A stretch of 38,667 nt of DNA from Vulcanimicrobiota bacterium (lineage in GTDB: Bacteria > Vulcanimicrobiota > Vulcanimicrobiia > Vulcanimicrobiales > Vulcanimicrobiaceae), in assembly GCA_019240755.1 (NCBI GenBank), contig JAFAXS010000093.1, positions 1 to 38,667 of the forward strand, given 5' to 3'. Made by a program: the position numbers and the translations under genes. Under the pieces are notes generated by a model, which saw nothing but the letters and a program-made list of their open reading frames with translations, was not told the DNA's origin and ran no database searches. The stretch's first letter is position 1. Each line of letters starts with the position of its first letter. Shown piece by piece: positions 1 to 38,667 of this stretch.

Positions 1-289
1 CGCCGCCGAGTACGACACGTACGGCAACTATCACGGATGGATCGTCGTGCAGGGCACGAGCGTCGCGTCGCCGATGCTCGGCGGCGTCTTCGGCCTCGCG
101 GGGAATGCGAGCTCGCTGACGGCCGCGGAGAAGTTCTGGACGCAGAGCCACCGCAAGTACCGCAAGGATCTGTGGGACATCACGACCGGGAGCAACGGCA
201 CCTGCAGCCCCGCGTATCTCTGCACGGCGGAAAAGGGCTACGACGGCCCGACCGGTTGGGGAACGCCCAAGGGCATCAAGGCCTTCTAA
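1..289 (+). CDS. S53 (sedolisin-like) peptidase, C-terminal fragment cut by window edge
   Basis: Open from the left edge (codons start at base 2) to a TAA at 287-289, so only about the last 95 residues are visible. They contain the serine nucleophile motif GTSVASP and the closing GWGTPKGIKAF block, which in S53 peptidases forms the C-terminal Ca2+-binding region. The sequence is close to the complete plus-strand S53 gene starting at 3199: both have EYDTYGN shortly before the active-site serine and SYLCTA or AYLCTA near the end. The product is probably an exported acid-type serine endopeptidase or a relative. A strong hairpin terminator follows at 311-347. The N-terminal signal and the Glu/Asp part of the catalytic triad lie outside the window, so activity cannot be judged. 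Confidence 0.85.
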   Translation, partial: AAEYDTYGNYHGWIVVQGTSVASPMLGGVFGLAGNASSLTAAEKFWTQSHRKYRKDLWDITTGSNGTCSPAYLCTAEKGYDGPTGWGTPKGIKAF

Positions 290-310
290 CCTACGACCCC
301 AACGTCAAGA

Positions 311-347
311 GAAGAGGCGGGCGCTTTCGCGTCCGCCTCTTCGTTTT
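311..347 (+). terminator. Rho-independent terminator after S53 fragment
   Basis: Left arm 311-324 pairs with 329-342 over 14 bases with one G-T wobble around a TTTC loop, followed by GTTTTT at 343-348. It lies between convergent genes. On the minus strand the hairpin is followed by TCTTG, so it may also help stop transcription of the S53 gene at 366-1634. Confidence 0.85.
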
Positions 348-365
348 TATCCGGGACCGCGCGCG

Positions 366-1634
366 CTAGTAGGCGCGAATGTGCTTCGGACTGCCCCATC
401 CGCCGGGGCCTGAATATGATTTGAACTGGTGCGTGCCGGCGGTGCAGAGGTAGCTGCCCCCGCACGAGCCATCGCTGCCCGACCGGATCGTGTGAAGGTC
501 GTCGTGGCGATTATCACCATGCAGCTGCCAGAAACGCTCGCCGCCGTTGACACCGAATGCGGAGGCGTTACCCTCCAACCCGATGATCCCCGCGGTAAGC
601 GGCGATGCGACGCTGGTGCCGCAGACGCCCTGCCACCCGGCATAGCCTCCAGCGTACACCGCGACGCCCGGCGCGCAGCCGGACTCGGCCGATACGTCGG
701 AATCGGTGCGGTACGTGCAACTCGGATCGTGCTGCCAGGACGGCTTGGCGACTCCCGGGCTCCCGACGCTTGTCGGGTCGGAACAGCCGGCGCCCGCGCC
801 GTTCCAGACGGTTTCGGTGTAGCGCGAGCTCGTCTTGGCTAGCTGCGTTCCACCGATCGCGATGACGCTGCTCAGCACCGACGGGCCACCGATGTTACCG
901 TACGAGGCATCGCCCGACGATGCCAGATACGCCACGCCCGGCGTGTTGAAGTAGTTGGGGAAGTTCGTGTCGCCGCAGTTGAAGCTGCCGTAGCAGATCC
1001 AACTGTTGCTCGCGATCGTCGCGCCCGCCGCGACTGCCGAGGCTTCGGCGGCTTCGAAGTCGCTGATCCCGCCCTTGGCCTCCATGAGATAAATGGTGCA
1101 CTTCGGGCACGCGGCGGAGACCATGTCGATGTCGAGATAGCTCTCGATGCACCAGCCATAGTTGGAACAATCCGGAGGATAGTTGCTCTGTTGTCCGTTC
1201 TCATTGTACTTCACCAGGTTTGCCGTTCCGAGACCGTACTGGTTACGATATGTGGCCAAAGCCGACGCGGCGTCCGACACGTCGCCCGCCTCGATCACCG
1301 CGACCGCGGTTCCGGAACCGTTGCCTAGGTGGTTGGTCAGGTTGTATGCCGTCTGCAGGTCGCTGGGCGTCCAGCCGCAGTTCGACGAGGGCGAACAGAG
1401 CGGCACGATTCCGTGCTTCATCACTTGGAGCGCCAAACACGTCGGCTTGCCGACCACTTGCGGACAGACGGCGCGCGCCTCATGCTTTGCAGCCCAGTCC
1501 GGAACGTGCTTGAACGCCGCTGAGGCGCCCGTAGGTCCACCGGCCGACGCCGGCATATTCGAGCTACCGCCTGTGCTACAAGCGGCAATCGCAAGCGCCG
1601 CAATCAGCGGCGCGACGAGTTTCAATCGATTCAC
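366..1634 (-). CDS. S53 family (sedolisin-like) serine peptidase, predicted lipoprotein
   Basis: 422 residues from GTG at 1634, chosen because AAGGAG sits 7 bases upstream and the reading then begins with a clean lipoprotein signal (lipobox AIAAC, Cys19). A longer reading to 1682 adds a charged stretch and hides the signal. Visible S53 residues are Glu164 and Asp168 (ExxxD in ESYLDIDM), the oxyanion Asp242 (SSGD) and the nucleophile Ser341 (CGTSVASP). Many Cys residues (57, 66, 80, 86, 156, 162, 176, 179 and more) suggest disulphides. In the family these are carboxyl-type endopeptidases, usually acid-active, with a Glu-Asp-Ser triad. Only about 80 residues precede the catalytic domain, too few for the usual pro-kumamolisin activation domain. 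It is convergent with the fragment at 1-289 and divergent from the phosphoesterase at 1759. Family assignment is firm; substrate is unknown. Confidence 0.9.
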   Translation of the reverse strand: MNRLKLVAPLIAALAIAACSTGGSSNMPASAGGPTGASAAFKHVPDWAAKHEARAVCPQVVGKPTCLALQVMKHGIVPLCSPSSNCGWTPSDLQTAYNLTNHLGNGSGTAVAVIEAGDVSDAASALATYRNQYGLGTANLVKYNENGQQSNYPPDCSNYGWCIESYLDIDMVSAACPKCTIYLMEAKGGISDFEAAEASAVAAGATIASNSWICYGSFNCGDTNFPNYFNTPGVAYLASSGDASYGNIGGPSVLSSVIAIGGTQLAKTSSRYTETVWNGAGAGCSDPTSVGSPGVAKPSWQHDPSCTYRTDSDVSAESGCAPGVAVYAGGYAGWQGVCGTSVASPLTAGIIGLEGNASAFGVNGGERFWQLHGDNRHDDLHTIRSGSDGSCGGSYLCTAGTHQFKSYSGPGGWGSPKHIRAY

Positions 1635-1758
1635 ACAAACGCTCCTTTTGTTACGCAGTAGAGTCCGTCGGGGGAGGGCCAAGTATTACACCCGCGGAGA
1701 GCCGCACCTGCTTGCTACGGGTCGGAAGGGAGGGCGCTCGGGGACGCGGCATGTCCTT

Positions 1759-3108
1759 ATGATGAGGGAGTTGATACGCGCTGCATCGCTCGCGGCGATG
1801 GTCGCATTGTGTGCGGCCTGCGGCGGCGGCTTTTCGACGAGGGCGCCGCTGCCGTCGTCTGCCGAAAACGGCGTGCTGCAGTCGCTGCAGAACAACGGCG
1901 CCGGCAAGATCACGCACGTCATCTGGGTCGTCCAGGAGAACCGCAGCTTCAACGACATGTTCGAAGGATTTCCCGGCGCGCAGACCGCGTCGAGCGGCAA
2001 GAATTCGTACGGACAGACGATCGCGCTGCGGCCGATCTCACTCAAGAAAACGTACGAGATCGATCACTCGGCGTATGCGATGTTTAGCGCGTGCAACGGC
2101 AAAGGCAAGCTTCCCGGCACGCGCTGCCGCATGAACGGCTTCAATCTCGAGCGGCTGTACGGCGGCCCGTTGAACGGACAGTACGCCTATGTGCCGCATC
2201 GCGAATCGAAACCGTACTGGGACATCGCGCATCAGTGGGTGCTCGCCGACCAAATGTTCGCATCGCAGCTCGACGAGAGCTTCGTCGCGCATCAGTACAT
2301 CATCGCGGCGCAGGCGCAGTCGAGCGTCAACGTGCCGTTTTACTATTGGGGCTGCGGCGGCGGCAAGACCGATCAAGTCGAGATCCTGAAGACGGACCGC
2401 AAGTACGGCGGCACGCAGCGGCCGTGCTTCAACTACGCGACGCTCGGCGACGGGCTCGATAAAGCGGGCCTTCAGTGGCGTTTCTATACGAGTCACTTCC
2501 GCGTACCGTTCAGCGGCCTGTGGTCCGCGTATCAGGCGGTGAGGCACATTTACTACGGTCCCGACTGGAAGAAGGACATCGTGACGCCGCAGAGCCGCTT
2601 TCTCACCGACGTCGCGGCCGGCAAGCTCGCGAGCTTTACGTGGATTACGCCGCTCTGCCCCGATTCCGATCATCCGTCGTGCGGCGGCGGCCTCGGGCCA
2701 TCGTGGGTGACGTCGATCGTCAATGCCGTCGGCAAGAGCCAGTTCTGGAACTCGACCGCCATCTTCGTGCAGTGGGACGATTGGGGCGGCCTGTACGATC
2801 CGGTGAAGCCGCCGTTTGCGGATTATGACGGATTAGGTTTCCGCGTGCCGCTGATGGTGATCTCGCCGTACGCCAAGAACGGCTACGTGTCGCACGTGCA
2901 GTACGAGACGGCGAGCGTGCTGCGCTTCGCGGAAGATCTCTTCGGATTGCCGCAGCTCTCCGCGGCCGACGCGCGCGCGACGTCGCCCGCAGCCGACTGC
3001 TTCAACTTCTCGCAGCCGCCGCGACCCTTCGTTACAATCAAGGCGCCGGTTGGGCCGGCTTTCTTCCTTCACCAGCCAAGCGACCCACGGATTCCCGACG
3101 AGCAGTAA
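1759..3108 (+). CDS. Phosphoesterase (AcpA/phospholipase C family) lipoprotein
   Basis: 449 residues. ATG at 1759 is preferred over the much longer upstream open frame because it gives a lipoprotein signal (LCAAC, Cys21); the upstream frame lies opposite the S53 gene. The metal and catalytic signature QENRSF (Glu60, Asn61) opens the domain. A conserved Ser174 in ESFVAHQY is a candidate nucleophile by analogy to AcpA Ser175. Further on are SDHP (His305), WDDWGG (Asp340/Asp341) and the ISPYAKNGYVSHVQYE block. The canonical DHV.PP near the second metal motif reads DPVKPP, and the Asp after QENRSF is Asn. The family hydrolyses phosphomonoesters or phospholipids outside the cytoplasm; which applies here is not visible. 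It is paralogous to the genes at 4584-5945 and 6026-7345. Confidence 0.88.
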   Translation: MMRELIRAASLAAMVALCAACGGGFSTRAPLPSSAENGVLQSLQNNGAGKITHVIWVVQENRSFNDMFEGFPGAQTASSGKNSYGQTIALRPISLKKTYEIDHSAYAMFSACNGKGKLPGTRCRMNGFNLERLYGGPLNGQYAYVPHRESKPYWDIAHQWVLADQMFASQLDESFVAHQYIIAAQAQSSVNVPFYYWGCGGGKTDQVEILKTDRKYGGTQRPCFNYATLGDGLDKAGLQWRFYTSHFRVPFSGLWSAYQAVRHIYYGPDWKKDIVTPQSRFLTDVAAGKLASFTWITPLCPDSDHPSCGGGLGPSWVTSIVNAVGKSQFWNSTAIFVQWDDWGGLYDPVKPPFADYDGLGFRVPLMVISPYAKNGYVSHVQYETASVLRFAEDLFGLPQLSAADARATSPAADCFNFSQPPRPFVTIKAPVGPAFFLHQPSDPRIPDEQ

Positions 3109-3198
3109 CTGCAAATCGGCAACATCGCCTGAAGGTGGCGCGTTACATCTTCGGAAACTCATGAAACTCCCAGTATCCCCTCTCTCTAAGGAGCATTT

Positions 3199-4443
3199 GT
3201 GAACGGAACCATCCGACTTATGGCGCCGCTGGTTGCGGCGCTAGCAGTCGCCGCGTGTAGCGGCGGCTCACAGGGCGTGCCGACCGCCGGCGCCTCCCAA
3301 ACTCAGGCAAGCATTGCGGCAATAGCGCGTCACATTCCACAGTGGAAGGTGATGAATCAAGCGCATGAGGCCTGTCCCCAGGTCTACGCGCAGCCGACGT
3401 GCTTGGCGCTGACGGCCCGCTCTACCGGACCGAGCCCGCTCGTCGCCGGCTTGGCGCCCGCCGACTTAGAAGCTGCCTATAAGCTGCCGATCACGCAAGG
3501 CTCGGGCCAGATCGTAGCGATCGTGGACGCGTACGATAACCCGAACATCGTCAGCGATCTGGCGGCGTATCGCACGCAGTTCAATCTCGGAACCGCAAAC
3601 TTTACGAAATACAATCAGAACGGCGACACCAGCGGGTTCCCGTCGGGTAGCACCGGCTGGGGCACCGAGGAAGATCTCGACGTCGACATGGTCTCCGCAG
3701 CCTGTCCGAAGTGCACGATCTATCTGATCGAGGCCAACGGCGCCGACACGACCGATCTCGAGACCGCCGAAGACACCGCGGTCAACAAACTCGGTGCGAA
3801 GATCGTCAGCAACAGCTGGATCTGCTACGGCGACGACTTCTGCGGCGACAACAACTTCTACAGCCACTTCAGTTCGTCGGGCGTCGTCTATCTCGCCGCC
3901 TCGGGCGACCTCGGCTACGATGCGAACGGCGCGCCGGAGGCCGGCTCGTCGGTCGTATCCATCGGCGGAACGCAGCTCGTCAAGAGCGGCTCCGGGTACA
4001 GTGAGAGCGTCTGGTCGGGCGCCGGCGGCGGCTGCTCCAATAACGGTAGCGGCACCGGAATCACCAAGCCGACGTGGCAAACCGATCCCAGCTGCACGTA
4101 TCGCACCGATTCCGACGTATCGTCGGAGGCCGGCTGCTCTCCGGGCGTTGCCGAGTACGACACGTACGGCAACGGTGGCTGGATCGTCGAGTGCGGCACC
4201 AGCGCGGCCTCGCCGCTCAACGCCGCCGTCTTCGCGCTCGCGGGCAACCAGAGCAGCGTGAACGCGGGCGAGCACTTCTGGCAGCTGCACCGTCACCCGC
4301 GCCTCAGAGCCCTGCACAACATCAAGGTCGGCAATGACGGTAGCTGCGGAGGAAGTTACCTCTGCACCGCCGGTACGCACCAGTTCCACACGTACGCCGG
4401 GCCCATCGGTTGGGGATCCCCCAAGGGTGACAAGGCCTACTAA
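3199..4443 (+). CDS. S53 family (sedolisin-like) serine peptidase, predicted lipoprotein
   Basis: 414 residues from GTG at 3199, with AAGGAG at 3189-3194 fixing the start. The lipoprotein signal ends AVAAC (Cys20). Catalytic residues visible are Glu157 and Asp161 (TEEDLDVDM), Asp237 (ASGD) and Ser335 (CGTSAASP). The C-terminal GWGSPKGDKAY block matches the S53 Ca2+ site region. As in the other copy, the stretch between the lipid cysteine and the catalytic core is short (about 70 residues), so no classical activation prodomain is present. It is very similar to the fragment at 1-289 in the same orientation, suggesting local duplication. It follows the phosphoesterase gene by 90 bases with its own ribosome site, so the two could be co-transcribed. 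It ends at a strong terminator. Confidence 0.9.
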   Translation: MNGTIRLMAPLVAALAVAACSGGSQGVPTAGASQTQASIAAIARHIPQWKVMNQAHEACPQVYAQPTCLALTARSTGPSPLVAGLAPADLEAAYKLPITQGSGQIVAIVDAYDNPNIVSDLAAYRTQFNLGTANFTKYNQNGDTSGFPSGSTGWGTEEDLDVDMVSAACPKCTIYLIEANGADTTDLETAEDTAVNKLGAKIVSNSWICYGDDFCGDNNFYSHFSSSGVVYLAASGDLGYDANGAPEAGSSVVSIGGTQLVKSGSGYSESVWSGAGGGCSNNGSGTGITKPTWQTDPSCTYRTDSDVSSEAGCSPGVAEYDTYGNGGWIVECGTSAASPLNAAVFALAGNQSSVNAGEHFWQLHRHPRLRALHNIKVGNDGSCGGSYLCTAGTHQFHTYAGPIGWGSPKGDKAY

Positions 4444-4463
4444 GCTACAACGATAGCGAACGA

Positions 4464-4494
4464 GAGAGGCCGTGCACCGCACGGCCTCTCTTTT
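4464..4494 (+). terminator. Rho-independent terminator after S53 gene
   Basis: A 12-bp perfect stem, GAGAGGCCGTGC with its complement, surrounds a 3-base loop (4476-4478) and is followed directly by TTTT at 4491-4494. It is a textbook intrinsic terminator for the plus-strand gene ending at 4443. Confidence 0.9.
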
Positions 4495-4554
4495 GTAGCT
4501 GACATCGGTGGACCGTGGGATAGTATCAGGCTGGCAGTTCTCATCGAAACGCGC

Positions 4555-4580
4555 GAGGCGCCGCAGTAATGCGGCGCCTC
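4555..4580 (-). terminator. Hairpin after minus-strand phosphoesterase gene
   Basis: A 10-bp perfect stem (GAGGCGCCGC with its complement) has a 6-base loop and lies 4 bases downstream of the stop of the gene at 4584-5945. Only GCGCGTTTCG follows on the minus strand, so the T-tract is weak. Together with the hairpin at 4464-4494 it isolates two convergent units. Confidence 0.5.
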
Positions 4581-4583
4581 GTT

Positions 4584-5945
4584 CTATTGGTCATCTGGAA
4601 TTCGGTAATCCTCGCTCTGGGTCAGGAAGAATTGCCGGTCGCGCGGCGCGTCGATCGGCACGAACTTGCGCGGTTTGCGGCCGAAGTCGAAGCAGTCGGC
4701 GGCCGGCGATGTGGCGCGCGCGTCCGCGGCCGCGAGCTGACCTAGGCCGAACAAGTCTTCGGCGAAACGCAAGACGCTCGCGGTCTCGTACTGCACGTGC
4801 GAGACGTAGTCGTGCTTCGCGTAAGGCGAGATCGCGAGCAGCGGAACGCGGAAGCCCAAGCCGTCGTAATCGGCAAACGGCGGCTTCACCGGGTCGTAGA
4901 GGCCACCCCAATCGTCCCACTGCACGAAGACGACGCTGCTGTTCCAGAATTTGCTTTCACCCACCGCGTTGACCAGCGCCGCGACCCACGAGGGTCCGAA
5001 GCCGCCGCCGCAGTTGACGTGATCGGAGTTCTTGCAGACGGGCGTGATCCAGGTGAAGTTGGCGAGCCGCCCGTGCGCGATGTCTTTGAAGAAGCGGGTC
5101 TGCGGCGTGATCACGTCTTTCTTCCAGTCGGGCCCTTCGTAGATGTGTTTTACGGCTTGGTAGCTCGACCATACGGCGCCGAAGCCGCTGCTCTTCGTGT
5201 GGTACCAGCTCGAGTAGAAGCGCCATGTGAGTCCGGCCTTGTCGAGCTCGTCGCCCAACGTCTGGTAATCGAAACATGGCGACTGAACCGGGCCATATTT
5301 GCGGTTCTGCGTGAGCGTTTGCACGAGCTCGCTTGGGCCGGGAACGCAGCCCCAGGCGCCGTATGGCAGATTCACGCTGCCCTGCGCCTGCGCCGCGATC
5401 GCGTACTGATGCGCGACGAAGCTCTCGTCGAGCTGCGACTGGAACATGCGGTCGGCGAGCACCCATTCGTGCGCCATATCGAAGTACGGCTTCGATTCTC
5501 TGTGCGGCACGTAGACGTACTGCGCGTACTTTACGCCGGGCGGCCCGAGATCCACATACTCCTTGTTGAAGCCGTTCATCCGGCAACGGGTTCCCGTCAG
5601 CCTGCCTTTTCCGTTGCACGCCGCAAACATCGCCGCCGCGGAATGGTCGATGATGTACTGGTACGCGAGGCTCACGGGTTTGAGTGCGACCGTCCTGCCG
5701 TTTGAGATCTTGCCGCTCGACACGGTATACGCGCCGGGATATCGGTAAAACAGGTTGTTGAACGACCGGTTCTCTTGGATGATGTAGATGACGTGCGCGA
5801 TCTTGCCCGCGCCGCTCTGCGGCGATGCCGTCAAAGAGACCGCGCGCGACGCGGGCATCAACGCCGCGTGCGACCCACCGGCACACCCGGCGAGTGCGAG
5901 CAACGCAAGCGCGGCGTACGACCACGCGGAACTTTGTCGGATCAT
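4584..5945 (-). CDS. Phosphoesterase (AcpA/phospholipase C family) lipoprotein
   Basis: 453 residues from ATG at 5945, with lipobox LALAGC (Cys21). Motifs match the neighbour at 1759: QENRSF (Glu58/Asn59), DESFVAHQY with the candidate nucleophile serine, NSDHVNCGGG, WDDWGGLYDPVKPP and ISPYAKHDYVSHVQYE. Long stretches are nearly identical to that paralog, so this is a recent duplication. Like it, the second metal motif has DPVKPP where DHV.PP is usual. The product is probably anchored by lipid outside the inner membrane and cleaves phosphate esters; the substrate is unknown. It diverges from the third copy at 6026, and the 80-base gap 5946-6025 must hold both promoters. I see no clear -35/-10 pair or Shine-Dalgarno there. 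Confidence 0.88.
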   Translation of the reverse strand: MIRQSSAWSYAALALLALAGCAGGSHAALMPASRAVSLTASPQSGAGKIAHVIYIIQENRSFNNLFYRYPGAYTVSSGKISNGRTVALKPVSLAYQYIIDHSAAAMFAACNGKGRLTGTRCRMNGFNKEYVDLGPPGVKYAQYVYVPHRESKPYFDMAHEWVLADRMFQSQLDESFVAHQYAIAAQAQGSVNLPYGAWGCVPGPSELVQTLTQNRKYGPVQSPCFDYQTLGDELDKAGLTWRFYSSWYHTKSSGFGAVWSSYQAVKHIYEGPDWKKDVITPQTRFFKDIAHGRLANFTWITPVCKNSDHVNCGGGFGPSWVAALVNAVGESKFWNSSVVFVQWDDWGGLYDPVKPPFADYDGLGFRVPLLAISPYAKHDYVSHVQYETASVLRFAEDLFGLGQLAAADARATSPAADCFDFGRKPRKFVPIDAPRDRQFFLTQSEDYRIPDDQ

Positions 5946-6025
5946 TGTCGCGCTCGCTTCGATGTGGCGCGAGCGCCCTCCGTCGCAGCGAAGGGTCTGC
6001 TGCGGGGTTCTGCCAACAGCCCGGC

Positions 6026-7345
6026 ATGCGCCGTTCGACTACCGCCCTTCTTCTTGCGCTTGCTGCCTGCAATGGCGGCGCAAGCGGCGGCGCGCCGGAA
6101 GCGACCAGGCCGGCGGCCGCGCGCCTGATCGCGCGCGCGGCCTCGCCGATCGCGCACGTGATCTTCGTCGTGCAAGAGAACCGCTCGTTCAACAATCTCT
6201 TCCTCGGATATCCCGGCGCGACGACGCAGAACTACGGCTACGATACGAAGGGCGACAAGATCGCGTTACAGGCGGAAGACTTGGCCACCAACTGGGACAT
6301 CGAGCACGCGTCGCGCACGTTCTTCGCCGCCTGCAACGGCCGTGGTAAGATACCCGGCACGCACTGCAGGATGAACGGATGGAACAACGAGATCGCATCC
6401 ATCGGCGCGCCGCGCAACTTCGCGTACTCCTACGTTCCCGAAAACGAGATCAAACAGTACTGGGAGATGGCGCAGCAGTACGTGCTGGCCGACAATATGT
6501 TCAGCTCGAATATCGACGGCAGCTTTATCGCCCATCAATACTCCGTCGCCGCGTATGCCGGCCATGCCGCCGATTATCCGCAGACGAACTGGGGGTGTCC
6601 TGGCGGTAAGACCGACAAGATTAATACCTTCACCGACAAACGCACGTACGGCAAGTTAATTCGCGCCTGCTTCGACATTCCGACGCTGGGCAACGAGGCC
6701 GACGCCGCGGGAGTGAGTTGGCGATACTATACGGGCTCGCTCAGCAGCACCGACGCCCTGTGGTCCGCGTATCAGGCCGACAGCCGCATCTACAAGACAC
6801 CGGACTGGACCAACGACGTCGTCAACCCGCAATCGCAGTTCCTGACCGACGTCGCCAACGGGTACTTGGCGAACATCACGTGGATCACGCCGACGCTGCA
6901 AAACTCCGACCACCCCGGGCTGCTGGCCAACGGCGGTCCGGCCTGGGTGAGTTCGATCGTCGACGCGGTCGGCAAGAGCAAGTTCTGGCAGTCCAGCGCG
7001 ATCTTCATTCTGTGGGACGACTGGGGCGGCTGGTTCGATCCCGTGAAGCCGCCCTACGTTGACTACGACGGCCTGGGCTTTCGCATTCCGCTGATCATGA
7101 TTTCACCCTACTCGCCCACCGGCCGCGTCACGCACGCGCAGTATGAAATCGCGAGCGTGCTGCGCTACATCGAAGATAACTTCGGGCTGGCGCCGATGGC
7201 CGCCGCGGACGCGCGCGCGAACGACCCGGCCGCTGACCCCGACGCGTTCAACTACGCACAGAAGGCGCGGCGATTTCACGCGTTCGACGCGCTCCGACCG
7301 CGTGCGCTTCGCTCGCGGCGCACGACGCTACTCGGCGACGACTAG
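6026..7345 (+). CDS. Phosphoesterase (AcpA/phospholipase C family) lipoprotein, divergent copy
   Basis: 439 residues from ATG at 6026. This start gives a short lipoprotein signal (LALAAC, Cys15); an upstream extension overlaps the divergent neighbour and looks non-coding. It has QENRSF (Glu51/Asn52), GSFIAHQY with the candidate nucleophile Ser, NSDHPG, WDDWGGWFDPVKPP and ISPYSPTGRVTHAQYE. It is clearly homologous to the copies at 1759 and 4584 but the most diverged of the three. For example, the Cys-Gly-Gly-Gly segment after SDH is replaced by a GLLANGG stretch, and the C-terminus is basic. The function is presumably hydrolysis of extracellular phosphate esters. It ends at a bidirectional terminator shared with the convergent gene at 7413. 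Confidence 0.88.
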   Translation: MRRSTTALLLALAACNGGASGGAPEATRPAAARLIARAASPIAHVIFVVQENRSFNNLFLGYPGATTQNYGYDTKGDKIALQAEDLATNWDIEHASRTFFAACNGRGKIPGTHCRMNGWNNEIASIGAPRNFAYSYVPENEIKQYWEMAQQYVLADNMFSSNIDGSFIAHQYSVAAYAGHAADYPQTNWGCPGGKTDKINTFTDKRTYGKLIRACFDIPTLGNEADAAGVSWRYYTGSLSSTDALWSAYQADSRIYKTPDWTNDVVNPQSQFLTDVANGYLANITWITPTLQNSDHPGLLANGGPAWVSSIVDAVGKSKFWQSSAIFILWDDWGGWFDPVKPPYVDYDGLGFRIPLIMISPYSPTGRVTHAQYEIASVLRYIEDNFGLAPMAAADARANDPAADPDAFNYAQKARRFHAFDALRPRALRSRRTTLLGDD

Positions 7346-7352
7346 AACAAAA

Positions 7353-7388
7353 AGAAAGATGGCCGGATCGCTCCGGCCATCTTCTTTT
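7353..7388. terminator. Bidirectional terminator between convergent genes
   Basis: AAGATGGCCGGA at 7356-7367 pairs perfectly with 7372-7383 around TCGC. It is flanked by an A-rich run on the left and CTTTTGTTG on the right, so each strand has a U-rich tail. It serves the plus gene ending at 7345 and the minus gene ending at 7413. Confidence 0.85.
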
Positions 7389-7412
7389 GTTGTTCTTCCG
7401 GAGAAGAAGCTT

Positions 7413-8477
7413 CTACTGATTCGTCTTCGGCTGCCAGGCGATGCCTTCGGGTTGAAGACTCGTGGTCAGACCGTTGTTGAAGCTGTAGAGGTACGTCAGG
7501 CCGCCGGTGGCGCTGTAGTTGTAGAGGTCGACTTGACCATTGACATACTCCACGCCGGCGAGGCGCCCGTTGGCCTTGTTCAGGCGAACGAAGAGCGTGC
7601 TGCCGTGCAGCGGATAGGGTCCGCCAACGACGGTGCAGGCCGGGTTGCAGCCCGAATACACGTAGAGTTGGCTCCCGCTCGAATTGAACGCATCAACCGA
7701 GAGGATGTTGCCGGAGTTGTCGATCTCGAGAGCGCCATAGGAGCTGTTGAGATAGCCCGTTGCGGTCGTGCCGCTGCCCGAGCAGCCGGCCCAGTACGTC
7801 ATGATCGACGCGGTGAACGACGCGTTCTCCGACGTCATGTAGCAGTTGCCGCTGTTGTCCATCGCGACGCCGCCGCCGTAGCCGGTGATCGACGAGCTGG
7901 TGAGGTTGGTCGTGCAGCCGGCGGCGACGGTGCACATCGAGACGCTGCCGACGCCGGAGCTGTCGACGATGTTGCCGACCGCGATGTTGCCGGTCATGGC
8001 GTTCTGACTCGAAGCGTCAGCCGGCTGACCGTAGGGATCGGAGATCGTTGCAGCGACGCTGCCGCACATTGCCGGGCCGCCGTAGATGATGATGCTGCGC
8101 GATCCGCCGTCCGGATCGATCAGGTTCTTCGCGTTGTCAACCGCGAGGTTATTGACGGCAGATCCGGGGACCGTGCAATACGGCGGCTTGTTGCCGACGT
8201 TACGCCGCGCGTAGCCGAGGATGCTGCTGCCGTAGAACTCGCTGATGTACATGCCGCGAGTCACGGACTTCGGCGCTTTAACGCCGTGGAACGGCGGACG
8301 AACCTTCGGGATCATCCACTTCGGAACCGCGGACAGCGGTTGGACGTGATGTCCCGCCGTCATTCCGGTTCCACCGCCAGGCACCGCCGCAGTCGGCGAT
8401 GACATATTGCTGCCGCCGCATCCGGCGAGCAGCGCAACAGCCACTGTCGTACACAGCGCTGATGAGAGTAAACGCAT
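7413..8477 (-). CDS. Predicted lipoprotein with beta-propeller-like repeats, function unknown
   Basis: 354 residues from ATG at 8477. AAAGGAG upstream and a lipoprotein signal (LLAGC, Cys20) support this start over the longer reading to 8579. After a low-complexity linker the protein has recurring short blocks such as NLAVDNAKN, GVAMDNSGNCYMTS, ALEIDNSGNILSV and GIAWQ, the pattern of NHL/SMP-30-like propeller blades. Several Cys pairs (for instance around SMCTVAAGC and SGCNPAC) may form disulphides in the exported protein. No catalytic motif is visible. It is distantly like the lipoproteins at 21423, 22626 and 36504. It stands alone, between a bidirectional terminator and the end of the long minus-strand operon 124 bases upstream of its start. 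Confidence 0.8.
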   Translation of the reverse strand: MRLLSSALCTTVAVALLAGCGGSNMSSPTAAVPGGGTGMTAGHHVQPLSAVPKWMIPKVRPPFHGVKAPKSVTRGMYISEFYGSSILGYARRNVGNKPPYCTVPGSAVNNLAVDNAKNLIDPDGGSRSIIIYGGPAMCGSVAATISDPYGQPADASSQNAMTGNIAVGNIVDSSGVGSVSMCTVAAGCTTNLTSSSITGYGGGVAMDNSGNCYMTSENASFTASIMTYWAGCSGSGTTATGYLNSSYGALEIDNSGNILSVDAFNSSGSQLYVYSGCNPACTVVGGPYPLHGSTLFVRLNKANGRLAGVEYVNGQVDLYNYSATGGLTYLYSFNNGLTTSLQPEGIAWQPKTNQ

Positions 8478-8600
8478 ACGGAGGTTTCTCCTTTGTGTAG
8501 TTAGGGAAGGTGCCCGGGCCCGTGCGATTCGACGCGAGATTCCAGGCGCGGCCCAGGGACGGCTCAGGTTAGTCTGCACGCCGCCAAATCCTGCTGAGGA

Positions 8601-9171
8601 TTACCTTTCTCGAATGGCAACTGCGCCGGTCGTCGTGCTCAGCGTAATTCGCGCGCTCCCGCTACCCAGGCGCCCCTGCGCGCTCATTCCGACGATGCTC
8701 TCGCGGCGCGTCGCGATGCTGGGGAAATCGCTCGAGATGCTGCCGACCGAGCTTGACACGTCGATCGTCGCGTCGCTATCGCGCGAAAGGGAACAGTGAA
8801 TCGAGCCGGTCGTCGCTCGCAAAACGATCGACCGCCTGAGCGCCACCTTGCCGAAGTCAGCCCTGATAGTACCCGCCTGCGTCTCGACCGAAACGTCGCC
8901 GGAAAGGCCGGCGACACTCACGCCCCCCGCATCGTTGCTCACCTCGAGCGCGACGCGGGCCGGAACGAGCAGGCGATAGCGCACGCCGCCCGTATGAAAT
9001 CCCGCCTGGTAGACGGTCGCGATGCGTAGGGAATCGCCGTTGCGTTCGATCGTAACGGCGATCGCGCGCAGCTCGTCCGCACTGTAACCGTTCTTTATTG
9101 CCTCGACGTCGAGCGTCGATTTCGGCCGCCGGAATGATCGCCAGAGCGAGCGACGCGGACAACCACCTCAC
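8601..9171 (-). pseudogene. DUF4097-like exported protein, reading frame broken by a one-base shift
   Basis: The gene opens with GTG at 9171, overlapping the alcohol dehydrogenase stop by GTGA. It codes a signal-peptide-like start (VRWLSASLALAIIPAAE) and then loses frame. From about 9119 downward another frame carries a typical DUF4097 stretch (DVEAIKNGYSADELRAIAV, VRYRLLVP, SGDVSVETQAGTI, GSIHCSLS) to a TAA at 8601. That frame has no ATG/GTG/TTG before residue VRYR and a stop right at the dehydrogenase end. Dropping one base of the TTT run at 9120-9122 joins the two into a 189-residue protein. DUF4097 proteins are repetitive beta-strand proteins of unclear role, often exported. This could be a real mutation or a sequencing/assembly error. 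It is the last gene of the long operon. Confidence 0.75.
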
Positions 9172-10166
9172 GGCAGCAGCACCGCCGCGCCGCGGAGCTC
9201 GTCGTGTTTGAGCATCGTCAGCGCTCGATTGGCCCTTTCAAGCGGCATCCCTATCGTGCTGGTTCGAATCGGAATCTCGCCCGCGATCGTCAAAAATTCT
9301 TCCCCGTCGGCGCGCGTGTTGGCCGTGACGCTGCGAATTTCACGCTCGTAGAATAGGTCGCGCTCGTAGTCGAGCGTCGGAATGGGCGACAGATAAATTC
9401 CCGCGATCGCCAGCACGCCGCCGCGCCGCAGCGAGCGCAGCGCCGGCGCGACGAGCGTGCCTGCCGGCGCGAACAGAATCGCGGCATCGAGCGGCGCGGG
9501 CGGCGCTTCGGACGCCTCGCCGATCCACTGCGCGCCTAGCTCCCGCGCGAACTCGCGATGAACGCCGCCGCGGCTCATCACGAAGACTCGGCAGCCCCAA
9601 CGCGCGAGCACTTGCAACGCCAAGTGCGCGGAGCCGCCGAATCCGTAGAGCCCAACGGTTGCGCCCGGCGCGATTCCCGCGCGCTTGATCGCGCGAAAGC
9701 CGATGATTCCCGCGCAGAGCAGCGGCGCGGCATGCTCGTCGTCGATCGCATCGGGGATTCGATACGCGTAGTCGTCGCGGACGACGGCGAACTCGGCGTA
9801 ACCGCCGTCGGCGTCCCAGCCGGTGAAGCGCGCGTTGGGACAGAGGTTCTCGCGTCCGGTCGTGCAGTACTCGCACGTGCCGTCGGTCTCGCGCAGCCAC
9901 GCGATGCCGACGCGTTCGCCCGCCTGAAAGTGCCGGCTGTGCGCTCCGCGCGCTTCGACGACGCCCACGATCTCGTGGCCGGGAACGATCGCCGGATGCT
10001 TTGGCGCGAGCTCTCCCTCGCACACGTGAAGGTCGGTGCGGCAGACGCCGCAGGCGCGAACTCTCACGAGAATTTCATTGTCGGCGGGCACGGGCCGCGG
10101 CACCTCGCACGCTTCGAGCGGATCGCTCTCGATCGGCCCCGGACGGCGCAGCACCATTGCTCTCAC
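9168..10166 (-). CDS. Zinc-dependent alcohol dehydrogenase (MDR superfamily)
   Basis: 332 residues from GTG at 10166. The N-terminal GroES-like domain has catalytic zinc ligands Cys42 (GVCRTD), His64-Glu65 (GHE) and Cys151. The structural zinc loop keeps Cys98, Cys101 and Cys109, but the first cysteine is Asp95 (DGTCEYC). A Rossmann domain follows with the dinucleotide motif YGFGGSAH near residues 175-182. The enzyme should oxidise alcohols or reduce aldehydes with NAD(P) in the cytoplasm; the family resembles the bacterial AdhA type. It starts 9 bases after the lipoprotein gene at 10176, separated by a small perfect hairpin, and its stop overlaps the next start by GTGA. It therefore sits within an operon of surface proteins, an odd place for a cytoplasmic oxidoreductase. 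Confidence 0.92.
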   Translation of the reverse strand: MRAMVLRRPGPIESDPLEACEVPRPVPADNEILVRVRACGVCRTDLHVCEGELAPKHPAIVPGHEIVGVVEARGAHSRHFQAGERVGIAWLRETDGTCEYCTTGRENLCPNARFTGWDADGGYAEFAVVRDDYAYRIPDAIDDEHAAPLLCAGIIGFRAIKRAGIAPGATVGLYGFGGSAHLALQVLARWGCRVFVMSRGGVHREFARELGAQWIGEASEAPPAPLDAAILFAPAGTLVAPALRSLRRGGVLAIAGIYLSPIPTLDYERDLFYEREIRSVTANTRADGEEFLTIAGEIPIRTSTIGMPLERANRALTMLKHDELRGAAVLLP

Positions 10167-10182
10167 GCCGTAGACTTACGGC
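10167..10182 (-). other. Perfect intercistronic hairpin between lipoprotein and dehydrogenase genes
   Basis: GCCGTA at 10167-10172 pairs with TACGGC at 10177-10182 around a 4-base loop. It fills the 9-base gap and contains the stop codon of the upstream gene. No T-tract follows. It could hide or mark the start of the dehydrogenase gene or serve as an RNA-processing site; this is inference. Confidence 0.4.
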
Positions 10183-11252
10183 GCTAAGAAGAGGTGCTCC
10201 GGTTTGAAGCTGCAGTTCGATCCGGCCGGGCACGCCAGGCTCAACGCCGGCTTCGCTCGATTCGGCAGCGGCAGGGCGTACACGTTGAGCGTTCCACGCA
10301 CCGAATCGAGCGTGTAGAGCCGCGTTCGCAGCGGATCCGCGGCCAGCGCGCCGACGATCGCATTCGTGTGCGAGTTCGGAAAGAGACCGATCTGGGGGTT
10401 GAGCGGCAGCAAGAACTCGCCGAGCACGTTGACGGGCGGCGGCGGCGGCGAACCGGGCGGCGGCGAGGAAAGCTGGCCAAAATACTGCCCAACGATTAGG
10501 GAAGGCTGCACGGGCGCGGTCGGCGACCACTGGCTCGAATCGATGAAGTTCGCTTGATTCAAGTTGAGGCCCGTCGTTCCGGGCGGCCGCGCATAGGGAA
10601 AGCCGATCTTGAACAACAGCCCGCGCGTTGATGAGAGCGCATAGACGTAGAGCGTCGAGTTGATGTCGAAGCGCCCTTGCACGAGCGTCGTGAAGCCGGC
10701 CGTCTTCGAGCCGGGAGCGCCGAACTGCAGTGAGAGCGCCGCGATGCTCGACGGCGACAACGGCGCGCGCAGCTCGGAGATTCCGGCGCCGAGGTTATTG
10801 AAGAGCCAGAGGTCGCCGTTCGGATCGTACTCGAGGTCTACGAGGTCCGCGCCGTTCACCCCGACTTGCGTGATCGCCGGAGTTAGGGTAATCGCCGTTC
10901 TCGCGTGCGATTTCGCAAACGAGCGAATCGGCGGATAGAAGATGCGGATGCTCTTCGGGCTCGCGAGCGCGACCCGGCCGGTAAAGCTATCCACCGTGAC
11001 GGCGGGTGCAAGCCCAAGCCCGGGCCACTCATTCCAGCTGTGCACCGGCTTCGATGCGGCGCGCAAAGGCAGCGCGTACTCGTAGAGCACGCCGTTATGG
11101 TCGGCGTAGAGGCGTTTCGCGGGCGCGGGCGTGGCGGTCGGCGGCGGCACCCCTACCCCCGGCGCGGGTCCGCTGGCGACGCCGCATCCTCCGATCGCAA
11201 GGGCGACGGCGAGCGCTCCGATCGCTACGGCGAGATAGGAGCAGGCTTTCAT
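10176..11252 (-). CDS. Predicted lipoprotein, propeller-like, in TonB-receptor operon
   Basis: 358 residues from ATG at 11252, whose ATGA overlaps the stop of the upstream gene. The signal ends AIGGC (Cys23), followed by a Pro/Thr/Ala linker. The body has blade-like blocks (RLYADHNGVLYEYALPL, DLVDLEYDPNGDLWLFNN, ALAADPLRTRLYTLD, GTLNVYALPLP), suggesting a beta-propeller exposed at the cell surface or in the periplasm. A Pro-rich stretch (SSPPPGSPPPPP) interrupts one loop near residue 268. No enzyme motif is seen. Position five in the receptor operon and translational coupling imply that it is made in step with the receptor. The function is unknown; a ligand-binding accessory lipoprotein is a guess. 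Confidence 0.8.
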   Translation of the reverse strand: MKACSYLAVAIGALAVALAIGGCGVASGPAPGVGVPPPTATPAPAKRLYADHNGVLYEYALPLRAASKPVHSWNEWPGLGLAPAVTVDSFTGRVALASPKSIRIFYPPIRSFAKSHARTAITLTPAITQVGVNGADLVDLEYDPNGDLWLFNNLGAGISELRAPLSPSSIAALSLQFGAPGSKTAGFTTLVQGRFDINSTLYVYALSSTRGLLFKIGFPYARPPGTTGLNLNQANFIDSSQWSPTAPVQPSLIVGQYFGQLSSPPPGSPPPPPVNVLGEFLLPLNPQIGLFPNSHTNAIVGALAADPLRTRLYTLDSVRGTLNVYALPLPNRAKPALSLACPAGSNCSFKPEHLFLAP

Positions 11253-11998
11253 TGATCGAGGCTCCCGAAGACCGGCGCGACGCTGGCGTACTTCCGATCG
11301 AAGAGAAATAGCGACAGCCGGCCGATCCGGTGAAACGGCAAAACATTGTGTGCATCGAACGGATCGATCTGCGCCGGCGTCAGGGTGCCGATCGGTGCGT
11401 TCGCGGGCCCAACGAAACCGCCGAAGTTCGCGACGTGTCCACCGATGCCGACCGTTACGACGTTGCCGAGATGCGCGCTCCCGAGCGGTTTGAAGTTCGA
11501 GTGGTTCGACGCGGTAAAGCTCCCGAAGTCCGCCGTTGCAACCGCGGGCGAGGCTTCGTAGAACGACAGCTGCGCGCCGCTCGTGCTCTTCGGTTCCCCG
11601 AAGGCGAGAACGCGATAGTTCGGATACGCGCCGACGACGATCAACGTGTACCGGCTCCCAGCGGTCAGCGACGGCGTCTTGAGCGGCCCAACGGCATACC
11701 CGAGCTGATCGCGCGCAACCAGCGAGTGGGCGCCCGCGGCAACCCCGAGGAACGGCGTCAGCGTGCCGTAGGAAAACTGCGATGCAACCGTCGCGCCGTC
11801 CATCTGGAGATATGCCGTCCCAATGTCCTGCGGCACGCCGTTGATGAGCGTTTCAAGCAACGGCGCGCCGTCGGCAAAGCGCACTCGCGCACCGCCCTGC
11901 TGTGCCGGCAGCGCGCCGGACGGCGCAGCATTCGATCCGCCGCACGCGGATAACGCGAACGCACAAGCTAAAACCGCGCGCGGGAGGAACATATTCAC
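11249..11998 (-). CDS. DUF4397-like lipoprotein
   Basis: 249 residues from GTG at 11998 (GTGA overlap with the previous stop). The lipobox is ALSAC (Cys19). The mature part follows the DUF4397 pattern: ARVRFADGAPLLETLINGV, then a segment ending FLGVAAGAHSLVARD, then a TAGSRYTLIVVG block. This is an Ig-like fold family of surface proteins with unknown role. The C-terminal half (TADFGSFTASNHSNF, HVANFGGFVGPANAPIG) is not recognisable to me. It is translationally coupled both upstream (11995) and downstream (11252) within the receptor operon. Confidence 0.75.
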   Translation of the reverse strand: MNMFLPRAVLACAFALSACGGSNAAPSGALPAQQGGARVRFADGAPLLETLINGVPQDIGTAYLQMDGATVASQFSYGTLTPFLGVAAGAHSLVARDQLGYAVGPLKTPSLTAGSRYTLIVVGAYPNYRVLAFGEPKSTSGAQLSFYEASPAVATADFGSFTASNHSNFKPLGSAHLGNVVTVGIGGHVANFGGFVGPANAPIGTLTPAQIDPFDAHNVLPFHRIGRLSLFLFDRKYASVAPVFGSLDQ

Positions 11999-13893
11999 TT
12001 AGCGGAGAGCGCGAGCGCGACGGGCGCGTGGAGTTGCGTCGCCGAGCCGGCGATCTGCACCGAGGGCTTCACGTTGCCGTGCGCGCTTGCGGTAAACGCG
12101 TCGATCGCGTCGTTGATATCGTCGGCGGCGAACAGCGACGACGAGTAGAGCGCGATTGCAGGAAAGTAGTTGACGAGCGGATTCGAGTAACAGGCGCCTT
12201 TGGTCACGACGCCCTCGAGCGTCAGAACGCGCTGCGGCGGCACGTCGGTCGTCCCGCCGCCGGCCCCGGCCGCATAGACGTTCACCCGCGCCTGACACGG
12301 AGCGTTGCTACCACTGCCGACTTTCATCCATGCACCGACGAACGGCTCGCCGCTCTTATCGAGCGCGACGTTCGTGGTCGAGCCGGGCTGAAGTTGCGTC
12401 GTGGAATCCCACGGTATCGTTCGCGCCGGAACCGTCTGCGGATTGCCGATGTCGGCGGCGGACGCCACGTACGTCCCGTACTGCGTTTGCAGGATCGTGT
12501 GCAGGCCGCCGTTGACGTAGAAGTTGTTACTCGAGTCAATCGCCAAGCCGGTGGGAACGGACGCCGCGTAATCGAGCGTCGGCGCAAAGTCGAAGCCGTA
12601 CTCCGGCGTCGCCGGCCCCGAGCTGCCCGCTGCGTAGGTCAACACCGCATCGCCCGTATTTCCGTCAACGCTCGTGCCGCCGAACGTCACGATGCGACCG
12701 CTCGGATCGAACGTGATGAAGACCGGGAAGAGCGCCGTGTTCGTCGTTGAATCGGCGGTGATCACCGCCGTGGGCGGCGTATTTCCGGCCGCGCCCGGGG
12801 CGTATACGGCGATCTCGTTGCCGGCGTCGGGAGCGCCCGTCCCGGGATTATATCCGAGGCTATTATCGGTATAGCCCACGTAGAGGTTTCCCGTCGAGTC
12901 CACCGCGATCGTGCGCGCGTAGAGCTTCGCGTCGAGCGACAGCGTGCGCTCGGGCGAAGCGTTTCCTTTCGCGGTTCCGGCATACTCGGTGACCACCGCC
13001 GCCTGGCCGCCCTTGGTGCCGAGGTTCAACGCGTAGATCGTGCCGACCGGAGGGGGCGGCATCTTCCCGTGCAACGCGAAGGGAGCGCTGCCGCCGACCG
13101 ACCCGTAGCCGGTGACGCTCGCGCTCAGCGTGATCGACAGCGCTTGCGGATTGCCGTCGTAGTGCAGCGCGATGCCCGACGTCGGCTTGACGATGGACAG
13201 CGACGAGCCCGACTTTCCTCCGGCGTGCAGCGAGAACGCATGCATGTTATCGCCCTGAATCGCGAGCGCAATGGGTGAGGCGTAGTCGCTGGGGCCCACG
13301 ATCTGCGCGCCGCTCGCATCGAACGCGGCCAGCGAGACGGCGGCGCTCGCCGGCTTGCCGCGCTTGGCGCCTTTCGGCGCGACCGAAAGCTTGAGCGATG
13401 CGACGATGCCGTTGAGGCTCAACAGCAAGTTGTCGATCTGAACCTCGCTGTTCGATCCAACCTTGGCCGCGACGTCGCCGACCGAGAGAACCGCGCCGTT
13501 CGCATTCGTTTGGGTAAAGGTCGTCACCGCAAAGACGTCGTCGCCGGGCGACCCCGACGCGGTCGCGGTGCAGACGAGCGCGTTCGCCTCGGTCGAGCAG
13601 CCGCGCGCGTGCGCCACCGTGTCGATCGTCGTGGGATTGACGCCGCCGACGCCTTGTCCGTTGACCGACGACAACTGGATCGCCAATGACTTCGTGTTGA
13701 CCGACACGTAGTTCGGACCGATGCCGTGGCTCCGTAGCGGCACTGTGACCGTCACTTTGACGGCGACGAGCTTGGGCGGCGGCTGCCCCGGGCCGCCGGG
13801 AGAGTTCACGACGGAGCCGTTGGGCAGCGAACTCCCGCCGCCGCACGCGGACAACGCAACTGCGGCGATAATCGCGCTCCAGCGCAGTTTCAC
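11995..13893 (-). CDS. Large lipoprotein: N-terminal beta-rich region plus C-terminal propeller
   Basis: 632 residues from GTG at 13893, overlapping the upstream stop by GTGA. The signal ends VALSAC (Cys17), then a Gly/Pro-rich linker. Residues about 45-290 look like beta-sandwich (Ig-like) repeats. From about 295 on, blade-like blocks recur (TIAVDSTGNLYVGY, EIAVYAPGAAG, FITFDPSGRIVTFG, GLAIDSSNNFYVNG, NVALDKSGEPFVG), typical of NHL/SMP-30-type propellers. Such propellers often bind ligands or partner proteins rather than catalyse. It is the largest of the four lipoproteins that follow the TonB-dependent receptor. No enzyme motif is visible and its function is unknown. Confidence 0.82.
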   Translation of the reverse strand: MKLRWSAIIAAVALSACGGGSSLPNGSVVNSPGGPGQPPPKLVAVKVTVTVPLRSHGIGPNYVSVNTKSLAIQLSSVNGQGVGGVNPTTIDTVAHARGCSTEANALVCTATASGSPGDDVFAVTTFTQTNANGAVLSVGDVAAKVGSNSEVQIDNLLLSLNGIVASLKLSVAPKGAKRGKPASAAVSLAAFDASGAQIVGPSDYASPIALAIQGDNMHAFSLHAGGKSGSSLSIVKPTSGIALHYDGNPQALSITLSASVTGYGSVGGSAPFALHGKMPPPPVGTIYALNLGTKGGQAAVVTEYAGTAKGNASPERTLSLDAKLYARTIAVDSTGNLYVGYTDNSLGYNPGTGAPDAGNEIAVYAPGAAGNTPPTAVITADSTTNTALFPVFITFDPSGRIVTFGGTSVDGNTGDAVLTYAAGSSGPATPEYGFDFAPTLDYAASVPTGLAIDSSNNFYVNGGLHTILQTQYGTYVASAADIGNPQTVPARTIPWDSTTQLQPGSTTNVALDKSGEPFVGAWMKVGSGSNAPCQARVNVYAAGAGGGTTDVPPQRVLTLEGVVTKGACYSNPLVNYFPAIALYSSSLFAADDINDAIDAFTASAHGNVKPSVQIAGSATQLHAPVALALSAK

Positions 13894-15095
13894 GGGTACG
13901 TCCCGTTGAGAAGATCGGACGTCGTCACGTCGGCCTGCCCGTTTGCGCCTCGGAGCACCGGCAGTTGCGAAAGATTGCCGGGATACGACGCCTCGTACGC
14001 CGGATAGTTCACGCCGGCCGCATAGATCTGATACGACTCCTGCGGACAGATCGTCGGCGTCTTCTTTCCGGTGCCCGTTAGCGGTCCCAGATCGTCGGCG
14101 AGCGCCAGATCTTGCGCGCCGCTATGATGGGTGACGAGCGTGTAGTAGCTGTCGCTCGCATGCGATTGCACGCAGACGCCGCTGCCGCTGCCGCCCACGG
14201 CGCGCACGACGACCATCGCTTCCGTCGCGCCGAAAGGAACGCTGACCCCCACGCGGCCGCCGCCGTTTCGATCGGCCGTAAACGTCGGCGTCGAGAACGA
14301 CGGCAACGGATGCAGGCGCGAGAGCTCGGCGCCCGCCGCTAAAATTCCGGGCGCCGGCGTCGGCGTCGCTTGCGGATTGGGGCTCGGCGTGGGATTCTGC
14401 GGCGTGTCGAACGCCGGTGGAACGGCGGCGTAGAGATGGTACGTTCCGACCGCCGGCTGCACCGCGAAGTCGGTAAAGCCGAGGGAGTAGCCCTCCCAGC
14501 CCAACGCGCGAACGCTCGGGCCCGCTGCGGGGAACGCCGGCGGCCCGCCGTACCATCGTTCCAGATATCCGTCCTCGCCGTACACCGGAAGCAGATATGC
14601 TTGATAGAGCGGCGAGAACCCGTTCGCCGGCCCCGAGTCGGAGTTGCAGGGGCACAGCCCGTAACCGAACGCACCGCTCGTCGAGGCTTTGAAGCCGCGC
14701 GGCGCACCGGTCCACTTCGACTGGTTGAGGGTGCCCCAGGTGATGTGATTCGTTCCGAGATCGGCGCCGGCCGAAAGCACTTGGCTTCCGGTCTCCGTCG
14801 AGATCAGTACGTCGAAGGAGGTCGGGCCGATGATCATCGGCACGTCGTAGAGCACGCCGGAGAGGCCGTCTTTTTGACGCAGCGTCTCCACCGTATTGAG
14901 CCCGTACGCCACCTTCGCGCCGCCCGCAAACGTCAGCGTTGCGACTCCGACGGCGAACTGCAGTTTGCTCGTCGCCGCGGGATCGAGCGACGTGACCGTC
15001 GGCTCGGATGCGCCGCCGTTGCCGCACGCGACGAGGGCCGCGCAGAACGAGACGACCGCCGCGGCCGTGAGAGCTTGGAAAACACGTACGTTCAT
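13890..15095 (-). CDS. Unrecognised lipoprotein directly coupled to the TonB-dependent receptor
   Basis: 401 residues from ATG at 15095; the ATGA overlaps the receptor stop. The lipobox is ALVAC (Cys24). I do not recognise the family. There are two regions joined by a Pro/Thr-rich linker (TPSPNPQATPTPAPG, about residues 233-247). The first contains a tight LCPCNSDSG loop and many aromatic residues (QAYLLPVYGEDGYLERWYG). The second contains single Cys residues that could pair (GVCVQS, TICPQES). It occupies the slot next to the receptor that SusD holds in SusCD pairs, but I see no SusD or TPR-like helical sequence; the protein looks beta-rich. A role as receptor lid or ligand-capture lipoprotein is inference from position only. 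Confidence 0.8.
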   Translation of the reverse strand: MNVRVFQALTAAAVVSFCAALVACGNGGASEPTVTSLDPAATSKLQFAVGVATLTFAGGAKVAYGLNTVETLRQKDGLSGVLYDVPMIIGPTSFDVLISTETGSQVLSAGADLGTNHITWGTLNQSKWTGAPRGFKASTSGAFGYGLCPCNSDSGPANGFSPLYQAYLLPVYGEDGYLERWYGGPPAFPAAGPSVRALGWEGYSLGFTDFAVQPAVGTYHLYAAVPPAFDTPQNPTPSPNPQATPTPAPGILAAGAELSRLHPLPSFSTPTFTADRNGGGRVGVSVPFGATEAMVVVRAVGGSGSGVCVQSHASDSYYTLVTHHSGAQDLALADDLGPLTGTGKKTPTICPQESYQIYAAGVNYPAYEASYPGNLSQLPVLRGANGQADVTTSDLLNGTYP

Positions 15096-18000
15096 ATCGT
15101 CACCTGGTAGTAGAAGCGAAACGAAATCGGGGGCTCGTTCGGAAACGTCAGGTACGGCGACGAGCTATGGGCCGCAATATCCGGCGGGGCGTACGGCGCA
15201 GTCGAATATGTGCAGGGCGCCGTGCCGCTTTGCAATCCGGTCGTCACCGGCGCGCCGTAGCAGCCGTTGTAGACGGGCACGTTATACAACTGATTGAATA
15301 GGTTCTGGATCTGCACTCCGAAGACGGAATGAGCGAGAAGGCCGCGCGTCGGCGGCCGGTACTCGACGGTGAGATCGGTGTCGACGCGCGGCGTCGTGAG
15401 CAAGCCGCCGGCCAGGCCCGGCTCGTGAATTCCGCGAGTCGCTGCGATGTTCGGTTTGGTGCACGTGCCGGGATCGAGCGGGTCGATGTAACCGGGGGTC
15501 TGCGAGTAGATCACCCCGAGGCTGGTGCTCGGCACGATCACCGGAATGCCGTTACAGTAAACGGCGGTGTAGTAGCCCGCGCCGTACGGGTAGCCGGCGT
15601 TGATCGCGAAGACGGGATTGATCCGCCAGCCGTTCTTGTTCTTGTAGTTGAACGCGGCGTTTAGCTGAAACGGCGAAAGGTCGGGCGATCGGTAGGTCAC
15701 GCCCAGCGCCAGCGCCGCCGGTTGCAAAAACGTGCCGGGCGGCTCGTTTCCGAACTGACTGATGTAGGTAGCGCCCACCTGCATCGAAAGTCCGATCGGC
15801 ACTTCCTTGGTGTAGAGGGCCTCGATTCCGCTGGCCTTTTGTATGCCGAGGTTCGAGTACGAAACGTCGCCGAAGATCGGCGAGCCCGTCTGATAGTTGT
15901 ACCCGACGATCTGCGCGGTCTGCTCGACGACGTTGTAGCCGCGCCGGTAGAACGGCGTGATCTTCATCGCCGAGCCGTCCCGAAACTCGTGCGCCCACGA
16001 GAGGTCGATGTTCGTAAAGGTCGCGCCGACGAGCGGAGCCTCCAGCGTCGAGCTCCCGAAGCGATAGTCGCGCGTCAGCCAGTACAACTGATCGGCGTAA
16101 CTGGCGCAGAGCTGGTTCGCATGGGCGCCGCAGTACGTCGCGGGTTTACCGGTCGAATTGTCGTACGACGGAATACTTTGAAACGGGGCGTACGGCGCGC
16201 GGCTGACGTCGGCGCCCAGTAGGCTCGGCAACGGCATCGAAAGCGTATGCCCGAAGCCGATCCGGAACGTATCGCGCGGGTCGGGAGAGTACGATTGGTC
16301 GATGTGCGGCTCGTACAGTCGTTGGTGCTGCACTCCGGGAATCGAGGGCGGCGCCCCGGCCTGCGTCGGAATCTGAAAGTTGTAGCCGTCTAAGCGCAGG
16401 CCAACCTCGCTCTTGAGGCGATTCGACCATTCGATCGTATCTTGCGCGTACCAGCCGTACTGTTGTTGCGAGACAGTTGAAACGTCTTCCTCGAACGGAA
16501 AGCGAACGCCGCCGGGAAAGTACGACGAGAGGTATCCGCAGTTGCCGCGGAGGTTGATCTGCGCGCAGAACGCCGGCGAAAAGAAGTCCTGCTCCAACGC
16601 GCCCGCGTTTTGCGCGGCCGGATTGTTGTTCGGCAACAGACCGTTGTACGTGTACGGCAACGGTAAGGGTTGGAACGGGTGCGTGATCGCATAGGTCACG
16701 ATGTAGGGCGGCGTCGTGAACGCGGTATACGACGTGAAGTCGTAGCGGTTGCCGTAGGGCACGACGAACTGATAGATCCCGCCGTACCGCAGCAAATGCT
16801 TCGTGCCGAGCTGCGTCGTTCCGTCGATCTGGCCGCCCGTGCGCGATCCCCCATAGGGATCGGCGAAGATTCCCTGGGCCGGCATGTCCTGCGACTGGTC
16901 TGCCCAGGTGCGGAAGTATCGCGCGGTCAGCAACGACGACGAGCCCAGGCTGATCCCGTATTCCCCCTTGTACGCCAGGAAAGGGCTCTTGAGCTGATCC
17001 GGCTGGGAAACGAACGCATAGGTGTTCGGCTGTCCCGGAAAAAGCGGTATCAAGTTATCGCAGGCATAGTTCTGCTGGACGCTGTTGACCGGTCCGTTCG
17101 GACCCACCACGACGTACGGCGCGCACTTGCCGGCCTGCGTTCCGCCGGAAATATACGGAAGAAACTGAAATCCCCCGTAATCGAGCGTCTGCGTGATCGC
17201 CTGATCTTGAATGAAGAACTGCAGCCGCTGATTGTTGTTGCGCCCGAAGCGGTAGATCGCGTTGTCGACGAAGTCGTTCGATTTCAAGAAGGACGGCGCG
17301 TAGTAGACGAGGTTGGGGTCGATCGTACTGCCGAGCGTTGCCGCGTTGGTGCCGAGCGTTCCCAGCGTGTTGGCGGCGGTGCCGGGAATCCCGTACTGGT
17401 AGTTGCGGCGGATGCCCAGAAACCCCGCGTAGTTGGAGAACCGCTGCGACGGATCTGCCCAGCCCCACTCCAACCCTAACTGATGGAGGTAGGGAAAGAG
17501 CTGCGATTCGACGTCGGCATGAAAGTAGGTGGGGTACGTCCCGTGCTTGGCGGTGAAAAGCACGAGGCCCGTTCCGGTGTTGCCGTGCGTCGCGTCGCCG
17601 CCGCCCGGAATCAGTTGGACGCTGCCGACGCCGTTGAGCAAGTTGAAGTTGGCGACGTTCTGCAGCGTGTTCTGCAAGTTAGCCGAGGGCGTGGTGTAGT
17701 CGATGCCTTCGAACTCGTACGCCGCCTCGAATGCGAAGCCGCCGCGGATGGACACCGTGCCGGTCTTATCGATCGTGATGCTGGGGATGCTGCGCAGTAG
17801 ATCCTTCTCGTTTGAGTTGAACGCCTTGCCCATCACGGTATCGATCTGCGAGCCGGTAACGCTATACGTATCGATCGTCATGCCGCGTTGGAAGGCGCTT
17901 CCCGCCGAGCGCGCGTGCGTCACGGCGATCGTTCGGAGCGAGCGCGAGAGCGGAACGTTGACGGTCTGCTGCGAGCCGTTGAGCACGACGATGGCGGTGG

Positions 18001-18283
18001 AATACGGCGCGTAGTCGCTACGCGAGAACGAGAGCGAGTAGTTGTCCGGCAGGACGCTCAGGAACCGGAAGCGCCCCTGCGCGTCGGTCGTCTCGCGATA
18101 CCTCGCGCTCGGAGATTTGGCAACGACCGCCACGCCCGCGAGCGGCGCGTGCGTCCGGTCGTCCGTGACGGTTCCTACGACGACGCCCGCCGTCTCGGCG
18201 AGGGCGACGCCCTGGACGGCCACGATTAACCACGCGGCCGCGGCGACCGCGACCCTTCCGGCGCGAAGGAACGACTCGAGCAA
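15092..18283 (-). CDS. TonB-dependent outer-membrane receptor with carboxypeptidase-regulatory domain (Oar-like)
   Basis: About 1063 residues. I place the start at TTG 18283 because GGGGGG lies 5 bases before it and a signal peptide follows at once (cleavage near ALA-ET). ATG at 18334 is the alternative. Order: signal peptide; carboxypeptidase-regulatory-like domain (GTVTDDRTHAPLAGVAVVAK); plug domain (DLLRSIPSITIDKTGTVSIRGG, then VQLIPGGGDATHGNTG); and a long beta-barrel rich in Tyr/Phe/Gly. The last strand ends SFRFYYQVTI, so the final residue is Ile, not the usual aromatic. In the family such receptors import or bind large substrates using TonB energy. It heads a seven-gene operon with four lipoproteins coupled behind it. 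The substrate is unknown. Confidence 0.9.
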   Translation of the reverse strand: MLESFLRAGRVAVAAAAWLIVAVQGVALAETAGVVVGTVTDDRTHAPLAGVAVVAKSPSARYRETTDAQGRFRFLSVLPDNYSLSFSRSDYAPYSTAIVVLNGSQQTVNVPLSRSLRTIAVTHARSAGSAFQRGMTIDTYSVTGSQIDTVMGKAFNSNEKDLLRSIPSITIDKTGTVSIRGGFAFEAAYEFEGIDYTTPSANLQNTLQNVANFNLLNGVGSVQLIPGGGDATHGNTGTGLVLFTAKHGTYPTYFHADVESQLFPYLHQLGLEWGWADPSQRFSNYAGFLGIRRNYQYGIPGTAANTLGTLGTNAATLGSTIDPNLVYYAPSFLKSNDFVDNAIYRFGRNNNQRLQFFIQDQAITQTLDYGGFQFLPYISGGTQAGKCAPYVVVGPNGPVNSVQQNYACDNLIPLFPGQPNTYAFVSQPDQLKSPFLAYKGEYGISLGSSSLLTARYFRTWADQSQDMPAQGIFADPYGGSRTGGQIDGTTQLGTKHLLRYGGIYQFVVPYGNRYDFTSYTAFTTPPYIVTYAITHPFQPLPLPYTYNGLLPNNNPAAQNAGALEQDFFSPAFCAQINLRGNCGYLSSYFPGGVRFPFEEDVSTVSQQQYGWYAQDTIEWSNRLKSEVGLRLDGYNFQIPTQAGAPPSIPGVQHQRLYEPHIDQSYSPDPRDTFRIGFGHTLSMPLPSLLGADVSRAPYAPFQSIPSYDNSTGKPATYCGAHANQLCASYADQLYWLTRDYRFGSSTLEAPLVGATFTNIDLSWAHEFRDGSAMKITPFYRRGYNVVEQTAQIVGYNYQTGSPIFGDVSYSNLGIQKASGIEALYTKEVPIGLSMQVGATYISQFGNEPPGTFLQPAALALGVTYRSPDLSPFQLNAAFNYKNKNGWRINPVFAINAGYPYGAGYYTAVYCNGIPVIVPSTSLGVIYSQTPGYIDPLDPGTCTKPNIAATRGIHEPGLAGGLLTTPRVDTDLTVEYRPPTRGLLAHSVFGVQIQNLFNQLYNVPVYNGCYGAPVTTGLQSGTAPCTYSTAPYAPPDIAAHSSSPYLTFPNEPPISFRFYYQVTI

Positions 18284-18385
18284 ATTGACCCCCCAGCAGA
18301 AACAAACGCGCGGCGGTAACGCCTCGCATCCCATGGTGATTCCAAGACCCAACTCAGACCCGCGCGTGGTCCTTTTAATGACTAC

Positions 18386-18421
18386 AGTTAACTTCCTTCT
18401 AAAAATAAGACCTAAGTCAAC
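18386..18421 (-). promoter_or_regulatory. A/T-rich control region with AGTTRACT direct repeat before the receptor operon
   Basis: Read on the minus strand, AGTTGACT (18421-18414) and AGTTAACT (18393-18386) form an imperfect direct repeat in an A/T-rich pocket within otherwise GC-rich DNA. The first copy contains TTGACT, which could be a -35 element, but I find no well-spaced -10. This is probably the promoter/operator region of the receptor operon; no regulator can be named. Confidence 0.35.
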
Positions 18422-18433
18422 TTTTTGTTTTAT

Positions 18434-18469
18434 GGTTGCGCGCACCGCAGTGCGGCGGTGCGCGCAACC
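18434..18469 (-). terminator. Long GC-rich hairpin after pstS
   Basis: GGTTGCGCGCACCGC (18434-18448) is perfectly complementary to 18455-18469, giving a 15-bp stem 12 bases after the pstS stop. No T-run follows on the minus strand (ATAAAACAAAAAG). It may stop transcription without a U-tract, or protect the pstS mRNA 3' end. Confidence 0.55.
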
Positions 18470-18481
18470 GAGCGCGGGGGT

Positions 18482-19942
18482 CTACTTCAAGCAGGTCGCT
18501 TGGCTTGGAGTGCCTTTGAGCGCGGTGAGGACCGCCGTATGAACGGACCCGGCGAGTGGGCTGTACTCGAGCGGACCAAGGAGGTTGTTGGCCTTCTTGG
18601 ACGCGATGAACTTGATGAGCTTGATCTTGTCGGGAACGTGAACGCCGTTGTTGTTGCCATAGAAGAGCCAGTAGCTCAAGCCGACGATCGGGTACGCACC
18701 CGCGGGGGGCTTGACGAACTGACTGGGATCGATGTAGAGCTGGCACCACGGCGTGCTGGAACCGAGTGAGAGGCCGTCGCTGCCCATGCCGTAGGTGATC
18801 GTCTTGGCGTTACGCAGCCCGATCGCGACCGCGTTCTTGTTGGTCGGACTCACGAACGTTTTGTTGACCGTATCGAGCAGGCTCGCTTGTTCGAGAGCGC
18901 CGAAGCCGCCGGCGCCGGCAGCCGCCGCCCATGCGCCTTCGGCGTAACCGGTGCCCCATTCGTCGCCCTGAATCCCGGCGACGACGCCCGGGTTACCGCT
19001 TTCGGGGATGAAGCGTGAATTGGGGTGTGCCGATGAGCCGGGGCCCGGCCAGGTCTGATTGACGCCGTAAGTCCAGCTGGCGTCGCGACCCTTACCCACG
19101 TCCTGATAGGGATCTTTTTTGTACTTTCCGTTCCAGGTCGCGTTGCACGCAGTGTTGAGTTTGTTCGTGAAGAGATAGCTCGTGCCGCTGCCGTCGGATC
19201 GGAAGTAGTAGTGGAGCGTCTCGCTGACGCCGCCGGTGACCGACACGCCACCGTTGTCCGCGGTGATCGCGGCGTCGTTCCAGTCGCTGATGGTACCGTT
19301 TGAGATTGCGCAGTACGTCCAGGTGGAGAGTTGGATGAATGCGCCCGAGCCGACTCCGGTGAAGCCGTCGTGATTATAGGGGAACACGATCGGGCCGCCG
19401 ATCGTCGGCAGCTCGAAAGGTTGGCCCCACGTCGAAGCGCGATTCGTTGCATAGGGCGTCGTCGAGCCGCAGCATTCGGTCGAGGCGAGCGCGACGTCGC
19501 TACCGTTGAAGTCGAGCGGATCTTGGCGTCCACCGAATCCGGTCGGCGGCTGGCCGAGCGCCGCGCACGCAACGGTGGCGGTAACGGATGCGCCATCGAA
19601 CTGTTTGCGGCCGAATCCGCTGCCGGTCAAGCAATAGTAGACGCTGCCGGTCGTGCCGGCCGCTGCCAGGATCGAACCGGGCCCCGGCGTCGCTTGGGGC
19701 GAGGTATAAACTCCAGTGGGTTGGTCGCCGAGGTTATAGGCGTACGCAGGGAAGGTGGCGCCGCCCGCATGGAGGTCTTGCGGACCATTGTCGTCGCGTC
19801 GAACGCGGCTCTGGTGCGTCGCTGCCGGCGAGTTCGGCAGAGCCGAGACTCCGGCGCTCGATCCGGGGTTTCCATTACATCCGGTCAGCACCAACGCTGC
19901 GGTGGTCACCGCCAAAGGCAGTGCCGCGAGGGTCTTATTCAT
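18482..19942 (-). CDS. pstS: PstS-like phosphate-binding lipoprotein
   Basis: 486 residues from ATG at 19942, with AAAGGAA upstream and a lipoprotein signal ending VLTGC (Cys22). It carries the PstS entry motif GGATFPAYAY, a FNGSDVAL loop and RSDGSGTS, the loops that bind phosphate in PstS. It is longer than typical PstS (about 340 residues), with a Gly-rich inserted segment after the first motif. In the Pst system this protein delivers phosphate to an ABC permease (PstCAB), but none of those genes is in the window. Neighbouring phosphoesterases could supply phosphate. It lies between a LuxR-type regulator and the receptor operon, with its own 196-base upstream gap. Phosphate as ligand is likely but unproved. 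Confidence 0.88.
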   Translation of the reverse strand: MNKTLAALPLAVTTAALVLTGCNGNPGSSAGVSALPNSPAATHQSRVRRDDNGPQDLHAGGATFPAYAYNLGDQPTGVYTSPQATPGPGSILAAAGTTGSVYYCLTGSGFGRKQFDGASVTATVACAALGQPPTGFGGRQDPLDFNGSDVALASTECCGSTTPYATNRASTWGQPFELPTIGGPIVFPYNHDGFTGVGSGAFIQLSTWTYCAISNGTISDWNDAAITADNGGVSVTGGVSETLHYYFRSDGSGTSYLFTNKLNTACNATWNGKYKKDPYQDVGKGRDASWTYGVNQTWPGPGSSAHPNSRFIPESGNPGVVAGIQGDEWGTGYAEGAWAAAAGAGGFGALEQASLLDTVNKTFVSPTNKNAVAIGLRNAKTITYGMGSDGLSLGSSTPWCQLYIDPSQFVKPPAGAYPIVGLSYWLFYGNNNGVHVPDKIKLIKFIASKKANNLLGPLEYSPLAGSVHTAVLTALKGTPSQATCLK

Positions 19943-20120
19943 GTGTTGCTGTTCCTTTGTGTACAGAGGCAAGTGCATCGGGTGAAGGTTGCTACGCAGC
20001 AACGGACGAGCGACAGAACCGTCTCACGTCCACGACCATGCTATGGCATCGCTAAGGTGGACCGCATCCCGAGCTTCCCGGCGACCCTTAATGTTGGGAA
20101 GCGGCTAATTACCTCACCCT

Positions 20121-20140
20121 AAGAAACTTGAAGAAACCTT
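20121..20140. repeat. Tandem 10-bp repeat AAGAAACYTK
   Basis: AAGAAACTTG is followed directly by AAGAAACCTT, two 10-base units on one helical face. They lie in the gap upstream of pstS and touch the stop of the regulator gene. The tandem form resembles a response-regulator binding site, such as a Pho box, but neither the sequence nor the 11-base period of known Pho boxes fits. Confidence 0.3.
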
Positions 20141-21311
20141 AATCTTCGGGCAACGCGCGCGTGTCGGCGATCTGCCAGCGCGAGCGCAGACCCAAGCGCC
20201 CCAGAATCGAGCTCACGTGACGCTCGACCGTGTGCTCGCTGATCTGTAACGCGGACGCGATCTCGCGATTGCGCGCCCCGCGCCGAATTAAGTTTGCGAT
20301 CTGTTCCTCGCGTTGCGTCAGCGTCGAGCGTGGTTTTCCTCGCGGCCGGCACGGACCGCCGGTGTGGCGTACCAGAAGCGCCATCGCCTCGTCTGCGTAG
20401 CGGCGCAGCCCCATCGCGCTGAACGCGCGCGCCGCGTCGCCCGCATTTTCCGTGCACGCCGTATATTGGGCCGTGCGAAAAGCAAGGTACGCGCGGGCCA
20501 AAAGACGATGGGCTCGCAGGTAACTGCGTTCGGGACAGACGCAGCCTTCGAAGAGGCGCAACGCATAACGCGCATCGTCAACATCGCCATACCGGGCGGC
20601 AACCGTGAAGAATTCCGGGACGTTCTGCGCGTCGGTCACCGCGAGCAGTGCTCGGCGCAACGCGATCGCACTGCTTTCATCCGGGCCATTCTGCGCGGTC
20701 GCGATCAGGAGCGCCGCAGTGGCGGCCGTAGCCTCGTTCAGTCGCGGACTGTGCAGCGCGGCTTCAATTATCGGCGGACCGCTCCAACGCCGCAACGACG
20801 CCGCGTCGCCGCGTTCCAGCGCGATCGCCACTCCGACCGGCGCGCATGCGATCGGGAGTCGCGCAACGTCGTGAAAATGCGCCTTCCGGAGTAAGTCCTC
20901 GGCGGCGCCAAGATCGCCTTTCGCCAAGGCGATGCGAGCCGCCGTCGCAATCGTCTCGAGTATCGCTTGAGTGACGCGGTGCTCCGAAGCGATCGCTACC
21001 GCATCGCCCGCGGCGCCGGCAGCGACGGCCACGTCGCCGAAGAGCAGCGCGTGGTGCGCCAGCCGTTCCAGCGCCGCCGCCGCCAGCGCGAAACGCCGCT
21101 CCGCTACGGCACCGGCGGAAGCCCGGCGGAATAACTCATAGGCGCGGCTCGAGTCGCCCGACCAGGTCAGCACCACGGCCGCGACGAGGTCCGCTGCGCC
21201 GTTGCCGGCGACAAGTTCTAACGCATCGAAGCGCAGCAGCTTCGGAGCGACCACCGTAGCGAGGGCGCGTTCTTCACCCCGTGCGGCATAGGCGACTTGC
21301 TCCTCGCTCAT
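20139..21311 (-). CDS. LuxR-type transcriptional regulator with helical N-terminal region
   Basis: 390 residues from ATG at 21311. The C-terminal 60 residues form a LuxR/NarL helix-turn-helix: TQREEQIANLIRRGARN, then EIASALQISEHTVERHVSSI and LGRLGLRSRWQIAD. The first 320 residues are Ala/Leu-rich and helical, like the TPR/MalT-type repeats of large LuxR regulators. No P-loop ATPase and no receiver domain Asp are seen, so it resembles the C-terminal half of a MalT/LAL-type regulator standing alone. DNA binding is likely; the signal is unknown. It is transcribed in the same direction as pstS, ending 196 bases upstream of it, and could regulate it or the receptor operon. Confidence 0.88.
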   Translation of the reverse strand: MSEEQVAYAARGEERALATVVAPKLLRFDALELVAGNGAADLVAAVVLTWSGDSSRAYELFRRASAGAVAERRFALAAAALERLAHHALLFGDVAVAAGAAGDAVAIASEHRVTQAILETIATAARIALAKGDLGAAEDLLRKAHFHDVARLPIACAPVGVAIALERGDAASLRRWSGPPIIEAALHSPRLNEATAATAALLIATAQNGPDESSAIALRRALLAVTDAQNVPEFFTVAARYGDVDDARYALRLFEGCVCPERSYLRAHRLLARAYLAFRTAQYTACTENAGDAARAFSAMGLRRYADEAMALLVRHTGGPCRPRGKPRSTLTQREEQIANLIRRGARNREIASALQISEHTVERHVSSILGRLGLRSRWQIADTRALPED

Positions 21312-21372
21312 TGCGCCGCCAATGCTAGCAAGCCGAGGTTAAGCGCGCATTACGAACCTGTCAGAAAATGCT

Positions 21373-21398
21373 AAGGGCGCGCCGTGCGGCGCGCCCTT
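21373..21398 (-). terminator. Terminator hairpin after propeller lipoprotein gene
   Basis: AAGGGCGCGCCG and its perfect complement flank a 2-base centre (a practical loop of about 6). On the minus strand it is followed by AGCATTTTCTG. It ends the transcript of the gene at 21423-22463. Confidence 0.7.
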
Positions 21399-21422
21399 GC
21401 GGTTGTCCGTTGGAAGTCGCTA

Positions 21423-22463
21423 CTACGGTTTGAACTTGTAGGTCGCGACGCCGTACGGGAGCGACAGGCCGTTGGACGAGTTGAGGGTCGTCACCAGCGA
21501 GTCATTGGTGTAGTTGAGGACGTAGACTTCAGCCGTGCCCGCGTCGGCGATGAACAAGTACTCCCACGTTCCATTCGGGTTCTTCGTGTTGCGCCCCGTC
21601 AGCGCGTCGTGGAAGTAATCGCTGCCGCCCGGTACCGTGATCGTCTTGCTGATCGAGGTGTACGGCGGCGGGATGATGTCGATGCCGGCCAGCTGATCGC
21701 ACACGACCAGAGCGCCGGTGTTGTCGATCGTGATTCCGCCGGCGAAGGTCAACGTCGGCGTGAGGGTCGTCCAGCTGCAGCTCGCGAGGCCGCCCGGAGC
21801 GAACTCATAGATGTTGCCGGTGCCGCCGGAGTTGTTGCCGGTCACGAAGAGGTCGCCGGTCTTGTCGACGATGAGGCCCTCGTTCGCGAGGTTCGTGTTG
21901 CAGCTCGCGGTCGGCGTGTTCGTCATCGGCGGATACTCGACGACGTTGGCGCTCCCTGCGGAGCCGTAGTTGGCAACGTACACGTTGCCGGAGCTGTCGG
22001 TGGTCACGTCGACCGGGTCCGTCAGGCCGCTGTTATACGTGTAGAGCAACGTTCCGGTTTGATCGTATTCATCAACCGCGAGCGACGCGTAGTCGGCAAC
22101 GTAGATGTTGCCGGCCGGATCGATCCAAATTCCATCTCCGTACGAGTTGGAGAACGATCCCATGTTTCCGAAGGTGCGGTTGAACTGCACGACCTCGTTG
22201 AGGCCCGCATCGGAGACCGCGAGCTCTTTGAAGCGCCGTGGCCGCGCCGGCACATGTTTCGCGTGCCGCGCGTGGATCTTCGAGAAAACGGCCGGGTCGA
22301 TGCCGGTGCGCCACAGCATCGAGCCGTGGGCCTGCGTCTGCATCGTGCTCCCGCCGCCCGGCACGCTCGATTGCGTGCCGGAGGCCCCGTTACCCGAGCA
22401 GGCGGCCAATAACGCGGCGCCGCCGACTAAGGCCAGGGTAAAGAGTGCTGACTTGGTTCGCAA
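21423..22463 (-). CDS. NHL/SMP-30-like propeller lipoprotein
   Basis: 346 residues. TTG at 22463 is chosen because AAGGAG stands 6 bases before it and a lipoprotein signal follows (LLAAC, Cys22); the longer reading to 22583 has no signal. Blade-like blocks recur: LAVSDAGLNEVVQFNR, GIWIDPAGNIYVADY, DPVDVTTDSSGNVYVANYG, GLIVDKTGDLFVTGN, GITIDNTGALVVCDQ, YLFIADAGTAEVYVL. It is a close paralog of the gene at 22626, which precedes it in the same direction across a 162-base gap. No catalytic residues are evident. It is likely a surface or periplasmic binding protein; the ligand is unknown. Confidence 0.83.
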   Translation of the reverse strand: MRTKSALFTLALVGGAALLAACSGNGASGTQSSVPGGGSTMQTQAHGSMLWRTGIDPAVFSKIHARHAKHVPARPRRFKELAVSDAGLNEVVQFNRTFGNMGSFSNSYGDGIWIDPAGNIYVADYASLAVDEYDQTGTLLYTYNSGLTDPVDVTTDSSGNVYVANYGSAGSANVVEYPPMTNTPTASCNTNLANEGLIVDKTGDLFVTGNNSGGTGNIYEFAPGGLASCSWTTLTPTLTFAGGITIDNTGALVVCDQLAGIDIIPPPYTSISKTITVPGGSDYFHDALTGRNTKNPNGTWEYLFIADAGTAEVYVLNYTNDSLVTTLNSSNGLSLPYGVATYKFKP

Positions 22464-22625
22464 AGCATTCTCCTTACACGAGTGAGAGGTGGCAAAGGCG
22501 CCCCGAATCGACGGGACTCGAGCCGGGTGCGCAAACTGGGAAAAGGAACGGCGTCGGTATTTTTGTACCGGTATGGGCGTCACCTTCCGCCTCTGAATTA
22601 GAGATTGAGACGTTACTAGTTGGTA

Positions 22626-23531
22626 CTAGTACAATGCCGGCGCTTGGGGCAATTTGAGGCCCTGGGCGGAGCCGAGCACTCGTTTCAATTTGCCGGACGA
22701 GTAGGCGACGACGTAGGCCTTTCCGGCGGGCGGATCGGTGACGAACAGATTCTCACCGAGTCTATCGAGGGCATCGTAATCGTATTCGCGCGCGCCTTTC
22801 ACCCGGATGGTCTTGCGGACCGACGCATACGGCGGTGGAACGATGTCAACGCCGTTGGCCCGATCGCAGACGACGAGGTTGCCTTTCGAATCGATCTTAA
22901 TGCCTCCGGCTGTCCCGAATTTGACTCTCGGGGAGACGGTCGAACTGCAGTAGGCCAGGGTGTTGGGATATTCAAGGAGCCGGCCTTTGCCTTCGGTGTC
23001 GTTGCCGCTGACAAAGAGGTCACCGCCGGAATCAACCGCGATTCCTTGGTTGTCCAAACCCGTCAGACAGTAGCCGAACGGCGCGTCGTGCTGCTGCGCA
23101 AACTCGACGACCATCGCAGTGGCCGGCGCTCCCGAATTCACCACGTATATATGTCCATAGACGTCGGTGGTTACGTCGACGGGATCGGTCATGCGTTCGC
23201 GATACGCAAAGATCAGCTTGCCGGTCGCGTCGTATTCGTTCACGACGTTGACCGGTGAAGGATTGGCGACGTAGATGTGGGCGCTGCCGTCGATCCAGAT
23301 ACCGTCGGGATTCGAATCCGGGATCTTGAAGATCGCCTTGTAGTGCCGGTTGAACACGACGACTCTGTCGAGACCGGCGTCCGAGACGGCGAGCCGCGCA
23401 AAGTCAGACCGCGCTGTGTTCTCGGCGACGAGTAGCGCCGGCGTTTGCAGGCCCGGCATCTCACTGCGCCCGCATGCGGCGAGCGGAGCGCCGGCGGCAG
23501 CAACCGCGAAGAGACGCGAGCGCACGGTCAC
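22626..23531 (-). CDS. NHL/SMP-30-like propeller lipoprotein, paralog of neighbour
   Basis: 301 residues from GTG at 23531, overlapping the stop of the stalk-domain gene by GTGA; the longer reading inside that gene is not real. The short signal ends PLAAC (Cys20). The blade blocks parallel the gene at 21423: LAVSDAGLDRVVVFNR, GIWIDGSAHIYVANP, DPVDVTTDVYGHIYVVNSG, GIAVDSGGDLFVSGN, GIKIDSKGNLVVCDR, DIVPPPYASVRKTI. Translational coupling to the stalk-domain gene suggests that the two exported products act together. The function is unknown. Confidence 0.82.
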   Translation of the reverse strand: MTVRSRLFAVAAAGAPLAACGRSEMPGLQTPALLVAENTARSDFARLAVSDAGLDRVVVFNRHYKAIFKIPDSNPDGIWIDGSAHIYVANPSPVNVVNEYDATGKLIFAYRERMTDPVDVTTDVYGHIYVVNSGAPATAMVVEFAQQHDAPFGYCLTGLDNQGIAVDSGGDLFVSGNDTEGKGRLLEYPNTLAYCSSTVSPRVKFGTAGGIKIDSKGNLVVCDRANGVDIVPPPYASVRKTIRVKGAREYDYDALDRLGENLFVTDPPAGKAYVVAYSSGKLKRVLGSAQGLKLPQAPALY

Positions 23532-24607
23532 CGCATCGTCAAACGCAACTGCAGCGTGGCTTGCGTGCTCTGCGACGTGCGTGGATCCGTCGCCGTGACG
23601 CGAACGGAGACCGCCTGCTGACCCGGCATCGTGGTCAGCGTGATCGTGAGGTTGAAGTTTCCCTTCGGCCCGGCCGTCGTTCTTCCGTCGAACTCGCCGG
23701 TGAACGACGGTGTCGCGCCCGCGGTCACGCGGATGCGGCCGTTCGAAACGGTGTTGCCCGTCAGCGTAAAGGTTTGGCCGACGGGCGCGTTCGGCGCCGG
23801 CTGATAGATGGTCAGCGGCAGGCCGGACCGAGCGACGCTGAACGACCACGAACGGTCGAACGGTCTCGCACCGGGTCCACGGCCGAAGACGCGAACGGTG
23901 TGCGAGCCGAAGTCGAGCGGTGCGGGCGGCTTATACGAGAAGCCGGTTGCGGAAACGCCGCTGCGATACGTCACGTCGTTGCCGTCGAGCAGCACGCGAA
24001 CGCTGCCTGGCTGCACGCTATATGTAAACTGCGCCGAAATGACGCGGAAACGGTCCTGGATCACGGCGCCCGGTTGCGGCTGCTGCGCCCGGAATCCAAC
24101 GACCGGCGCCGGATTCGGCGGCGGATACGGCGGCTGCACCGGCGGCGGACGAACCGGCCGCACGGGCGGCGGAACGCCTTGCGCCATCTGAATCGAGACG
24201 ACGCGCGTCGAGTCGCTGTATCCAACCTCGGCGCCGAGCGACTGCGCGATGAAGCGGAGCGGAACGTAGGTGGTCGCTCCGACGATGAACGGCGCGACGT
24301 CGAGCGTCTGCGACTGACCGTTGACGACCGCCTGAGTCGAGCCGATGCGCAGCGCAACGGTCGTGCTTCCCTTCGTGGCGTTGATCTCGCCGGATGCATA
24401 GACGACCGCCGCGCCGAGCCGCTCGAAGATTCCGCGCAGCGGGACGAAGACGCGGCCGGCGCGCTCGATCGGCCCTGGACTCAAATATAGCGGTTGCCCG
24501 TTGATTCGGACGGTCACTTCCTGCGCCGCCGTCGGCGCGGGCAGTGAAGCGGCGGCCAGCGCCGCGATCGCGGCGACGGAGATACCACGGAGCAGCGCTC
24601 TGACCAT
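23528..24607 (-). CDS. Copper amine oxidase N-terminal (stalk) domain protein with Ig-like tail
   Basis: 359 residues from ATG at 24607 with GGAGGGG upstream. The signal peptide is cleaved near TAA-QE. Residues about 30-143 hold the two-part stalk domain (VRINGQPLYLSPGPIERAG, VFVPLRGIFERLGA, then TYVPLRFIAQSLGAEVGY). A Pro-rich linker (144-170) leads to two beta-sandwich regions (RFRVISAQFTYSVQPGSVRV; APVGQTFTLTGNTVSNGRI). The domain is common in exported cell-envelope proteins and is non-catalytic despite its name. It heads a unit whose second gene overlaps its stop by GTGA. A structural or carbohydrate-binding surface role is likely but not shown. Confidence 0.85.
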   Translation of the reverse strand: MVRALLRGISVAAIAALAAASLPAPTAAQEVTVRINGQPLYLSPGPIERAGRVFVPLRGIFERLGAAVVYASGEINATKGSTTVALRIGSTQAVVNGQSQTLDVAPFIVGATTYVPLRFIAQSLGAEVGYSDSTRVVSIQMAQGVPPPVRPVRPPPVQPPYPPPNPAPVVGFRAQQPQPGAVIQDRFRVISAQFTYSVQPGSVRVLLDGNDVTYRSGVSATGFSYKPPAPLDFGSHTVRVFGRGPGARPFDRSWSFSVARSGLPLTIYQPAPNAPVGQTFTLTGNTVSNGRIRVTAGATPSFTGEFDGRTTAGPKGNFNLTITLTTMPGQQAVSVRVTATDPRTSQSTQATLQLRLTMR

Positions 24608-24655
24608 GTAGGGGCCCCTCCTGACAGCAGCTATTTGCTTCGCAGCACGCGGTCG

Positions 24656-24683
24656 TTTGCCTTCGATGCGTTTGCGGTAGAAC
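24656..24683 (+). promoter_or_regulatory. Predicted promoter of ppa, leaderless type
   Basis: TTTGCC at 24656-24661 and TAGAAC at 24678-24683 are 16 bases apart. The GTG start lies 7 bases after the -10, about where transcription should begin, and no Shine-Dalgarno is present. It is inferred from spacing only. Confidence 0.45.
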
Positions 24684-24690
24684 GCACTAC

Positions 24691-25263
24691 GTGGGCAAGG
24701 CTCAAATCAATCCGACCAATTACGACGCGATCCCGACGTACGTGCCGCACGAGAAAGAGAAGCTCGTCTACGCGGTGATAGAGACGCCGGCACAGACGCG
24801 CCACAAGTACGCATTCGATCCGGCCTACGGCATCATGCAGCTGAAACAGACCCTCGCCGAAGGCCTGACGTGGCCGTACGACTACGGCTTCGTCCCGCAA
24901 ACCCTGGCGGAGGACGGCGATCCGACCGACGTGCTCGTGATTAGCGACGCGCCGACGATCAGCGGATGCCTGCTCAAGGCGCGAATAATCGGCGCAATTC
25001 TCCTGAAGAAGAACGGCACGATCAACAATCGTTTGATCGCGTGTCTGCCGCGTCAAGAAGGCGTGGCGCTGAAGACCGACGGTTTCGACGAGATCAAGGA
25101 CGTTCCGAAGGATACGATGGACGGAATCGAACGCTTTCTGGTGGAGTATTCGGAAGTGGAGGGCAACGCGATCGAATACAAAGGCACGTGCTCGAGAAAG
25201 AAGGCCTTTGCAATGATCGAGGCCGATCGCAAGCGGCGCAAGCGAGCAAAGAAATCGTCCTGA
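24691..25263 (+). CDS. ppa: Inorganic pyrophosphatase, family I, with altered metal ligands
   Basis: 190 residues from GTG at 24691. It aligns along its length with soluble family I pyrophosphatase, which hydrolyses diphosphate to drive biosynthesis. Seen are VIETP (Glu31), HKY (Lys39), DYGFVPQTL and the signature DGDPTDV (Asp75, Asp77, Asp80). A C-terminal EYKG matches the active-site Tyr-Lys. By my hand alignment, the stretch that in E. coli carries Asp97 and Asp102 reads LKKNGTINNRLIA, so both metal ligands are replaced by Lys/Asn. The enzyme may thus work differently, bind fewer metals or be inactive. It is divergent from the stalk-domain gene. Confidence 0.9.
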   Translation: MGKAQINPTNYDAIPTYVPHEKEKLVYAVIETPAQTRHKYAFDPAYGIMQLKQTLAEGLTWPYDYGFVPQTLAEDGDPTDVLVISDAPTISGCLLKARIIGAILLKKNGTINNRLIACLPRQEGVALKTDGFDEIKDVPKDTMDGIERFLVEYSEVEGNAIEYKGTCSRKKAFAMIEADRKRRKRAKKSS

Positions 25264-25340
25264 CGCAGTAGCGGGAAACCCCCGGGCCGCCTCAAAACGT
25301 AGCGTTTCTTAGCCCTTCCCTGAGAGCCTTGGAGGTCTTC

Positions 25341-26879
25341 GTGTTACGCTTTAGCCGTACGTCGGCGCTCGCCTTGCTGTGCGTCAGCGCAGTCTTGTTT
25401 GGCGGATGCGCCGGCCAACGTTCGTTATTGCCCGGATACCCCGGCGTTACGTCCCAAAACGCCGGCGTGATGCAGGCGGGCAAGTTCACGCAATTCCAAA
25501 AGATAAAAAATCAGCCGCCGACCGGAATCCTCATCACGTTCTTGATGACGGACGGCTCTGTTCTGGCGCAGAGCTCCTCGAACTGGCGGCAGTGGTATCG
25601 CTATCGTCCCGATTCGTCGGGCAGCTACGCCAATGGCAGCTGGAGCAACGCGGCGAGCCTGCCGGCGGGATACGCGCCGGACGCGTTCGCAGCCGCGACG
25701 CAAATTGACGGCCGCTTCATCATCAGCGGCGGCGAGTACAATAGCTATGGGTCGTTCACGTTACAGCTCACCAATCTGGGCGCCGTATACGATCCCGTCG
25801 CCGACACGTGGACGGCGATCGGTCATCCCCACCGCTGGCACTGGATCGGCGACTCGCCATCCAGCGTTCTCCCCGACGGACGCTACCTGTTGGGCGACAA
25901 ACTGCATCCGTGGGATGCGGCGCTCAATCCGAAAACATTGAAGTGGACGGAAATGCACGATGTGGGCAAATCGGATTTCAATGCCGAGGAGGGCTGGACG
26001 TTGCTTCCCAACGGTACCGTCCTGACGGCCGACGTGAAGAACGCACCGAACTCGGAGATCTACGATCCGTCGAAGCAAACCTGGACCAGCGCGGGCTCGA
26101 CGATCGTCGACCTGCACTCGCCCTCGCCGTACAAGAGCTGTCTGCAGTACGGACCGAAGTCGAAGGATTGCTATCTGCCGCCGGGCGAGATCGGCCCGGC
26201 GATCTTGCGTCCGGACGGCACGGTCTTCTACACCGGCTCGGCGTCGGGCAAGTACGGCAGCGGCGTCGGACACACGGCCATCTACAACACGTCGAACGGC
26301 AAGTGGAGCGTCGGTCCGGACTTTCCGAACGGCGACAGCGCCGGCGACTCCTGGGGCGTGCTGCTGCCGAACGGCAACGCGCTGATCTTCGGGAGCAGCG
26401 GCATGATGTACGAGTTCAACGGCAGCACGTGGTCGCAAGACGGCTACGCCTCAGGCAGTCCGTTGCTGCTGCCCACGGGACAAGTGCTGATGGTCGGATA
26501 TAGTGTTGTGCTGTTCACGCCGACCGGCAGCCCGAAGTCGAGTTGGGCGCCGGCGATCGCGAGCGTGTCATCGAGACTGACGCCCGGAAAGACCTACAAA
26601 ATCACCGGAACACAGTTCAACGGCCTCTCGCAAGCGATGTCGTTCGGCGACGAGTATCAGAACCCGACGAACTATCCGCTCGTGCGCATCACCAACAACT
26701 CGACGAAGCACGTCTTCTACGCGCGCACGCACGACCACAGCACGATGGGCGTGGCGACCGGGTCTCAATCGGTTTCCACGAACTTCGACGTTCCAAAGAC
26801 GATCGACAAAGGCAAGAGCACGCTCGTCGTCGTCGCCAACGGGATCGCGTCGAAGCCCGTCAACGTTACGATAAAATAA
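25341..26879 (+). CDS. Kelch/galactose-oxidase-like lipoprotein
   Basis: 512 residues from GTG at 25341, with GGAGG at 25331-25335; lipobox LFGGC (Cys23). The body shows kelch-like blades: DGRFIISGGEYN, GAVYDPVADTWTAIG, EEGWTLLPNGTVLTAD, SEIYDPSKQTWTSAG, GPAILRPDGTVFYTGS, LLLPTGQVLMVG. The C-terminal E-set domain resembles the DUF1929 galactose-oxidase tail (ITGTQFNGLSQAMSFGDEY; THDHSTMGVATG). I cannot place the Cys-Tyr radical pair of true galactose oxidase, so oxidase activity is uncertain; a carbohydrate-binding role is possible. A full-length paralog lies at 34972-36504. It ends at a hairpin shared with the convergent gene. Confidence 0.85.
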   Translation: MLRFSRTSALALLCVSAVLFGGCAGQRSLLPGYPGVTSQNAGVMQAGKFTQFQKIKNQPPTGILITFLMTDGSVLAQSSSNWRQWYRYRPDSSGSYANGSWSNAASLPAGYAPDAFAAATQIDGRFIISGGEYNSYGSFTLQLTNLGAVYDPVADTWTAIGHPHRWHWIGDSPSSVLPDGRYLLGDKLHPWDAALNPKTLKWTEMHDVGKSDFNAEEGWTLLPNGTVLTADVKNAPNSEIYDPSKQTWTSAGSTIVDLHSPSPYKSCLQYGPKSKDCYLPPGEIGPAILRPDGTVFYTGSASGKYGSGVGHTAIYNTSNGKWSVGPDFPNGDSAGDSWGVLLPNGNALIFGSSGMMYEFNGSTWSQDGYASGSPLLLPTGQVLMVGYSVVLFTPTGSPKSSWAPAIASVSSRLTPGKTYKITGTQFNGLSQAMSFGDEYQNPTNYPLVRITNNSTKHVFYARTHDHSTMGVATGSQSVSTNFDVPKTIDKGKSTLVVVANGIASKPVNVTIK

Positions 26880-26887
26880 GCGAACGA

Positions 26888-26922
26888 GACGAGGGGCCGA
26901 AGAGAATCTTCGGCCCTTCGTC
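26888..26922. terminator. Hairpin between convergent genes
   Basis: GACGAGGGGCCGAAG and its near-perfect complement (one wobble) flank AGAAT. No T-tract follows on the plus strand; on the minus strand TCGTTCGCTTATTTT follows. It is probably a terminator for one or both genes. Confidence 0.65.
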
Positions 26923-26930
26923 AATCCGGG

Positions 26931-27374
26931 TTATTGGTGCGGTGGCGGCGCGGGTGCCTGTGGCGCTGCCGGAGGCGGCTGACCGCCGGTGATCGCCGTC
27001 GCGTAGAAGTTTCCCCCTTGCCAGTAGCCGTGCGCCACGATCTGGCGCCCGACCGCGACTCGTCCGGAAGTTTCGTTGCTCAGCGCCGCGCTGTCGTCAA
27101 TCACGACCTGCCCCTTCGTCTGCTGCACGGTCACGAGATGGCCTTTCACCGAAACGATCGTCCCGGCCACGACCTCGTGCTTGTAGGCGGTCGGACAGTT
27201 CCCGTTCGGGACCCACGTGTCGCCCTGCCAGGCGCCGCAGCTCGTATCAACGTACGGCGGCCCTGCCGGCGGCGGCGGCGCGCCGGGCGGTGGAGGCGCT
27301 CCCTGTGCGCTTGCTACCGCGCCGAAAGCCACGATGCCGATCGTGGCGGATAGAACTGTAAGAAGACTTTTCAT
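26931..27374 (-). CDS. Small secreted proline-rich protein with DUF5666-like core
   Basis: 147 residues from ATG at 27374. The signal peptide ends ASA-QG. The mature protein starts with a Gly/Pro stretch (APPPPGAPPPPAGPP), has two Cys (DTSCGAW, NGNCPTA) likely to form a disulphide, then a beta core (VAGTIVSVKGHLVTVQQTKG, RVAVGRQIVAHGYW) resembling DUF5666/OB-like domains, and a Pro/Ala-rich tail. The core of such proteins is non-enzymatic as far as known. It is convergent with the kelch gene and lies 46 bases downstream of the end of the MFS gene. Family placement is tentative. Confidence 0.75.
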   Translation of the reverse strand: MKSLLTVLSATIGIVAFGAVASAQGAPPPPGAPPPPAGPPYVDTSCGAWQGDTWVPNGNCPTAYKHEVVAGTIVSVKGHLVTVQQTKGQVVIDDSAALSNETSGRVAVGRQIVAHGYWQGGNFYATAITGGQPPPAAPQAPAPPPHQ

Positions 27375-27419
27375 AGGATGACTAATTCCCAAAGTGGCGC
27401 TCCCTAACCGACCCCTGCG

Positions 27420-28607
27420 TTAAAGGCGCATTGAACCAGGCGTACGTGCGCTAGGTTTGAACAGGAAGAACGGGACCGCGGCCACCTGCAGGAGTGCCGA
27501 AAAGGCGGCCAGCCCGACGATCGACCGGTCGAGCAGCATCCCCGAAACGGCGCTGCCTAGGAACCACGCCGCGCCGAAGATGAGATCGTAGAGACCGAAG
27601 CTCGTTGCCCTCCGCCGGTGCGCGAGCACGCTCGCGACCAGGGCCAGCAGCAGCGCGTCTTGCACCGCGATTCCGACGCCCCAGAGCGCGACGCCGGCTT
27701 TTGCCAACGCACCCGATCCGAGGAACGCCAGCGGAGTCGCCGCCGCCGTGATTGCCACCGCTACTGCGACGACCGGTTTGCCGACGCGATCGAACGAGCG
27801 CCCGAGCAGCGGAGCGGCGATCGCGCCGACCGCCATTGCGACCGCGAACCACAACGAGATCGCAGGCGCATTCGCAATGTGATCGCGCTGGAAACGAAAA
27901 GCGATCAGCGCAAAATCCACGTATCCGGCCGCAACGAGCGCGCCGCCGAACGCGTAACGGCGAAACGCCGGCCAGTCGAGCACGCCCGGCCCCGCATCAC
28001 CGTGATCCTTGGGCGCAAACGGCAGACCCGCGCGGGTCGCAACTGCGAGCGTCGCGAGCGTGACCAGCGCCGGAATGATCAGCACGCCGAATCCCCAGCG
28101 ATAGCCGCCACGCGCGATCGCATACGCGACGACGAGCGGCCCGACCGTGGCGCCGATTTGATCGAGCAGCTCGTTGATGCCGAAAACGCGCCCACTGCCC
28201 AACGACGTGCCGGCGTGGGAGAGCGTTGCCGCGACGACCGGCTTGCGTATTCCGCGCCCGACGCGCTCGCCGATCGCGAGCCCGGCCGCCATCGGCCAAC
28301 TGCCTGCGAGCGCGAGCGCGGGCACGCAGAGCATGTTGATCGCGTAGCCGACCCACACGTCGAGCCAATAGAGTCCCGTGCGATCCGCGACGATTCCGGC
28401 GACCGAGCGAATTGCGTAGCCAGCGAACTCGCCGAAGCCCGCAACGGCACCGACGATCGCGCCGTTCGCGCCGAGATGGCCCAAGAACGCCCCGACGACG
28501 CCGCGGCCGCCCTCATAGGTGAAGTCTGCAAAGGCGTTGACGATGCCGATCAGCACGACGAACCGCAGTGCGCGTTGCGCCCATGGCTTTTCGGGAACGC
28601 GGCTCAT
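27420..28607 (-). CDS. MFS transporter
   Basis: 395 residues from ATG at 28607, with about 12 hydrophobic segments. Motif A between helices 2 and 3 is present as GIVADRTG (residues 71-78), with its C-half echo GRSFDRVGK. IGERVGRGIRKP in the middle resembles the sugar/antibiotic efflux branch of MFS. The substrate is unknown. The longer reading to 28703 overlaps the divergent creatininase gene. A TATTCT hexamer lies 6 bases before the ATG and no Shine-Dalgarno is seen, so the mRNA may be leaderless. The genes are divergent, with start codons 21 bases apart, so the two promoters overlap. Confidence 0.9.
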   Translation of the reverse strand: MSRVPEKPWAQRALRFVVLIGIVNAFADFTYEGGRGVVGAFLGHLGANGAIVGAVAGFGEFAGYAIRSVAGIVADRTGLYWLDVWVGYAINMLCVPALALAGSWPMAAGLAIGERVGRGIRKPVVAATLSHAGTSLGSGRVFGINELLDQIGATVGPLVVAYAIARGGYRWGFGVLIIPALVTLATLAVATRAGLPFAPKDHGDAGPGVLDWPAFRRYAFGGALVAAGYVDFALIAFRFQRDHIANAPAISLWFAVAMAVGAIAAPLLGRSFDRVGKPVVAVAVAITAAATPLAFLGSGALAKAGVALWGVGIAVQDALLLALVASVLAHRRRATSFGLYDLIFGAAWFLGSAVSGMLLDRSIVGLAAFSALLQVAAVPFFLFKPSARTPGSMRL

Positions 28608-28613
28608 GGTTCG

Positions 28614-28619
28614 AGAATA
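28614..28619 (-). promoter_or_regulatory. Predicted -10 element of the MFS gene
   Basis: TATTCT on the minus strand stands 6 bases before the ATG at 28607, placing the transcript start at or next to the start codon. It lies inside the 20-base gap to the divergent creatininase gene, so the two promoters must interfere. Confidence 0.4.
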
Positions 28620-28627
28620 CCGCGCGC

Positions 28628-29434
28628 ATGGCGCAGAAATACCGCTACGGTGAGATGACGTGGCCCGAAGTGCGGGAGGCGGCGGCACGCAAGTGCGTGG
28701 CAATCGTGCCGATCGCGACGCTCGAAGACCACGGGTCGCATCTTCCGATCGACACCGACCTTCTGCTCTGCGCGACCGTGTGCGAGTTGGCCGCGGCGCG
28801 CGCCTCGGATCGCACCGTCGTAGTGCCCGCGATCAATCACGGCTACAGCCCGCATCACTTAGACTTTCCCGGCGCGCTGACGATCGGCCCGCACACGCTG
28901 ATCGACTATGGGGTCGATCTATGCAAGAGTCTCGCGCATCATGGATTCAAGCGCATTCTCATCGTGAACGGCCATGGCAGCAATACGCCGTTTGCCGAGA
29001 TCATCGCGCGCCTTGCTACCGTACATACCGACGCGCTTGCCGCGTCCGTGAACTACTGGGCGGCGCCGGGAGTGCGCAAAACCGCCGAGGGGTTGCGCGA
29101 ATCGGAACGCATCGGCGGCATGAACCATGCGTGCGAGTTCGAGACGTCCTTATACCTCGCGCTGCGTCCCGACTTAGTCCAGATGGAGCGCGCCGTAGCC
29201 GAGCTGGGCCACCGGCCGTCGAAGAACTATTGGACGGATCTCGTCGCGGGAGATGGACCGCTCGCGATGATGGAGCACTGGAGCGCGCTCAGCGAAAGCG
29301 GCGTGATGGGAGATCCGACGAAGGCCAGCGCGCAGAAGGGCCGCGCGTTATTGGAGAGCGCGGTCGCCGGAATCGTCGAGCTCGTCGACGAGCTCCTCGC
29401 CCGCGAGTTGCGCCCGCGTAAAGATCATCATTGA
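28628..29434 (+). CDS. Creatininase-family amidohydrolase
   Basis: 268 residues from ATG at 28628. Metal-site motifs of the creatininase/MftE family are visible: LEDHGSHLPIDTD (Glu33, His35, Asp44), NGHGSN (His116; usually NGHGGN) and HACEFETS (Glu170/Glu172). Members hydrolyse cyclic amides such as creatinine or formamidopyrimidines, or trim peptides in mycofactocin maturation; no mycofactocin genes are here. The protein is cytoplasmic, with no signal. Its 3' end overlaps the convergent DUF488 gene by 7 bases. The exact substrate cannot be told from sequence. Confidence 0.9.
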   Translation: MAQKYRYGEMTWPEVREAAARKCVAIVPIATLEDHGSHLPIDTDLLLCATVCELAAARASDRTVVVPAINHGYSPHHLDFPGALTIGPHTLIDYGVDLCKSLAHHGFKRILIVNGHGSNTPFAEIIARLATVHTDALAASVNYWAAPGVRKTAEGLRESERIGGMNHACEFETSLYLALRPDLVQMERAVAELGHRPSKNYWTDLVAGDGPLAMMEHWSALSESGVMGDPTKASAQKGRALLESAVAGIVELVDELLARELRPRKDHH

Positions 29435-29979
29435 TCGGGGGGCGCGATGACGTCGTATTGCAGCCGCCCGTCCGCGCGCAGGCGAACTCCCTCCGTGAGG
29501 CGGTGGACCTGCGGCGCTCCCGCGTGCATCAAATGTTCGACGCGCACTGCATGCGTCAGAACGAGGGCGTCGGAGATCAGCCGCCGATGGCAGCGCCACC
29601 AGAGCGTCTCGGAGCACATGATCGCCGTCGGCACGGCGGCTGCGCCGGCGACGAGCCGGCCGAGAGCGCCGGCAAACGCGTCCGTTTGCATGTAATCGGC
29701 GTAGCCGCGAAAGGACGGGTGACGTAAGGCCACGTTGGGACTCTCCGGCAGCGGCTTGCGGAAGCCGCCCAAGTCCTGCGACCAAGAGTACGAGGCGCCC
29801 GCCAAGTCCGGCACCCACTGGGCCAATCGTTGCGCCCAAACGTGCGGATGGGCGCGGCTTTTGGGAACGCTTCGGACGTCGACGACGGCGCGTACGCCCG
29901 CGGATCGCAACAGGCTCGACAGCGCGATCTCGTCGGCGGTTCCATGACCGCACGTGTACAGCCGTTGCGGCGTTTGCAT
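29428..29979 (-). CDS. DUF488 family protein
   Basis: 183 residues from ATG at 29979. It matches DUF488: TCGHGTADEIALSSLL at the start, VDVRSVPKSRAH (Asp34, Arg36), a YSWSQDLGG segment, and MCSETLWWRCHR (Cys122, Glu124, Cys130, His131). The CSE...CHR arrangement is the conserved putative active or metal site of the family. The biochemical role is unknown. It is convergent with the creatininase gene (7-base overlap) and divergent from the gene at 30048. Confidence 0.88.
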   Translation of the reverse strand: MQTPQRLYTCGHGTADEIALSSLLRSAGVRAVVDVRSVPKSRAHPHVWAQRLAQWVPDLAGASYSWSQDLGGFRKPLPESPNVALRHPSFRGYADYMQTDAFAGALGRLVAGAAAVPTAIMCSETLWWRCHRRLISDALVLTHAVRVEHLMHAGAPQVHRLTEGVRLRADGRLQYDVIAPPDQ

Positions 29980-30047
29980 CAGCGAACCATCAAATCGCGC
30001 GGAATTGACTCCGCGATCGCGCGCCCGATGTTAGACTGAACGTTGCC

Positions 30048-32294
30048 GTGAAGTTCCACGCCTTCGCGCTTTCGATAACTTGCGCGTTCGCACTGTCGGC
30101 CGCGCCCGTGCGGGCATCGGTCGCGCAGACCTTCGTGTTCTCGGTGGCGCGGGCGCCGCGCCCGCTGCCGCTCGATCCCGTCCTGGCCGATTCCGCCTGG
30201 GCCGCAGGCCAGGTGCCCACCGGGAACGGGCCATGGCAAAACGTAACGACGCGATCCCCTGCGGCTCTGAAGACGACGGCGTACCTGCTCTACGACGATA
30301 AGAATCTATACGTCGCCTTCAAGGCCGACCAACCCGGCGTGCCGATCGTGGCGGCGCAAACCACCAACGACGTAGGATTCGGCAGCGACGACTTCGTCGG
30401 CATCGGCGTGGACACGAGCGGCTCCGGCAGTCAAGTGTACTACTTCGAAACGACGCCGCGCGGAGTCCGCTACGAGCAGGCGAACGAGAACGCGCGCTAC
30501 CGTCCGCGTTGGAGCGCCGCCGCGCACGTCGATCAGGGCAGCTGGAGCGCCGTGATGATCATTCCGCTCAACGTGATCCGCGTGCCGCGCGGCGGAAAGC
30601 AAACGTGGCGATTTCAGTTCGTGCGCGGCGTCGCGGCGCGCGGCGAGCATCTCACGTGGGTGTGGGATCCGATCATGCAAGACTCCGCCGCCGGAACGTG
30701 GCCGGTGCTGTCGCCCGATCCACGCTTTTGGCCCGCCGGCAATCTCGATCTGGCGGCCTCCGCGGCAACGCGTCCGAAGCCCCGCGCCGACGTGTACGTA
30801 CTGGGCGCTGCCGGGCCGGACCGCAACTTGGTGCAGCAACCCAACGGAACGTTCTTGCCGATGCACACCCGTTCGTACGGCGCCGATCTCAGCGTTCCGC
30901 TCACTCCGACGATCCGTTTCGTCGGAACGCTCAATCCGGATTTTTCGAACGTCGAGATCGACCAGCAGACGATCGCGCCGCAAGAATTTCAGCGTCAGCT
31001 CGTGGAGTACCGGCCCTTCTTCGCGCAAGGCGCGGCTTACATCAACGCAGACTCCAGCGTTCGGGCACCGATCGGAACGAGCGTGCAGGCGCCGTTTCTC
31101 GTCTTCTACTCGCCGTCCGTCGGGCCGTTCGACAGCGGCGCGAAGGTGGAGGGAACCTACGACAGCAGCGCGTTCGGCGCACTAACGTTTCACGGTTACG
31201 ACACGACGACGAACAACACGTTCACCGATTCTGCGTACGGGTTCCAGCACGCCGTGCCGGGCGGTGCGTTTACGTATTGGAGCGACGGGGTTTTCGCCAA
31301 TCACAGCCTCGCCGGCTGGGACAATACGGTCGAGAACGGTTTCGAAGTCCGCAACCTGCAAAACGGAATGATCTATCTCGGCGACTATTCCTTCGAGAAC
31401 GGCTCGTGGGTTCCGCAGGGCCATGCCGACTTGCTACAGCTCTTCGTTGACCGCCATAAGGGCAACACCGAGGTCAACGGCGGATACCTGGACGTGTCGC
31501 CCAACTATAATCCGATCGACGGATACACGCCGAACTCCGACATCCGCGGGCCGCAGTTCTTTTTCAACTATGCGGGCACGACGCCGGCGGTCAAGAATTA
31601 CACCCTCTTCTTTGGCACCGACCGCTTCCTCGACGCTTCAGGCGCAGTGCATCAGGCCGACCTCCAATTCTTCGTGAATGCCGTCTTCAAGAACCAGTTC
31701 TCGCTCGACGGCTGGGGCTCGGCGGTGGGACAGCTGCGCTCCTACGGCATTCCCGCCGGCCCCGGCTGCAGCGGGCCGATCCTCTTCACGTCGAGCTTTA
31801 CCGGATATCCGTGTTATCGCGACGGCGTGACGTCGCCGTACAATCTCTATCAGCTTCCGGTAGGATACCGCGACGGCACGCCCTCTCCGATCGATGTGAA
31901 CTACTCGTGGGGGCCGTTTGGACCCAACTACGTGCACCTCTTCACGATCGTCACGAGCCGTCCGCTCGCGCGCGGGCTCAGCCTGGGCTTGGAGTACGAC
32001 GGGACGTACGAGCGCGCGTTCTCGACCGGTGTGCTGGACTCACAGTGGCTGCGGCGCGTTTCGCTCGGCTACAATCTCTCCAGCGAGAGCACGCTGAGCG
32101 TCGGACTGCGCGACATCAACGGGCGCGGCGGCTTCGCCACGCAAATCGGCAATAATCTTGCCGTCGCGTTTCACGAACGGTTTCGCACCGGCAACGAGAT
32201 TTTCGTCAACTACGGTAGTCCCGCCGCCGGAGCGACCCTCAACCGTCTCATCGTCAAGTACGTCTTCCACGCCGGCGCCGACGCCGGCACTTAA
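30048..32294 (+). CDS. CBM9-like (DUF5916-type) outer-membrane barrel protein
   Basis: 748 residues from GTG at 30048. The signal peptide is cleaved around VRA-SVA. Residues about 35-235 form a carbohydrate-binding family 9-like sandwich (DPVLADSAWAAGQ, LYDDKNLYVAFKAD, DDFVGIGVDT, WSAVMIIPLNVI). The rest, from ADLSVPLTPTIRFVGTLNPD on, is rich in alternating Tyr/Phe strands typical of an outer-membrane barrel, as in DUF5916 proteins. VEYRPFFAQGA is a recurrent DUF5916-type motif. A likely role is surface binding or transport of a glycan or metabolite; this is inference. TGTTAGACT ten bases upstream looks like an extended -10, and no Shine-Dalgarno is seen. It ends 2 bases before the convergent HiPIP gene. 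Confidence 0.82.
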   Translation: MKFHAFALSITCAFALSAAPVRASVAQTFVFSVARAPRPLPLDPVLADSAWAAGQVPTGNGPWQNVTTRSPAALKTTAYLLYDDKNLYVAFKADQPGVPIVAAQTTNDVGFGSDDFVGIGVDTSGSGSQVYYFETTPRGVRYEQANENARYRPRWSAAAHVDQGSWSAVMIIPLNVIRVPRGGKQTWRFQFVRGVAARGEHLTWVWDPIMQDSAAGTWPVLSPDPRFWPAGNLDLAASAATRPKPRADVYVLGAAGPDRNLVQQPNGTFLPMHTRSYGADLSVPLTPTIRFVGTLNPDFSNVEIDQQTIAPQEFQRQLVEYRPFFAQGAAYINADSSVRAPIGTSVQAPFLVFYSPSVGPFDSGAKVEGTYDSSAFGALTFHGYDTTTNNTFTDSAYGFQHAVPGGAFTYWSDGVFANHSLAGWDNTVENGFEVRNLQNGMIYLGDYSFENGSWVPQGHADLLQLFVDRHKGNTEVNGGYLDVSPNYNPIDGYTPNSDIRGPQFFFNYAGTTPAVKNYTLFFGTDRFLDASGAVHQADLQFFVNAVFKNQFSLDGWGSAVGQLRSYGIPAGPGCSGPILFTSSFTGYPCYRDGVTSPYNLYQLPVGYRDGTPSPIDVNYSWGPFGPNYVHLFTIVTSRPLARGLSLGLEYDGTYERAFSTGVLDSQWLRRVSLGYNLSSESTLSVGLRDINGRGGFATQIGNNLAVAFHERFRTGNEIFVNYGSPAAGATLNRLIVKYVFHAGADAGT

Positions 32295-32296
32295 GG

Positions 32297-32569
32297 CTAC
32301 TCTGACTTCGCTGCGAAGGCGATGCAGTAGCCGTTCGGCGAGATCGAGCCTTCGACGATTTGGCAGCTGCCGTTGGCGTTCGCATCGTGGGCCGGAATGA
32401 AGAACCTGCAGAGCGCGCAGTGCATGCTGCCCTTCGGGCTGTTCTGGTACTGCATCGAGGCCTGCGTGGCTTTCGATTGCGCCGGGGTGCGGCGAGTCAC
32501 CATCCCGCCGAACGATGCCACTGCCATCCCTCCCAAGAACGTGCGACGGCGTAGTCCTCGTGTAATCAT
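32297..32569 (-). CDS. High-potential iron-sulfur protein (HiPIP), Tat-exported
   Basis: 90 residues from ATG at 32569. A twin-arginine signal (RRRTFLGG) leads to a short mature protein with Cys51, Cys54, Cys69 and Cys82 (C-x2-C-x14-C-x12-C), the HiPIP spacing for one 4Fe-4S cluster. GYCIAFAAK near the end fits the family. HiPIPs carry single electrons at high potential in the periplasm, often to respiratory or photosynthetic complexes. Its partner is not in the window, although a cupredoxin lipoprotein lies at 37702. A longer reading exists, but the Tat motif fixes this start. Confidence 0.88.
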   Translation of the reverse strand: MITRGLRRRTFLGGMAVASFGGMVTRRTPAQSKATQASMQYQNSPKGSMHCALCRFFIPAHDANANGSCQIVEGSISPNGYCIAFAAKSE

Positions 32570-32636
32570 CGTTGTATGATAGTACCCACTAATTGATGAA
32601 AAAAGTCTAAATCGGGAGACGTCCGACCCGTCGTGG

Positions 32637-33100
32637 TCAATTTCGCGCGGCGTGGCCGAGTTCTTGGCGCTGTGCAAGCTCTGAGCGCAGGGTCGCAATC
32701 TCGACTAATATCTTTTTCAGCTGCTCCTCGCTCGCGATCGGGCTGCGCTTGTCGTCCGCATCCTTATTGATGAAGTAGCTCGCCACGGCGGCGGTGATGT
32801 AGCCGAAGATCGAAAAAGCGAAGACCGAGAGCAGAAAGCAGAGGAGCCGGCCCGGCGCAGTGTGCGGAAAGTAATCGGAGCCCAGCGTCGTCATGATCAT
32901 CGCCGTCCACCACAGCGCGTACGGATAGCTGTTGATCTCCGCGCCGTTGGGCGCGCCGGCAGCGCGAGGCTGACGGCCACCAAGACGTTGCGTTTGAGGA
33001 ACTTGAGCTTTTGCAGGGCGAGCGGTCCGCTCAGCATCTTTTCGAGATTCCGCAAAAGCGCGAAGCGCTCGCGCGCGACGCGAACGTGTTGAGTAGCCAT
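32637..33100 (-). pseudogene. Remnant of voltage-gated ion channel gene, deleted and frame-shifted
   Basis: From ATG at 33100 the frame reads MATQHVRVARERFALLRNLE, then jumps from LSGPLALQKL to KFLKRNVLVAVSLALPA, which resembles the end of S2 and S3 of a channel. It then runs into a meaningless Arg-rich tail. A second frame carries GAPNGAEINSYPYALWWTAM, MTTLGSDYFP (selectivity-filter region), the last helix (LLCFLLSVFAFSIFGYIT) and a coiled-coil tail (EEQLKKILVEIATLRSELAQ) to 32637. S1-S2 and S4-S5 appear to be missing, so at least one and probably two internal deletions occurred. The comparison is with remembered channel architecture; no intact product is expected. Confidence 0.7.
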
Positions 33101-33132
33101 GGTCGGTTGTACCCAGGCCGCTTGCGGATTTT

Positions 33133-33141
33133 TGTTATACT
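33133..33141 (+). promoter_or_regulatory. Extended -10 promoter element of the DUF1579-like gene
   Basis: TGTTATACT matches the extended -10 pattern (TG-N-TATAAT-like). It ends 6 bases before the ATG at 33148, implying a leaderless transcript. No Shine-Dalgarno fits in the gap. Confidence 0.5.
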
Positions 33142-33147
33142 GAGCCA

Positions 33148-33672
33148 ATGAACCGAACTGCTCTATCCGCAGCGCTCGTGGCGTTATTGATTCCAACGGC
33201 CGTTTCGGCCGCGGGCTCGAGCGAACTCGACCGTTTCGCTGGAACCTGGGATGGCCCCGGAACTCTTCTGGCAACTCCCTACAGCAAGGCTGGACGTGCC
33301 GACGCGGTCAACACCTGCGCTTGGTCACTGGATCGCCTTTTCATGATCTGCCAGCAGAGTATCTCAGTCAACGGCAAGCCGGAACATGCGATCTCCATCT
33401 ATACCTACGACGATGCCACGCAAGCATATCATTTTTACAATCTGAGTACCGCGGGCGCGAATTCGACGACGATCTCCGTCGCCGGCGACACGATCACCTA
33501 TACCGACAGCTTCACCGACAAAGGCAAACGCGTCACAATTCGGACGCTGAACATCTGGGAGAACCCCGATCGCTATCGTTGGCGAACGGAGTATTCGACG
33601 GACGCCGGCGCGACGTGGTCGCTGATGGCGTCAGGAGTTTCGCAGCGGCGACGAGTCGAAGCGCCGCACTAG
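33148..33672 (+). CDS. Secreted DUF1579-like protein
   Basis: 174 residues from ATG at 33148. The signal peptide ends VSAA-GSS. The mature protein begins LDRFAGTWDGPGTLLATPY, then CAWSLDRLFMICQQSISV, IYTYDDATQAYHFYNLS and TIRTLNIWENPDRYRW, the pattern of DUF1579/calycin-like beta-barrels. The two Cys could pair after export. The family role is unknown; small-molecule binding is possible. The 3' end overlaps the convergent HAD gene by 42 bases, so one stop may be misplaced or the genes truly interleave. Confidence 0.8.
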   Translation: MNRTALSAALVALLIPTAVSAAGSSELDRFAGTWDGPGTLLATPYSKAGRADAVNTCAWSLDRLFMICQQSISVNGKPEHAISIYTYDDATQAYHFYNLSTAGANSTTISVAGDTITYTDSFTDKGKRVTIRTLNIWENPDRYRWRTEYSTDAGATWSLMASGVSQRRRVEAPH

Positions 33673-34293
33673 CTCGGCCGGATCGCGGTAGATCGCGTCG
33701 GCGTCCTTGAGACCATCGGCGTTCCACGCGCCGCAGGTCACGCCGATTGCCGCCATGCCGGCGCGGTGCGCCGCGATCACATCGTACGGCGTGTCGCCGA
33801 CGTAAACGGCTTCCTCCGCTCTAACGCCGGCCTTTTTCAGCGCTTCGCTGATGATGTCGGGGTCCGGCTTGGAACGGTCGGCATCGTCGGCATTGGTCGT
33901 GACGTCTACGAGCCGATCGATGCGCGCAACTTTCAGCACCGCGTGGAGCTCGCGTTCCTTCGCCGAAGAGGCGATGACGCGCAGGCTCCGTGCTTGGCCA
34001 ATTCGCTCGAGCAGCGCGTTCGCGCCGTTGGTCGGCTGCAAGCTGGGGAGGTATTCGGTCATAAATAGGTCTTCGTGGGCCTGCGCGATCGATTTGCCCG
34101 AACCGTGCGTATGGTCGAGCGCGGGATCGACTTGCCGCAAGAGCTTGTCGCCCCCCATCCCGATCCAGCGCGATATTTGGTCGCTCGGCACGTCGTAACC
34201 GTGGCGCTCAAACGCGCGGCTCCAGGACTCCGCATGCGCTTGGGTGCTGTCAACCAGCGTTCCGTCGAGATCGAGCAAGACTGCCTTGGGCAT
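33631..34293 (-). CDS. HAD-superfamily phosphatase (phosphoglycolate phosphatase/beta-PGM-like)
   Basis: 220 residues from ATG at 34293. All four HAD motifs are visible: LLDLDGTLVD (nucleophile Asp8, Asp10), ASS (Ser109), SKPDPD (Lys142) and YVGDTPYD (Asp167, Asp171). A helical cap lies between motifs I and II, as in subclass I. It hydrolyses a small cytoplasmic phosphate ester or phosphosugar; the substrate is not deducible. It is convergent with the DUF1579-like gene and overlaps it by 42 bases. The last residues (RRFDSSPLRNS) lie in the overlap. Confidence 0.92.
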   Translation of the reverse strand: MPKAVLLDLDGTLVDSTQAHAESWSRAFERHGYDVPSDQISRWIGMGGDKLLRQVDPALDHTHGSGKSIAQAHEDLFMTEYLPSLQPTNGANALLERIGQARSLRVIASSAKERELHAVLKVARIDRLVDVTTNADDADRSKPDPDIISEALKKAGVRAEEAVYVGDTPYDVIAAHRAGMAAIGVTCGAWNADGLKDADAIYRDPAELVRRFDSSPLRNS

Positions 34294-34345
34294 TACCGTC
34301 TATTACCCGTGAGGAACAATCCTGAAAAATGGGTACGTGGACGCC

Positions 34346-34687
34346 ATGGACAGGGACGATCTTCGCGCAGGCGTTGAGAGCGCCGACGACACGGGCATGA
34401 TTGCCGGCGAAGAACTGATAACGCAGGCGGAAACCGTCGCGCCGTCCGAAGCGCCCGCCTTTCCGGGCGAGGAGCTTCACGCCTCGCTTCCCGAGCAGCA
34501 CGAGCAGCATACGACGATCACACGGTTGCGCGACGAGATGGCGTCGCCACAACCCAACCGCGAAGCGATCGAGCGGCACGTGCAGACGCTGCGAGGTCTG
34601 CCCGAGCTCGAGGCGACGGTCGCGACGTGGTGGGAATCTCCCGCCACCCAGCGCTTCATCGCGAACTTGAGTCAAATCGGCCTTTAG
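34346..34687 (+). CDS. Small acidic helical protein, unknown
   Basis: 113 residues from ATG at 34346 (GTG at 34337 would add three). There is no signal or membrane segment. The N-terminal part is acidic and low in structure; residues 50-113 are helical (HTTITRLRDEMASPQPNREA, HVQTLRGLPELEATVATWW). I do not recognise the family. It ends 21 bases before the small hydrophilic gene at 34709, so the two are probably co-transcribed, perhaps as stress proteins. Confidence 0.6.
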   Translation: MDRDDLRAGVESADDTGMIAGEELITQAETVAPSEAPAFPGEELHASLPEQHEQHTTITRLRDEMASPQPNREAIERHVQTLRGLPELEATVATWWESPATQRFIANLSQIGL

Positions 34688-34708
34688 CAATGAGATAGGA
34701 GTACGAAC

Positions 34709-34948
34709 GTGAGTAAAGGACCTTTGGACAAGGCCGCGGACGCGGTCAAGAAAACCGTCGACGACGTCCGCGATACGGTGCACGAAGCCGGGCACCGCTC
34801 CAACGCCGACGCCGAACGCGCCAAGCGCGAGACGCTCGGCGAGGCGATGACGCCCGGAGAGAAGGCCGGCTCGGCGGTCAACGAGGCGAAGGAGCGCGTC
34901 CAAGCGGAATTCGACAAAGGCAAGCGCGACCTGCGCGACAAGAGATAA
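34709..34948 (+). CDS. Small very hydrophilic CsbD/LEA-like protein
   Basis: 79 residues from GTG at 34709, with TAGGAG upstream. It is almost entirely charged and Ala-rich with 11-residue-like repeats (DKAADAVKKTVDDVRDTVHE, NEAKERVQAEFDKGKRDL), the composition of CsbD or LEA-type desiccation/stress proteins. No Cys, Trp, signal or membrane helix is present. It probably protects other macromolecules under stress; this is inferred from composition. It is convergent with the kelch gene, 23 bases away, with no terminator seen. Confidence 0.7.
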   Translation: MSKGPLDKAADAVKKTVDDVRDTVHEAGHRSNADAERAKRETLGEAMTPGEKAGSAVNEAKERVQAEFDKGKRDLRDKR

Positions 34949-34971
34949 CCGTCACCGCGCAGCCGCCGTCG

Positions 34972-36504
34972 TCAGCGGTGCGGCGACACCACGACCCCGA
35001 CCGGTTTCGACGCGATGCCGTTGGCGATAACCTCGAGGGTGCTCGCACCGGACTCGATGTCGGCCGGTACGTCGAAGTAGGTCCACACACGCTTGCGTCC
35101 CGTTGCGACGCCCATCGTGCTGTGGTCGTGCGTTCGAGCGTAGTAGACGCGATGCGATTTGTCGTTCCTGATTTGCACTAGGGGATAGTTCGTCGCGTTC
35201 TGGAATTCGTCGCCGAACGAACTCGCTTGGCTCAAACCGTTGAACTGCCTGCCGCTGATCTTGTACGTCGTGCCGGCCGTGACGCTCGTCGGAAAACTGG
35301 AGATCGTCGGCGCCCATCGCGGATCCGGCGAACCGCTGGGGGTATAGAGCACGATCTCCGAGGCGGCGAGCAGCATAATTTGGCCCGTCGGCAACAAAAG
35401 TGGCGAACCGACGCCGCGCAACTGCGGGATCTCGGTGAAGGTTGCGCCGTTCCACTCGTACGTCGCGCCGCTCGAGCCGTAGACGAGCACGTTGCCGCTG
35501 GGCTCGAGCACCGCGAAGGAGTCGCCCGCATTATCGCCGTTGGGGAAGTCCGGGCCGGCTGCCCACGTGCCGCCCTTGGGTCCGGTGGAGTAGAAGATCG
35601 CCGTGTGGCCGGCGCGGTTTCCTTTCGTCGAATACGATCCGGTATAAAATACGGTGCCGCCGGGGCGCAGGATCGCAGGACCGATCTCTCCCGCGGGATA
35701 GTAACAGTCCTTCGGCGCGGCTCCGTATCGCAAACATCCCTTCGTCGGCGTGGGCGAGTGGAGATCGACGATCGTCGAACCGGCGCTGCGCCAGCGTTGC
35801 GCCGCAGGATCGTACCGTTCGGAGTTCGGCGCGTGACGCGTGTCGGCGGTCAATACGGTGCCGTCCGCGAGGAGCGTCCAGCCCTCTTCCGCATTTTCGT
35901 CGCTCTTGCCGGCGTCGCTCACGCGCGTCCATTGCAGCGTCTTGGGATCGAGGGCGGCATCCCAGCGGTGCAGTTTGTCACCGACGAGGAAACGGCCGTC
36001 CGCCAAGACCGTCCCCGGCGAGTCGCCGATCCAGTTCCATCCGACCGGATGTCCGATCGGCGCCCAGGTCATCTTTACCGGATCGTAGATCGCACCACGA
36101 TTCGTCAACGCCAGTTGGTACTTGCTGCCCTTGTTGTACTCCCCGCCGCTGATGACCAGTCTACCGTCGGCAAGTACCGCCGACGCAAAGTCGGTCGGCG
36201 CATAGCCTTTCGGCAGCGAGCCAACTTTCTGCCACGTTCCTTTTGAATAGTCGCCGTACGCGTCGGGAACATAGCGATAGAAGTTGTTGGTTTTTGCCAC
36301 GGGCTGGGCGAGCACCGAACCGTCGGTCATCAGCCATTCGAACTGCATCAGCACGGGCGGCCGGCTCGACAGCGGCACCATGGAGCCGCCGGCCGGCGTA
36401 CCCGGGATGCCCGCTGCCGGGGGTGGCATCGGCACGATCACCCGATTGCCCGAACACGCGACGATCGCGCATGCGAGAGCGGCGTAAATGAACCGGCGTT
36501 CCAT
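34972..36504 (-). CDS. Kelch/galactose-oxidase-like lipoprotein, paralog of 25341-26879
   Basis: 510 residues from ATG at 36504, sharing a base with the stop of the upstream gene (TGATG). The lipobox is AIVAC (Cys17). It follows the paralog closely: DGRLVISGGEYN, GAIYDPVKMTWAPIG, EEGWTLLADGTVLTAD, GPAILRPGGTVFYTGS, ISGRQFNGLSQASSFGDEF and THDHSTMGVATG. The same C-terminal E-set domain is present and again no identifiable Cys-Tyr radical site. Unlike its paralog it is coupled to a propeller lipoprotein upstream, suggesting that the two surface proteins act as a pair. The substrate or ligand is unknown. Confidence 0.85.
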   Translation of the reverse strand: MERRFIYAALACAIVACSGNRVIVPMPPPAAGIPGTPAGGSMVPLSSRPPVLMQFEWLMTDGSVLAQPVAKTNNFYRYVPDAYGDYSKGTWQKVGSLPKGYAPTDFASAVLADGRLVISGGEYNKGSKYQLALTNRGAIYDPVKMTWAPIGHPVGWNWIGDSPGTVLADGRFLVGDKLHRWDAALDPKTLQWTRVSDAGKSDENAEEGWTLLADGTVLTADTRHAPNSERYDPAAQRWRSAGSTIVDLHSPTPTKGCLRYGAAPKDCYYPAGEIGPAILRPGGTVFYTGSYSTKGNRAGHTAIFYSTGPKGGTWAAGPDFPNGDNAGDSFAVLEPSGNVLVYGSSGATYEWNGATFTEIPQLRGVGSPLLLPTGQIMLLAASEIVLYTPSGSPDPRWAPTISSFPTSVTAGTTYKISGRQFNGLSQASSFGDEFQNATNYPLVQIRNDKSHRVYYARTHDHSTMGVATGRKRVWTYFDVPADIESGASTLEVIANGIASKPVGVVVSPHR

Positions 36505-37541
36505 CACTTGACGCTCACCGCCGCGCCGAACGGCGACGCAGTGCCCTCTTTATGATAGTTCAACGGCTTTTTGCCCTTCGGATATGCCCAGAGATCGACG
36601 GTGCTCTGCTTAGAGCCGCATCCCGCCTCGTTGTCGGCGCCCACGACGCCCAGCGTTGCGCCGGCACGCATCAGCGCCGCTTGCCGAACGCCACAGGGCA
36701 TGGCGTCTCCATGCGTCTCATAAAACGTGGGCGACCCGACGACCCCGGCGATGGTGACGGGATAACTGCAGACCGTTCCCACGTTGCGGCAGGCCGCATC
36801 GAAGATCACGAGCCTGCCGTGCACATCGTCCCAGGCGACGGCGCCGGGAGCGAAGATGCTGCCGCCCGTCAGTTGCATCGTCGCGCATTTTCTCGCCGTG
36901 CACTTCGACAGAAGGAAGTGCCCGAGAGCGTCTGAGCCGTCCACCCATAGGGTTCCGCTCGGATCGAACGTAGCGAAGAAATCGTAGGCTTGTTCGGGGT
37001 TCCGTAAGATGCGCGGGCTCGCGGATGCGTTCGAATACCACAACACTTCGCCCGGCCTCGAGTGGGGACGGTTGATCACCGTAATGACGATTGCGCCGTC
37101 ACGCGGACTGACGGCACACGACCACAGGTAGTACGTCGGGGAGGCGATCTTGCTCAGAAGCCTGCCCGCGTGCGAGTATTCGTCGAGTTCGTTGGAGGCG
37201 AAGTTCACGATCCATACGTTGCCGTGGACGTCGCTGCACTCGCCCAACGGCACGTTAAATCCCGTCAAACGCCCTTTCGGTGTGAGGTCCGGCAGCGAAA
37301 AGATGTCCACGTTGCCGGTATTGGGATCGGATTCGAAGAGCAGTTCGCCGGCGTTCTTTGCATCGGCGGCCATCCACGACTTCCCGGTGTCGCGACTCAC
37401 TGCAAAGGTCGGCCACAGGCGACCGGGAATCGCCGGGCCGCCTATGTACGGCGCGCCAGGCGTCACCTCGCCAGCGTCTCCGCCGCACGCCGCCAGGGCG
37501 CTTACCATTGCAAGCCCGAGTATCAGGACGAGAGTGCGCAT
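36504..37541 (-). CDS. Propeller-like lipoprotein coupled to kelch lipoprotein
   Basis: 345 residues from ATG at 37541. The lipobox is ALAAC (Cys19), and a GGGGG stretch upstream can act as ribosome site. Blade-like blocks include GECSDVHGNVWIVNFASNEL, FATFDPSGTLWVDGSDA and AVAWDDVHGRLVIFDAACR. Several Cys pairs (CTARKC, CRNVGTVC) suggest disulphides. It belongs to the same broad lipoprotein style as the genes at 7413, 21423 and 22626. Its stop shares a base with the start of the kelch gene, so the two are translationally coupled. No enzyme motif is seen. Confidence 0.8.
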   Translation of the reverse strand: MRTLVLILGLAMVSALAACGGDAGEVTPGAPYIGGPAIPGRLWPTFAVSRDTGKSWMAADAKNAGELLFESDPNTGNVDIFSLPDLTPKGRLTGFNVPLGECSDVHGNVWIVNFASNELDEYSHAGRLLSKIASPTYYLWSCAVSPRDGAIVITVINRPHSRPGEVLWYSNASASPRILRNPEQAYDFFATFDPSGTLWVDGSDALGHFLLSKCTARKCATMQLTGGSIFAPGAVAWDDVHGRLVIFDAACRNVGTVCSYPVTIAGVVGSPTFYETHGDAMPCGVRQAALMRAGATLGVVGADNEAGCGSKQSTVDLWAYPKGKKPLNYHKEGTASPFGAAVSVK

Positions 37542-37701
37542 CGGTCTGCCCCCTAAACTCTAGCCTTTCACGGACGTAAGAAGTTCGTACTCGATGCAGG
37601 CCAATCCGGCCTGGCAGCGGAGAGCTAAGACCTTTTAGACTTTCTTAATCCCCAAGCGATAGCGTGCGGGAATTACACCAACGACACTCGAGGGAACCCC
37701 T

Positions 37702-38340
37702 ATGGGCAAAAAATTACTTGCAATTGGAATCGCGCTCGTCGGCATCGCCGTCAGCGCCTGCGCCGGAAAAATGAGACCCGGCGGTCTCGGACCGTCGGGC
37801 GCAACCTACCTGCTCCCCACGGTCGACGCCGATCTTCAAATGGTCGCCGTCCTTCCGAAGGACACGATCGGCGAAGAGCTGCCGACCGAGGGGCTCGGAC
37901 AGATCAAAGATGAGACGTGGGAAGCGTTGCTGGGCGGCTTCACGCAGCAGAAGTACTCGGAGCAGATGGCGTTCCCGCCGGGAACGAAAATCACGATCCG
38001 CAATCTCTCCAAGACCACTCCGCATACGCTCGACGTCGTGAAGGTCATCGCGGAGCCGCCCGCGGTCTTTCCGAAGAACCCAAACCTCTCCGTCAAGGCG
38101 CACGGCCACGGCAGGCTCGGGGTCGGCTATGCCAGCGGCATCATCAAGCCGGGCAAGTCCGTGACGGTGCTGCTCGCAACGAAGGGCATCTACGAGATCG
38201 GCTGCGCGTTCCATTACGCTGAGGGCATGCATGACGTATTAGTGGTCGGCAAGTTCGCGCGTCATGGGCCGCAAGCCACTCCGCCGCCGAGCACGAAACC
38301 GACGACGTCGCCGACCTCGAAATCGAGTTACGAACCCTAA
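37702..38340 (+). CDS. Cupredoxin (blue-copper) lipoprotein
   Basis: 212 residues from ATG at 37702. The lipobox is AVSAC (Cys20). The C-terminal half is a plastocyanin-like domain: NLSKTTPHTLDVV supplies His108, and IGCAFHYAEGM supplies Cys168, His171 and Met176 with the exact C-x2-H-x4-M spacing of plastocyanin type 1 copper sites. A Pro/Thr/Ser tail follows. Such lipoproteins carry electrons or hold copper outside the inner membrane. The extra region at 30-95 before the domain is unrecognised. It overlaps the convergent acylase gene by 4 bases. Confidence 0.87.
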   Translation: MGKKLLAIGIALVGIAVSACAGKMRPGGLGPSGATYLLPTVDADLQMVAVLPKDTIGEELPTEGLGQIKDETWEALLGGFTQQKYSEQMAFPPGTKITIRNLSKTTPHTLDVVKVIAEPPAVFPKNPNLSVKAHGHGRLGVGYASGIIKPGKSVTVLLATKGIYEIGCAFHYAEGMHDVLVVGKFARHGPQATPPPSTKPTTSPTSKSSYEP

Positions 38341-38667
38341 GGGCGCAACACCAGCGTAGCGGAGGCATCTCGCGTCAGGGCGCCCCGACTGAATGGAAGC
38401 GGCTGCAGCGCTCCCGCGATCCATGCGGCGGTGAGGTCGGAGTAGTGGCCCGATCCGGGCTCGCCGGACTCACCGCTCGGAATCGAGATTCCTCCGCGGT
38501 CCCAGTCGCCAACGTCCCACACCGCGCGAAATCCTTGCGCGAATCCGGGCTCCTGCAGATGGATCGTGTACTCGTCGCCCGACCCCGGGAGCCAGCCGCC
38601 GTTGAGGAACGAAAAGTTCATCGGCGCGAGCGGATGTTCCACGCGCATTCCGCCGGCCCTCGACCAG
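38337..38667 (-). CDS. Penicillin acylase family protein, C-terminal fragment cut by window edge
   Basis: Open from the right edge to the stop at 38337, about 109 residues. It matches the end of the penicillin amidase beta subunit: APMNFSFLNGGWLPGSGDEY, FRAVWDVGDWDRGGISIPSG and ESGEPGSGHYSDLTAAW, then a PLPFSRG tail. These N-terminal-nucleophile hydrolases cleave amides of acyl-homoserine lactones or beta-lactams after self-processing. The catalytic serine lies outside the window, so activity cannot be assessed. Confidence 0.85.
   Translation of the reverse strand, partial: WSRAGGMRVEHPLAPMNFSFLNGGWLPGSGDEYTIHLQEPGFAQGFRAVWDVGDWDRGGISIPSGESGEPGSGHYSDLTAAWIAGALQPLPFSRGALTRDASATLVLRP

Follow-up and report, generated by a model that had tools for sequence, protein, structure and literature searches.

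A candidate Pho-regulated outer-membrane locus for phosphorus acquisition in Eremiobacterota, built on a TonB-dependent receptor and a lipoprotein of predicted Ig-like fold

Background

Several outer-membrane systems are linked to phosphate starvation. In Flavobacterium, the PusCD pairs of the PUS loci consist of a TonB-dependent transporter and a surface lipoprotein, are induced by phosphate starvation, and are thought to import organic phosphorus (PMC8115612). In Caulobacter, the phosphate-starvation surface lipoprotein ElpS (CC0170) occurs together with the TonB-dependent receptor (TBDT) CC0171, and a role in phosphate mobilisation was suggested (PMC2996285), while relatives of ElpS in Flavobacterium were modelled as polygalacturonase-like (PMC8115612). 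In addition, PhoB of Caulobacter controls several TBDTs (PMC11208175). BtuB-BtuG also provides an example of a TBDT capped by a propeller lipoprotein (PMC10404256).

Here we analysed a 38.7-kb stretch of DNA (hereafter the window), which forms contig C43 of a metagenome-assembled genome of 2.59 Mb. It carries a TBDT and a coupled lipoprotein, LP1, whose gene is found, among named records, almost only in Candidatus Eremiobacterota MAGs. The locus resembles PusCD in pairing a TonB-dependent transporter with a predicted surface lipoprotein, and pst-type repeats stand here where phosphate-starvation induction is reported there. However, PusD belongs to the SusD family and PUS loci contain phosphatases, whereas our locus has no SusD, co-encodes a PstS-type lipoprotein, and has as partner LP1, which is predicted to be Ig/FN3-like and has no Pfam model. 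It shares with ElpS/CC0171 the pairing of a (here predicted) surface lipoprotein with a TBDT and a probable link to phosphate starvation; in contrast, ElpS is linked to T2SS genes, and that pair has no PstS. Compared with the PstS of PstSCAB, the PstS-type protein has the same fold family and phosphate-contact residues, but it is a 486-aa lipoprotein with insertions and is encoded with a TBDT, and pstCAB lies elsewhere with its own PstS. As in BtuB-BtuG, a TBDT occurs with predicted beta-propeller surface lipoproteins; BtuG acts as a lid there, whereas here B12 genes are absent and the constant partner is LP1 rather than the propellers LP2 and LP4. The receptor has the domain order of Oar-type TBDTs (CarboxypepD_reg), but its clade is tied to LP1 and its promoters bear pst-type repeats. 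Finally, unlike SusCD, the locus has neither a SusD-family neighbour nor a match to a SusC/RagA-type receptor model.

Results

Gene order and borders of the locus

We compared the gene order with 20 related loci that were fetched, and the fixed unit was judged over about 38 Eremiobacterota loci, in which it consists of the TBDT directly followed by LP1. LuxR, TBDT, LP1, LP2, PstS-like lipoprotein, LP3, and LP4 follow one another in the genus of the window and the nearest family members; three loci (the window, L069, and L087) differ in that the PstS-like gene comes after LuxR and before the TBDT. Since the promoter block ahead of the TBDT in the relatives is the same as the block ahead of the PstS-like gene in the window, the PstS-like gene has moved within the operon. 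The LuxR gene was found directly upstream of the TBDT, or of the PstS-like gene and then the TBDT, in 12 or more relatives.

A preliminary description of this DNA had proposed a seven-gene operon of receptor, four lipoproteins, alcohol dehydrogenase (ADH), and DUF4097 gene, analogous to SusCD and serving uptake or sensing. The operon of receptor and lipoproteins exists, although it has other borders and another meaning than in that reading. The identities and coordinates given for the TBDT, LP1 to LP4, and ADH were correct, and all these genes lie on the minus strand (Table 1). The seven-gene membership does not hold: ADH stands at this position in only two relatives, and DUF4097 is variable, being present in several relatives and decayed in the window. 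Furthermore, the 5′ limit had been set too short at the TBDT, and the PstS-type lipoprotein and LuxR genes, which belong to the unit, had been overlooked. ADH and DUF4097 were rejected as members because their position is not conserved in relatives; together with LP5, they are peripheral to the core.

Table 1. Positions of the genes, overlaps, repeats, and stem-loop of the locus in the window
Feature	Position	Strand	Match, score, or remark
DUF4097 lipoprotein gene, decayed, frame broken, N-terminus lost	8601..9171	-	PF13349 4e-8; peripheral
Zn alcohol dehydrogenase family 2 (ADH)	9168..10166	-	TIGR02822 3.5e-135; peripheral passenger
LP4, lipoprotein	10176..11252	-	core in genus
Overlap LP3/LP4	11249-11252	-	ATGA
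LP3, DUF4397 lipoprotein	11249..11998	-	PF14344 2.9e-8; core in genus
Overlap LP2/LP3	11995-11998	-	GTGA
LP2, lipoprotein with NHL/SBBP beta-propeller part	11995..13893	-	PF06739 1.6e-4, PF01436 1e-3
Overlap LP1/LP2	13890-13893	-	GTGA
LP1, invariant partner lipoprotein, predicted Ig/FN3-like C-terminal sandwich	13890..15095	-	no Pfam family
Overlap TBDT/LP1	15092-15095	-	ATGA
TBDT, CarboxypepD_reg N-terminal domain (Oar-like), no STN	15092..18283	-	PF13620 9.5e-15, PF00593 weak
Stem-loop with perfect 15-bp stem in the PstS-like/TBDT intergenic region, T-tract absent	18434..18469	-	
PstS-type phosphate-binding lipoprotein, 486 aa	18482..19942	-	PBP_like_2 1.8e-9, TIGR00975, PDB PstS3
Pho-box-like site ATTAAGGTTTCTTCAAG, conserved block before PstS-like gene	20127..20143	-	15.4 bits
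LuxR-type transcription regulator, GerE HTH at C-terminus, first core gene	20139..21311	-	Pfam GerE 3e-14
Pho-box-like repeat of 11-bp period before LuxR (CGTAATGCGCGCTTAAC, then CTTAACCTCGGCTTGCT)	21327..21354	-	12.9 and 10.7 bits, overlapping sites

Translational coupling

Five 4-base overlaps had been reported. Four of them join intact genes, and the fifth (GTGA, 9168-9171) is present but leads into the DUF4097 remnant. Its GTG is the first codon of a 104-aa ORF whose start resembles a signal peptide. This ORF is in another frame than the DUF4097 body (8601 to about 9164), and the body has no lipoprotein N-terminus. Meanwhile, intact copies of the DUF4097 lipoprotein, N-terminus included, are present in the relatives L059 and L060. 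Because the frame differs and the N-terminus of the intact relatives is missing, the copy in the window is either what is left of a decayed gene or the product of misassembly. The 9-base gap between LP4 and ADH is present as described. Among 20 related loci from across the class, 14 have the 4-base TBDT/LP1 overlap, and all eight genus and family loci that have both ends intact show the LP3/LP4 overlap. Thus, the overlap pattern is beyond chance.

The receptor and its invariant partner LP1

The TBDT gene starts with TTG, preceded by GGGGGG. Its orthologues share 75-85% identity in the genus and family and 40-47% in the class. In distant members of the class and family, TBDT and LP1 are still neighbours when identity has fallen to about 30%, and the single LP1 gene found without a nearby receptor despite spare contig (L089) is a frame-broken second copy. 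Thus, TBDT and LP1 form an invariant pair; about 10 other related receptors in the same genome are not paired with LP1. The proposed search for the same gene order in relatives found TBDT and LP1 not apart but adjacent even at 30-40% identity, and the idea of receptor and lipoproteins as a conserved machine stands, as the TBDT-LP1 order is kept across the related loci.

A lipobox is present in each of LP1, LP2, LP3, and LP4. None of the window lipoproteins matched SusD in Pfam, and across 33 LP1 members there was no SusD and no meaningful Pfam match, only one marginal match to a short lipoprotein motif. Sequence search against the PDB gave no usable relative for the receptor or LP1. A first LP1 model (20 sequences, pLDDT 62) was replaced by an AlphaFold2 model from 33 sequences (pLDDT 76, pTM 0.78), which is largely beta outside the signal helix. 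For both models, the PDB structure matches were mainly of Ig/FN3 type, at TM values to the query that did not exceed about 0.2, and no SusD was among the structure matches of the LP1 model. The SusD fold is mainly helical. The predicted fold of LP1 is therefore Ig/FN3-like and non-SusD, with weak full-length matches, and the earlier statement that the partner is not SusD is supported by both the Pfam search and the model. LP2 is core in the genus and nearest family members. In addition, the family profile of LP4 matched the designed propeller 6f0t (E 0.001), and LP4 is probably a beta-propeller.

A TBDT with a coupled lipoprotein and propeller lipoproteins resembles SusCD, BtuB-BtuG, and related pairs. 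It could thus be supposed that the locus takes up a glycan or peptide in the manner of SusCD, with LP1 in place of SusD, phosphate irrelevant, and the PstS-like protein a passenger. However, neither a SusD nor a CAZyme model was found in the operon, and the NCBIfam scan gave no SusC-type model for the TBDT, which has only CarboxypepD_reg and a weak generic barrel match.

The position of LuxR as the first gene of the core operon would fit FecA-like sensing at the surface, with the signal passing through the TBDT to LuxR. However, the Pfam search found no STN signalling domain (PF07660) in the TBDT, Pfam and NCBIfam gave no membrane or receiver domain match for LuxR, there is no sigma/anti-sigma pair, and distant TBDT-LP1 pairs have no adjacent same-strand LuxR. 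We consider such signalling highly improbable; FecA-type sensing was rejected on the missing STN domain, and the sensing role suggested previously is unsupported.

A PstS-type lipoprotein with a predicted phosphate site

The PstS-type protein matched the PstS model TIGR00975 with 2e-21 and 76 bits. Because this is under the cut-off of 205, we class it by its sequence as a divergent paralogue. As a single sequence it matched PstS3 in the PDB (4.7e-9); the profile-based PDB matches to E. coli PstS are biased, as the E. coli sequence was included in the profile. The motif SD...RxDxSGT is plain in the protein. In the alignment, the equivalents of the PstS contacts (D149, R248, D250, S252, G253, and T254) are invariant among the relatives; they probably correspond to D56, R135, D137, S139, G140, and T141 of E. 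coli PstS, the position names being provisional. The PstS-type lipoprotein thus appears to keep the core phosphate-binding residues, and its phosphate site is predicted to be intact.

In the genus, the operon includes the PstS-type gene; five distant loci (L070-L074) have it next to the TBDT in divergent orientation, and in L109 it again neighbours the TBDT. In about half of the distant loci (e.g. L075-L078), no PstS-like gene was found beside TBDT-LP1. Thus, PstS is not obligatory, and L075-L078 are in line with a SusCD-like pair to which the PstS-like protein is foreign. The same genome has a separate PstS-PstC-PstA locus on C89, where PstC sits with its own PstS; the operon gene is not encoded with pstCAB, and its product is therefore an extra PstS. 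ExbD was also found in the genome. No phosphatase is fixed in the operon. PF04185 phosphoesterases near the cluster were considered as functional partners and rejected, as there are 48-59 of them per genome in the genus and proximity is expected by chance.

Between the PstS-like gene and the TBDT, the 122-nt stretch with the stem-loop has a fold of -58.6 kcal/mol (z -7.4). The stem-loop is possibly an mRNA stabiliser or attenuator.

TBDTs classically transport metal chelates, and in soils the supply of metals is connected with that of phosphate; lanthanide phosphate minerals are discussed in PMC10875860. The receptor might accordingly be a Pho-regulated importer, made at phosphate shortage, of a metal, a siderophore, or a metal-phosphate complex (Fe- or lanthanide-phosphate). 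We think this quite unlikely: the cluster has no siderophore, metal-binding, or metal ABC gene, and the co-conserved binder is of PstS type with a phosphate site predicted to be intact.

Promoter repeats

Direct repeats with a period of 11 bp are typical of PhoB/PhoP boxes. The pstS promoters of ten genomes of the genus align on CTTAAC-N5-GTTAAT, that is, TTAA every 11 bp. Furthermore, TTAA-N7-TTAA stands before pstS in 9 of 12 class members fetched and in 1 of 8 other genomes, in some cases with three half-sites. A PWM was built solely from 23 pstS promoter sites. Sites of 10 bits or more by this PWM preceded 14 of 26 LP1-paired TBDTs, compared with 3 of 29 other TBDTs of the group (p 6e-4); four duplicate loci had been removed by hand.

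The exact TTAA-N7-TTAA is rare, with only 2-11 occurrences per roughly 3-Mb genome (0-2 for the strict form). Within the loci, seven of eight exact N7 sites are at LuxR, TBDT, or PstS promoters, where other spacings are almost lacking, and in seven distant loci an exact site lies 65-166 bp ahead of the LP1-paired TBDT. To control for AT-rich promoters, the search was repeated with other repeat periods. The top-scoring site of a locus fell at its LuxR, TBDT, or PstS promoter in 28 of 34 cases with period 11 and in 4-10 with other periods, against an expectation of 1.5 by length. Loci within one genus are not independent in this count, and the distant loci also carry the result.

The two best PWM sites of the window are both at the cluster, one before the PstS-like gene and one before LuxR. 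The former is the best site of the window, and its score was reached by none of 400 dinucleotide shuffles. The second- and third-best raw sites overlap and were merged into one, in which the 12.9-bit site occupies 21338-21354. In the genus of the window the repeat is degenerate (TTAA-N7-T[CG]AA); there is no exact Pho box at the cluster in this genus, and the site is detected only by the PWM with the 11-bp period. Thus, a strong claim is weakened there. In addition, L065, L069, and L090 (genus or family) have no good PWM site before the TBDT. Judged by sequence, the 11-bp direct repeats at the cluster promoters qualify as candidate PhoB boxes, and the likeness to the pst promoters suggests PhoB as their reader.

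As PhoB is proposed from sequence likeness and several lipoproteins have no ligand assignment, the repeats might be read by another regulator, and the cluster might be a general lipoprotein operon for starvation or envelope stress. This is very unlikely in our opinion, since only pstS promoters were used to define the motif, which hardly occurs elsewhere in whole genomes. The repeats also occur at promoters without a PstS neighbour (L077, L078, and L095). This argues against SusCD-like uptake of a glycan or peptide unrelated to phosphate, which we regard as unlikely.

Discussion

We propose, with somewhat better than even confidence, that the locus is a Pho-regulated outer-membrane phosphorus acquisition system of Eremiobacterota that is induced by phosphate starvation. 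In function, its closest counterparts would be Flavobacterium PusCD and Caulobacter ElpS/CC0171, from which it differs in its partner proteins. From the conserved gene order, the coupling, the predicted phosphate site, and the pst-type promoter repeats, we infer binding by PhoB, surface location, a complex, transport, and the substrate. At phosphate shortage, PhoB would act on the TTAA direct repeats and switch on LuxR and the operon of PstS, TBDT, and LP1 to LP4, with LuxR probably being a second control layer. The TBDT, driven by ExbBD/TonB, would take in a phosphate-bearing compound. LP1, its stoichiometry fixed by translational coupling, may be the surface partner that serves as a lid or captures the ligand, in the place of SusD but not with its fold. 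Meanwhile, LP2, LP3, and LP4 may be accessory surface binding modules that extend ligand capture. The PstS-type lipoprotein would be the phosphate binder, acting in the periplasm or at the outer membrane, and would hand the phosphate on to the separate PstCAB pump, which would then carry it over the inner membrane.

A further-reaching version, that the PstS-type protein has been relocated to the outer membrane and, together with the Ig-like LP1, makes up the ligand-capture lid of a TonB-dependent importer, is doubtful at present. If true, an active outer-membrane machine would pass phosphate from a surface PstS to the TBDT, in contrast to other bacteria, which rely on porins and periplasmic PstS.

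In the literature searched, mostly outside subscription journals, we found no description of this locus, of PstS-TBDT loci, or of Eremiobacterota TBDTs. The locus probably represents a novel type of machinery for scavenging phosphorus.

Eremiobacterota is an uncultured phylum, and many of its genomes with the locus come from soil and peat, where phosphorus is in short supply as a nutrient.

If the proposed phosphorus acquisition is true, outer-membrane import under phosphate starvation would extend beyond Bacteroidota and Proteobacteria. In addition, it would give a likely function to the unnamed lipoprotein family LP1, and it raises the question of whether a PstS is able to work with a TonB-dependent receptor.

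Copies and neighbourhood of the cluster

The near-complete genome G010 was found to carry two copies of the cluster, both on contig C1 (1926000-1945500, L066; 2161000-2180500, L065), and the gene order in the second copy was LP2, PstS, LP3, LP4, TBDT and LP1. In addition, locus L100 (G033:C83) included two TBDT-LP1 pairs back to back and transcribed apart. Meanwhile, LP1 was interrupted by a contig end in several other MAGs (L102, L103, L117 and L107; query residues 334-342), as would be expected if the cluster were duplicated and broke the assembly.

The locus was also carried by two records labelled Rhodospirillales, L106 (JANYGA010000005.1) and L109 (CAJCIN010000300.1). These match genomes G024 and G032, both placed in the window's own family, and the NCBI names of the two records look wrong.

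Upstream of the LuxR gene, window positions 21423-26879 encode more NHL- and Kelch-propeller proteins, together with a protein that has the N-terminal domain of copper amine oxidases. An intrinsic terminator-like site (21373-21398) separates LuxR from this group of genes.

PstS-like genes and the DUF4097 remnant

Genome G000 has a second PstS-like lipoprotein (Table), which stands alone among housekeeping-type neighbours such as glycine dehydrogenase-like ORFs, and no Pho-box site was found near its gene. The stem-loop behind the PstS-like gene of the window has no T-tract; it is a candidate REP-like mRNA stabiliser, which could set the expression of PstS above that of TBDT. Furthermore, the DUF4097 gene of the window keeps its start and signal peptide in one frame and its body in another, and comparison with the intact genes of L059 and L060 showed that the mature N-terminus is missing.

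Table. Locations of the features discussed
Feature	Location	Strand	Remark
Second PstS-like lipoprotein	G000:C101:15544-16971 (L111 9539-11101)		58% identical
PF04185 phosphoesterase	window 1183-3108	+	one of three in window
PF04185 phosphoesterase	window 4584-5945	-	one of three in window
PF04185 phosphoesterase	window 5825-7345	+	one of three in window
Stem-loop	window 18434-18469	-	perfect; 15-bp stem, 6-base loop; directly 3' of PstS-like gene
Decayed DUF4097 gene	window 8601-9171	-	frame split

Expansion of PF04185 phosphoesterases

The PF04185 family (acid phosphatase/phospholipase C type) is hugely expanded in the window's genus, where there were 48-59 matches per genome (G000, G002, G004 and G010), whereas a family relative had 6; only 2 of 14 control genomes had any. 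This expansion by itself may be a mark of an organic-phosphorus lifestyle.
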